Part shown: positions 1 to 40,003 of the stretch, one piece after another | Layout: each line of letters begins with the position of its first letter | How positions within the stretch are numbered: position 1 is the first letter of the stretch | NCBI GenBank assembly: GCA_003225465.1 | Contig: QIAH01000364.1 | Span: 1,169-41,171 of the forward strand | Reading direction: 5' to 3' | DNA length: 40,003 nt | DNA from: Acidobacteriota bacterium | Lineage (GTDB): Bacteria > Acidobacteriota > Terriglobia > Terriglobales > Acidobacteriaceae | Position numbers and translations under genes: made by a program | Notes under the pieces: model-generated | What the model saw: only the letters and a program-made list of their open reading frames with translations | The model's database searches: none | Told to the model about the DNA's origin: nothing

Positions 1-1
1 C

Positions 2-145
2 AACCCCGAAGGTACTCTGATCGACACCATCGAGATTCCGGAACGGCCGTCGCAATTACTGTTCGGCGGCAGCGATGGTCATACTTTGTTCATTCTTGCG
101 CGCAGCTCTTTGTACACCGTTCAGACGAAGTATCGAGGACGTTGA
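2..145 (+). CDS. SMP-30/gluconolactonase family protein, C-terminal fragment (cut by window start)
   Basis: Only the last 47 residues and the stop lie in the window. They read as the final beta-propeller blade of the SMP-30/gluconolactonase/LRE family: a GTLIDTIEIPERPSQ strand, then LLFGGSDGHTLFILARSSLY, a close match to the family's C-terminal pattern (FGG..GKTLFIT....LY). Members hydrolyse sugar lactones or related esters in a metal-dependent way. The stop is 73 bases before the GH30 gene on the same strand, so the two may be co-transcribed in sugar catabolism. The frame is clear; the substrate cannot be read from this fragment. Confidence 0.8.
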   Translation, partial: NPEGTLIDTIEIPERPSQLLFGGSDGHTLFILARSSLYTVQTKYRGR

Positions 146-218
146 GACCGCGGCCTCGATGCAAAGTTACAAATGCCAGAGTCCGAAAGTAATGACTAGC
201 CGGTGAGGAGCAATTCTT

Positions 219-1607
219 ATGACGGACAAATTGTCACGAAGAGATTTTCTCGGAGTCTCCGCTCTGGGGTTCATGGCAGCGGCTTCGCCCAGCGTCATCC
301 GTCCGCCGATGGAAGTAAATGACTCGGGAGACCAATCGTCCAATCGTGACTCGGAAATTTCAATTTGGGTGACTTCTGGCGATGAGCGTTTCGCTGCTGC
401 TCCTCCCATCAGTTGGCGTGCTGCCTCTGGAGCAGCCCCAAGCGATCACCTCCAGTTGAGCCCCAGCGTAAAGTTTCAGAAGATCCTGGGATTTGGAGGC
501 GCCTTCACCGATGCTGCCTGTTATACGTTCAATCGGCTGACGCCAGGCCGCATCTGCGTAGGATCGAGCGACTACTCCGCCAAGCTCTACAGCTATGACG
601 AAGGCGAACCTGATCCCGATCTGACGCGCTTTTCGATCGACCACGACCGTGAATACATTCTTCCTATTCTCCGCCAGGCGCGCCAAATGAATCCCGATCT
701 TTTTCTTTTCTCATCCCCGTGGAGCCCACCGGGGTGGATGAAGTTCAACAATACGATGTTGGGCGCCTCCATGCGTAGACACTACCTGCCGGTTTACGCG
801 CGGTACTATCTGAAATTTCTGCAAGACTATTCCGCGGGAGGCGTGCCCGTTCAGGCACTGACAAGTCAAAACGAAGTCGACACCGACCAGGATGGCCGCA
901 TGCCGGCCTGCATCTGGTCCCAGGAATATGAGATTGAGTTTGTGCGCGACCATCTCGGCCCTCTCCTGGAAAGCAGTGGCATGCCAACCCAGATCTGGGT
1001 CCTGGATCACAACTACAACTTGTGGGGACGCGCAGTTTGCACGCTGGCCGACCCCAAGCTCCGCAAGTACACCAATACGGTTGCATGGCACGGCTATTAC
1101 GGCACTGCGGACATGATAAGCAAGGTCCACGACGCTTACCCCGAAGCCGAGATGCATTGGACCGAAGGCGGTCCGGACTATACCGATCCCGGTTATCTCA
1201 CGGACTGGTGCAAGTGGGCGGGAACCTTTAGCAGTGTATTGACGAATTGGTGCCGGTCCATCACAGCGTGGAATCTGGCTCTCGATGAACATGGGCGGCC
1301 GAACATCGGCCCCTTCCCCTGCGGCGGCGTAGTCACGATTGACTCCCAGTCTCGAAGCATTTCTCGCAGCGGGCAATACTGGGCCTTCGCTCACTATTCG
1401 CGGACCATCCGTCGCGGAGCGCAGCGCTTTCAGTCGCAAACAACTGCAGCCGACATTAAGCATGTCGCTGTCGAAAATCCCGATGGCCAAAAGGTGCTCA
1501 TCGTGACCAACCCCGGGCCATCCCGAGCGCTCGAGCTACGCGTCGCGAATGTGGCCGCATCCGTAGCCTTAAAGACAGACTCAGTGACCACCCTGGCGTG
1601 GCGCTGA
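219..1607 (+). CDS. Tat-exported glycoside hydrolase family 30 (glucosylceramidase-like)
   Basis: 462 aa. The N-terminus has a twin-arginine signal (SRRDFLGVSALGFMAAAS, residues 6-23), so the enzyme should be exported folded. GH30 hallmarks are present in order: ILGFGGAFTDAA near residues 88-99, the acid/base glutamate E219 in SQNEVD, WVLDHNYN near 267, and the nucleophile E316 in HWTEGG. The all-beta C-terminal end (residues 385-462) fits the GH30 side domain. GH30 enzymes are retaining beta-glycosidases acting on glucosyl-, xylosyl- or 1,6-glucan linkages; the exact substrate is not determinable here. The ATG has a GAGGAG ribosome-binding site 8 bases upstream. It follows an SMP-30 gene, which fits a sugar degradation unit. 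Confidence 0.9.
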   Translation: MTDKLSRRDFLGVSALGFMAAASPSVIRPPMEVNDSGDQSSNRDSEISIWVTSGDERFAAAPPISWRAASGAAPSDHLQLSPSVKFQKILGFGGAFTDAACYTFNRLTPGRICVGSSDYSAKLYSYDEGEPDPDLTRFSIDHDREYILPILRQARQMNPDLFLFSSPWSPPGWMKFNNTMLGASMRRHYLPVYARYYLKFLQDYSAGGVPVQALTSQNEVDTDQDGRMPACIWSQEYEIEFVRDHLGPLLESSGMPTQIWVLDHNYNLWGRAVCTLADPKLRKYTNTVAWHGYYGTADMISKVHDAYPEAEMHWTEGGPDYTDPGYLTDWCKWAGTFSSVLTNWCRSITAWNLALDEHGRPNIGPFPCGGVVTIDSQSRSISRSGQYWAFAHYSRTIRRGAQRFQSQTTAADIKHVAVENPDGQKVLIVTNPGPSRALELRVANVAASVALKTDSVTTLAWR

Positions 1608-1755
1608 GATCAGATTTGCGCAGCGATCACTGGCTTGCCTCCCACCAGGAATCCGGTTCGGTGATCCTGAATCATGCGATTGCCGCTGCCGTGATACACG
1701 TCCCTGCCAATGGCGCTGCACGATTCGATCCTGCATGCGGAATATAATCTCGCGA

Positions 1756-2367
1756 ATGAAAAACTTGCCTTCGGACGAGTTCCTGGACCGGAAGGACCCG
1801 TATCTCCGCATGCTTTGCGTCAATGTCTTCGTGCGGGATCAGGAGCGAAGTTTGCGGTTCTACGTGGATCAGCTTGGATTCGGAGTGGTCGTTGACGAGA
1901 GCTACGAATCCGGTGGCCGCTGGGTGGCGGTCGCACCTCCGGACGGTAACACCGTCCTCGCACTTATCACTCCCAAACGCAAGTCCGAAGAATACAAGCT
2001 GATTGGCCGCTCCAGACATGCTGTTTTTGTTACCGAAGACGTCATCACCAAATACGACGAGTGGCGGAACCGTGGAGTCCGTTTTCACCATCCTCCGCGA
2101 ACCACTCTTTGGGGCGGAATTTTTACTCGCTTCGACGATCTGGATGGAAACTCGTTTGCGCTGGTGGGCCGCGATGCCTTCGTTCGCGAAATCGAAGCGG
2201 AGCGCCGCGCCGCTGCGGAAAAGCTCGAAGCCGAACGGCGCACCGCCCAGGAACTTGAAATCGCGAAACGGGTCCAGGCAAGACTCTTTCCCCAAACGCT
2301 GCCGCAGCTCAAAACACTAAGAAAGGGCGACCGAAAAGCCGCCCTTTTGGTGAACCCATACTACTAG
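1756..2367 (+). pseudogene. VOC (glyoxalase-like)-SpoIIE phosphatase fusion, truncated before the phosphatase domain
   Basis: Residues about 15-135 form a VOC/glyoxalase fold (LRMLCVNVFVRDQERSLRFY, a beta-alpha-beta repeat, ending DLDGNSFALV). A charged coiled coil follows (EAERRAAAEKLEAERR), then ELEIAKRVQARLFPQTLP, the linker that precedes the PP2C/SpoIIE domain in RsbU-type phosphatases. Homology stops near base 2318. The next codons run through a terminator hairpin belonging to the opposite gene and then stop, so the whole phosphatase domain is missing. An upstream ATG at 1735 is in frame, but a TATAAT lies at 1743-1748, so a leaderless start at 1756 is possible. The fragment could still make a stable VOC protein; I call it a truncated gene with good confidence in the domain reading. 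Confidence 0.75.
2322..2347 (-). terminator. Bidirectional hairpin terminator after DUF1059 gene
   Basis: AAAGGGCG (2322-2329) pairs perfectly with CGCCCTTT (2340-2347) around a 10-base loop. On the minus strand it starts 16 bases after the DUF1059 stop and is followed by a T-rich stretch (TTTCTTAG), so it most likely ends that transcript. It also overlaps the last codons of the truncated VOC-SpoIIE frame. Confidence 0.65.
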
Positions 2368-2579
2368 GCTGCTTTTTTGTGGATTGCGCTGTGAACCTTC
2401 TTCCTCGTGTCTTCGTCAATTTTCATGTTGTGTTTTTCGCGACCGTGCTGCTCGATCTTGGGCATGATCTCCGCTTCGCTGTTGCCGCTGATTTGCCATT
2501 CACAGTTTTTGGGGCCAACGTCAGAGCAGCGGAAACTAACTTTATCCTTGCCATGTTCTTCGCGCTCAGTGATAGGCAT
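2364..2579 (-). CDS. DUF1059 family small protein
   Basis: 71 aa. Two features match DUF1059: SFRCSDVGPKNCEWQISGNSE, with a conserved cysteine pair, and a His-rich helix (EIMPKIEQHGREKHNM). The ending KVHSAI is typical of the family. The function is unknown; the proteins are small and probably cytosolic. I chose the ATG at 2579 because AGGAGG lies 4 bases upstream and the homology starts right after it; a longer frame to 2651 has no such support. The gene is convergent with the broken VOC-SpoIIE gene and has its own terminator. It looks intact among debris. Confidence 0.85.
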   Translation of the reverse strand: MPITEREEHGKDKVSFRCSDVGPKNCEWQISGNSEAEIMPKIEQHGREKHNMKIDEDTRKKVHSAIHKKAA

Positions 2580-2661
2580 TTTACCTCCTGCCACCATGCT
2601 GCTCCCGATTCTAGAGGGGCACAATACTGCGATTCCCTGAATGTGCCGCAAGCAGTGAGCA

Positions 2662-2781
2662 TGATTGGAGGGTAGTCCGTTTCATCCCGAGCTTGGCAGT
2701 CGCACCATCTCGGCCTGCACCCTTGCCGTTAACCTTCTTGAGAACGTGGATGATGTCGTCTCGTTCAACAGCCTCAAGAGT
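2662..2781 (-). pseudogene. Fis-type HTH remnant of a sigma54-dependent activator
   Basis: The translated stretch TLEAVERDDIIHVLKKVNG... GATAKLGMKRTTLQS matches the C-terminal HTH_8 domain of NtrC/FhlA-type activators, whose usual pattern is LE.VERDHI..VL..T.W...G..GAA..LG.KRTTLQSRM. The frame leaves homology immediately after TTLQS, where RMRKLGI is expected, and no AAA+ domain precedes it. It is therefore an orphan scrap. Codons upstream up to 2922 are open but unrecognised. Confidence 0.55.
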
Positions 2782-2951
2782 CGGATCGACCTCGGTTCCA
2801 ATTCTGGTGAAAGGCGCAAGCAAGAGCTCCACTTTGCGATGAGGGGTTACATCGAGCACCATTGCCGCAACCGTGCGATACGTCCCGAAGAATCCTTGAG
2901 CGGCAAGTAATGGCCAACCCAATATCCCTTTTCGTGCCGTGTAGGGAGCGT

Positions 2952-3167
2952 TCGAATACGGTACAAAGCAACAGGATCAACGGAAGCGACGAATCCGGAA
3001 TTCACGTGGACAGCAGTTGCGGGCCGGTGACAAACAACGTCGTAAGCGGCAACATTATCAATGAAGCTTGCGCGGGCATCCTGGTTGGAACTGTGGCAGG
3101 TCCCAACGGCATAGGTTCGAACACATTCTTCAACGCCCGAAACACCGTTCTGACGGCAGATCTCTGC
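2952..3167 (+). pseudogene. Right-handed beta-helix protein, C-terminal remnant
   Basis: The frame encodes Asn/Gly-rich rungs (NTVQSNRING, ESGIHVDSSCGP, NNVVSGNIINEACAGILVG, GSNTFFNARNTVL) typical of NosD/pectate-lyase-like parallel beta-helix repeats found in secreted acidobacterial proteins. There is no start or signal sequence in front, and the upstream codons are unrelated, so this is a fragment. The original protein would have been extracytoplasmic; its substrate is unknown. Confidence 0.55.
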
Positions 3168-3586
3168 ACGCTTCCGCTGATGACGGCGCGTCAAGTCAAT
3201 ACTACTTCCGTACTCAAGTCCAGACTGAGTCGAGCGCGACTCTGAAATGGAGGCACCATCCTTGATGGTCGGATCGCCCTTTCGCACCACAATCCGGACT
3301 GTGACATACACGTCAATCCGGACTGTGACATACACGTCGCGCACCTCGTCGCGCACCTCAAATTCCGTCAAGACGCCGGCGACGGGCAGACTTGTAACCG
3401 CGCCGACGTAAGTCGCGAGTTATTTCAGGTCGCCTCTGTGCTCCAGGCGCCCTCAAGGATCGTTGAGCTGTTTCCTCGACGGGCGACAGTCGCAAGATAA
3501 TGACATGCGCATGGATAGACATTACGGAAAAAAGCCTTTCCTAGCGAGGGTGCAGCTCTCGAAGTGAATCTAGCGGAACCAGCCGT
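3168..3586. other. Non-coding interval with a short tandem repeat
   Basis: No gene is recognisable between the beta-helix remnant and the permease stop. Apart from the 24-base tandem duplication at 3291-3338 I see no structured element. Confidence 0.5.
3291..3338. repeat. Perfect 2 x 24-bp tandem repeat, followed by a 12-bp direct repeat
   Basis: The 24-base unit starting AATCCGGACTGTGACATA and ending CACGTC is repeated exactly at 3291-3314 and 3315-3338. It is followed by GCGCACCTCGTC (3339-3350) and a second partial copy (GCGCACCTC, 3351-3359). The block looks like replication-slippage duplication in non-coding DNA. Confidence 0.85.
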
Positions 3587-5050
3587 TCAGAAAGTTTTCC
3601 CCGGCTCCAGTGCCGGTCCTGTGGTTGCCTCCGGTTGTGAAGGCGCGAACGGCCAGTCTCGCTTATGCCATGCCAGGATCAGGTAGGCAGCAAAGCCGGC
3701 GAGAATCGTTCCGAACGCATACACCATGTATTTCCACCCGCCCGGCTGTAGCCCAGGCGTTACAAACACACCGATCCATCCGACCAGCGCAAACACTGCT
3801 GGCAAGGGAAAAAGCCACATGCGAAAAGGACGTGGAGCTTCCGGATGCAATCGGCGGTACAGCAGAAGCCCGATGATTTGCGCCACGAACATGGAAAGGA
3901 TTCGCGCCAGCATCAATGCCGTGATGATCTGCACCAGATCAAAGAAGCAGGCCACAATGCACAAGAAACCAATCAGTAACAAGGCTCGGTGAGGAAAACG
4001 ACGCGTTGAGTGTAGCTCTGCGAACCATCGGAAGAAGGCACCATCCAATGCGGCCGCATACGGAATACGCGAGTACCCCAGTAGCATCGCATAGGTGGCC
4101 GCAAATGCAGTCACTTCGACCATCAATGTCATCAGCGCCGAAGCCCACGGCCCATGCACTTTCTGCATGAACACCGAGCCGATCGCGTTGTATGCCTGCG
4201 AGCCCGGTACCACCATATCGCGCCACGGAACCACGCCGGTGAAGCTCACCGAAATCAGGAAATCAATCGCCGTTACTAGTAGGATCGAATAAATCACTCC
4301 GCGGGGAATCACCTTTGACGGCTGCTTGACCTCATCGCCAAGATAGCAAACCTGGTAATAGCCGAGGAAGTTGAACATTACCAGCATCGTTCCATTCCCT
4401 AGCCCGAGCATGAACGGTAGCCCTATGTTCCAGGCTCCCTGGGGAAAATCGAAAAGCAATTTGGGGTCAAGGTGGGTCATCCCGGTGAAAATCACCCAAG
4501 CTGCTGTGATCAGCATCCCGATCCACAGAACCAGCATAAGCCGGGCGATGTCCTGAATTTTGCGATACAGCGCGACCATCGCGATGGCAGTAATTCCCGC
4601 GGCCAGCAGCTTGATGCCCCAGCGATAGGAAAGCAATCCAGGCCAGAGAAAGCCGGTATATTCCGCCATGCCGATGCTGCTGGTGGCGATTTCGAGTGTG
4701 CCGCTGAACAGAAACTGCCACACGAAGATCCAGGCGAACATGTGGCCCCAACGCTGGCGCCCGAAACATTCGCGCAGAAAGATGTAGGAACCACCCGAGG
4801 CGGGAATCGCCGCTCCCAACTCCGCGAATACCAAACCGTCCGCAATGGCCAGCAATGCCCCTACCAACCACGCCAGCAGAGATTGTGGACCTCCCAATGT
4901 GGCAATGATTGCGGGCACTGTTATAAAGGGACCTGTGCCCACCATATTCGACATGTTGATGGAAATCGCATTCAGCAGGCCCAAGCTTCGAGGCAACCGA
5001 CTGGGGCCGGCAGCACCCTGGGTCGTGGGAGTTGCAGGGGCGATGGTCAA
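3587..5050 (-). CDS. APC superfamily amino acid/polyamine permease
   Basis: Membrane transporter with about 12 predicted helices. The N-terminal hallmark is present (LGLLNAISINMSNMVGTGPFITVPAI), as is GALLAIADGLVFAELGAAIPASGGSYIFLRECFG, the helix 2-3 signature of the APC family. The C-terminal region (RPFRMWLFPLPAVFAL) is typical of the LAT/basic amino acid branch. The longest frame starts with ATG at 5095, but no ribosome-binding site precedes it. AAGGAG sits 10 bases before an in-frame TTG at 5050, which I prefer. The substrate cannot be read from sequence. It lies downstream of a sugar isomerase and a dead LacI-type regulator. Confidence 0.85.
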   Translation of the reverse strand: MTIAPATPTTQGAAGPSRLPRSLGLLNAISINMSNMVGTGPFITVPAIIATLGGPQSLLAWLVGALLAIADGLVFAELGAAIPASGGSYIFLRECFGRQRWGHMFAWIFVWQFLFSGTLEIATSSIGMAEYTGFLWPGLLSYRWGIKLLAAGITAIAMVALYRKIQDIARLMLVLWIGMLITAAWVIFTGMTHLDPKLLFDFPQGAWNIGLPFMLGLGNGTMLVMFNFLGYYQVCYLGDEVKQPSKVIPRGVIYSILLVTAIDFLISVSFTGVVPWRDMVVPGSQAYNAIGSVFMQKVHGPWASALMTLMVEVTAFAATYAMLLGYSRIPYAAALDGAFFRWFAELHSTRRFPHRALLLIGFLCIVACFFDLVQIITALMLARILSMFVAQIIGLLLYRRLHPEAPRPFRMWLFPLPAVFALVGWIGVFVTPGLQPGGWKYMVYAFGTILAGFAAYLILAWHKRDWPFAPSQPEATTGPALEPGKTF

Positions 5051-5072
5051 GCCGTGTTTACTCCTTGAGACT

Positions 5073-5090
5073 GCAGTATCAGCATACTGC
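5073..5090. promoter_or_regulatory. Perfect inverted repeat upstream of the permease (possible operator)
   Basis: GCAGTAT-CAGC-ATACTGC has 7-bp perfect arms and lies 7 bases upstream of the permease ribosome-binding site. If translation starts at the TTG at 5050, this repeat is in the untranslated leader or promoter and could bind a dimeric regulator or form a short hairpin. The evidence is symmetry only. Confidence 0.4.
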
Positions 5091-5147
5091 CGCATCGGCT
5101 GGAGTGTTCATGGACGAAAGCCTGTCGGCCCGCGTACCAACAGGTCG

Positions 5148-5324
5148 AAAGCTCTCAGCATCTACGACGTAGGTCGCGAAGCTCGTGTCAGGGTACCGCC
5201 TCTGCCGTGATCAAGAACATCAATAACAAGGGACTGTCATCGCGACGTTGGGGAGTCGCGTGCCGCCGCCATTCAGAAACTGGGCTATCGTCCAAACGTG
5301 CTCGCCTGGCAGGCGCCTCGCTGA
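5148..5324 (+). pseudogene. LacI-family regulator, frameshifted HTH remnant
   Basis: Three successive frames spell a LacI-type DNA-binding domain. First comes ALSIYDVGREARVRVPPL (family pattern TIYDVAREAGVSVATVSRV). Next, after a frameshift, is VIKNINNKGLS (pattern VSRVINNKG.VS). Last, after another shift, is DVGESRAAAIQKLGYRPNVL (pattern VSE.TR..V..AI..LGYRPN.LA). The effector-binding domain is absent; the last frame stops at 5324. It is a fossil of a regulator that may once have controlled the neighbouring sugar/transport genes. Confidence 0.7.
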
Positions 5325-5471
5325 AAACCCCATGCACTCCCAGCCCCGCGGGCTGGCGCGTGAACTCGAGCAATTCGCCCTAGTGGTCGTGCGAGTGGAT
5401 CAGATAGTCAGCCGCATCGCTGAACTCTCTGCTCCTAGTCATCCCTTTAGTCCTGCTTTTTCCCAAAGGCC

Positions 5472-6404
5472 TCACCTGGACGTCGTGCCCGCCAGTTCCT
5501 GCACTACGGCGCGTAAGTACCGCAAGCTGGCGGCAATGCTCTGCGCTGGCGGAATCGGCGTCGCGCCAAATTTCACATCCTGCTCGACCACCATCCAGCC
5601 TGCGTAATTGTTCCGCTCCAGCGTGCGAAAGAATGCGGGGAAATCGATAGAGCCATTCCCGATGATGGTAAACACCTTCTCTTCGATAGCCTGGTCAAAC
5701 GTGAGACGCTTCTTTCGCGCCTCCTGCAGAATCTTTTCATCACAATCCTTGATGTGCACCAGCCGCAAAATGCTTCGATACTTCTCGGCTTCCGCCACAG
5801 TATCGGCCCCACCGTAGACCGCGTGTCCCGTATCGAGGCACAATCCGATCCCGGTCTTTGCGGTCACATCGAAAAACCGCTCGCACTCTTTGGGAGTCTC
5901 CACGTAGGTCGCAACGTGAGGGTGAAACACCAGATCCAGGCCGAATTCAGAAGCGACTCGCGCGGCATCCTCGACCACTTTGGCTATGTTCTTCCATTGC
6001 GCATCATTAAGTCCCGCACTGCCATCGGCTGGCACACGCCCGGAGATTCGGTCGCGTTCTGGCGACTGCGCATCCGCCAGCACCAGAAACGGCGCTTTCA
6101 AAGTCGCCAACAGATTGCCAACCTTGTGGATCTGGTCGACCGCGACTTGCGCCGACGATGGATCACTCAACACCACCGGCACGAATGATCCAAGAAGCTT
6201 CAACTTTCGTTTCTCGAGTTGTGGCTTGAGCACTGCCGGATCGGTCGGAAAAAATCCGTAGGGCCCGAGCTCCGTGCCCGTGTAACCCGCCTCCACCATT
6301 TCATCCAGCATCTTCTCGTACGACTGGTTCCACGATGGCCCGGGATAATCGAGCACTCCCCAGCTATCCGGCGCCGCAGCAAACAAAAATCGTTCTGAAG
6401 TCAT
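5472..6404 (-). CDS. Sugar phosphate isomerase/epimerase, IolE-like TIM barrel
   Basis: 310 aa, xylose-isomerase-like TIM barrel (AP endonuclease 2 family). The N-terminus RFLFAAAPDSWGVLDYPGP resembles inosose dehydratases (IolE). Metal-ligand positions fit the fold: E in GTELGPYGFF, D/H in CLDTGHAVYGG, H in LVHIKDCD, and E in WMVVEQDVKFG near the C-terminus. Such enzymes dehydrate, isomerise or epimerise sugars or inositol derivatives in the cytosol. The ATG at 6404 has GAGG five bases upstream. It follows the TonB receptor gene on the same strand after a hairpin, so it may be read as part of a glycan or polyol use block. Confidence 0.85.
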   Translation of the reverse strand: MTSERFLFAAAPDSWGVLDYPGPSWNQSYEKMLDEMVEAGYTGTELGPYGFFPTDPAVLKPQLEKRKLKLLGSFVPVVLSDPSSAQVAVDQIHKVGNLLATLKAPFLVLADAQSPERDRISGRVPADGSAGLNDAQWKNIAKVVEDAARVASEFGLDLVFHPHVATYVETPKECERFFDVTAKTGIGLCLDTGHAVYGGADTVAEAEKYRSILRLVHIKDCDEKILQEARKKRLTFDQAIEEKVFTIIGNGSIDFPAFFRTLERNNYAGWMVVEQDVKFGATPIPPAQSIAASLRYLRAVVQELAGTTSR

Positions 6405-6462
6405 GATTTCCTCACTGGCATGGAATCACCTGCAAGAGCCTCGCGAACAAAATTCTTCTGAG

Positions 6463-6483
6463 GATCGAGCTCAAGGCTCGATC
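6463..6483 (-). terminator. Perfect 8-bp stem hairpin between receptor and isomerase genes
   Basis: GATCGAGC (6463-6470), a 5-base loop, then GCTCGATC (6476-6483). It lies about 80 bases after the receptor stop. There is no immediate T-tract on the minus strand (TTTT comes about 14 bases later), so it may be a weak terminator, an attenuator or an mRNA-stabilising hairpin. Confidence 0.4.
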
Positions 6484-6563
6484 ACTACTTCCATCAAGTC
6501 CGCCGCCATCGACTTCTGCATCGCTTCCTCGGCATGCTGGAGAGCGAAGGGTGCGTTACAAAC

Positions 6564-9500
6564 TCAGAAGTTTAGCTTCAGCGAAAACTGTGTAATCCGG
6601 GGATCGGCCGCAGTCTGCGCAAATCCAAATGTGCTAGCGGAGCTGATATTTCCGTTCACGTTTTGGAATTGCGTGTGATTGAAGATGTTGAAGAATTCGG
6701 CCCGGAATTGCAGATCCAGGGTCTCCGTCAACTTCGTGTCCTTCAGCAATGCCATATCCCAGTTGTTTATGCCCGGACCATGGAAGAACCTGCGCCGCGA
6801 GTTGCCAAGCTGTCCAATCTGTTCCGCGCTGAATGGGGTGGTATCAAAGTACTGGAACTTATTCTTTCGAGGATCAAGAACGTGAATTCCAGCCCCGTTG
6901 TAGTTCGGCACATCGATGCCCAGCGGGATCGGACCGGTAAATTGCGTGCCCAGTAGTGAGTTGTTGTCATTCTCAATGAGCGTGATCGGGATCCCGGTAG
7001 CAAACCGCGTAATTCCGCTCCACGTCCATCCTTTCGTCAATCGGTTCGACGCCAATCGATCCAAGGGAATGTCATAGCTGTAACTCACGACGAAATTGTG
7101 GGTCACATTGAACGCAGAGAGGGCGATGCTATCCTTCGGCCTGATGAAGTTTACCTGCTCGCCATAGCCCGAGGAATTGTCCAGTGACTTGCTGTAGGTG
7201 TAACCCGCCAGCAACTGCAACCGCCCGGCGGTGTGGCGCAAATTCACCTGCAGCGAGTTGTAGCTGGACTGCCCCAGCGCGATGAAGTAGCCATTGGTTC
7301 CGAACAGCGGTCCAAATACCGGCAGCCGCACATTGAAATTGCTTTCGGTCCCAGGCCCGCAAGCAGGAGCGAGCGCCAGGCAGGCCTGAGGATTGGCCGG
7401 GTTTGCCTCCATGGTTACCAGCAAGCGATGGCCTTGCGTACCGACATAGCTCACTGTCAATAGTGTGTTGGCAGAAAACTGGCGCTGCAACGAAAGATCG
7501 TAGTTCTCCGAATAAGGCAGCCTGTTTTTATAGTAAAAACCGGGAGAACTCGCAATCGGTGTCAGCACCGACCAGTTCACATTGTTGTCAGGATTCTTCG
7601 GTCCCACATTGAGTGGCGGGAATACTACCGGGAATTTCTGCCCGGTGCCGCCTTGCAATCCGCCATCAGTTCGATTAATAAACGGCGTGGAGAACGAAGG
7701 CGCCGTGCCCACCCAGAAAAATCCGAACGGCGCATCGCCGATCTCATTGAAGTTCGTCGACCCTTCGAACGCGGTGAAAAAGACGCCGTAACCGGCGCGA
7801 ACGCTGGTCTTCGCGTCGGGGGAGTAAGCCACACCCAGCCGCGGACCGAAATTGTTGTAGCGCGTCGGCGCTAGACTCGCGGGAATGCCGGGATCGCCCG
7901 GAAAGACCCAGCCCGTCGGCGAGCCAGGGAAAACTCTCGACTGCAGTCCGGGCACAATGGTTTCGATCTGGTTGTGTTGCTCCGACCAGGGAGTGCTCAC
8001 GTCCCAGCGCAGCCCGTAGTTCAGCGTCAGATTCGACTTTGCGCGCCAGCTATCCTGGGCATACGCACCGAAATACTTGCTTCGTCCATTGGAAGGCTCG
8101 GCTTGTCCTTGCACGTAGTTCGTGGGAGCTCCCAGCAGGAAATCAGCGAAGTCGCTCCCCGTCTCCGAACCCAAGAAAACGAAGTTCCCATCGAGCACGT
8201 TGTGCAACTGCTCCACTAACTGGTTGTAATGGAAATTCGCGCCCATCTTCACGCTGTGCGTGCCGATAACACGGCTGAAATTATCAAGCAACTGGAAGGT
8301 ATTCTCGATCAGCCGATTCGGCCGGCTCGGCACGCCAATGATCAGGCCGCTTCCGAAGTCAATCTCCGGCACGCCCTCCACTGACGGATCGAGCGGAACA
8401 ATTCCGTTCCCACCGGTGGTGAAACCGAGACCGCTCAGGGTCACGTTCTTTCCGCCCTTTGGCAGGTTCAAAGAGTTATTCACTCGCGTGAACGCAACTC
8501 GAGCTTCGTTGACCGTGCTGCCGCCAAACGTTCTCGTGTTCCCCAGATTGATGTTTTGCGTACGCCCCGTTCCCGCAGCATCAAATCCGGGGACATTCGC
8601 CGTCGGATAGGGTGTGCTCAGCTTGTAATTATCAAACAGGTAGTAGACGGAGAACAAACCCACGCCGGTGTTCGCGTCAATGCGGCCGCTGGTCTTGTCG
8701 TCTCGCAAATGGTCAGAAACGCTTGTGGTAGTAAATGACCCGCTGGACGAGGTTGGGATGTACGCCAGCAGGTTCTTCGAAATCGGAGAGAAGAGGGACG
8801 TTGGAATTTGCGCGTTAGGGAATACACAGTTCGAGCTGCTGCAGCCTGCGAAGAAATACGGTTCACCTTCCGTGACCGTATGCCCGAGAGCAGTACCGAG
8901 CTGGCTCGCCCACGTCGGCCCCGTGACCGTCCCCGCCAACTGGCTGCCGATTGCGGAAAAATCTCCGTTCACTTCCGTAGGAGTGGGGACGGCAACTAAT
9001 GGCGAACTCTCTCCGACGACTTTTCGATTGCCTTGATAATCAGCAAAGAAGAAAATGCGATCCTTGATCACCGGGCCGCCGATCGTGCCGCCAAACTGGT
9101 TCTGATGGTAAGCGCCGATCGTGCCCGGGGGAGCAAAGTAGTTGCGCGTGTTCAGTGCGGTGTTCCGCAGGAACTCGAAGGCATTGCCATGAACCCGGTT
9201 GGTACCTCCCTTGGTAATTACGTTGATCTGGCCGCCGCTGTAGTTGCCGTATTCGGCGTCATAGTTATTCGTCAGAATGCGGAACTCTGCGATCGAATCC
9301 AGGTTTGGAATGGCTGTCGTCCCACCGTACCCGCTCTCTTGCACCGTCGCGCCGTTCAGCAGGAATCCGTTGTTCGCCTCTCGCTGGCCGTTCACCGACA
9401 ACGCCCCAGAACTCAAATCGCCCGAGACCTTGGGAACGGCGAATCCGGCGGAGTTGAAGATGCCGCCATACGCGCCACTCATGCCCGATGCGCTCGATAC

Positions 9501-10076
9501 CACCCCCGGTTGCAACGCCAACAGATCTGTGTAGCTGCGCGTGACCAGCGGCACCGTTGTGATGCGGTCCCCTTCAATCACTTCACCCAGTTGCGAACTC
9601 GCGGTCTCCACGTGCGTGGCTTCGCTCTGCACCTGCACCAGTTCCCGCACTTCTCCAACCTGCAGAGCGACATCCACAACAAGGGCGGCATCTACGTCCA
9701 GAACCAAGCCGGTTTTCTTGTAGCCCTTGAACCCAGACTGCTGCACGCTCACTTCGTAATGCCCCAAAGGCAGCGTCTGAAATGAATAAAAACCAGCGGA
9801 GTTGGTCTTTTGACTCTGCGAGATGCCGGTGTCCGTGTTCGATGCTGTGACGTTGGCCCCCGTAACCGCTGCCCCACTTGGATCGCGCACGGTTCCCGAG
9901 ATACTTGCGCTGACACCTGCGAAACAAACGGCTCCTAGAACAAGGAGCGCCACGCCCGCGTAGCAAATCGTGACAATTCGCGACGACCGGCGTACGCATC
10001 GGGTGTCTGGTTGCTGCATGCTGCCAAAGAAATTGCTACCGTTGCTGATGCCCTCCCGAAAAGTCGCCAATTGCAT
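6564..10076 (-). CDS. TonB-dependent receptor with carboxypeptidase-regulatory domain (Oar-like)
   Basis: 1170 aa outer-membrane protein. A hydrophobic export segment (residues about 33-55) precedes a CarboxypepD_reg-like domain (SISGTVRDPSGAAVTGANV through about 140), then a plug domain (TTVPLVTRSYTDLLALQPGV, INVITKGGTNRVHG) and a very large barrel ending in ITQFSLKLNF. The terminal phenylalanine is the usual outer-membrane insertion signal. This architecture is expanded in Acidobacteriota and is thought to import glycan or other large nutrients. AGGAGG lies 5 bases before the ATG at 10076. A sigma70-type promoter with overlapping TATAAGCGC repeats is upstream. The ligand is unknown; the neighbouring isomerase suggests a sugar or polyol. 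Confidence 0.92.
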   Translation of the reverse strand: MQLATFREGISNGSNFFGSMQQPDTRCVRRSSRIVTICYAGVALLVLGAVCFAGVSASISGTVRDPSGAAVTGANVTASNTDTGISQSQKTNSAGFYSFQTLPLGHYEVSVQQSGFKGYKKTGLVLDVDAALVVDVALQVGEVRELVQVQSEATHVETASSQLGEVIEGDRITTVPLVTRSYTDLLALQPGVVSSASGMSGAYGGIFNSAGFAVPKVSGDLSSGALSVNGQREANNGFLLNGATVQESGYGGTTAIPNLDSIAEFRILTNNYDAEYGNYSGGQINVITKGGTNRVHGNAFEFLRNTALNTRNYFAPPGTIGAYHQNQFGGTIGGPVIKDRIFFFADYQGNRKVVGESSPLVAVPTPTEVNGDFSAIGSQLAGTVTGPTWASQLGTALGHTVTEGEPYFFAGCSSSNCVFPNAQIPTSLFSPISKNLLAYIPTSSSGSFTTTSVSDHLRDDKTSGRIDANTGVGLFSVYYLFDNYKLSTPYPTANVPGFDAAGTGRTQNINLGNTRTFGGSTVNEARVAFTRVNNSLNLPKGGKNVTLSGLGFTTGGNGIVPLDPSVEGVPEIDFGSGLIIGVPSRPNRLIENTFQLLDNFSRVIGTHSVKMGANFHYNQLVEQLHNVLDGNFVFLGSETGSDFADFLLGAPTNYVQGQAEPSNGRSKYFGAYAQDSWRAKSNLTLNYGLRWDVSTPWSEQHNQIETIVPGLQSRVFPGSPTGWVFPGDPGIPASLAPTRYNNFGPRLGVAYSPDAKTSVRAGYGVFFTAFEGSTNFNEIGDAPFGFFWVGTAPSFSTPFINRTDGGLQGGTGQKFPVVFPPLNVGPKNPDNNVNWSVLTPIASSPGFYYKNRLPYSENYDLSLQRQFSANTLLTVSYVGTQGHRLLVTMEANPANPQACLALAPACGPGTESNFNVRLPVFGPLFGTNGYFIALGQSSYNSLQVNLRHTAGRLQLLAGYTYSKSLDNSSGYGEQVNFIRPKDSIALSAFNVTHNFVVSYSYDIPLDRLASNRLTKGWTWSGITRFATGIPITLIENDNNSLLGTQFTGPIPLGIDVPNYNGAGIHVLDPRKNKFQYFDTTPFSAEQIGQLGNSRRRFFHGPGINNWDMALLKDTKLTETLDLQFRAEFFNIFNHTQFQNVNGNISSASTFGFAQTAADPRITQFSLKLNF

Positions 10077-10158
10077 ATCGCCTCCTGTAGTGGGAGCTTT
10101 GACCCGGGACTGCTCTGTCGGCCTCGGCTCGCCTTGAAAGCATCGTACTGAAATCTAA

Positions 10159-10206
10159 GCGCTTATATAAGCTGCGCTTATAGTGCAGGGTCGTCGCGAA
10201 TGTCAA
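10159..10206 (-). promoter_or_regulatory. Sigma70 promoter with overlapping operator-like repeats for the TonB receptor
   Basis: On the minus strand TTGACA (10206-10201), an 18-base spacer and TATAAG (10182-10177) form a strong promoter. TATAAGCGC occurs twice in direct orientation, 10182-10174 and 10167-10159. The sequence between them contains the perfect 12-bp palindrome GCTTATATAAGC (10161-10172). The repeats cover the -10 element and the start point, where a repressor would block initiation. Expected leader length is about 90 bases. Confidence 0.65.
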
Positions 10207-10747
10207 GACTTTTCGCCAGTTTCTGCCGCCACTCGGCAACTCCTCCAGAGAACGCATGAACACCCCAAGTCGACCTGCGAATAGTTCGGGACCGTAAAAC
10301 TGGTTTCGTCGTGAATTTGCAAAATGTCTCAGCTCATCCGGCTTTGGCGTGAACACAATACGCTTTTCGCTGCGCCGTTTGAATAGTCGCACCCATGTCT
10401 GTGTTTGGACGATCCTGGCGCAGACCCGATACCCCTACTCAGCAACAAAAGGCAGGCTTGCAGATGACTCCCACACCTCATATCGCCATGCCCAAAATGT
10501 CGCATTGAACTAGGGACCAAATTCTTAGTGATTGGAAATCACGCGAAAGACGGACCTATAGTGTGCCCCTAGATGTGGATATCGAAGTGAACGCGGGCAC
10601 GGATTACCAGGCAAGGTGCTATTCGCTAGGCCCGCCCACACTGCCGTCGACCGTATCATCCCATCTCATCAATGACTTAGAAAAGAGCAAGAAATCTAAT
10701 CGCGTGCCTGCGTCTTTTTCGGGCACTTCCGCGTATGTATCGGTAGC
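10207..10747. other. Divergent intergenic region
   Basis: About 540 bases separate the receptor promoter from the ECF sigma gene. I recognise no protein homology; the one long minus-strand frame (10392-10036) runs through the receptor promoter and looks fortuitous. A palindrome at 10528-10542 is the only distinct element. Confidence 0.5.
10528..10542 (+). promoter_or_regulatory. Palindrome GTGATT-GGA-AATCAC in front of the ECF operon
   Basis: Perfect 6-bp arms around 3 bases. It overlaps TTGGAA (10532-10537), which with TATAGT (10557-10562) and a 19-base spacer forms a weak sigma70-like promoter reading toward the ECF gene. A regulator site is plausible but unproven. Confidence 0.35.
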
Positions 10748-11344
10748 ATGAACGCGACTGCCTGCTATTTCGTGAGCGCGATGGCCGACGAAAACACCGA
10801 CATCGCTCGTGGCCTGCGACGTCGCGATCCTGAACTGCTCGACCGCCTGATCGAGCAGTACCAGCACCGTCTCCTGCGCTATCTCGTCTACCTGAGCGGC
10901 CGCCGCGACCTGGCCGAGGACTTCTTCCAGGAGACCTGGGTCCACGTGCTCGAACGCGGTGGCCAGTACGATGGCCGCCATGAGTTCAGTACCTGGCTTT
11001 TTACCATCGCGCGCCATCTCGTCATCGACCACTTGCGTAGCAAGCGACCAACGAGCCTCGACAGCCTGGCAGATCAAGATGATCTGGCCCCATTCGATAT
11101 TCCGGCCGCCGGGCAGCCTTCCGCATTTGATGCGACGGTTCAACGCGAGCAAAACGAACAGATTTCTGCCGGCATGCAGCACATCGCAGCCGAATACCGT
11201 GAAACCCTGCTGCTTCGCTTTCAGGAAGGGATGTCACTGGAAGAAATTGCCAGTGTAATCGGCGCGCCTCTGGGCACGGTGAAATCCCGGATCTATCGCG
11301 GCCTGAGCGCCCTGGAGCCGTGGGTCAAAGGAGCCCGCCTGTGA
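10748..11344 (+). CDS. ECF-type RNA polymerase sigma factor
   Basis: 198 aa. The sigma region 2 core is RLIEQYQHRLLRYLVYLSGRRDLAEDFFQETWV, followed by FSTWLFTIARHLVIDHLR. Region 4 is YRETLLLRFQEGMSLEEIASVIGAPLGTVKSRIYRGL, the ECF helix-turn-helix that contacts the -35 element. The factor directs RNA polymerase to a stress or envelope regulon. A second in-frame ATG at 10781 (MADENTD) may be the true start; neither has a strong ribosome-binding site. Its TGA overlaps the GTG of the next gene, so translation is coupled to an anti-sigma factor. Confidence 0.88.
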   Translation: MNATACYFVSAMADENTDIARGLRRRDPELLDRLIEQYQHRLLRYLVYLSGRRDLAEDFFQETWVHVLERGGQYDGRHEFSTWLFTIARHLVIDHLRSKRPTSLDSLADQDDLAPFDIPAAGQPSAFDATVQREQNEQISAGMQHIAAEYRETLLLRFQEGMSLEEIASVIGAPLGTVKSRIYRGLSALEPWVKGARL

Positions 11345-11853
11345 ACCCTGATCTTATGAATGCCGATCCTCATGAACGTGCGCGTTTGATGATCGCCTTG
11401 TCCGGCACAGAAGGACTTTCCAGTGCGAAACCGTGGCACGCCGAGGAATCGTGGTTGGCTGCACATCTGGAATCATGCGCGTCATGTCGTGCGTTCGCGG
11501 AGAACTCGAGGGAGACGATTCGCGCACTGCGCGGAATTCCAATAACCGCGAGCGGGCGTCTGGTATTCACGACACAAATGCGTGTGCGCCAGCGGGCAGC
11601 GGAATTGCGGCGCCAGCAAGAACGGTTTTGGGTGATCTGCGTTTGCTGCGCAGCCGTGACCCTTTCCACCGCGGTTAGCACAGCGCTGCTGTGGCGCGGA
11701 TTTGCGTGGCTGGGCCATCAGGCACGGCTGTCCACGCCAGTGTGGGAAAGCGGCTTCGTCGTGTTCTATCTGACTCCGGCGGTTCTGGTTGGGATTCTCC
11801 TGCTTGCGCGCGGGACTTTTCTCGCGGATCACAACGGCTCTTTTCAGGATTAG
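11341..11853 (+). CDS. Membrane-anchored zinc-finger anti-sigma factor
   Basis: 170 aa from a GTG that overlaps the sigma stop (GTGA). The N-terminal half holds a short zinc-finger-like motif, HLESCASCRAF, as in anti-sigma ZAS domains. Two hydrophobic helices follow: VICVCCAAVTLSTAVSTALLW and GFVVFYLTPAVLVGILLLA. It should bind and hold the upstream ECF factor at the inner membrane until a signal releases it. Order and overlap with the sigma gene are the strongest support. The ligand or signal is not evident. Confidence 0.78.
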   Translation: MNPDLMNADPHERARLMIALSGTEGLSSAKPWHAEESWLAAHLESCASCRAFAENSRETIRALRGIPITASGRLVFTTQMRVRQRAAELRRQQERFWVICVCCAAVTLSTAVSTALLWRGFAWLGHQARLSTPVWESGFVVFYLTPAVLVGILLLARGTFLADHNGSFQD

Positions 11854-11916
11854 AACTGTGGATCCGCGTAGAAGCCGCAGTGGATCTACGGCGAAACGAA
11901 CTCTGGAGACTTGGAT

Positions 11917-12459
11917 ATGCCAGTTAGGAATGAAACTTCAACCCGCTTTATAGACGAGGTCCGCATTATCTCGCAGTGGACATACGTCGTCGCATTTCTC
12001 AGCTATCCGGTGGCGGCGGCAGCCGTGGTGTTCACCACTCTTACAGACAAGTCTGGTGATCATTTTCATAAGCTGCCGGTGCTGGTGCCGCTCGCAATCA
12101 TGGGAGGAACTGCGCTCGCCTGTTACATCCTGCTCATTGGTTACGTCAACAGCGACGCCGGCCGCCGCGGCATGAGTCGCCTTGGCTGGACGCTACTCGC
12201 AATTTTCATCCCGCACGCGCTCGGCATTGTGTTGTATTTCGTCCTGCGCAAACCACTTACCTCGAACTGTCCACAATGCACCGCGGTCGTCGAACCCAGC
12301 TTTGGCTTCTGTCCTCGATGCCAGTGCCGACTGAATGCCACCTGTCCGCAGTGCCGACGCAGCGTACATGCTGCTGACAAATTTTGCCCGTATTGCGGCC
12401 GCGGCCTTGGCGCCGTTGCAAACGAAGGGGTAAACAACGAGGGGAGGAGCGCCCCGTAG
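11917..12459 (+). CDS. Membrane protein with double zinc ribbon
   Basis: 180 aa. Three hydrophobic segments come first: YVVAFLSYPVAAAAVVFT, LVPLAIMGGTALACYILLIGYV and LGWTLLAIFIPHALGIVLYFVL. A cytosolic tail with paired zinc-ribbon knuckles follows (CPQC..CPRC near residue 122, then CPQC..CPYC to 167). Start is the ATG at 11917 with GGAG 8 bases before; an upstream TTG at 11911 is less likely. It lies 63 bases after the anti-sigma gene and is probably in the same operon. The function is unknown; zinc-ribbon membrane proteins of this kind may sense or assemble envelope components. Confidence 0.75.
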   Translation: MPVRNETSTRFIDEVRIISQWTYVVAFLSYPVAAAAVVFTTLTDKSGDHFHKLPVLVPLAIMGGTALACYILLIGYVNSDAGRRGMSRLGWTLLAIFIPHALGIVLYFVLRKPLTSNCPQCTAVVEPSFGFCPRCQCRLNATCPQCRRSVHAADKFCPYCGRGLGAVANEGVNNEGRSAP

Positions 12460-12514
12460 ACTGCGAGCACGCGTCGCTGCATTTCGGAGATTGCCATGTG
12501 CAGGAGGAATTACA

Positions 12515-12841
12515 ATGAAACCCCCTTTGACCTTGCTTGTGCTTGTCCTAGTGTTGCTCAGCATTCTCGCTGGATGCGCAGCGGGCCCTAACCAATTCAA
12601 AGGAACAGCGAGCGAACACCATGAAGTCGCAGGCTTCTGGCTCGGCCTCTGGCAAGGCTTCATTGCGCCCTTTGTGTTTGTGGCCTCGCTGTTCAATAGC
12701 CACCGGAATATCTACGAGGTCCACAACAACGGAGCCTGGTACAACTTCGGTTACCTGTTTGGCCTCGCTTGCTTCTTCGGCGGCACCGCCAACCGCGCGT
12801 CGCGGCCGCAGTGTGGCCAGGCTCGCGGATCCGCAAAATAA
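12515..12841 (+). CDS. Small lipoprotein of a conserved unknown family
   Basis: 108 aa. The signal sequence TLLVLVLVLLSILAGC ends in a lipobox, so the mature protein should carry a lipid on Cys and sit on the membrane. The rest matches a recognisable small family: FWLGLWQGFIAPFVFVASLFN, then IYEVHNNGAWYNFGYLFGL. Start ATG at 12515 has AGGAGG 7 bases upstream, excluding the longer frame from 12491. It is the last gene of the ECF operon, which suggests an envelope role. No catalytic motif is visible. Confidence 0.8.
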   Translation: MKPPLTLLVLVLVLLSILAGCAAGPNQFKGTASEHHEVAGFWLGLWQGFIAPFVFVASLFNSHRNIYEVHNNGAWYNFGYLFGLACFFGGTANRASRPQCGQARGSAK

Positions 12842-13202
12842 TGCGCACTAAGTACCGCATATACTCGGACTCGCCCGAAACGGCGTTCGGCATCGGTCGC
12901 GACCGAGCCCACGGATATACCACGGTGACGCAATTAGCTCGTAACGCTGGGAGTCGTGAGTAAATAAATTTGGCCCAGCCGGTCGAACGATACGTGATCG
13001 GGAGATCGGAGTTAGATAGACCAAGGAGCTTTCTACTTTGGCCAACAGGAGAGAAATCGAAGCGCTGAAGGAAGGCTAGCCCAGATGGCTTCTCTCCTCT
13101 GCTTAGCGGCCTTGTCGCGAGCATTTGATCCAGGCCCGTTAGCTGTTGCCAAGAACGAAATCATCTTGAACAGTCGCAACAGCGGACTGCTCGGATTGGC
13201 GA
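12842..13202. other. Intergenic region without recognisable gene
   Basis: Open frames exist on both strands (for example minus 13124-12693) but none gives recognisable protein sequence. I see no strong hairpin or repeat. Confidence 0.5.
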
Positions 13203-13364
13203 TTACATTGTGAGGACTGCGCGGACGCGGGTCTCGCCCTCCGCGACGCGCTCGTAGGCCTTCGCAGCTTCGGCCAACGGGTAGGTTTCAATTATCGATT
13301 TGACTCTTCTTTGGGCTACGTAATCGAGGGCTTCGTAATCTGCCGGCACAGCTGAAGGTCCTCG
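13203..13364 (-). pseudogene. Zinc-type alcohol dehydrogenase, C-terminal remnant
   Basis: The frame ends in ALDYVAQRRVKSIIETYPL followed by AEAAKAYERVAEGETRVRAVLTM and a stop. This is the standard C-terminus of NAD(P)-dependent MDR alcohol dehydrogenases (pattern IE.YPL..A..AY.R...G..R.R.VL). The upstream part of the frame ([16 protein letters not shown]) has no such homology, so only the last 50 or so residues remain. Confidence 0.65.
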
Positions 13365-13514
13365 AGATTCTAAAAAGGAGATGAGGAAAGGGATAGAAGA
13401 GACGATGAAACAGCAGCCGCCTGCCATGGCTGCGGCTGACTGATCCGGCGTCATTCGAGGCCCAATCGGTTCGGCTTCCTTAAAATTGCTCAGACCAATC
13501 GCGGCATAGTTTGG

Positions 13515-13688
13515 AATTGCTCGACGGGTTCACTCGCACATTTGGGGATAGCCCGCGCCTACGCCTTGCAGGGCGACATCACCAAGGCTCAGGCTGCATA
13601 TCAGGACTTCCTCACGCTATGGAAAGATGCTGACCCCGATATCCCTGTCCTGAGAGAAGCTAAAGCCGAGTACGCGAAGTTGCAGTGA
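13515..13688 (+). pseudogene. Acidobacterial TPR serine/threonine kinase, C-terminal remnant (copy 1)
   Basis: The frame reads [22 protein letters not shown], then [20 protein letters not shown] and AEYAKLQ-stop. This is the characteristic C-terminal TPR end of the large PknB-TPR kinases of this phylum. No kinase domain precedes it. A second copy of the last 17 codons is at 17182-17238 in the same orientation. Confidence 0.7.
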
Positions 13689-13940
13689 CCTGGATTTGTT
13701 CCACCCGAAGCGTAGATTTCCTGGGTGCTGATGTCGCGGACCAGCAGAGACTAATCGTTTGGAGCTAATCGACTCCATCCCCCGCGGAAAGAACCTGCGG
13801 ATGTTGTGCAGCCTCACAGATGGGGCTCCCGCCACGTGTGTTTGTTCGGGCCGGAGGGCGGAATCCCCGATCTCGTTTGACGAAAAACGAAGCGAACTCC
13901 GGAGCATCGCCGAAACAAGGTCCGGTGTCCGAGTGCGGAT

Positions 13941-14305
13941 CTACTGCGAGGGTTTGGCAGGCTTCGCGGCCACCCTCCAGAAGGGATCGGCGGCTACCCA
14001 CTTGTCGGATACATAGCTTTCCCGCGGATTGAAGATGAACAGATTGGTCTGGGCACTTTCCATCGATGCTGCCGACAGATCGCTCAGTTTCTTCATGCCC
14101 TCTTCGCCCATCGATTGTTCGAACTGCTTTCCCATGACGAGTTCCTGGTCAACCTCCGACGCGGACTTCAAGGGCGAGAACACGGCGTAGGCGGTTCCGG
14201 ACTGCTGCCCGTACATCAGCTGAAAGGTGGCCCAGTGCACGTTCGGGACCGTCTCGTAGGCCGAGACGTACATTTTCGCAAGGTTCTCAAAGTCCTTGTC
14301 ATGAT
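13941..14305 (-). pseudogene. Conserved hypothetical acidobacterial protein, 5'-truncated
   Basis: About 120 codons with natural protein character: DFENLAKMYVSAYETVPNVH, WATFQLMYGQQSGTAYAVFS, then PLKSASEVDQEL and a C-terminus rich in Pro/Lys. It resembles a secreted family of unknown function that I know only by pattern. At its 5' end the frame runs into antisense sequence of a kinase fragment at about 14304, so start codon and signal peptide are gone. It reads as a broken gene, although the frame itself stays open to 14420. Confidence 0.55.
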
Positions 14306-14540
14306 CGAGAACCTCGGTGGCGACGGGATGGGCGTGGTTTACAAGGCGGAAGACATCGAACTCGGCTGGTTTGTTATGCTTAAATTCCTCCCCGAGGGCG
14401 TGGCAAAGACCCGCACGCACTGGAACGCTTCCGCCGGGAAGCCCGAGGCGCGTCCGCTCTGAACCATCCCAACATCTGCACCATTCACGAGATTGGGAAG
14501 AGTGGGGTTTAGTCCTTCATCGCGATGGGAGAACGCGGAT
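14304..14540 (+). pseudogene. Serine/threonine kinase, N-terminal lobe remnant with frameshift
   Basis: The glycine loop and lysine strand are readable: ENLGGDGMGVVYKAEDIEL, then [12 protein letters not shown]. After a frameshift near 14413 the next frame gives [20 protein letters not shown], then [12 protein letters not shown]. An in-frame TAG follows at 14509-14511, then SFIAMGE. These are subdomains I-V of PknB-like kinases. The catalytic loop is missing. It abuts the hypothetical fragment head to head. Confidence 0.7.
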
Positions 14541-14682
14541 CCGCGAAATAGTGGCCAACCCGACTTAAGTGAAAGACAGGAACTGGGTGGTATCCTTGAA
14601 GAAATTCACGGGGATGTGTATCGCGACAATTGTCGGGACGCGTCGAGGCTGCCAACAACTTTGCGCGAGAGGCTCGGACGCC

Positions 14683-15534
14683 ATGAAGTCAGGAGAACAT
14701 GTGCCCTTTCCCAGAGCCTTAGATTGGAGCCAACTCACGGAGGAGCAAGTTGCTGCCTTCGAACGTGATGGAGCCGTTTGCCTTCGTCAGTTGCTAAATC
14801 CTGAGGAAGTCGAACTGTTGCGCTGCGGAATCGAGTCCAACCTGAGACATCTTAGTCCCCGCGCAAAGATTGCCAGCCGTCCTGAGGACCCAGGACGTTT
14901 CGTGGAAGACTTCTGCTGCTGGCAGGAAAACGAGTATTACCGCCGCTTCATTTTCGGGTCGCCGGTCGGCGCTGTCGCCGGCCTACTCATGCAAAGCAAT
15001 ACGGTGCGCTTGTATCACGACCACATGTTGACCAAAGAACCCGCGACACGACAGCGCACTCCATGGCATCAGGACCAGCCTTATTACAACATCCATGGCC
15101 GGATGAATTGCAGTATGTGGATTAGTGTTGATCCGGTGGGCAGAGATTCTACTTTGGAGTTCATCGCAGGTTCGCACAAGGGCCCGTGGCTGATGCCCAG
15201 GTCGTTTATAAGCAACGAGGCAAAGTGGTTTCCCGAGGGAGATCTTGCCAATCTTCCAGATATTGAAGCCGCTCGGGAGGATTACCCCATCCTTGGATGG
15301 GAGGTCGAATCTGGTGATGTGGTGTGCTTCCATATGCTTACTCTGCACGCGTCCGCAGGCGTCCCAGGTACGGGAACACGCCGTGTTTTTTCCGTTCGCT
15401 TTCTGGGCGATGATATTACCCATGCTCCGCGCCGCTGGGCCACATCTCCTGAATTTCCTGGGTTGACCGATGAATTGCCCCCTGGTGCGCCCATGGATCA
15501 TCCGCTCTTTCCCGTAGTGTGGAAACGATCCTGA
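14683..15534 (+). CDS. Phytanoyl-CoA dioxygenase (PhyH) family Fe(II)/2-oxoglutarate oxygenase
   Basis: 283 aa from the ATG at 14683; the open frame reaches 14569, but those codons look unrelated. The 2-His-1-Asp iron triad is visible: H129 and D131 in TPWHQDQP and H222 in TLHASAG. Arg in GTRRVFSVRF (near 233) is placed to bind 2-oxoglutarate. The N-terminal LTEEQVAAFERDGAVCLRQLL is the usual PhyH start. Such enzymes hydroxylate lipids or small metabolites in the cytosol; the substrate is unknown. Start support is moderate (GAGAGG 10 bases before). It is an intact gene between debris and a permease. Confidence 0.85.
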   Translation: MKSGEHVPFPRALDWSQLTEEQVAAFERDGAVCLRQLLNPEEVELLRCGIESNLRHLSPRAKIASRPEDPGRFVEDFCCWQENEYYRRFIFGSPVGAVAGLLMQSNTVRLYHDHMLTKEPATRQRTPWHQDQPYYNIHGRMNCSMWISVDPVGRDSTLEFIAGSHKGPWLMPRSFISNEAKWFPEGDLANLPDIEAAREDYPILGWEVESGDVVCFHMLTLHASAGVPGTGTRRVFSVRFLGDDITHAPRRWATSPEFPGLTDELPPGAPMDHPLFPVVWKRS

Positions 15535-15616
15535 ACACAAGGACGACTTGCGCAGTGGTGGCCTAAAGGGAAGCTCTGAACACTCCATGCCTCTGGTATG
15601 GTCAAGAACTTGGATC

Positions 15617-15655
15617 GCAAAGAGCGCCAAGAAATGCCGCAAAGGGCGCAAGAAA
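15617..15655. repeat. Imperfect direct repeat GCAAAG(A/G)GCGC..AAGAAA
   Basis: Two 17-18 base units at 15617-15634 and 15639-15655 differ by one substitution and one indel. Short CGCAAAG.GCGCAAAGAA-type runs recur between genes in related genomes. Function unknown. Confidence 0.45.
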
Positions 15656-15727
15656 CTCTGCACAACGCCGACACGATTTTAGTTAGAGGCCCTAATGGAG
15701 GGTATCGCCGTTGAGCAATCCAGCTGA

Positions 15728-17203
15728 TTGACTTGCATCGGGCGCCGCAGCCTAGACTCGCAGACCATTGGCCTTCTGCTTGGGCTACTACACTTCAGAT
15801 CACAGCCCGGAGGCAGCACGGCACACTTCACGGCTACAACCATCCTTGAACCGATCCGCACCAAAGGACATCTGCTACGCATTGTGGGCGTCGGTTTTGG
15901 GCTTGCTGTGGGCATTGGGGGCACAATCGGCGCGGGCATCCTACGCACGCCCGGTGAAGTCGCAGCTCAACTCCGAAGTCCATGGCTCGTCGTCGCGGTT
16001 TGGGTCTTGGGCGGGGTTTACGTGTTTTTCTGCACCGCTTCTGTGACTGAGCTTGCCACGATGCTTCCGCAAGAGGGTGGATGGTACGTATATTCCCGTA
16101 AAGCCTTTGGCGAGTATGCCGGTTTTGTGGTGGGCTGCTGCGATTGGATGATGCAAACGGCGGCTATTGCATATTTGGCCGTCGCATTCGGCGAATTCGC
16201 AGCCGGACTTCAGCCTGGTCTGGGACCACACACCAAGCTGGTTGCCGTAGCGGCCGTGGTTATTCTGACATTTCTGAACTGGCTCGGCTTGCGCGCTGGC
16301 AGCCGGGCGCAGGAATTTACCAGTCTGGTCAAAGCACTCGCCCTGATCGCATTTGTGGGGGCATGTTTCGTGGTCTCGCCGAGAAGTGGAGCAGCCGATC
16401 CGTCCGCGTTCATCAGCTTCCCGGCATCGAGCGGAAACATTCTCCTGGCTCTGGTGGTTGCGTTGCAGGCTGTCATCGTGACTTACGACGGCTGGTACAG
16501 CGCGATCTACTTCATGGAGGAGGACCGGGACCCGGCGAGAAACCTGCCGCGCTCGGCAATCGGCGGGGTCGTGGCTTGCATCGTAATCTACCTGCTAGTG
16601 AACGCAGCCTTGCTCCACGTCCTACCGATGGCTCAAATGGCTGCTGCCCAAATGCCAGCCGCGGACGCCGCGATGATGGTTTTCGGCAGCCACGGCAAAC
16701 GAATTATTCTCGTCATTTCTCTGGTCACGGTGATTAGCACGATCAACGCTTTGCTCTTGATTTCTCCACGAATTCTTTTTGCCATGGGCCGGGATGGGTT
16801 ACTTCCCCGCCGGATGGCGTCGGTCAATTCGGGAGGCACTCCATCGGTGGCCCTTCTAATCGGCGCGCTCGCAATTGTTGCGCTGGTTCTTAGCGGGAGT
16901 TTTGAGACACTGATCGCGATTTCCTCTTTTCTGGTCGTGTCCGTCTACATATCGGGATTCGCTGCCTTGTTCAGGCTGAGGGCGCAGCGGCCGGAGCTTA
17001 CACGGCCCTTCAAAATGTGGGGCTATCCCTGGACGACCTTGGGAGTGCTGCTGGCGTCCCTTGGATTTCTGATGGCATCCGTGATCGGCGATATCAAGCA
17101 CAGCTTGTTTACACTGGTCTTGATCGCGATCAGCTACCCGGTGTATTTGTTGGCGGTAAAGAAGAGGGCTGCCCACAGTTCGGACCCGACATCCCCATCC
17201 TGA
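15728..17203 (+). CDS. APC superfamily amino acid permease (start uncertain, 3' end replaced)
   Basis: Up to 491 aa with about 12 helices. Family signatures: GFGLAVGIGGTIGAGILRTP in helix 1, LATMLPQEGGWYVYSRKAFG in the helix 2-3 loop, and AMGRDGLLPRRMASVN plus TRPFKMWGYPW in the C-terminal half. It belongs to the LAT/APC amino acid branch. The frame begins at a TTG (15728); the first 45 residues are weak and the true start may be later, near 15840-15880. The last codons (AAHSSDPTSPS) lie out of frame over a kinase C-terminal remnant, so the native C-terminus seems to have been replaced near 17180. All helices precede this point, so the protein may work. Confidence 0.8.
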   Translation: MTCIGRRSLDSQTIGLLLGLLHFRSQPGGSTAHFTATTILEPIRTKGHLLRIVGVGFGLAVGIGGTIGAGILRTPGEVAAQLRSPWLVVAVWVLGGVYVFFCTASVTELATMLPQEGGWYVYSRKAFGEYAGFVVGCCDWMMQTAAIAYLAVAFGEFAAGLQPGLGPHTKLVAVAAVVILTFLNWLGLRAGSRAQEFTSLVKALALIAFVGACFVVSPRSGAADPSAFISFPASSGNILLALVVALQAVIVTYDGWYSAIYFMEEDRDPARNLPRSAIGGVVACIVIYLLVNAALLHVLPMAQMAAAQMPAADAAMMVFGSHGKRIILVISLVTVISTINALLLISPRILFAMGRDGLLPRRMASVNSGGTPSVALLIGALAIVALVLSGSFETLIAISSFLVVSVYISGFAALFRLRAQRPELTRPFKMWGYPWTTLGVLLASLGFLMASVIGDIKHSLFTLVLIAISYPVYLLAVKKRAAHSSDPTSPS

Positions 17204-17238
17204 AAGAAGCGAAAGCGGAGTACGCGAAGTTGCAGTAG
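17182..17238 (+). pseudogene. Acidobacterial TPR kinase, C-terminal remnant (copy 2)
   Basis: In this frame [17 protein letters not shown]-stop is readable, the same ending as the remnant at 13515-13688. It overlaps, in another frame, the last codons of the permease. Confidence 0.65.
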
Positions 17239-17336
17239 TCATCGTGGCCAGTCTTCTTCAGGCCTCTTTCGCCTCCTTGAAATTCCTAACTGTTGTAACC
17301 AGGGATATTTCAACAGCAACAGATGGGATGAGAAGA

Positions 17337-17409
17337 CCGGTCTCCGACGGGATGCTGTACGCTCCCAAGTTATCGACGCGCTTGAAGCGCAAGAGATAAA
17401 GGAGACCGG
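17337..17409 (+). promoter_or_regulatory. Long-range stem covering the transposase ribosome-binding site
   Basis: CCGGTCTCC (17337-17345) pairs perfectly with GGAGACCGG (17401-17409). GGAG (17401-17404) is the transposase Shine-Dalgarno, so folding would hide it. An inner GCGC-TTGAA-GCGC hairpin lies at about 17378-17390. The left arm overlaps the left subterminal repeat. The pairing could limit transposase translation. Confidence 0.5.
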
Positions 17410-17411
17410 CA

Positions 17412-18515
17412 ATGAAGAAGGTTAGCACTGCTGCGGTAAAGGCGACGAAGAATTTTTCTCAACCGAAGCTGACCATTGGTTTGGACCTGGGCGATCGATC
17501 AAGTTGGTATTGCCTGCTAGACGAAGTGGGAGAAGTGCTGCAGGAACAGAAACTGGGCACGACTCCGAAAGCGATGCGAGAAGTGTTCGGAAGCATGCCG
17601 CGTTGCCGCATCGCGTTGGAAACGGGAACGCACTCGCCCTGGGTGAGTCGACTGCTGAGCGAGTTGGGACATGAAGTGATCGTGGCGCATGCCCGCAATG
17701 TGCGTTTGATCGGGGAGAGCCGGAAGAAGGACGATCGGCTGGATGCGCGGACGCTGGCGCGGTTGGCGCGAATCGATCCGCAGTTGTTGTGTCCGGTAAA
17801 ACATCGCAGCGCGAAAGCGCAGGCGGATCTGACGGTGATCCGGGCGCGAGCCGGGTTGGTGCGAGCGCGGACGGCGCTGGTGAACACGGCGCGTGGGCTG
17901 GCCAAGTCGTCTGGCGAGCGGCTGCGGGGATGCAATGTGCGCAATATCAATCCGGAGAAAGCGGAAGGGCTGAGCCCGGAGTTGCAAGCGGCGCTGCAGC
18001 CGTTGCTGGCGGGAATCGAGTCGCTGAGCGAACGCATCCGCGAGTGCAACGAAGGGATCGAAAAGCTGGCGCAGGAAAGTTATCCGCAGGTGGCGCTGCT
18101 GAAGCAGATCAAAGGAGTGGGCACGTTGATCGGGCTTACTTACATGCTGACGTTGGAGGACGCGCATCGTTTTCGCAAGAGCCGCGACGTGGGCTGCTAC
18201 CTGGGATTGCAGCCAGGACGGAGAAACTCGGGGCAGAGCGAACCGCAGATGCACATCAGCAAGGAAGGGGATCCGTATCTGCGCACGCTGCTGGTGCAGG
18301 GAGCGCACCACATTCTGGGTCCCTTTGGAGCGGACAGTGACCTGCGGCGTTGGGGGCTGAAGCTGGCCGAGCGTGGCGGGAAGAATGGGAAGAAACGAGC
18401 GGTGATTGCGACAGCGCGAAAGCTGGCGGTGTTGCTGCATCGCTTGTGGGTAAGTGGAGAAGTGTACGAACCGTTGCGCAACAGCCACCGGATCGCGCTG
18501 CCGGCGGCAGCATAA
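17412..18515 (+). CDS. IS110-family DEDD transposase
   Basis: 367 aa. The N-terminal RuvC-like DEDD domain shows D25 (IGLDLGDRSS), E70 (ALETGTHS), and D108 and D111 (KKDDRLDARTLARL). A coiled region and the C-terminal Transposase_20 domain follow: LLKQIKGVGTLIGLTYMLTL, YLGLQPGRRNSGQ, and HISKEGDPYLRTLL, which carries the candidate catalytic serine. These recombinases act with a structured bridge RNA encoded in a non-coding end of the element. The frame is intact and full length, so the element may be active. GGAG is 7 bases upstream of the ATG. Confidence 0.93.
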   Translation: MKKVSTAAVKATKNFSQPKLTIGLDLGDRSSWYCLLDEVGEVLQEQKLGTTPKAMREVFGSMPRCRIALETGTHSPWVSRLLSELGHEVIVAHARNVRLIGESRKKDDRLDARTLARLARIDPQLLCPVKHRSAKAQADLTVIRARAGLVRARTALVNTARGLAKSSGERLRGCNVRNINPEKAEGLSPELQAALQPLLAGIESLSERIRECNEGIEKLAQESYPQVALLKQIKGVGTLIGLTYMLTLEDAHRFRKSRDVGCYLGLQPGRRNSGQSEPQMHISKEGDPYLRTLLVQGAHHILGPFGADSDLRRWGLKLAERGGKNGKKRAVIATARKLAVLLHRLWVSGEVYEPLRNSHRIALPAAA

Positions 18516-18797
18516 AGTCAAAATCTTCTGAGGAAGAAAAGACAAGAGCCCAAAGCCGAGTTCCGGTGACTGCGTTAATGGCCTGGCCCGACTTCCATCG
18601 TAGATGGAAATCAAGGTCGACTAACAGGTGGCAGCACCGACTGAAACGAGAACACCCAACTTGCACCGAGCGAACCAAAAATCGCTCATCAAAGAGTGCG
18701 GATGGAAGGGTGGCGACAGTGGCGACTGGGGCCAGGGAAAAAACCTTGTCCAACGAAAAAACGAAAGAATCCACTTGACTCCGACCGGCCTTCTCAT
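18516..18797 (+). ncRNA. Candidate bridge RNA region in the IS right end
   Basis: 282 bases between the transposase stop and the right repeat carry no plausible gene. Local hairpins are visible: TTCCATC-GTA-GATGGAA (18593-18609) and, overlapping the right repeat, GGCCTTC-TCATG-GAAGGCC (18787-18805). IS1111-type elements are reported to encode their bridge RNA downstream of the transposase. The existence and limits of an RNA here are inference. Confidence 0.4.
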
Positions 18798-18902
18798 GGA
18801 AGGCCATTACACTCAGAACCTGACTCGGTCTTGCAGTGTAGGCGCAATCCTTAGCACGGTGAGCTGGGCGATGCCACGGCACGGAGTTCGTCGTGGGTGT
18901 AC

Positions 18903-20639
18903 TTAGTGCGACGTTTGCGAAAAGGGAACGACACGCGCCTGATGTGCGGTAAGTGCCCCCAGCGCCACCTGCGCGTCGGAATTTTGCTTGGATGCAGCCT
19001 TCTTCAGCCACTGTACCGCTTCATCTTCATCGACCGCTACCCCGTCACCATCGCGATAGCGCAGTCCGAGATTATATTGAGCCGCGGCATTGTCTTCACC
19101 AGCCGCTCTCGCGACCCATTGGGCAGCGGTTGTGCACCGTTGTGGGACCCCACGTCCGATCTCGTACGCCATTCCCATTTGGAATGCTGCAGAATCATCC
19201 CCATATTCCGCCCGGCGACGTAGTCCCGCCATCTCGTAGTAGCTTAGGATCCGTACAGCAGCTTCGGTTGCGCGATCGGTTATATGTAGGTGGCTCACCT
19301 GTATCGCAGCAGACATCGCGAAAGGCTCGGTCCCAGGTGTGTCCCGAGTGTCCGACTTCGCGGCGCTGAGCGTGTTCTCTCGCGTGTTTGTTCGCGAACT
19401 GAACACTGGTGTCTGCGCAGGAAGGTGGAGGCCCGTCTTCGGTATCAGGAACGTGATTACGATTGCCAGTATTGCCATTACGGGAGTCACTTTGAGGAAG
19501 GCACCCAGACTCGACCCGGGGTAGAGAAGCTTTTGAAATCTTGTAGCGGTGATCTTGACAGCGTGCAGAATCGAATTCTGGTCGTGGCGGGGACTTCCCG
19601 GAGCAACCATTGTCAGACCGGTGCGCGAGGCGCAGTTGCTCACCAAAGCGACCGTGCTCTGCCATTTCTGGCAAACGAGTGGCCAGACAGTTGACGTCTC
19701 CGCGACCTTGCTCTTCAACGCCCCCCACACCCCGACCCGGGGTACGCTTGTTTTCTGGAGCACGGACGAAGACAACAAATTCTCAAGCGGCGGCTCCTGA
19801 TCAAGTCCAGTTCGGGTTCTCCCCATCGCTTCCGTGGTACCAGTTTCCTGGTTCGATCGGTGCGACTCTGGGAACTGTGTCGTATCGATGCCTGCGCTGG
19901 GACGCTCATAGCAAGGTTCACGCTGTAAAAATCGATGGGTCGAGTGTCGCGCACCCACATCGCTCTCTAACATCCTTTGCAAGGCCGGAATGATTCGCTC
20001 GATCAACTGCAGCATGGCTGCAGGGTTTAGGGCGATGCTCTCTTGCAGTCCCGCATCCGCAGCTTTAGAGAGCGCTTGGCCTAGCAAATCGGCAAGCGCG
20101 TGGAGATTGGTGACATCTCGCTCGGTGAAAGCATTGCACTCATTAGAGAGTACAGCTAGCGCTCCCGCAACGTTAGGTCCCTGGTGGATCGGCTCGACGA
20201 GCAAAGAGTTCCTATCGCCAGAATTGCTTGCGTCGTAACCCGTAGCGATTGCGGGTTGGTTTAAGAGTCGAGAAGCCGAATCCTGGGTGAGCTTGCAAAC
20301 GTCCCTTAGTTTCGAAACCACCTCAAGCCGCAAGCGCTCGTCGTTGGATGCGGTTCCTACCCCCGCGTACAAGAAGACTTCGTCGGCGATGAACAACCAC
20401 ACCCCCGTGCCGTCGGCGCCAACGACTCCCTGGATTAGCCTCGTCAGCCGGTTAATAAGCGTATTCAGGTCGAACCTGCCACCCTTGACTTCCTGCCTGA
20501 TCTGGGTGAGGCCCGACAGCCACTGCAGGTCAATCCGATGATCCACGCTTCCGCGCAATCCTGGCATTTGTATCTGCTGGAACAGGAAGGACAGGAACTG
20601 CTTAAAGGATCGGCGATCGGGGGATAATCGCTCGCTCAT
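18903..20639 (-). CDS. GAF domain - transmembrane - Sel1 repeat protein
   Basis: 578 aa with three parts. Residues about 58-195 form a GAF sensor domain (VGADGTGVWLFIADEVFLYAG, NSLLVEPIHQGPNVAGALAV, FTERDVTNLHALADLLGQAL). Residues 200-380 are poorly structured and polar. A single membrane helix follows (VTPVMAILAIVITFLIP, 384-400), then two or three Sel1 repeats (AAFQMGMAYEIGRGVPQ, AQYNLGLRYRDGDGVAVDED, 484-560). Topology predicts a cytosolic ligand sensor and an extracytoplasmic Sel1 scaffold. No kinase or output domain is present. ATG at 20639 has AAGGA 10 bases upstream. I know no named family with this order; the role is probably signal-linked protein assembly. Confidence 0.72.
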   Translation of the reverse strand: MSERLSPDRRSFKQFLSFLFQQIQMPGLRGSVDHRIDLQWLSGLTQIRQEVKGGRFDLNTLINRLTRLIQGVVGADGTGVWLFIADEVFLYAGVGTASNDERLRLEVVSKLRDVCKLTQDSASRLLNQPAIATGYDASNSGDRNSLLVEPIHQGPNVAGALAVLSNECNAFTERDVTNLHALADLLGQALSKAADAGLQESIALNPAAMLQLIERIIPALQRMLESDVGARHSTHRFLQREPCYERPSAGIDTTQFPESHRSNQETGTTEAMGRTRTGLDQEPPLENLLSSSVLQKTSVPRVGVWGALKSKVAETSTVWPLVCQKWQSTVALVSNCASRTGLTMVAPGSPRHDQNSILHAVKITATRFQKLLYPGSSLGAFLKVTPVMAILAIVITFLIPKTGLHLPAQTPVFSSRTNTRENTLSAAKSDTRDTPGTEPFAMSAAIQVSHLHITDRATEAAVRILSYYEMAGLRRRAEYGDDSAAFQMGMAYEIGRGVPQRCTTAAQWVARAAGEDNAAAQYNLGLRYRDGDGVAVDEDEAVQWLKKAASKQNSDAQVALGALTAHQARVVPFSQTSH

Positions 20640-20808
20640 AGCCGGAGTTCCTTCGGAAGGCGGCGTTCGCGAAAGACAAAAGGCCTTTTCGCGATCGTTA
20701 TATTAAGCTTCCTGCTCGAGAGAGCGGCAGGTATCGGAAGGGCAAGGCAACCACGGACGAGTGGCCACACCACTTACCCGCTAACGGCCCGCGATCGGTC
20801 CCGCCCCC
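20640..20808. other. Promoter region of the GAF-Sel1 gene
   Basis: Short non-coding stretch between the GAF-Sel1 start and a dead transposase. No clear promoter motif or repeat was identified. Confidence 0.4.
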
Positions 20809-21026
20809 TCACGCGAGGGATTCCCAAGTCTCAGCCGGATTTTCCTTTACCCGGATGTTAGCAGCGATGCCACGCTCATCGAGCCATTGCAGCAGTTCGC
20901 TGTTGCCCTAGGTGGTATCCGCCGCCAGAGTCTCGGCAGGTAGCCATACCCTTGGCGATATCGTTCGATCATATCTCGGGCTGCTGCACTCTCCTGACTC
21001 AATCGCGTTGGGGTAGCTGTTGCATC
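20809..21026 (-). pseudogene. DDE transposase remnant (IS5/IS1182-like)
   Basis: Reading the minus strand, one frame gives DATATPTRLSQESAAARDMI, then ERYRQGYGYLP. After a one-base shift the next frame gives ETLAADTT-stop-GNSELLQWLDERGIAANIRVKE. This matches the central DDE region of IS5/IS1182 transposases (LAADT.YG....L.WL..RGI). It has a frameshift and an amber codon where Tyr is expected, and no N- or C-terminal parts, so it is dead. Confidence 0.65.
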
Positions 21027-21366
21027 GCTCGAGCCTTTTTCTTCATTACAGAAACTTGTGATCCAGCTCTCCCTGCTCAGCCGGGAGAAGGCATGAAGAA
21101 TTGCTGCACGAACTCAAGCCATTAACATGTGGGACTGGCTATTGCTGCACAAGCGAGCACGATTGCATCGAGACTTCCGCGTGGATAGCCCGCTCTCAGA
21201 TCGAAGTCCACGAACTCTGCGACCAGTCGTCCACGATTACGGCCCTAACGTTGCAACTGCAGCGTGGGGAAGGATACGCTGACTGGTATTGCCATTTCGC
21301 CGTTCATGAGGAAGAGCGACTTCATTTCGAAACCTCAGTTCATCTTCACTCTAGGGACGATGACTT
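21027..21366. other. Intergenic region upstream of the PilZ-TonB pseudogene
   Basis: A plus-strand frame from 21101 is open but Cys- and Trp-rich with no recognisable domain; it looks fortuitous. A small CTCCC/GGGAG hairpin near 21070 is the only structure noticed. Confidence 0.4.
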
Positions 21367-22279
21367 ATGTTTGCCAGCGAGAGGAAATTGGACGATGAGC
21401 ACAGCAACGACTCCGGCGCATTCAGGGACACCCGCGTCAACCCGAAAAGTCCCTCGCTACAAGTTAACGTGCCGTTGGATGTCACCGTATTGCGCTCGGG
21501 CATCACTGACAACATTCCCGGACGCACACTCGAGATAGGTGAAGGTGGAATGGGCGTGGTGGTCGCGTCCCAACTCCTCCTGGATCTGTTCGCGTTGAGT
21601 TTCTACTCCCGCATATGAGTACGCCGGTGCGTGCCACAGCGGTGGTTCGTTATCAGCGTGAATTGAGCTTTGGGCTTCAGTTTCTCCGCTTGCCCGACGA
21701 ACAGCAATCGATCATCCGTTATTGGACGTGACATGAAGCCGACATTTCATTCGTAGCCCAAAAGCTCCACGATGCAGACTCCAATTTGGGAATTGAAATA
21801 GGCAATCCCGCTTCCCTTCGCTCTTCGAACGCTCTGAAAGCTCAAAACTTGGAATGGGCTTCTGGAGTGGCGTAGCGTTCGCCGTTCTCATAATCGTTGT
21901 CACCGCCGTGATGGGATGGTGGCGATGGGAGCAAGGATGGAGGCAGTTGGAAGCACAGGTTCCGGCGAGGGAAACTTTGTCGTCAAAGCCACAATTAAAG
22001 GTGCCGCCCGACGTGATGCAGCGGCGGAACACACACCAGGTTGCTCCCGACTATCCTGAGGCAGCCCGACGGGCAGGAGTGCAAGGCACGGTGCTGCTGG
22101 ATGCCGTAGTGAGTGTGGAAGACGCGGTCACGCAGCTGAACGTTATCAATGGACCCGAGGCACTGTCGCCCGCAGCCATCGATGCAGTGCGTTGGTGGCG
22201 CTATGAGCCTTATATTGTGAATGGGGAACGGGCCACGGTAGAGACCACGATATCTCTAAAGTTCAGGCTGCCAAACTAG
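21367..22279 (+). pseudogene. PilZ - transmembrane - TonB C-terminal fusion, broken in three places
   Basis: Piece one (21367 to about 21590) has PilZ-like sequence VPLDVTVLRSGITDN then TLEIGEGGMGVVVASQLLL. After a frameshift, piece two reads VEFLLPHMSTPVRATAVVRY, ELSFGLQFLRLPDEQQSIIR and YWT, with an in-frame TGA at 21729. The same frame goes on as HEADISFVAQKLHDADSN to about 21855. After a second shift, piece three (open from ATG 21854) has a membrane helix (VAFAVLIIVVTAVMGWW) and a TonB C-terminal domain (RRNTHQVAPDYPEAARRAGV, ISLKFRLPN). The pieces join into one protein. PilZ domains bind c-di-GMP; TonB_C contacts outer-membrane receptors. Piece three alone could be translated as a 141-aa protein. 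Confidence 0.7.
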
Positions 22280-22343
22280 CTTCGAGCACCTTCAGATCAG
22301 CCTGAACCGCACTTGCCGCGCCGGACCATGCTATGCTTCCCGG

Positions 22344-23081
22344 GTGTCTCAGGCTCCCTCCCTCCGAAACCAGGGAACTCCCCGGCATACTGTGCTCGTT
22401 CGGGTGACGCACTGGATCACAGTAATTTCTTTCATCGCTCTGCTGGTCACCGGCGTCGAAATCTTGATCTCTCACCCGCGCTTCTATTGGGGCGAAGTGG
22501 GTAATTCGCGGACTCCTCCGCTGTTCAAGATACCGATTCCTTCTTCGCGAGCCACCGTCCCGACCGGCTACGGATTCGTGCTGCCCGACCAGAACGGCTG
22601 GAGCCGGTATCTCCATTTTGAGGCAGCATGGGCTCTGGTGCTGACGGGCCTCGTCTACGTCATCTCCGGTTTATGGACGCGCCACTTCCGGAAGAACCTG
22701 TTTCCAGCTCCTGCAGACCGGACGTGGAGTGTATTCCGCAGCGTGATCGCGAAGCACCTTCGCCTGGCGCCGCCCGAGAGGGCCGACTTCCGCTCCTACA
22801 ACGTTCTGCAGCGCGTCACTTACTTGCTGGTTATCTTTGTACTGGTTCCGCTCGCGATCTGGACCGGACTGGCGATGTCCTCCGGATTCAATGCAGCTAT
22901 GCCGTGGGCCGTGACCTCCCTCGGAGGACGGCAATCCGCGCGCACCCTTCATTTCTTCGTCTCTATTTTTCTCGTGCTCTTTTTGTTCGTCCATGTTGCC
23001 ATGGTTGTTCTAACGGGATTCGCAACTCGTATGCGGGAGATGATCACCGGTCTCGCCGCTGTGTCCGAGGAACGCACATGA
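22344..23081 (+). CDS. Cytochrome b561-type membrane subunit
   Basis: 245 aa from GTG at 22344. Four hydrophobic helices carry four candidate haem histidines: H23 (VRVTHWITV), H91 (YLHFEAAW), H203 (TLHFFVSI) and H217 (FVHVAMVV), the diheme pattern of formate dehydrogenase/thiosulfate reductase-type cytochrome b. It should move electrons between quinones and its partner at the outer face of the membrane. Its TGA overlaps the ATG of the molybdopterin enzyme (ATGA), a strong sign of a two-subunit complex. The start is not backed by a clear ribosome-binding site. Confidence 0.85.
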   Translation: MSQAPSLRNQGTPRHTVLVRVTHWITVISFIALLVTGVEILISHPRFYWGEVGNSRTPPLFKIPIPSSRATVPTGYGFVLPDQNGWSRYLHFEAAWALVLTGLVYVISGLWTRHFRKNLFPAPADRTWSVFRSVIAKHLRLAPPERADFRSYNVLQRVTYLLVIFVLVPLAIWTGLAMSSGFNAAMPWAVTSLGGRQSARTLHFFVSIFLVLFLFVHVAMVVLTGFATRMREMITGLAAVSEERT

Positions 23082-23836
23082 GCAAGATCTCACGTCGCAA
23101 GTTTGTGACCGCCGGCCTTGCCGCAACCGCAGGCGTTTCGGGACTGGCCGTCGCCGCCAATCTGGCCAAGCGCTACGGACTCGTCCCCCCTGATAGTGGT
23201 GGAATCTATGGGCCGGGGGAAACGCTGACCTACGCCGGCCAGCGGCTTTTGGCCAGAAACTCGCTCGCTCGTGAGTTTCCTCGCAGCATGATTTCGAAGA
23301 TTCCTTTCGCTAACGAGATCCCGCCCTTGAACGAATCCTTCAAACGCCTGCAGGGCGGCGGTTTTGCGAATTGGCGACTTGTCATCGATGGAATGGTTGC
23401 CCGACCGGCATCGCTTTCCCTGGCCGATCTCAAGAGCTTTTCCGTACGCAGCCAAATCACTGAAGTTGTGTGTGAGGAGGGATGGTCTTACGTCGCCGAG
23501 TGGATCGGAACCCCTCTGTTTGAGGTGCTTAGGGCCTGCGAGATGCTGCCCGAAGCGCGATATGTCGTGTATTTCTCCATCGACCCCGATTGGTGGGATA
23601 GCATCGATATGGCCGACGCGCAGCATCCGCAGACTCTTCTGGCTTGGGCCATGAACGACGGAGATCTGCCGGTCGCGTTCGGCGGCCCACTCCGTTTGCG
23701 CGTGCCCCGCCAACTGGGCTATAAGAGCGTCAAATTTGTAAACCGGTTGATGGTCACCGACTCACTCAAAGGCTTTGTCTCGGCTCTCGATCCCAAGTCG
23801 CCGAATTTTGGCTACTCATGGTATGCGGGCATCTGA
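23078..23836 (+). CDS. Tat-exported molybdopterin oxidoreductase (sulfite oxidase/MsrP-like)
   Basis: 252 aa. It has a twin-arginine signal (SRRKFVTAGLAATAGVSGLAV) and an Oxidored_molyb domain: NWRLVIDGMVARPASLSLAD, then C132 in TEVVCEEGWSYVAEW, the cysteine expected to bind molybdenum. GGPLRLRVPRQLGYKSVKFV near the C-terminus is also typical. Such proteins are periplasmic and reduce sulfoxides or oxidise sulfite-like substrates using electrons from a membrane cytochrome. The overlapping cytochrome b gene supplies that partner, as MsrQ does for MsrP, although this cytochrome is of a different type. The substrate is not known. Confidence 0.87.
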   Translation: MSKISRRKFVTAGLAATAGVSGLAVAANLAKRYGLVPPDSGGIYGPGETLTYAGQRLLARNSLAREFPRSMISKIPFANEIPPLNESFKRLQGGGFANWRLVIDGMVARPASLSLADLKSFSVRSQITEVVCEEGWSYVAEWIGTPLFEVLRACEMLPEARYVVYFSIDPDWWDSIDMADAQHPQTLLAWAMNDGDLPVAFGGPLRLRVPRQLGYKSVKFVNRLMVTDSLKGFVSALDPKSPNFGYSWYAGI

Positions 23837-24376
23837 GTCGAGGCCAAAATCGATCGGATCTTTCGCAGGTTCGAAGTACATGCCTGGTTCCCTATCGCCG
23901 GATTGTGAGCCATCCTTGTCTGGCATACAACGCAAGATTCAGAGCGCAGACGACTACTCCCGCAGCCGTCAGAACGCCAGCAGGGAATAGCGATGGTCCA
24001 TCGCTCGGACCAGAATCCCGTACGAGCGGAAAATTTGCAAAGTTCGATGATGCCCCAGTTCTTGGATAGCTTTCGCGCGCCCTCGCTCCTTCGTCTAGTG
24101 CTGATTTGGTTCCTCCCCGAAGCGGCATTAGACCAAAAGTCCATAGATTTTTTGCCCCTTCGGGGACAATTGCTCCTCGCGGAGAGTTACGTAAGATTTG
24201 GCTATTGGGGATGAATTTCTATTGAAGAACTCAGTGGATATCGTTTTCAAATTCGCGGGTTTTGCGTTACGTATTCTCGGCTACTCGTTTACTCGGCTGC
24301 GACAATTTTCCTCCGAGTAGCCGGAATCAATCGGTTCAACTTCCCATGAGCGGACTTCTGGGGCGTCAAGATGATT
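23837..24376. other. Convergent intergenic region
   Basis: A minus-strand frame ending near 23892 codes for a hydrophobic tail (GVVVCALNLALYARQGW) that may be a membrane-protein scrap, but I cannot name it. CCCC-TTC-GGGG near 24162 is a short hairpin. The strongest structure is the inverted repeat at 24278-24323. Confidence 0.4.
24278..24323 (-). terminator. Inverted repeat after the Sco1-cytochrome c gene
   Basis: CGGCTACTCG (24278-24287) and CGAGTAGCCG (24314-24323) are perfect 10-bp arms around 26 bases. It starts 53 bases after the stop of the minus-strand operon, so it may end or protect that transcript. No T-tract follows, so a classical rho-independent terminator is not certain. Confidence 0.5.
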
Positions 24377-25351
24377 TCAGTTCTCGGGTAGCCTTTGACC
24401 AGCCGAACGAGCACTGGTCCGAGTTTTAGCAGTTTGCGCGTCCAGATATCGGATCAGGGCAGCTACGTCGGGGTCACCCAACCTCAAGTTGGGCATCTGC
24501 ACCTGTTTGTATTTCGCATACAGTGAGGTGGCGACGGGATCGCCATCCGCAACCATCTTGTCCGGTGTCGCGATGAATCGCGCGAGCCAGTCGTGGTCGC
24601 GGAAACGGGAAACTCCAAAGAGGTCAGGCCCTACGCCGTCGCCATGTCCGATTGTGTGGCAGGCTGCGCAGCGGGTCCGAAAAAGATATGAGCCCCTGTC
24701 GGCGTCAACAGTATGGGCTTCCGCATAACTGGGAGCCGGACTCTGATGCCCCCACGAGGAAAGCCAATCGCCTATCATAACGGCCATGTAGCTGGGATCG
24801 TCCAGCGCGCTATCCTGCATCCACTGGCCGGTTTCTTCGTTGCCGAGTGTGACACTCGTGCTGTGGCCGGTCAAACCGTTCTCGCCAGGACGGGCAGCTT
24901 GGCCGAGTTTCTTTCGTACTACTTCGATATCACTCTGCTCCCCCGTCAGAAACAGCCAGCCCGGTTTGACATGAAATTTGTCAGCATACTCTTTGAGTTC
25001 CGCGGGCGTCTCTCTCTCCGGATCGATGCTGATGGAGTAGAAGAAGACATCACGGCCCACTCGGTCACCGAGCAGGCGTTGCACCTGGGCGAGTTTGGCG
25101 GTCTCCATTGGGCATGAGTCGCGGCATTTGGTATAGATAAAATTGATGACGACCATTTTGCCCTTGAGGAGATCGGCGTAAAAGTGAACAGTTTTCCCAT
25201 CCTGTGTGACCAGAGGAACGTTGGGAAAGTAGTTCGCACCCCAAGGAGAACCGTTGTCGGCCGCAAAGGTGCGGCGCACGCTTAGCGAAGTTAGAACAGC
25301 GAGGACCACCACACGGGCCAACGCGATGCTCATTGAACTCTTCCGTGACAT
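24377..25351 (-). CDS. Sco1/SenC copper chaperone fused to cytochrome c
   Basis: 324 aa from ATG 25351 (AGGAGA ribosome-binding site 7 bases before; the longer frame to 25444 is not supported). A signal peptide (ALARVVVLAVLTSLSV) is followed by a thioredoxin-fold SCO1 domain with C76 and C80 (TKCRDSCPME) and H163 (TGHSTSV), the three copper ligands. A class I cytochrome c domain follows, with C228AACH232 and axial Met in QMPNLRLG (M286). Sco proteins deliver copper or thiols to cupro-oxidases outside the membrane. Here it is the last gene of an operon with a multicopper oxidase, so it may load or exchange electrons with that enzyme. Confidence 0.88.
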   Translation of the reverse strand: MSRKSSMSIALARVVVLAVLTSLSVRRTFAADNGSPWGANYFPNVPLVTQDGKTVHFYADLLKGKMVVINFIYTKCRDSCPMETAKLAQVQRLLGDRVGRDVFFYSISIDPERETPAELKEYADKFHVKPGWLFLTGEQSDIEVVRKKLGQAARPGENGLTGHSTSVTLGNEETGQWMQDSALDDPSYMAVMIGDWLSSWGHQSPAPSYAEAHTVDADRGSYLFRTRCAACHTIGHGDGVGPDLFGVSRFRDHDWLARFIATPDKMVADGDPVATSLYAKYKQVQMPNLRLGDPDVAALIRYLDAQTAKTRTSARSAGQRLPEN

Positions 25352-25473
25352 ATCGACTCTCCTTTTAATCGTCGTGACATCGAATACTTCCCAACGTGCA
25401 ACGCTAGGTCCATTTCGTCTTGTCCCGGCCCCGCACGAACCCAATCCTGGTTCCTTGCGGAGGCTATGATTAC

Positions 25474-25662
25474 TCAGCTCCGATGGGTGGCAATCGTTGT
25501 TGTTGGTTCTGGTTTCGGTTCCTCTTTCATGGCGGTTCGGAAGCCGCGGATCCCGTCCCCAAGTCCTTTCCCCAATTCCGGGAGCTTCTTCGGTCCAAAC
25601 ACCAGAAGCGCAATTCCGAAAATCACGAGCAAATGCATCGGTTGCAAAAGTCCTTCAAACAT
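25474..25662 (-). CDS. tatA: Twin-arginine translocase subunit TatA/TatE
   Basis: 62 aa. N-terminal helix (MHLLVIFGIALLVFGPKKLP) with the FGPKKLPELGKGLGDGIRGF hinge and amphipathic helix that define TatA/E. A charged tail follows. Start ATG at 25662 has AGGAGG 4 bases upstream; this is only 8 bases after the oxidase stop, so the genes are co-transcribed and likely coupled. TatA forms the pore that exports folded Tat substrates. The oxidase before it has a Tat signal, so this copy may be dedicated to it. Confidence 0.92.
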   Translation of the reverse strand: MFEGLLQPMHLLVIFGIALLVFGPKKLPELGKGLGDGIRGFRTAMKEEPKPEPTTTIATHRS

Positions 25663-25670
25663 AAGTCCTC

Positions 25671-27773
25671 CTAGTAGGCCGTTGGCAGAATGTTTGGATC
25701 TGTGAACTTCACGCCCTGGGGCGTCGGAACCGGTGTGGGCAAAGCCACCGGGCCCCGATCCAATTCCCAACGAATCAGCATGGCGTGATCTTCGTGCACT
25801 GTGTTGTGGCAATGCTCCATGAACATGCCCGCGAATTCACGGAATTGAATGCTGATCGTGACCGCACCGCCGGGGTGGAGTCGATACACGTCCTTGCGAC
25901 CCTGCTCCCAAGGCGGCACGTTGCTCGGACTTCCATTGCGGGCGAGTAACAGACTTTCTTCAAAGTGAATATGGATGGGGTGGTCCCAGCCGCCGCCGCC
26001 ATTCACTAGCGTCCAGACTTCCCGAGTACCCTGTTTGGGTGCGGCCGAGACCTGGTTGAAATCAGCTGCGAAGCCTTGGCCACCATCGGTCCGCACTGTC
26101 CAAGGTGCATCGTCTGTGCCGTTGGAGCGCCCGAACTCGAACGTGCGTTCCCGTGAGACCGGGATCTGCGACACATCGGGATTCGGAATCAACGTGCCGG
26201 GCACCTGGCTGAGGTCTGGCTTCGTGCACGGAACGATTTGGAATTCGAGAAACTTACCAACACAAGGGTCCGCGGAGTTGCCCGAGAGTGCTTCTGCGAG
26301 GGATAGATCATTCTTTGGTCCGCGTCCGTCCTCATGCTCGCACAGGTTCACCATCCAAACTTTCTGTCCCGGTTTATATCGGGAAAAGTCGATGACTACG
26401 TCATAGCGTTCGGCTATCCCTTGTTCGTCCAGTTCCCTCAAAACCACCGGATGAGGCAGCAGGTTGCCGTCGTTGCCGATCTGAATCATCGGAGAACCGT
26501 CGCTGAGCGCCAGTTTAAAGAAACGTGAAACGCTGCAATTGAGTATGCGGAAGCGATACTTACGCGCTTCTACTTGGAAGAAGGGCTTGTAGCATGCGTT
26601 CACGGTCATTACGTCGCCCAGAAAGCCGTCCAGTTGGAAAATGTCGAAAAAGAGCTGCCCATTGCTATCCCAGGCCTTGTCAGCCACCATCAGGTTAATG
26701 TCGTAATCGAGGTTGCCCCATGATTTCTCTGAACCACTCGGGAGGCCGAGGTTCACGCCGTCCCGGATGGTTTCGTTACCGCGATCCACGGCGCTGTAAA
26801 TGTTGAAACATGCGGCATTGCCCTTGTACACGTTTTGCGCGGTATAGCCGAACATGTGATCGTGGAACCAGTGGCTGCTCATGGTCTCGTGCCAGTCGCC
26901 AGGAATCTTGGTGTATCCACCGCTATCATCGGGACTGCCGGCCATGGGATCGGTGGCATCGGCATTGATGGTGTCGTGTCCGGCCAGGATGATGGGCCAG
27001 TGATAGTCGTAGAACTGTCCCGGGAAAAAGAAGGCGCCGGTATAGCCGTCATTTTCGGCGCCATGATGTCCGTTGTGCTCGTGAGTACTGATCGTGTGAC
27101 AACCGAAGCCACCATTCTTCTTCACGTCGACAGGAAGCTTGTTGTGATGCCGGAACAGGATCGGCTCACCGTAGCGCCCCAGCACGAGTTTCGGCGGGAT
27201 GGTTCCGTTGAAAGTCCACATCGCTAGCGGGCCTTGCGCCGGCAGGCTCGGATGAAACTTAAAGGGAATATTTCCATTGGGATTCGTTTTAGCACCTTCC
27301 TGGGTAACCTCCATCGCTACTTTGGGCGGAAGCTTCGCGAAGCGCTGGTGCGCCCAGTTCGGTCCGGGCGGACGTCCTTCGATTGGGCCAAAGCTGCCAC
27401 CCAACATGGGATCAACCCGCTGCAATGTCTGATTGCTTTGCGCCATCGGCGCGGGATTGAGCGAGGAGATGGGATTCCGCGGCAGCACTTCCAGGCGCAG
27501 CATGGGCTGGGTGAATTCCAAGCCGATCAGTCCCGGACTGCTCGGGGCTCCGGTCGGCACCTCGGCATACGCGCTTGAGATGAACGGGTTCAGGCCCTTG
27601 ATGGGGGCCAGCGCGCCGGCAGCTGTGAACAACCCCCACTTGATCAGTTCTCGTCGTGAAATCTGTCCCCAGGAGAGTGCTTGGACGATTTCCAGACGAT
27701 TCTTGCGAGCGTCCTCGGCTTCCTTGAGTCTCGTCTTTGAGGAGTTCCATGGTAAATAGATTCGGCTTTTCAT
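25671..27773 (-). CDS. Tat-exported multicopper oxidase (CotA/bilirubin oxidase-like)
   Basis: 700 aa. The twin-arginine motif is SRRELIKWGLFTAAGAL at residues 39-55, after an unusually long 38-residue n-region. All four copper-binding motifs are present in order: H231-E-H233 (STHEHNGHH), H301WFHDH306, H598PIHIH603 and H654CHNTVHEDHAM665. These supply the trinuclear cluster and the type 1 copper with Met as axial ligand. The enzyme should oxidise phenols, metals or c-type haem partners with O2 outside the membrane. ATG at 27773 has AAGGAG 6 bases upstream. It opens an operon with tatA and Sco1-cytochrome c, and has a sigma54-type promoter. Confidence 0.92.
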   Translation of the reverse strand: MKSRIYLPWNSSKTRLKEAEDARKNRLEIVQALSWGQISRRELIKWGLFTAAGALAPIKGLNPFISSAYAEVPTGAPSSPGLIGLEFTQPMLRLEVLPRNPISSLNPAPMAQSNQTLQRVDPMLGGSFGPIEGRPPGPNWAHQRFAKLPPKVAMEVTQEGAKTNPNGNIPFKFHPSLPAQGPLAMWTFNGTIPPKLVLGRYGEPILFRHHNKLPVDVKKNGGFGCHTISTHEHNGHHGAENDGYTGAFFFPGQFYDYHWPIILAGHDTINADATDPMAGSPDDSGGYTKIPGDWHETMSSHWFHDHMFGYTAQNVYKGNAACFNIYSAVDRGNETIRDGVNLGLPSGSEKSWGNLDYDINLMVADKAWDSNGQLFFDIFQLDGFLGDVMTVNACYKPFFQVEARKYRFRILNCSVSRFFKLALSDGSPMIQIGNDGNLLPHPVVLRELDEQGIAERYDVVIDFSRYKPGQKVWMVNLCEHEDGRGPKNDLSLAEALSGNSADPCVGKFLEFQIVPCTKPDLSQVPGTLIPNPDVSQIPVSRERTFEFGRSNGTDDAPWTVRTDGGQGFAADFNQVSAAPKQGTREVWTLVNGGGGWDHPIHIHFEESLLLARNGSPSNVPPWEQGRKDVYRLHPGGAVTISIQFREFAGMFMEHCHNTVHEDHAMLIRWELDRGPVALPTPVPTPQGVKFTDPNILPTAY

Positions 27774-27802
27774 GACTCGCTCCTTGTTACGTAGGACTGA
27801 AT

Positions 27803-27818
27803 TGCAGGTGGGTTGCCA
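27803..27818 (-). promoter_or_regulatory. Sigma54 (-24/-12) promoter of the multicopper oxidase operon
   Basis: The minus strand reads TGGCAACCCACCTGCA. GG (27817-27816) and GC (27805-27804) have exactly the 10-base spacing required, and TGGCA and TGCA match the consensus TGGCACG-N4-TTGCW. The predicted start near 27792 leaves a 19-base leader containing AAGGAG. The divergent gene encodes a sigma54 activator with GAFTGA. Confidence 0.7.
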
Positions 27819-27926
27819 GTGTGGAACGGTTCATCAGCGTTAGCGCAATGATCCTTACAAGCGCCTGATTCGCTGAGGGTTGCACCTTGGAGAAATGAAA
27901 CCAATTCTTTGCTGGGGGCTCTGCCG

Positions 27927-27976
27927 CTTGGGTTTTTCTGCTAACCAAACTGTTAATGCAAACCCTTGGGTTAATG
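27927..27976. promoter_or_regulatory. Repeats that could be activator binding sites
   Basis: CTTGGGTT occurs at 27927-27934 and 27965-27972. The second copy lies in the near-palindrome AACCC-TT-GGGTT (27961-27972). GTTAATG is repeated at 27952-27958 and 27970-27976, 18 bases apart. They lie about 135-185 bases upstream of the predicted oxidase start point, a usual distance for enhancer sites. Binding is inferred. Confidence 0.4.
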
Positions 27977-28027
27977 GCGGTATGCACTCTGGCGGAAATG
28001 TGCTAAACACATCGAAACGAGGAAAAA

Positions 28028-29929
28028 ATGAACCCGCGCATCTCCGGCATCTCTGGCCCGTTTCAAGGCACGACTTACTCTTTGGCCTCCGGAGAGCTGT
28101 CCATCGGGCGCGACCCGTCCAATCACCTCTGGATCTCAGATCCGGCTTTATCACGCCAGCACTGCCTGCTCACTCGGAAAGGTGACCGGTTCTTCATCCG
28201 TGATCTTGGAAGCCGTAATGGGACGATCGTGAATGGCATGACTGTCGACGAGCTGCAACTACAACACGGAGACCAAATCTCCATCGGTACTTCAGTACTC
28301 AAGTTTCTACTCGGGGGAGGCGAGGAAAACCTAAAAAGGAGCCGTGTCGAGTTTGTCGAGACCATGGCGTTCGAGAACCTTCCAGTAATAGTTCACGCCG
28401 CCGAAGCTTCCCTTCTGCAGGTTGACAAGTCGCCCGAGACGGCTCGTTTGGCTCGCGATTTGACCGCCTTGCTGAACCTCGCAAAGCATATCGGCGGCAT
28501 TCGGGATTTAGAGTCACTACAATGGCAGCTCTTAGGCTTTATCTTCGACGTAGTTCCGGCCGAGCGTGGTGCCATCCTGCTCTTCGAACATCCCGATGAA
28601 TTCAGCTCCGTGATTGCCTGGGATCGAGTCCGCGGTCCCGGTTGCTCAGTTCAAGTGAGCCGCACCATCGTCCAACGGGTTGCCAGGGAACGCACTGGCT
28701 TGGTTACGAACGATATCTTCAGCGATGAGGGTCTTCGTCAAATCCGTACCCTGACTGAATTGCAAATCCGTTCCGTGCTCTGCGTCCCACTGTTAGCTGG
28801 GGACGAAGTACTGGGGATGATTTATCTGGACAGCCAGCACCGGTCAGATCAATTCGATGAGGGTCGTCTGCAAGTGATGACAGCCATAGCAGGGATAGCC
28901 GCTCTCGCTCTCGGAAATGTCTGCAATATTGAACAGTTACAGAAGGAAAACCAGCAATTGCAAGCAGAGATCAACCTGGAGCACAACTTGGTTGGTAACA
29001 GTCAAAGTATGCAGAAGGTGTTTGAGCTCATTCGTCGGGTCGCACCCACGGAGTCAACTGTGCTCATAGAGGGTGAGAGCGGAACCGGGAAAGAGTTGGC
29101 GGCCCGCGCGGTCCATCGCAATAGTCCGCGGGCCGAGCGACCTTTCGTGGCGATCAACTGTGCTGCAATCCCGGATTCCCTGTTAGAGACTGAACTGTTC
29201 GGGCATGAGAAGGGGGCTTTTACCGGAGCTAGTTCACTGAAGAAAGGGAGATTGGAAACAGCTGAAGGTGGAACACTATTTTTGGACGAGATAAGCGAAC
29301 TTGCCGGCGACATGCAGGCAAAGTTGTTGCGGGTTTTGCAGGAGCGTGAGTTCGAACGTGTCGGCAGTAATCATCCCATAAAGCTCGACATCCGCGTAGT
29401 CGCAGCCACCAACAAAAACCTGGCTGAGGTCGTCAAAACGGGCGCCTTCCGTACTGATTTGTATCATCGCCTGAACGTGGTCACCTTGACCTTGCCTGCG
29501 CTACGGGAGCGACGCGACGATATTCCCGCGTTAGCCGAGCACTTGATCGCCAAGGTCAGCCGGAAATGTAAAATGCGACCCAAACAACTCTCACCAGAGG
29601 CGAAAGCGTGCCTGATGAGGTATCAGTGGCCAGGTAATATTCGTGAATTGGAGAATGCTCTTGAGCATGCCATTGTCCTGGGCTCCAGCAACACAATCTT
29701 GCCAGACGATTTACCAGAAGCCATTGTAGAGATGGGTTCGCCGGCTCTGCCTCTGAACGCGCACTATCACGCAGCGATTACAGACTTCAAAAAGCAGCTC
29801 GTTCGGGAGGCTTTCAGGCAGGCGAAGGGAAGTTATTTGGAAGCCGCAAAGAATCTGGGGATGCATCCTAATTCTTTGCTTCGGTTGATTCGGAGTTTGG
29901 ACCTTAGATCGGATCTACAAGCCCGATGA
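28028..29929 (+). CDS. Sigma54-dependent activator with FHA and GAF sensor domains
   Basis: 633 aa. N-terminal FHA domain (residues 1-95: [32 protein letters not shown]), which binds phosphothreonine. A GAF domain covers about 150-300 ([34 protein letters not shown]). The AAA+ domain has Walker A GESGTGKE (349-356), the sigma54-contact loop GAFTGA (396-401), Walker [10 protein letters not shown] (about 414-422) and [17 protein letters not shown]. The C-terminal Fis-type HTH is about 585-625 ([20 protein letters not shown]). It replaces the receiver domain of classical NtrC with FHA plus GAF, so input is a phosphoprotein and/or small ligand. It is divergent from the oxidase operon, its likely target. 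GAGG lies 6 bases before the ATG. Confidence 0.93.
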
Positions 29930-29930
29930 A

Positions 29931-30047
29931 ACTTTCGAGATGGGTATCCGCTTCACTCACCCGGCCGCCACATCTTGTGGTTTCCGTTTGGAGTTTAGCC
30001 CCGGCGGTTGTGGTCTGGTGAGTCAAGCGGATATCCACCACTTTCGA
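29931..30047. mobile_element. 101-bp MITE-like element with 23-bp terminal repeats and 8-bp flanking duplication
   Basis: The body (29939-30039) begins and ends in imperfect inverted repeats of 23 bases (20 matches; shared core TATCCGCTT and ACTCACC). It is flanked at both sides, directly and without gap, by ACTTTCGA (29931-29938 and 30040-30047), which looks like an 8-bp target duplication. Inside is a CCACA-TCT-TGTGG hairpin (29968-29980). There is no coding capacity. It begins nine bases after the activator stop codon. Confidence 0.7.
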
Positions 30048-30084
30048 TTCTCGCGTGAGTGGTTTTAGCAGCGCTCGTGATGGT

Positions 30085-30106
30085 GCCGGAGGCTTCAGCC
30101 ACCGGC
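30085..30106 (+). terminator. Hairpin downstream of the sigma54 activator
   Basis: GCCGGAGGC (30085-30093), loop TTCA, GCCACCGGC (30098-30106): eight pairs with one A-A mismatch, followed by TTTAAC. It is a plausible weak terminator for the activator transcript after the inserted element. Confidence 0.4.
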
Positions 30107-30389
30107 TTTAACATAACCAACAACAATCTCGGACTTTCAGGTGCATAGCCCCTCTCTTTGCCCCTTCGCCAATTTACAGATTGACCAGGGTTGTGGCGCA
30201 AAGGCCCGTTATGCACGTCCACAGAGTGACACCTGTAATCGGGTGGTGATTGTTATGCATCAGCTGTGACGCCGGAGAGGTCGAGGCCCTGCCGAGAGCA
30301 GCCGAGAAATGTCCGCCAAGATGCACTCGGTCGGCCACGCCCATCGGTAATCTGGAGGACTCAATTCTCGGGTGACATAGTTCGCAGCC
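30107..30389. other. Intergenic region without recognisable gene
   Basis: No homology, strong hairpin or convincing promoter noticed between the activator terminator and the PilZ gene. Confidence 0.4.
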
Positions 30390-30776
30390 ATGACCTATTT
30401 TCCCCAGCCCCATCCAGGCAATCGGGAGCGTCGCCTGAAGCTAAGCGGCTCCATCGTTGTTGCGATTCGTTCAGAGGGTACGCAGCCTGTCCGTGCCAAA
30501 CTGCATGAACTCTCTGTTACTGGGGGACTGTTGGGCGTGTCCAAGGCTTTTGAGCATGGTGACTTTGTGGAAGTGGCATTTCAGACGAGCATGGGCACCG
30601 TTCACGGTAGGGCCGAGCTTCTGGCGGCAAGACGCGAATCAACCTCCGGCTGCCTGCAACCTTTTCGGTTCGTTGCCCTAGAGGACGACGACCACACCAG
30701 ACTGCGCATGGCTCTAGACTCACTTCTGGACCGGACTGTGGTCGGCGTCCGATCCAGCAAGCCACCCTCGCTTTAG
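30390..30776 (+). CDS. PilZ domain protein
   Basis: 128 aa, essentially one PilZ-like beta-barrel: ERRLKLSGSIVVAIRSEG (an RR near the N-terminus, residues about 14-15, in place of the usual RxxxR), a long beta region, then HELSVTGGLL matching the D/N-x-S-x-x-G motif in part (ELSVTGG), and VEVAFQTSMGTVHGRAELLA. PilZ proteins bind c-di-GMP and change motility, secretion or gene expression. The Arg motif is shortened and the Asp is replaced by Glu, so c-di-GMP binding is uncertain. It stands alone. Confidence 0.65.
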   Translation: MTYFPQPHPGNRERRLKLSGSIVVAIRSEGTQPVRAKLHELSVTGGLLGVSKAFEHGDFVEVAFQTSMGTVHGRAELLAARRESTSGCLQPFRFVALEDDDHTRLRMALDSLLDRTVVGVRSSKPPSL

Positions 30777-30965
30777 TTGGATAATGAGCCTTCTTCTGAC
30801 ATGCGAGCAGCTCGGCGCGGGCCAAGAACTCCAAGACGACGAACGCCTTCACTGAATGGACGTCCGGAGCTGGATAAAAGGTAAGTCGTACCTTCGTACT
30901 CTGGCCGCTCGCCCGGCGCTACGCTGAAATGGCTACAAGTCCTGACCTTGTTGGGGCGGGTGCTT

Positions 30966-31316
30966 ATGTCCAAAAAGCGAGCAGTTTTCTTCGTCGTTCT
31001 CGTCATGTTCTTCGTCGTGGCCGCACTCTTCTGGCGTCCTACCATCAAACCAGCACATTGGACCGTCATAGAAGTACGCTACCTTAAAAATGGCAGTTGT
31101 TCCTTTGTAGCCGAGTGGGGTAAGGGAGTTCTGTCCATTCCTGAATACATCAAGGCCGAATCGCAAGACTCTAAGCACCAACTGTGTCCGCAACTCGGGG
31201 ATACTCTGAACTCGCCAAGGTTGGACATTCTGACTGTTAGTGCCGGAAGCGGTGACGAGCAACGCTCTGCGGACGTCATTGAGCGGTGGCGAGGGCAGGA
31301 CTTCAACCCACATTAG
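30966..31316 (+). CDS. Small membrane-anchored hypothetical protein
   Basis: 116 aa from ATG 30966. A Lys/Arg start (MSKKRAVFF) and one hydrophobic helix (VVLVMFFVVAALFW) are followed by a soluble part (HWTVIEVRYLKNGSCSFVAE) of unknown fold with two cysteines. The protein should be anchored in the inner membrane facing out. I recognise no family. The opposite strand is also open here but gives less natural composition. Confidence 0.5.
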   Translation: MSKKRAVFFVVLVMFFVVAALFWRPTIKPAHWTVIEVRYLKNGSCSFVAEWGKGVLSIPEYIKAESQDSKHQLCPQLGDTLNSPRLDILTVSAGSGDEQRSADVIERWRGQDFNPH

Positions 31317-31318
31317 GC

Positions 31319-31765
31319 TTCGTCCCAAGCGTGTCCCTACCTGCCGATTCGATCACGAGTCCCGTTAGCGAAATCCTACTAGCGTTAGTGCAGTGGGCTG
31401 AACGAATTATGTGCAAGATTGACTCCACATTTCCCCAGAAGGGAGTGGGCGGAACAGGTTGCTGTTAGAGATGGCCGTCCGTTTTGGAACACGCCCTTTT
31501 TAGCGGTTGGCCTCGCCTTCCGGACGATCGAGACACTTTATTTTCTCGCCACCAACGCGAACGGCGCTTCCGGGCAGCGCTTGCCGGTGCGGTGGTCGCC
31601 CGAGGATGCTGGACGGCTTGTCGTACTTCCTCGGACTCTTCGTTTCGCCACTTCGGAAACTGCTACACGATTCAAGGAACGCTGGAAGCGGCGCTCGGTT
31701 ACCGAGAGTACTCAGCCACTCGAGTGAAGTCGCACATTGAGAGTGCGCAGAAGTTCATTTCCCAG
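31319..31765. other. Interval of uncertain coding status
   Basis: Several overlapping plus-strand frames are open between 31419 and 31740, none with recognisable homology. This may be a decayed gene. I assign nothing. Confidence 0.3.
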
Positions 31766-32632
31766 CTAACTTGCTACCTTTTCCTCTTCGCGGAAGGCAA
31801 AGGCATAGTCGTGCGCAAACTGATCGAAAGTGATTGGCTTGCGTCCGAGGAAGCGCTCCACTTCCTCTGTCGTCCGCTTCGCTTTCCCTACTCTATAGAA
31901 ACGATGCAAATCAACCATCGCCTCAGCGGACCATTCGGGTGTGCCGGCGGACAGCATGGCAGTCTTGAATTCGGTCGGCGGCAGGTCGATATAACTGATC
32001 TTTCGTCCTGCGACGCGCGAAATCTTCTCCGCAATTTGCCCATTCGTGAGAGCTTCTCCTCCGGTTAGTGCATAGGATCTGCCTTCGTGTCCCGTGGCAG
32101 CGAGAACGATCACCGCCACCGCGGCAATATCCCGGATATCAATTATGCTGACCGCACCGTTTCCTTGGCATCCATAAAAAGCATCTCGAGATCTGATTGT
32201 GGCCGTGTTGTAGTTGACCAGGTTCTGCATGAACGCGTTAGGGCGAAGAAACGTGTGGGGCAGGCCCGAGGCTTCGATGTTCTCTTCCGAATCGCGATGT
32301 CCGCTCGGAAAGATGGATTGGTGTCCGCCAAGAGCAGAAAGTTTGACAATGTACTTCCTACCACTGGCTCGGACCTCCTTAATGAACCTTGCTTCTAGGG
32401 CGAGCAAGTGCCGAGTAGGCGGGCCAACCAGAAAGATCTTGTCTACCCCGTGCAATGCTGGACGAATTGTCTCCGGTTTCGTGTAATCCATGATCACGCC
32501 CTCCAACCCAGCGGGGGCTTTAGCTGCTACGTCAGGCGATCGGAAGGAGGCACGTATCGTCAACCCCAGCGTAAGCGCTTGCTTTACTACTTCCCGACCG
32601 ACATTCCCACTTGCTCCGGTAATCAGAATCAT
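31766..32632 (-). CDS. NmrA-like NAD(P)-binding oxidoreductase (atypical SDR)
   Basis: 288 aa from ATG 32632 (GGAGAG 4 bases upstream; the ATG at 32644 is less likely). The Rossmann fingerprint is MILITGASGNVGREVVKQAL (GxxGxxG). GVDKIFLVGPPT, VKLSALGG and FLRPNAFMQNL follow the order of NmrA/quinone oxidoreductase 2-like proteins, which lack the usual SDR Tyr-x-x-x-Lys pair. The C-terminal half (SYALTGGEALTNGQIAEKIS) is the standard substrate domain. These bind NAD(P) as redox sensors or reduce quinone-like substrates in the cytosol. It is not linked to a clear operon. Confidence 0.88.
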   Translation of the reverse strand: MILITGASGNVGREVVKQALTLGLTIRASFRSPDVAAKAPAGLEGVIMDYTKPETIRPALHGVDKIFLVGPPTRHLLALEARFIKEVRASGRKYIVKLSALGGHQSIFPSGHRDSEENIEASGLPHTFLRPNAFMQNLVNYNTATIRSRDAFYGCQGNGAVSIIDIRDIAAVAVIVLAATGHEGRSYALTGGEALTNGQIAEKISRVAGRKISYIDLPPTEFKTAMLSAGTPEWSAEAMVDLHRFYRVGKAKRTTEEVERFLGRKPITFDQFAHDYAFAFREEEKVAS

Positions 32633-33543
32633 GACACTCTCCACTCATGATGGTAAGCCGTATCGGACGATTTCAACGGGCTAGCATCGTCTCGGCACCC
32701 TGAAGAAAGAACGCAGCGGCTTCGGGTCGCCCGGTTATAAACGATTCGACTGATTTTTGACGAGCCGCAAAGGCTCAGATGCAACTCGTTGGTGCTCGTG
32801 GAAACTTCGCACGCTGACCGCGTCTATTGGTTTAAGCGGTTGGACCTGGTTCCTACTATCCCTGCCAAACATGCTTACCGCAAGAGCATTGCACGGTATC
32901 GGTAGGCGCCTTTTTTGTTAGTTGCTGTTTGCAGACGGGACATGGCTTGGTCATCACGTATGTCATAACCTTGCGCCTCCGTTTGAAAATCGGCCATCCC
33001 GGTAACATGCACGTCTCCTACCACAGAACAGTTTTTTTGCAGCACTTCTTGTTCAAGGCTGGCAAATGTCGAGGCTTTACCCGCGCAAAGTTTGGGAACC
33101 GCGTCTGCGGGCAATCTCAGCGCCCATGACCACAACTGGCTCATTGAGTTGCCGTGGGAAGATGGCGATTCATAAACCATTTGACTCGCGAGTCGCGAGG
33201 AACCAGTCCGTATGGCAGCGTCGATTGTTCACTCAGCGCAGTTCATTTCGTCACGGTGGTACAGCAATTGCCGTAGCGCGGATTTTCCCAACTGCATCCC
33301 GAAAGTTCCCTTCGTTCTCCATTTCAGGCTGCCTACCCTAGGAAAAATTGCCTCAACCTGATCGCATGACTCGTGCGATGGGAGGGCCGCATCGAGTGCA
33401 CCCACAACTTCCTCGTGTGTGGTTCTGCATTCACAATCAGCAACTTGTTTTCATTTTGTCCGGCAATCTCCCTAGTGCCAAATCAACAAATTTATGGCAT
33501 TTGTAGTGGCCATCCGCCTGCTCATTTATTTGGGTTGGAGTCC
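32633..33543. other. 900-bp region without a confident gene
   Basis: A minus-strand frame (33144-32875, MSQLWSWALRLPADAV...) has plausible composition but no start signal and no recognised family, so I do not call it. GGCGCC followed by six T at about 32906-32917 is a weak terminator-like run. Otherwise nothing clear. Confidence 0.35.
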
Positions 33544-33885
33544 ATGCGAACCCTGGTTACCATGTTACTTCTGTGCGGAGCGGCCCTCAGTCAAGAACTG
33601 CCCGATGCCCCGTCATCCTCAAGTACCAATCAAATTCGAACTGCTGACAAGGCGTTCTGGCTCTCAACCGGAGTTTACGGCGCATCCGTTGCCGGAGATG
33701 CCATTACGACATCACTGTGGGTCAGTCGAACCTCAACCTGCCTTCGCGAGGGCGTAGCAGTAGGACTTCACGGAACACGCGCTAGCTCTCCCCGCGCCGC
33801 TCTGACTATGACTGGAGAATTTGTGATTGCCTCTGTGGCCAGCTATGAGTTCAAGAAACATAGTCTTCACCTCGGAATGCATTAA
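33544..33885 (+). CDS. Secreted protein with the acidobacterial LPDAPS motif
   Basis: 113 aa. A short signal peptide (MRTLVTMLLLCGAALSQ) is followed at once by ELPDAPSSSS, a motif often seen after the signal peptide in small secreted Acidobacteriota proteins. The mature part (FWLSTGVYGASVAGDAITTS, then ALTMTGEFVIASVASYEFKK) has two hydrophobic stretches and two cysteine-containing loops, suggesting a small membrane-associated protein. Function unknown. The ATG at 33544 fits the signal peptide better than the longer frame from 33373. Confidence 0.65.
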   Translation: MRTLVTMLLLCGAALSQELPDAPSSSSTNQIRTADKAFWLSTGVYGASVAGDAITTSLWVSRTSTCLREGVAVGLHGTRASSPRAALTMTGEFVIASVASYEFKKHSLHLGMH

Positions 33886-34185
33886 GCTCTGGGACCTACC
33901 CTTCGTAGCCCGGACCTACACCCCACAGCCACGACACCATTAACAATATTGCAGCCTGTCGCTAACGACGAGAAGAACGGTTTAGCAAAGCCCGGCCCCT
34001 CGCTTTAGCGATCCGACGCGCCTAGAATCAGTAGCCTTTTGGGAAAGCTCGCTGCTGTGTCTCCGGTACGATAAACGCGGCGACGCGCAGGCCGTCAGGC
34101 AATTGCGGGCACGGCATCAAGTTCGACCAGTGTACGGGCAGGATGTACCGGCGTTCTGTGCGATGCGATAAGAAGTACAGAAATA
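33886..34185. other. Intergenic region up to the left end of an IS
   Basis: No gene or clear repeat was recognised. Confidence 0.4.
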
Positions 34186-35469
34186 CAGGCTGCGGAAAAA
34201 TTGATTCGCGGCGCGTTTTTCTTTCTGTCTTTCATCTTTAGTGATGTCGACGGATCTGATTTTCGGTGTTTTGGCAGTCCCGGAGTCCAACTCCGGACTT
34301 TTTCGCACACACGTCGGCCCCGACCTACACCGCCGGAACTGCCGCCATGAGATTCCGCAGGCGCACCAGATTGTAAGCCGCGCAGGCGAAGGTGAAGAGC
34401 CAGTGCACTCGGCACACACCGCGATGGCGCACCTTGCGCATCAGCGCAATCGTCTTCAGCCAGCCGAAGCATTCTTCGATCCGCTTCCTTTTCCTTTGAC
34501 TGACGGCGTAGCCTGGGTGCCGCGTGGTGCGGCCATCAATCGCGCTGCCGCCGCGGCGTTCGTGGTTCTGCGCCACATGCGGCGTCACCCGCAGGTTCCG
34601 GCACTCTTTGACAAAGTCGCGCGTGTCGAACCCTTTGTCTCCGCCCACCGTCACCGGTTGCGTGCCAGGAAGTTTCTCCAGCATCACCAGCGCGGCATCG
34701 CGCTCCGCCGTACCGTTGGCTGGAACACTTCTGCGTCCACGATCAGTCCGTTGCGATTCTCCACCAGCAGATTCCCGGTGTAACTCAACTTCGACTCCTT
34801 GCCTTCGCCTTTGCGCGCCAGCAGCGCCTCGGGATCGGTCTTCGACTCATGCCTCTCATTCGAACGCCGCTCCCCGCGAAAGTTCACCGTGGGGTTGCCG
34901 GGATCATCCGACGGCGGTTGCTTCTTGTCCTTCGCCTGAAAACTCTTCGCCCCAGCCCAGGCTTCCAGCAACGTGCCGTCCACCGTGAAATGCTCGTCAC
35001 TGGTCAACCCTTTCGCCCGCGCTTGCTCTACCACCTGCACCAGGAACTCCTTGGCCACCTCGGCTTCCAGCAAGCGATCGCGATTCTTCGTGAACACCGT
35101 CGCGTCCCACACCTCGTCGTCCAAGTTCAACCCGACAAACCAACGGAACAGCATGCTGTAGTCGATCTCTTCCATCAACAACCGTTCGCTCCGGATCGAG
35201 TACAGCATCTGCAACAACTGCGCCCGCAAAAGTTGTTCCCGGGGGATCGAAGGTCGTCCCACGCGGGCATACATCGCGTCAAACCGCCGCGACAACTGTT
35301 TGAGCACTTCGTCCACCGTGGCCCGGATGGTGCGCAGCGGGTGATCTTTCCGCACTCGCTCCTCCGGCGACAAATAACTGAAGATGTGATTCTGCTGCTG
35401 ATCGGTTCCGCGCATGCCTTCTCGTATCACACAAGGCTGTGGATTCGGCAGTAGTTTTTCAGCATCCTG
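34186..35469 (-). mobile_element. IS5/IS1182-like insertion sequence, about 1.28 kb, inactivated
   Basis: Left end CAGGCTGCGGAAAAATT (34186-34202) and the inverted right end CAGGATGCTGAAAAACT (35469-35453) match at 14 of 17 positions and bracket a DDE transposase gene with one frameshift. I could not identify a clear target duplication, so the exact outer limits are approximate. Confidence 0.72.
34325..35430 (-). pseudogene. DDE transposase (DUF772 type), single frameshift
   Basis: The 5' part (35430-34684) has the DUF772 N-terminal domain (HPLRTIRATVDEVLKQLSRR, SERLLMEEIDYSMLFRWFVG) and the first catalytic Asp in HFTVDGTLLEAWAG. The 3' part (34687-34325) supplies VTVGGDKGFDTRDFV with the second Asp and RKRIEECFGWLKTI with the catalytic Glu. 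Near 34720 a single missing base shifts the frame: the expected QANGTAERDAALVMLEKL is split. All else is well preserved, so inactivation is recent, or this is a sequencing error. The start codon could be an inner ATG at 35415. Confidence 0.85.
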
Positions 35470-35923
35470 CTAGCTAGAAAGAAGAGGGAGCCCAAGTCGT
35501 TGCTACGCCGACTTGTGTCTTGCCCCCGAACCACTTACAGCTTCACATGCTTTGTGATGACCAATGCAACCACCCTGCAACACATACGAACCGCTCTGTT
35601 GCTCGACTCGCTCCCTGTCGGCGTCCGCTCACCGCTCGCCATCTGAGCTGCGTCCCTCCTCGCCCACATGCAATTCCCATAGCCCCACCGCGTCCGCCGC
35701 GCCAGCGGCTTCCGTCTGACGGATTTATCGAACGCGCGCACCAACACTCGTTCTACAACACTCCTCCACCTTGCGCGTCAGATAAAGCACTTACGTAATC
35801 CGGGAGTGACCGCGAATCGATTTTGAGAAGCCGATATGGCTACGGGTCGAGCGTGAACAAGATCCCCGAATGTAGTAATGAGTTCCCTTAAGCCCGTAGT
35901 TTCTTTTGATCGTTTGCTTTCCG
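35470..35923. other. Intergenic region
   Basis: Low-complexity Pro/His/Arg frames only; no recognised protein or clear hairpin between the IS end and the enoyl-CoA hydratase stop. Confidence 0.45.
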
Positions 35924-36730
35924 TCACTTGCCGCGCCAGCTGGCTGGTCGCTTCTGAAGAAATGCGTCGATCCCCTCTGCGGCATCTTCCAGAAGCATAT
36001 TGCACGCCATGACCTCGCTGGCGATGTCGTAGGCTGCCCCGAGAGGACGATCGATCTGGCTGTAGAACGATTGCTTGCCGAAGCGGATCGCGGCGGGACT
36101 CCGGGAAAGAATGATCTCGGTGAATCTTCTGATTTCGGCGTCCAGTCTGCTTTCGGGAACAACTCGGTTGACGAGCCCCCACGACAATGCAGTCGCGGCA
36201 TCAATGGCCTCGCCGGTCAGCAGCATTTCCATGGCGCGCTTCCGACCGATGTTTCGCACGACGCCCACGGCGGGCGTTGAGCAGAACACGCCGATGTTGA
36301 CTCCTGGCATTGCGAACGTTGCGGTGTCAGCTGCTACTGCAATGTCGCACATCGATACCAGCTGGCAACCCGCGGCTGTAGCGATTCCATGGACGCGTGC
36401 AATCACCGGTTGCGGGATCTCGGTCAGGGTGATCATCATCCGGCTGCAGCTGTCGAAAAGGCTCTGCTGCCAGCCCTTGTCCTCCGCGTGAGCACGCATC
36501 TCCTTAAGGTCATGACCCGCGCAGAAGCCCTTACCCTCGGCGGCGAGGATCACAACCCGTACCGCGGGGTCGTTTGCGATCGCATCCAGCTCTGCCTGAA
36601 TGCCGGAGATCATCTGGTAGGACAGGGGATTGAATCGCTCGGGACGGCTCAGGGTCAGGGTTGCGACTCCGTTCGCGATTGTTGAGAGGACAAACGGCTG
36701 TTTTGCCGCCAAAATAGCGTCAGAGCGCAT
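35924..36730 (-). CDS. Enoyl-CoA hydratase/isomerase family protein
   Basis: 268 aa from ATG 36730 (AAAGGA 8 bases upstream; TTG and ATG codons just before lack spacing). Crotonase fold: LSRPERFNPLSYQMI, the first oxyanion loop KGFCAGHDLKEM, HGIATAAGCQLVSMCDIAVA with the second oxyanion glycines, and FAMPGVNIGVFCSTPAVGVV, which resembles ECHDC3-type members. It hydrates or isomerises acyl-CoA double bonds in the cytosol. The usual catalytic Glu pair is not evident at this level. It lies 42 bases downstream of a CoA-transferase gene, probably in one operon. Confidence 0.9.
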   Translation of the reverse strand: MRSDAILAAKQPFVLSTIANGVATLTLSRPERFNPLSYQMISGIQAELDAIANDPAVRVVILAAEGKGFCAGHDLKEMRAHAEDKGWQQSLFDSCSRMMITLTEIPQPVIARVHGIATAAGCQLVSMCDIAVAADTATFAMPGVNIGVFCSTPAVGVVRNIGRKRAMEMLLTGEAIDAATALSWGLVNRVVPESRLDAEIRRFTEIILSRSPAAIRFGKQSFYSQIDRPLGAAYDIASEVMACNMLLEDAAEGIDAFLQKRPASWRGK

Positions 36731-36772
36731 ATCAGCCATCCTTTTCAACCACCCTTTTGACTCGAGAGGCTT

Positions 36773-38140
36773 TCACGAAAGACTTTCGGCTTTGTGCAAA
36801 CCGCCGGACTTGCTCGTTCGACAACTGAATGAAACACCCGGCGGAATCAAACGGTGTTCGTAGGCTTTTCGTTCAAGCTCCTCGCGGAAATCGGGATGCG
36901 CGAGACAAATAATCGCCTGAGCGCGTTCCGCTATCGACTTCCCCTTCAAGTTGACCATGCCGTACTCGGTTACGAGATACATCACATCGGACCGCGGCGT
37001 GGTGACGATATTCCCAGGCGTAAGCGTAAATACGATGCGGCTGCGGCGCTCGCCTCTCTTATCATAAGTGGAGGAAAGGCAGATGAATGATTTGCCTCCC
37101 TTGGACGCATATGCGCCGCGCACGAATTGTAGTTGCCCTCCTGTCCCGCTGATGTGGCGATGTCCGTCGGATTCGGAAGCTACCTGACCCTGCAAATCGA
37201 TTTGCGTGGTGTTGTTGATGGACACCATGTTTTCGTTTTGCATGATGATGTGCGGCGAGTTCGTGTAATCCACCTGGTGGCAGTACCAGTCAGGATTGCG
37301 GTTGGCCGTCGCATAAAGCGCGAGCGAGCCCAGCGCAAACGTGTAGATCACCTTCCCCCGGTCCAAAGTTTTTCGTGCTCCAGTCACCCGGCCTGAACGA
37401 TAAAGCAGGCCGAGTCCATCGGTCATCATCTCAGTGTGAATTCCCAAATCCTTTACGCCACTGTCCAGCAGCAACGCACAGACTGCATTGGGCATGCCGC
37501 CAATGCCTATCTGAAGGCAGGCGCCATCCTCAATTTCGGCGGCAATGCGGCGGGCTACCGTGCGGTCAATCTCGCTAGGCACGGGATTAGGCAACTCCGC
37601 GCACGGTTGATTGTCACCCTCAATGATGTAATCAACCTCGCTCGTATGCACGCCGTTGTCTTTGCCGAAGACGTACGGTATCTGACGATTGATCTCCACG
37701 ATGACCAGTTTGGCGTGTTCAATAACGGCCCGCTGCCAAAGATTCGCCGGGCCAAAGTTAAAATAGCCGCCGTCGTCTATCGGACAAGTCTTGAGGATGG
37801 CGATGTCAACCGGATCGAGAAATCGCCGGTAGTAATCCGGCACCTCTCCCAGATTTAACGGCGTGTAGTTGCAACGGCCGCAATCGTGCTTCTTACGGTC
37901 GTAACCGGAAAAATGCCAGCTGAACACGTGGAAATGCTTGCCTTCGGGATCTTCTTCGATCACAGCGCGCGGACGCGTCGTGAGGCAGGATCGAATCTTC
38001 ACGTCCTCCAACTCGTCTTTGCGCGCAGCCAGCGCCTTGTCGAATACGTCGGGCTGGCAATGGGTGGCGCCATAATCCAGCCACATGCCAGATTTGACAA
38101 AGCGGGCGGCGTGTTCCGGTAAGATCGTTTCACCGGGCAT
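36773..38140 (-). CDS. Acetyl-CoA hydrolase/transferase family CoA transferase
   Basis: 455 aa from ATG 38140 (GAGG upstream); a TTG start at 38200 is possible. The 4-hydroxybutyrate/butyryl CoA-transferase pattern is visible: ARFVKSGMWLDYGATHCQPD, GYFNFGPAN, VIVEINRQIPYVFG, ACLQIGIGGMPNAVC, LGIHTEMMTDGLGLLY, and GGQLQFVRGAYASKGGKSFI toward the end. The catalytic Glu is probably in the HTEMMTDG stretch. These enzymes move CoA between carboxylic acids in the cytosol. Position between an ABC importer and a hydratase suggests activation of an imported acid. Confidence 0.9.
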   Translation of the reverse strand: MPGETILPEHAARFVKSGMWLDYGATHCQPDVFDKALAARKDELEDVKIRSCLTTRPRAVIEEDPEGKHFHVFSWHFSGYDRKKHDCGRCNYTPLNLGEVPDYYRRFLDPVDIAILKTCPIDDGGYFNFGPANLWQRAVIEHAKLVIVEINRQIPYVFGKDNGVHTSEVDYIIEGDNQPCAELPNPVPSEIDRTVARRIAAEIEDGACLQIGIGGMPNAVCALLLDSGVKDLGIHTEMMTDGLGLLYRSGRVTGARKTLDRGKVIYTFALGSLALYATANRNPDWYCHQVDYTNSPHIIMQNENMVSINNTTQIDLQGQVASESDGHRHISGTGGQLQFVRGAYASKGGKSFICLSSTYDKRGERRSRIVFTLTPGNIVTTPRSDVMYLVTEYGMVNLKGKSIAERAQAIICLAHPDFREELERKAYEHRLIPPGVSFSCRTSKSGGLHKAESLS

Positions 38141-38265
38141 GGGCGAAGCCTCGGGCGGTCCAACGAGTCTATAACGAAATCGCTCCGGATTTGAGCGCAA
38201 ATCTCTTCAGTCAGCACTACGGTGCCTGGCGAGCCGGAACTACTCAGGGGAGGACCTCATCACGT

Positions 38266-39078
38266 TCAAACATAATTCTCGGCGAGCATCTCAGCGGCGC
38301 TCTCATCCAGTTGCTCCGCGCGACGTACTTCTTCAAAGCGCGCCAGCAGATCGTCAGGCCTTAAGCGCCGTTTTTCGGCGCCCTGAAAATCATGAATGAT
38401 CTGGCCGCGGTGCATCATGATAAGGCGGTCCCCCAAGCTTGCTGCCTGGTGCATTGAGTGGGTCACCATTAAGGTAGTCAGTTTGGCGCGCGCAACCACG
38501 TGTTCGGTTAACGCGACCACCTGGTCCGCGCTTTTGGGGTCAAGGGCAGCGGTGTGCTCGTCTAATAGCAGGAGTTCAGGACGTAGCCACGTAGCCATCA
38601 ACAGCGTCAGGGCCTGCCGCTGTCCGCCTGAGAGACTGCCGATGGCATTCTCGAGCCGATCCTCCAGCCCCATGTTCAACCGACTCACCTCATCACGCAT
38701 TCTCGCCACCATCGACGCTTTCAATCCCCAACCGAGGCCGCGTCCCCGGCCGCGCAGGGCGGCAAGACTGAGGTTGTCCTGGATGGTGAGACTTGGTGAT
38801 GTGCCGCTAAACGGATTTTGAAACACGCGTCCAATCAATTCAGCACGCGCATGTTCAGGCCATCGCGTGACATCCTGCCCCGCCAGTCGAATGCTGCCTT
38901 CGTCTACAAAAAACGTTCCGGCCACAGCATTCAGCAGCGTGGACTTCCCCGAGCCGTTGGTTCCAATGATAATGACCCACGATCCGGCAGTCAGTTCGAG
39001 GTTGACCCCGAGCAGCGAGTGCACCTCATTAGGCGTACCCGGGTTAAACGTCTTTGAGACCGCCCGGATGTCAAGCAT
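38266..39078 (-). CDS. ABC transporter ATP-binding protein (TrpY/YufO-like importer)
   Basis: 270 aa. Walker A GTNGSGKST, Q-loop VFQNPFSGTSP, signature LSGGQRQ, Walker B LLLLDEHTAALD and H-loop VTHSMHQA are all present, so a functional ATPase is expected. The ATG at 39078 overlaps the permease stop by 8 bases; a GTG at 39084 is also in frame. Length and lack of extra domains fit the importer class paired with a BPD_transp_2 permease. It energises uptake of a small organic solute at the inner membrane. Confidence 0.92.
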   Translation of the reverse strand: MLDIRAVSKTFNPGTPNEVHSLLGVNLELTAGSWVIIIGTNGSGKSTLLNAVAGTFFVDEGSIRLAGQDVTRWPEHARAELIGRVFQNPFSGTSPSLTIQDNLSLAALRGRGRGLGWGLKASMVARMRDEVSRLNMGLEDRLENAIGSLSGGQRQALTLLMATWLRPELLLLDEHTAALDPKSADQVVALTEHVVARAKLTTLMVTHSMHQAASLGDRLIMMHRGQIIHDFQGAEKRRLRPDDLLARFEEVRRAEQLDESAAEMLAENYV

Positions 39079-40000
39079 GCGCACGCCACATCCGGCCCTT
39101 TCGAATGAACTGCGGAACGATTAGGGCCACGAACACGAACATGGCAGTAATCAATTTCAGATCATTGGGCCTGAGACCCCAACGCAACGCCACCGCTACC
39201 ATCAGCCTGAATAGCACGGACCCCATGACGGCCCCAATAATCGTCAAGCCCAGCTGATTGGTTCCAACGAGGGCTTCTCCGATGATGACGCTGGCAAGTC
39301 CCCACACCACCATTCCGATTCCCATGCCCACGTCCGCGAAGCCTTGGTATTGCGCCAACAGTGCTCCAGACAGCGCCACGAAGCCGTTCGAGATCGCTAT
39401 ACCGAACACGATCATGTTCCCGTCATTCACTCCCAGAGCTCGGATCATCTGTACGTTGTCGCCGGTGGCCCGCATAGCGATGCCGAGATTCGTCCGCAAA
39501 AACCAATACAACAGAGCACCGGTCAGCAGGACAGTCAAAACAATCGCGGCTAGCACCATCGTGTCGCGCACGCTGACGTCCCAGCCGGCGAGATCGAAAC
39601 TGGTGGCTCCGCGCATCAGGTTCACACCGATCCGCTCCGATTGCGTGGCCAGCGTATTCATCCCGAGCAGCGAAATGTTGCTGCTGCCCATGACGTGAAG
39701 GTTTACCGAATACAGCGCTGTCATGACCAGAATGCCCGAAAGCAGCGGATTGATTTTGAATCGCGTGTGCAGCGTGCCCGTGCAGGCGCCGGCAAGCACT
39801 CCCGTTCCAAAAGCCGCAAGCGATGCGACCGGTGGAGTCACGCCATGAATCAGCAGGGTTGCGGCAACCGACGCGCCAAGCGTCACTGACCCATCGGCTG
39901 TGATATCCGGAAATGCAAAAATCCGGAAGCTGATGAACACGCCCAACGCGAGCAACGATAGGATGAAGCCGATGGTGAACGTGCCAACCAGAAGACTCAT
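39071..40000 (-). CDS. ABC transporter permease (BPD_transp_2 family)
   Basis: 309 aa, about eight to nine hydrophobic helices. FRIFAFPDITADGSVTLGAS near the N-terminus and GIAISNGFVALSGALLAQYQ, a permease-to-ATPase coupling loop, match the branched-chain/tryptophan-type ABC permeases. The start ATG is 3 bases from the window edge, so an upstream start or a preceding substrate-binding protein gene cannot be seen. It overlaps the ATPase gene. Usual partners in this family bind amino acids or other organic acids; the substrate is not determinable. Confidence 0.88.
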   Translation of the reverse strand: MSLLVGTFTIGFILSLLALGVFISFRIFAFPDITADGSVTLGASVAATLLIHGVTPPVASLAAFGTGVLAGACTGTLHTRFKINPLLSGILVMTALYSVNLHVMGSSNISLLGMNTLATQSERIGVNLMRGATSFDLAGWDVSVRDTMVLAAIVLTVLLTGALLYWFLRTNLGIAMRATGDNVQMIRALGVNDGNMIVFGIAISNGFVALSGALLAQYQGFADVGMGIGMVVWGLASVIIGEALVGTNQLGLTIIGAVMGSVLFRLMVAVALRWGLRPNDLKLITAMFVFVALIVPQFIRKGRMWRAHA

Positions 40001-40003
40001 GTG

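Follow-up and report, generated by a model that had tools for sequence, protein, structure and literature searches.

The locus studied here lies in a window of 40,003 nucleotides (the whole stretch of acidobacterial DNA analysed) and raises the question of whether an IS110-family insertion sequence carries, downstream of its recombinase gene, an RNA that selects the insertion site, as an earlier note on this DNA had claimed. Together, our results support the reading that the right end of the element encodes a bridge RNA, or seekRNA. We put at roughly 94% the probability that this is an autonomous IS1111-type element whose right-end RNA guides the recombinase to its target, with insertion at an AG dinucleotide in one arm of a REP-like palindrome.

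The element at 17321-18800 (1480 bp, plus strand, as are all features of the window described below) is a complete, intact IS1111-type member of the IS110 family. Its boundaries were set by comparing relatives at unrelated sites in many acidobacterial genomes. The sequence that these have in common begins on the left with AGATGGG and ends on the right with GGA, and the outer flanks diverge. Thus, the element starts 7 bp and ends 3 bp outside a pair of subterminal inverted repeats, ATGAGAAGACCGGTC (17328-17342) and GACCGGCCTTCTCAT (18783-18797). The left terminal extension, AGATGGG, occupies 17321-17327, its first AG being the core dinucleotide also present in the target, and the right terminal extension, GGA, occupies 18798-18800. 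Extensions of 7 bp on the left and 3 bp on the right are the published rule for IS1111 (PMC11187229), and the repeats fall within the 7-17 bp range of that group. The two repeats are complementary at 14 of 15 positions, with one mismatch, and when the non-coding ends were shuffled (n = 60) the best 15-mer reached at most 13. Non-coding sequence amounts to 91 bases upstream of the recombinase and 285 downstream, close to the lengths (about 90 and 282) that the earlier note had taken for an IS1111 layout, and the longer downstream region is a trait of the IS1111 group. The IS110 group proper (IS621-like) differs in having its guide RNA in the left end and no long subterminal repeats. The features of the window element are those of a regular IS1111-type member; the class was described in 2024, and the example from soil acidobacteria is new.

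The gene at 17412-18515 encodes, from an ATG start, a DEDD recombinase of 367 amino acids. Its Pfam matches were DEDD_Tnp_IS110 and Transposase_20, and its NCBIfam match, "IS110 family RNA-guided transposase", was far over the cut-off. The catalytic residues D25, E70, D108, D111 and S273-G274 are unchanged across 18 aligned sequences. Also invariant among these is the motif G265-L266-x-P268-xxxx-S273-G274 (GLQPGRRNSG in the window), which has the GL-P----S(t)G form of the IS1111 group. The predicted structure has a mean pLDDT of 79. The closest solved structures are the bridge recombinases IS621 and ISCro4 (Z about 22 over 282 residues), with TIGR-TasR next at 15.9. Complementarity, reading frame and catalytic residues thus confirm that the 14/15 inverted repeat flanks an intact DEDD/Ser recombinase.

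The stretch 18555-18719 in the right end is conserved in 43 relatives, more strongly than the sequence 3′ of 18719, and we take its limits as those of the conserved core of the putative bridge RNA. A covariance model was built from 35 relatives, leaving out the window and its closest relatives. Searched with this model, the window gave a match at 18555-18719 (178.8 bits, E 1.9e-44) and none in the left end. The next best match, at 6051-6113 (13.2 bits), was regarded as chance. Pairing in the stems of the RNA is kept at 98%, and the observed covariation scored above all 500 shuffles; few pairs vary, three of them with double changes. Folded as a single sequence the RNA is only mildly stable (z −1.2). 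An Rfam search gave no match at gathering thresholds, with noise alone at E up to 5. Of 100 genomes sampled from the family, 25 have the RNA.

The predicted structure consists of a long stem with an inner loop beneath a variable hairpin cap, plus a second stem-loop, and the two or more hairpins proposed for the right end are thus confirmed as predictions. The long stem corresponds to a target-binding stem-loop at 18564-18639, in which CGGTG (18564-18568) pairs with CACCG (18635-18639) and CTGC (18570-18573) with GCAG (18631-18634), and the guides occupy the two sides of its inner loop. The hairpin at its apex (18590-18619) separates guide 1 from guide 2; it folds in most relatives, its structure being kept though its sequence differs.

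Guide 1, TAATGGCCT (18576-18584), is complementary at 9 of 9 positions to the right flank AGGCCATTA (18801-18809). Across relatives, 263 of 297 guide 1 positions match the flank, compared with 206 ± 6.6 after shuffling, a score that none of 20,000 shuffles reached; counting only the 24 distinct guide-flank pairs, again 0 of 20,000 did so. When all 9-column windows were scanned blind, in both senses, guide 1 came out on top (z 8.3, runner-up 4.4). Its covariation spans +1 to +9 and ends at +10. The relatives' segments AGGCGTTTA, AGGCGTTAG, AGGCGATAG, AGGCCAATG, AGGACTTGG and AGGCCATAG each match at 9 of 9 positions in at least one copy. To allow for the non-independence of related copies, each copy was also compared with its nearest relative bearing a different guide; its own guide fitted better in 27 cases, worse in 4 and equally well in 2.

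Guide 2 (18621-18627) reads CTAAC followed by the core AG, in the same sense as the left flank plus core. It tops its own blind scan (z 5.3), and positions −5 to −2 covary with the left flank. In the window itself only AAC and the following AG match, that is, 3 of 5 positions plus the core. Guides 1 and 2 lie on opposite sides of one internal loop. Their order, with the complement of the top strand first, is the IS1111 rule (PMC11187229), and here both sequence and covariation agree with it. The earlier proposal that aligned copies would reveal variable guide loops matching the flanks is borne out for both guides, and the bridge RNA that it placed downstream of the recombinase is sustained by conservation, by the covariance-model match and by guides that covary with both flanks. 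Neither an RNA signal in the left end alone nor a lack of flank complementarity, which the note had weighed against its own claim, was observed; signal and complementarity were both found in the right end.

The guide rule was further examined outside the training set, in distant relatives that were recruited by the RNA model and have different targets. Guide 1 matched the flank at 9 of 9 positions in one of these (L133), at 8 of 9 in five (L115, L134, L135, L137 and L139) and at 5 of 9 in L136. Guide 2 of L135, CACCTC followed by AG, is identical to the left flank, and that of L115 differs by one base (CTCATT-AG versus CTCACT-AG). Three relatives, L136, L090 and L057, fit the rule poorly. Distant relatives with quite different targets thus mostly follow the same guide rule. 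Since they do so while the AG core is the sole constant part of their targets, the clade has been naturally reprogrammed many times. The guide mechanism itself we infer from this covariation. One distant relative, L134, has the guide-RNA segment twice (700-1070, minus strand); the two copies are 71% identical over 131 nt, have a spacing of 233 bases and differ slightly in guide 1.

The second stem-loop (18653-18713) has the layout expected of a donor-binding loop and is a candidate for that role. Its segment CCCAACTT (18655-18662) is complementary at 7 of 8 positions to AAGATGGG of the joined ends, and ATGGAAG (18702-18708) is the same at 7 of 7 positions as the ATGGA-AG that spans them, the predicted circular junction being CTTCTCATGGA joined to AGATGGGATGAG. 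The donor sequence and element ends are nearly invariant among relatives, too conserved for a covariation test. Additionally, TTGACT at 18775-18780 would probably supply the −35 box of a junction promoter once the ends join; relatives have a conserved TTGAC at their right ends.

The target of the window copy reads CAGCAAC before the insertion point and AGGCCATTACAC after it, with GCAAC (17316-17320) as its left half and the nine bases complementary to guide 1, which begin with the AG core, as its right half. Both the left end and the right flank begin with AG, and this dinucleotide would be the natural exchange core. The core of IS621, by comparison, is CT rather than AG. In most close relatives the left flanks end in AAnC and the right flanks start with AGGC, in the same orientation, and the commonest target is TGTTGTAAnC followed by AGGCGATTACACTCATTGACC. 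No duplicated bases past the AG are common to the flanks; absence of duplication and a single orientation are traits of the IS1111 group.

The insertion point of the element appears to lie within one arm of a REP-like palindrome. With up to 3 mismatches allowed, the window's genome has 10 occurrences of the mirrored arm TGAGTGnAATCGGGATTTTnCAACA and 0 of a reversed control, and unoccupied sites such as CAACTGTCGCAAGC followed by AGGCGATTTCGCTCATTGACC are present there. A search of this genome for the palindromic target core gave 3 loose matches, weaker than the one-arm searches. Hairpins in the right flank are significant in a minority of copies (9 of 41 with z < −2) and mostly not significant, so that support for the REP-like reading comes chiefly from the target sequence, which is repeated and resembles a palindrome. 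A REP sequence is also the target of ISPa11 (PMC11187229), and insertion in a REP-like palindrome has also been reported for IS621. Within the genus (two genomes), a search for the window's own site in unoccupied form found none, the other genome being without a match. Just upstream of the element, about 54 bases (17185-17239) recur at several places in the genome with 81-91% identity, and a similar stretch adjoins the insertion site of another copy, L051. The same insertion site as in the window also occurs a second time in the assembly (L007 and L008, compared with 17200-17375 and 18784-18919; flanks 96-99% identical). The L007 and L008 contigs end inside the element and have a different version of the left end; this second site may represent a second strain or a repeat.

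The left end is also structured, and here the expectation of an RNA signal in the right end has to be amended: the guide RNA does lie on the right, but the left end has a structure of its own. The 91-base leader looks like an RNA that buries the Shine-Dalgarno sequence of the recombinase gene. It is predicted to form a three-way junction (17336-17410) from P1 (17336-17345/17401-17410), P2 (17349-17366) and P3 (17370-17399). In P1, a portion of the left inverted repeat base-pairs with a segment that contains most of the Shine-Dalgarno AGGAG (17400-17404, 7 nt before the ATG at 17412), G17401-G17404 being paired; the outermost P1 pair, 17336/17410, is A-C in the window. The fold has a z of −3.8 in the window, and the mean z for 58 left ends is −3.6. 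An alignment of 35 leaders has 92.8% of its cells paired, with slid versions far below, and 11 pairs show changes on both sides. The leader of a distant clade has GGTCGATC/GATCGACC instead of GGCCGGTC/GACCGGC. A strict leader-hairpin pattern matched once across 247 genomes of the phylum, and thus this precise sequence of the hairpin is rare, although relatives may share its structure. ISEc11 has a similar hairpin, CGGGATGCATAAAGCTCCC, which we treat as a lead alone because part of it repeats that element's own terminal repeat. Insertion sequences commonly mask the ribosome site as a guard against read-through transcription; a limited literature search found no report of such a leader RNA for IS1111. 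Tentatively, and at slightly less than even odds, we propose that each element has two structured RNAs with a function, one the bridge RNA of the right end and the other a leader that masks the Shine-Dalgarno sequence. The leader would restrain translation of the recombinase, and either the recombinase itself or processing could open it as a form of feedback control.

Might the leader instead be the guide RNA, placed in the left end as in IS110 elements? Its strong, covarying fold would fit such a role, but it encloses the Shine-Dalgarno sequence and stops at the start codon, the right-end model has no match in it, and the right end, the region scanned against the flanks, is where flank-covarying guides were detected. 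We consider this the least probable reading of all. Very improbable, too, is that the right end is conserved mainly as a DNA feature and encodes no guide RNA, reflecting recombinase binding sites or repeated insertion into the same repeat. Many relatives have an almost identical target, and similarity between right end and flank could be co-inherited among them. Against this stand the 27:4 result of the nearest-relative comparison and the matches also seen in relatives with unrelated targets. Furthermore, the signal is limited to two short segments at a fixed loop position, and the apex hairpin varies in sequence yet retains its structure.

A guide RNA in the right end could also belong to a copy that no longer moves. 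That the window copy is a decayed, immobile remnant of this element type is unlikely, although its left flank departs from the commonest target and its inverted repeat has one mismatch. The open reading frame is intact with all catalytic residues, the ends are intact, the RNA scores like those of relatives, and guide 1 is perfect against its own flank. The same genome also has other copies or fragments, several of them at contig ends.

For an autonomous, RNA-guided element, the anatomy, boundaries, RNA conservation, guide-flank covariation and predicted loop position observed here suggest the following mechanism. The recombinase, with its RuvC-like DEDD domain and Ser domain, would bind RNA from the right non-coding end, expressed as in characterised relatives. 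On the right of the insertion point, the 5′ guide would pair with the top strand of the target over 9 nt; the 3′ guide would pair with the bottom strand over the AG core and about 5 nt to its left. The second stem-loop would probably read the joined ends of an excised circle; donor pairing and the circular intermediate are modelled on relatives, as is the chemistry of strand exchange. Recombination at the AG common to left end and target would thus give precise insertion in one orientation, without target duplication, in an arm of the REP-like palindrome.

The IS1111-group seekRNA elements ISEc11, ISKpn4 and ISPa11 (PMC11187229) share with the window element the 7 and 3 bp extensions, subterminal inverted repeats, a downstream non-coding RNA, a DEDD recombinase with GLxPxxxxSG, the lack of target duplication and a top-strand guide 5′ of the bottom-strand guide. 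In contrast, the window recombinase is slightly longer (367 versus 330-350 amino acids) and only about 27% identical to that of ISEc11, and the element has acidobacterial relatives, a different target and a conserved left leader. Some of these relatives have two RNA copies or an additional segment of about 150 bp with an inverted repeat. IS621 and ISCro4 of the IS110 group (PMC11208160; PDB 8wt6, 9t56) are alike in recombinase fold and in a target loop that reads both strands around a core dinucleotide, whereas the window element has its RNA in the right end (theirs is in the left), long subterminal repeats and the reverse guide order. TIGR-TasR/TasH have a related fold and RNA-guided DNA targeting but belong to no transposable element, use a tandem guide array and lack subterminal repeats.

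These results extend bridge-RNA elements to a large acidobacterial clade and provide an evolutionary readout of the programmable positions, 9 nt on the right and about 5 nt on the left with AG fixed. The value of the clade lies in an unusually clear natural record of guide reprogramming, together with the leader RNA. Natural reprogramming to many targets is useful for choosing new recombinases in genome engineering, and the left leader suggests an added, directly testable layer of control.

Several related copies differ from the window element in structure. The extra segment of about 150 bp lies between guide RNA and right end in nine copies (L022, L028, L043, L052, L057, L060, L063, L084 and L087) and forms a strong inverted repeat of the CGTCAAGG...CCTTGACG type; the window is without it. 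Two copies (L042 and L056) have TTTTCGAGGGAGAAGG instead of AGATGGGATGAGAAGG at the left end, and L084 has the reverse complement of TTTTCGAGGGAGAAGG at its right end, which may be an alternative terminal sequence or a recombination product. A limited literature search on MITEs of IS110 elements found no direct precedent. Two deletion derivatives, L030 (1499-1637, about 138 bp) and L029 (1419-1800, minus strand, about 380 bp), have lost most of the gene and RNA but keep both ends and the left leader; they are MITE-like and possibly moved in trans.

Follow-up and report, generated by a model that had tools for sequence, protein, structure and literature searches.

In Pseudomonas putida GB-1, the gene of the multicopper oxidase (MCO) McoA is followed by a SCO1/SenC gene, and IHF-sigma54 promoters are predicted for both mnxG and mcoA (PMC11930936, in excerpt). 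The gene order in Pseudomonas sp. DSV-1/MS-1 is mnxS1-mcoA-SCO1-mnxS2-mnxR; the sigma54 response regulator MnxR takes part in the control of Mn oxidation, and an rpoN insertion in strain MS-1 abolishes Mn oxidation, a defect that is complemented (PMC11409713, in excerpt). It is an open question what signals govern bacterial Mn oxidation and what it is for. Here, ORF and Pfam searches of an Acidobacteriota sequence (40,003 nucleotides, hereafter the window) revealed a four-gene cassette in which an FHA-GAF-AAA+ activator gene is divergent from MCO, tatA and Sco-cytochrome c genes. An earlier note had listed this gene set and a -24/-12 element; ORFs, Pfam and a motif scan recovered all of them where it had placed them. 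A Rfam scan of the window gave no match. On the evidence presented below, the cassette is quite probably a self-contained sigma54-switched operon for a Tat-exported, Sco-loaded and metal-oxidising MCO under the control of an FHA-GAF activator.

The MCO gene (25671..27773, minus strand) encodes a 700-residue protein matching Cu-oxidase_2 (Pfam, 4.7e-16), for which the best PDB folds are CotA and bilirubin oxidase. All copper ligands are conserved: the aligned residues that we take to be these ligands are invariant across 32 MCOs. The locus L204, whose row of histidine kinase, MCO, Sco-cytochrome c, histidine kinase and sigma54 response regulator genes is the published mnxS1-mcoA-SCO1-mnxS2-mnxR order, was taken as McoA-type from this order, the GB-1 McoA sequence itself being outside the comparison. 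The window and L204 MCOs are identical at 324/710 columns, gaps included (46%), and the adjoining Sco-cytochrome c proteins at 149/331 columns (45%). In a quick, midpoint-rooted tree of 73 of the 149 MCO rows, the window MCO was not placed inside the long McoA-type clade (support 100); it belongs to a short clade (support 94, not starred) that is sister to it. It is shorter than the long McoA-type MCOs and devoid of their large inserts. Its N-terminus contains SRRELIK followed by a hydrophobic stretch, which matches the S/T-R-R-x-hydrophobic Tat motif and supports the Tat export proposed in the earlier note. This motif is present in 75/78 named short MCOs, 8/26 outer ones and 0/34 long ones. 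Identification as CueO (NCBIfam equivalog NF008205, 120.8 bits, far under the cut-off of 525) or FtsP (65 versus a cut-off of 581) was rejected. Some relatives have many MCO paralogues per genome, with eight MCO-Sco loci in G397, so that substrates may have diverged.

The MCO gene is followed on the minus strand by tatA (25474..25662; ATG at 25662, stop ending at 25474) and a Sco1/SenC-cytochrome c fusion gene (24377..25351; ATG at 25351, stop ending at 24377). TatA (62 residues; Pfam TatA_B_E, 3.2e-18; NCBIfam TIGR01411) is one of seven TatA-like matches in the host genome, and its gene, which has a ribosome-binding site, starts 8 bases past the MCO stop codon. The 324-residue fusion matches SCO1-SenC (4.2e-22) and Cytochrom_C (4.9e-7), and CxxxC and CxxCH motifs can be read from its translation. 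SCO1/SenC is thus downstream of the MCO as in the McoA-type loci, with tatA in between, and the presence of its domain in the operon is consistent with the Sco-type copper loading suggested previously. TatA was found beside these MCOs in only 2/80 named loci (L046 and L058; 76 of the 80 had more than 400 bases downstream for this check) and in L272 in the class sample. L058 and L272 represent a second arrangement, with tatA some 0.5 kb beyond Sco.

A search for the divergent four-gene arrangement could use 59/80 named loci, those with over 2.5 kb of sequence 5' to the MCO (the other 21 could not show it), and detected it in one other genome, at L046. The -24/-12 element is in the same place there, and synteny with the window is confined to the cassette genes. 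The co-occurrence anticipated in the earlier note is therefore limited, for the full divergent set, to L046/L269, and it is the MCO and Sco-cytochrome c pair, in this order in 64/72 testable cases, that is widely kept. Some locus entries are the same DNA (L269 = L046, L274 = L058, L276 = L118 and L277 = L053). A genus search yielded no further orthologue, the one match in two genomes being the own genome. Of 16 places in one genome search, all but four (G1028, G1073) were taken with flanks; matches in genome searches are pieces, not genes. MofA was sought in the genus to which the Sphaerotilus MAG L099 belongs, and could not be identified.

The activator (28028..29929, plus strand, 633 residues) matches Sigma54_activat (2.2e-73), FHA (3e-21) and GAF_2 (1.2e-13) in Pfam. 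GAFTGA, read off the translation, is present in the AAA+ domain, as expected for a sigma54 enhancer-binding protein (EBP); a C-terminal Fis-type HTH is recognisable by eye and gave no Pfam match at E 0.001. Its best NCBIfam match, TIGR01817 (409 bits), is below the curated cut-off of 528.85, and identification as NifA was rejected. Pfam detected no receiver domain in this neighbouring activator, and no MnxS1/MnxS2/MnxR-type two-component control was found at the locus. The FHA signature for phosphothreonine binding consists of GR, SxxH and N. These residues are present in the activator (G27, R28, S42, R43, H45 and N69, invariant among eight aligned activators), which makes it a putative phosphothreonine binder; we infer phosphothreonine as its input, and no kinase was linked to this input.

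Activator matches at E<=1e-100 were obtained in 37/297 genomes of the phylum, a count that takes in the own genome and partial matches. Elsewhere in the phylum, unexpectedly, 9/13 homologues have other gene neighbours and, in divergent orientation, a strong -24/-12 element; the activator therefore resembles a local, plug-in switch. Frames from 200 aa upwards, and then from 45 aa upwards, were checked in the 13 loci and included no MCO, Sco or TatA; a widespread MCO system including the FHA-GAF activator was thus rejected. Rfam found only tRNA in eight activator loci.

The promoter element TGGCAACCCACCTGCA (27803..27818, minus strand) is the sole exact TGGCA-N7-TGCA within the window. By convention the C of TGC is -12; if so, the transcript would start at about 27792 with a leader of 19 nt, the value proposed in the earlier note. 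When up to one mismatch is allowed, the number of matches in the window is at chance level (16 observed vs 12.0 expected), so the motif alone is weak, and significance of the element by itself was rejected. It gains weight from the element-activator association across the family and from L046, where alignment revealed its counterpart TGGCACACCGCCTGCA in the same place upstream of the orthologous MCO, the conservation that the earlier note had proposed to look for. Between L046 and the window, the 16-base motif is 81% identical and the upstream 100 columns 51%. The block CCATTAACCCAAGGGTTTGCATTAACAGTTTGGTTAGC (27940..27977, minus strand), a candidate activator binding site, is about 85% kept in L046, where CATTAACC occurs as repeats, versus 35-55% for the next 60 columns promoter-wards; good conservation is also seen in the leader (0.75) and in the 5' region of the activator itself (0.8-0.9). 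Two sigma70-like sites were found in 6.6 kb (3.1 expected by chance), neither in the intergenic region; one of them, at the tatA/sco junction (25493-25466, minus strand), could serve sco as a promoter of its own. For rpoN, the host genome gave one match.

On a matrix built from the consensus rather than from data, the element of the window has a score of 11.7; after shuffling, 3.5% of regions attain 11. In the short clade, a score of at least 11 is reached by 5/6 regions that have an activator no more than 4 kb away, compared with 3/76 others (Fisher p 1.2e-5), and one of at least 13 by 3/6 compared with 2/76 (p 0.002), these loci being related and non-independent. The counts cover 300 bases, outside which the L058 element falls; a few regions are misplaced owing to cut ORFs (such as L104 and L123), and element distances from the first scan are approximate. 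Sigma54 control is not general in the short clade, because 74/82 upstream regions score under 11 and most MCOs lack both a good element and an activator close by. At L033, the gene of a sigma54-AAA+/PilZ protein lies some 2.7 kb away from that of the MCO, yet the best element scores only 3.7; the Sphaerotilus-genus loci L165, L167 and L168 score 10.4 or less. In the long clade, 19/31 ORFs have an element scoring at least 13 (shuffles, 0.023 per region; reverse strand, 0/31, best 11.2), and the 12/31 under 13 include L127 (6.5) and L135 (5.1). The two qPCR primers published for mcoA of P. resinovorans MOB-513 both have exact matches in L127, L189 and L190 (two genomes; L127 and L189 are one place), and the reverse primer matches in L135. 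The MOB-513 protein mco3296 is only 31% identical to GB-1 McoA (PMC9765421 Table 1, in excerpt). The Pseudomonadaceae relatives L202-L218 have upstream elements in 17/17 cases, all at least 11.4, and an activator is 3' of Sco in 8/20 fetched Pseudomonadaceae loci (Pfam check for L204 only). Together, the place of the element, its presence in L046 and its association with activators argue for the sigma54 control by the divergent activator advanced in the earlier note.

In the proposed working of the cassette, the activator would bind between the two divergent genes; its likely site is the CATTAAC/GGGTT block, some 120-160 bp 5' of -24. Engagement of FHA by phosphothreonine and/or of GAF would then lead it to drive sigma54-RNA polymerase at the -24/-12 element, giving an MCO-tatA-sco/cyt c transcript. 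The MCO would leave by Tat, possibly helped by the extra TatA, and would be loaded with copper by the Sco domain, the attached cytochrome c handling electrons for the copper step or for the oxidase. As a three-domain CotA/bilirubin-oxidase-type enzyme from the short Tat-type sister clade of the McoA superfamily, the MCO most likely oxidises a metal outside the cytoplasm, with Mn(II) as the first candidate.

Several other explanations were weighed. The operon could be read from an ordinary promoter of sigma70 type, with the activator serving other genes and the -24/-12 element being fortuitous, as the chance frequency of one-mismatch matches and the low scores of most short-clade regions would allow; the position, spacing and L046 conservation of the element, its association with activators, the divergent elements of 9/13 homologues and the lack of an intergenic sigma70-like site make this highly improbable. 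It is equally hard to believe that Sco-cytochrome c and TatA are encoded beside the MCO by chance and are not its partners: the MCO-Sco order is widely conserved, tatA follows the MCO stop closely with its ribosome-binding site and recurs in L058 and L272, even if TatA is rare beside these MCOs and the junction site could give sco its own promoter.

A far more serious contender, to which we give somewhat less than an even chance, retains the same switch and export and makes the oxidase a laccase/phenol oxidase or a cuprous/ferrous oxidase, acting on organic matter or in copper/iron protection, and not on Mn. The nearest solved relatives, bilirubin oxidase and CotA, the separation of the short clade from the McoA-type clade and the many MCO-Sco paralogues per genome, which fit diverged substrates, speak for it; against it, the nearest relatives with a published role are McoA-type Mn oxidases, with which the window has the MCO and Sco-cytochrome c pair in common, and partly also sigma54 control. 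Returning to the metal-oxidising operon, a wider hypothesis is offered only tentatively and is rather doubtful as a whole: FHA-GAF sigma54 activators would be plug-in switches of Acidobacteriota, each with its own divergent -24/-12 promoter and with varied targets, and here extracytoplasmic metal oxidation by a Tat-exported, Sco-matured McoA sister would be turned on by phosphothreonine, from a Ser/Thr kinase, together with a GAF ligand, not by a two-component system.

If Mn(II) or some other metal is the substrate in the sister clade, sigma54-controlled metal oxidation reaches Acidobacteriota, with an FHA/GAF input that a defined four-gene cassette would allow to be tested. The activator family and its divergent promoters also offer a direct route to target prediction for FHA-GAF activators in the phylum.

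The earlier note knew of no described system with this set. The exact four genes were indeed not described among the matches listed from the open-access literature, which is weak evidence because the search was open-access only and its matches were listed in part; the kind of system, however, is described, the MCO and Sco-cytochrome c being homologous to the McoA pair. Like CueO/FtsP-type MCOs, the window protein has an MCO fold and predicted Tat export (CueO is exported by Tat), but it is far under both NCBIfam cut-offs. It shares the three-domain fold and copper ligands of CotA laccase and Myrothecium bilirubin oxidase, and differs from them by its N-terminal Tat extension, its Sco-cytochrome c linkage and an identity of 21-27% in the listed structural alignments (all MCOs). 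FHA-domain sigma54 EBPs of Myxococcus xanthus were reportedly described by Jelsbak et al. in 2005 (an entry among the references of PMC12288465); judged by the title of that paper, they also combine FHA with a sigma54 AAA+ activator, whereas the window activator has in addition a GAF domain, a family with divergent local promoters in its phylum and an oxidase operon as target. The closest resemblance is to the GB-1 mcoA operon, with an MCO followed by Sco (a fusion in L204), a sigma54-type promoter, an AAA+ activator and homologous proteins; at the sequence level, the window has the McoA-type features of a homologous MCO with all copper motifs and a sigma54 promoter. In contrast to GB-1, its MCO is shorter, without large inserts and with a Tat motif, and its activator is divergent, without receiver domain or adjoining sensor kinases. 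MCO and Sco under sigma54 control are thus known from the McoA kind, and what differs here is the FHA-GAF switch in place of MnxS/MnxR and the tatA gene within the operon.

The four genes from which the earlier note had built a sigma54-controlled multicopper oxidase (MCO) operon and its divergent activator proved to be real open reading frames (ORFs) with domains recognised by Pfam. The activator (28028-29929, plus strand) is 633 aa long and combines FHA, GAF and sigma54-interaction domains; GAFTGA can be read in it. On the minus strand lie the MCO (25671-27773), a 62-aa TatA (25474-25662) and a Sco1-cytochrome c fusion (24377-25351). The -24/-12 element claimed ahead of the MCO (TGGCAACCCACCTGCA) was also recovered by motif search, at 27818-27803 of the minus strand with an inferred leader of 19 nt; this motif alone is unremarkable within the 40 kb once one mismatch is allowed. 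The MCO stop codon and the tatA start are separated by 8 bases containing GGAGG. No minus-strand terminator-like site was found in the 122-base tatA-sco gap, and a sigma70-like site lies at 25493-25466, such sites being no commoner in the region scanned than in shuffles. Convergent with the operon, at 22344-23836, Pfam recognised a cytochrome b561-type protein and a protein with a molybdopterin oxidoreductase domain; these genes have no match beside the second cassette, in locus L046. Frames labelled by eye as transposase-like occupy 34095-35430.

Co-occurrence of the four genes, suggested as a check in the earlier note, was searched among the best 80 of 140 named MCO relatives (59/80 loci extend over 2.5 kb beyond the MCO on its upstream side) and in the class, where the E<=1e-120 threshold was reached in 9/399 genomes. 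Among the 80 loci, L046 alone combines tatA with an FHA-GAF-AAA+ activator; it belongs to a named Acidobacteria MAG, and its MCO and that of the window share 86% identity. Of the nine class regions fetched, one has the full gene set, L269, which is identical DNA to L046. The L046 DNA is also contained in G1062, a genome of the host's family, which places the host in Acidobacteriota. Similarity between window and L046 was limited to the four genes, save one short match between a transposase-like frame of the window (34117-34419) and a likewise transposase-like frame close to the L046 edge. Three parts of the intergenic alignment are well kept: the activator's own 5' region, a CATTAAC/GGGTT block, and the segment that runs from the -24/-12 element to the ATG. 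The L046 element (TGGCACACCGCCTGCA) lies 30 bases from the ATG (29 in the window), and the motif is 81% identical compared to 51% for the 100 columns upstream. As only two genomes are compared, this conservation is modest evidence.

A Sco gene lies at most 1.5 kb downstream in 64/72 named-set MCO ORFs for which the sequence continues 1.8 kb or more past the gene, and is fused to cytochrome c in 64/64 of these pairs. It is absent after 8/72, and 10 further ORFs with too short a downstream sequence were left out of the count. Some MCO match was present in 103/396 genomes of the phylum sample, and Sco adjoins the MCO in 12/13 loci examined from the best of them. MCO and Sco are therefore a conserved pair, and the cassette adds tatA and the FHA-GAF activator to it. 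The cassette TatA is an extra copy, since the host genome has seven TatA-like matches. In L084 and L121, the usual place of Sco after the MCO is taken by a 164-aa protein (10245-10739) that looks exported. L035 (7446-13326) encodes a 1362-aa MCO with a DUF7482 domain, then a Sco-cytochrome c-PCu(A)C triple fusion. L146, from the genome of L061 (Ramlibacter alkalitolerans), has two adjacent frames for MCOs, 1645 aa (4753-9690) and 1621 aa (10618-15483) long, and no Sco match was found in the stretch fetched around them.

In a midpoint-rooted tree of 73 of 149 MCO rows, obtained by a quick method with long-branch warnings, short (including the window), long (McoA-type) and outer MCOs are each split off by one branch (support 94, 100 and 100), and the window and L046 enzymes are sisters within the short clade. 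The strict Tat motif is present in 75/78 named short-clade ORFs, 0/34 long and 8/26 outer ones. From this distribution, long-clade MCOs appear to be exported by a different route from short ones, and an in-operon tatA would make sense for the short clade. Copper ligands are invariant across 32 aligned MCOs, and the predicted structure of the window MCO (mean pLDDT 81.6) has CotA and bilirubin oxidase as best PDB matches.

Upstream regions were scored with a -24/-12 matrix written from the general consensus rather than from data (maximum 18.9). The score was at least 13 in 19/31 long-clade ORFs, compared to 0.023 per region in shuffles and 0/31 when these regions were scored on the opposite strand. 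It was at least 11.4 in all 17 loci L202-L218; the 12 ORFs below 13 are L212 and L213 (11.4 each), L127, L135, L165, L167, L168, L035-L037, L147 and L149. In the short clade, 82 regions were split according to whether an activator lies within 4 kb (6) or not (76). Scores of at least 11 were obtained for 5/6 and 3/76 (Fisher p 1.2e-5) and of at least 13 for 3/6 and 2/76 (p 0.002), p-values that are optimistic because some of the loci are closely related (window with L046, L073 with L083). Outside the scored set, L033 has an activator and no -24/-12 element was found upstream. The activator inputs differ according to Pfam: FHA-GAF in the window and L046, response regulators in L058, L073, L083 and L089, GAF in L072, and no recognised N-terminal domain in L063. 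In L272 the arrangement of L058 recurs (489-aa activator by ORF, MCO, Sco-cytochrome c, tatA) with the same TGGCAAAGCAGTTGCT, and L273 has the element TGGCACGCAACTTGCA and no activator within the stretch. The maximum score of 18.9 was observed ahead of two short-clade MCOs without visible activator, about 157 (L273) and 154 (L125) bases before the MCO frame.

The activator was matched at E<=1e-100 in 37/297 phylum genomes, partial matches counted. Thirteen of 14 chosen loci were viewed with flanks, one contig being too short; these homologues are 48-53% identical, 12/13 retain the FHA part (L254 is without it), and no MCO, Sco or TatA was found in the 13 loci. An element scoring at least 13 and directed away from the activator lies within 500 bases in 9/13 (L242, L243, L245-L249, L252 and L254, the last just 13.0), whereas 0.9% of shuffled activator regions score as high. 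The remaining loci have away-pointing scores of 4.8 to 10.4, and the best element directed towards the activator scores 8.9. As the genes behind the divergent elements vary from locus to locus, several having no name found, the FHA-GAF activator looks like a modular switch whose targets were swapped in evolution. Just 3' of the -12, L243, L246 and L249 share a stretch around GACAGCCTCCGGAGGTTGT, with a hairpin possible by eye; no Rfam family reached the gathering threshold, and it could be a leader RNA or a small gene.

The genes and their homology, the copper ligands, the Tat motif and the promoter element with its partial conservation can be read directly from the DNA. In the proposed mechanism, the activator would bind between the divergent genes and drive the -24/-12 promoter of MCO-tatA-sco, its FHA domain would bind a phosphothreonine protein and its GAF domain some ligand. 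TatA would serve the cassette MCO, whose substrate would be a metal, and the cytochrome c may handle electrons either for Sco redox or for the oxidase.

The closest comparison is with manganese oxidases. PMC11930936 describes Pseudomonas putida GB-1 McoA as an MCO with Sco downstream and predicts IHF-sigma54 promoters at mnxG and mcoA. According to PMC11409713, an rpoN insertion abolished Mn oxidation in strain MS-1, and the gene order in DSV-1 and MS-1 is mnxS1-mcoA-SCO1-mnxS2-mnxR. The same order is found in L204 (Pseudomonadaceae), where Pfam recognised a histidine kinase, MCO, Sco-cytochrome c, histidine kinase and sigma54 response regulator. Eight mcoA homologues were reported for P. resinovorans MO-1 (PMC5854784). 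The MOB-513 homologue is reported to be only 31% identical to GB-1 McoA (PMC9765421), and the published MOB-513 mcoA primers have matching sites in a long MCO of L127/L189 and of L190. MCO matches were found in 14/18 genomes of the genus of G397 (genome of L074) and, at E<=1e-20, in 54/328 of its family, where 8/20 loci fetched have the order MCO, Sco-cytochrome c, 476-480-aa sigma54 activator. In the pseudomonad genomes G397 (L126-L133) and G398 (L134-L140), the eight and seven MCO loci fetched each have their own Sco gene after the MCO. With L204 standing in for GB-1 McoA, identity to the window is 46% for the MCO and 45% for Sco-cytochrome c. The earlier note knew of no system described with exactly these genes: the four-gene set is indeed in no paper among the literature matches listed, but the kind, a sigma54-controlled MCO with Sco, is already known and is shared with the McoA system. 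The window operon is a variant in which the switch and the apparent export route differ and one gene is added.
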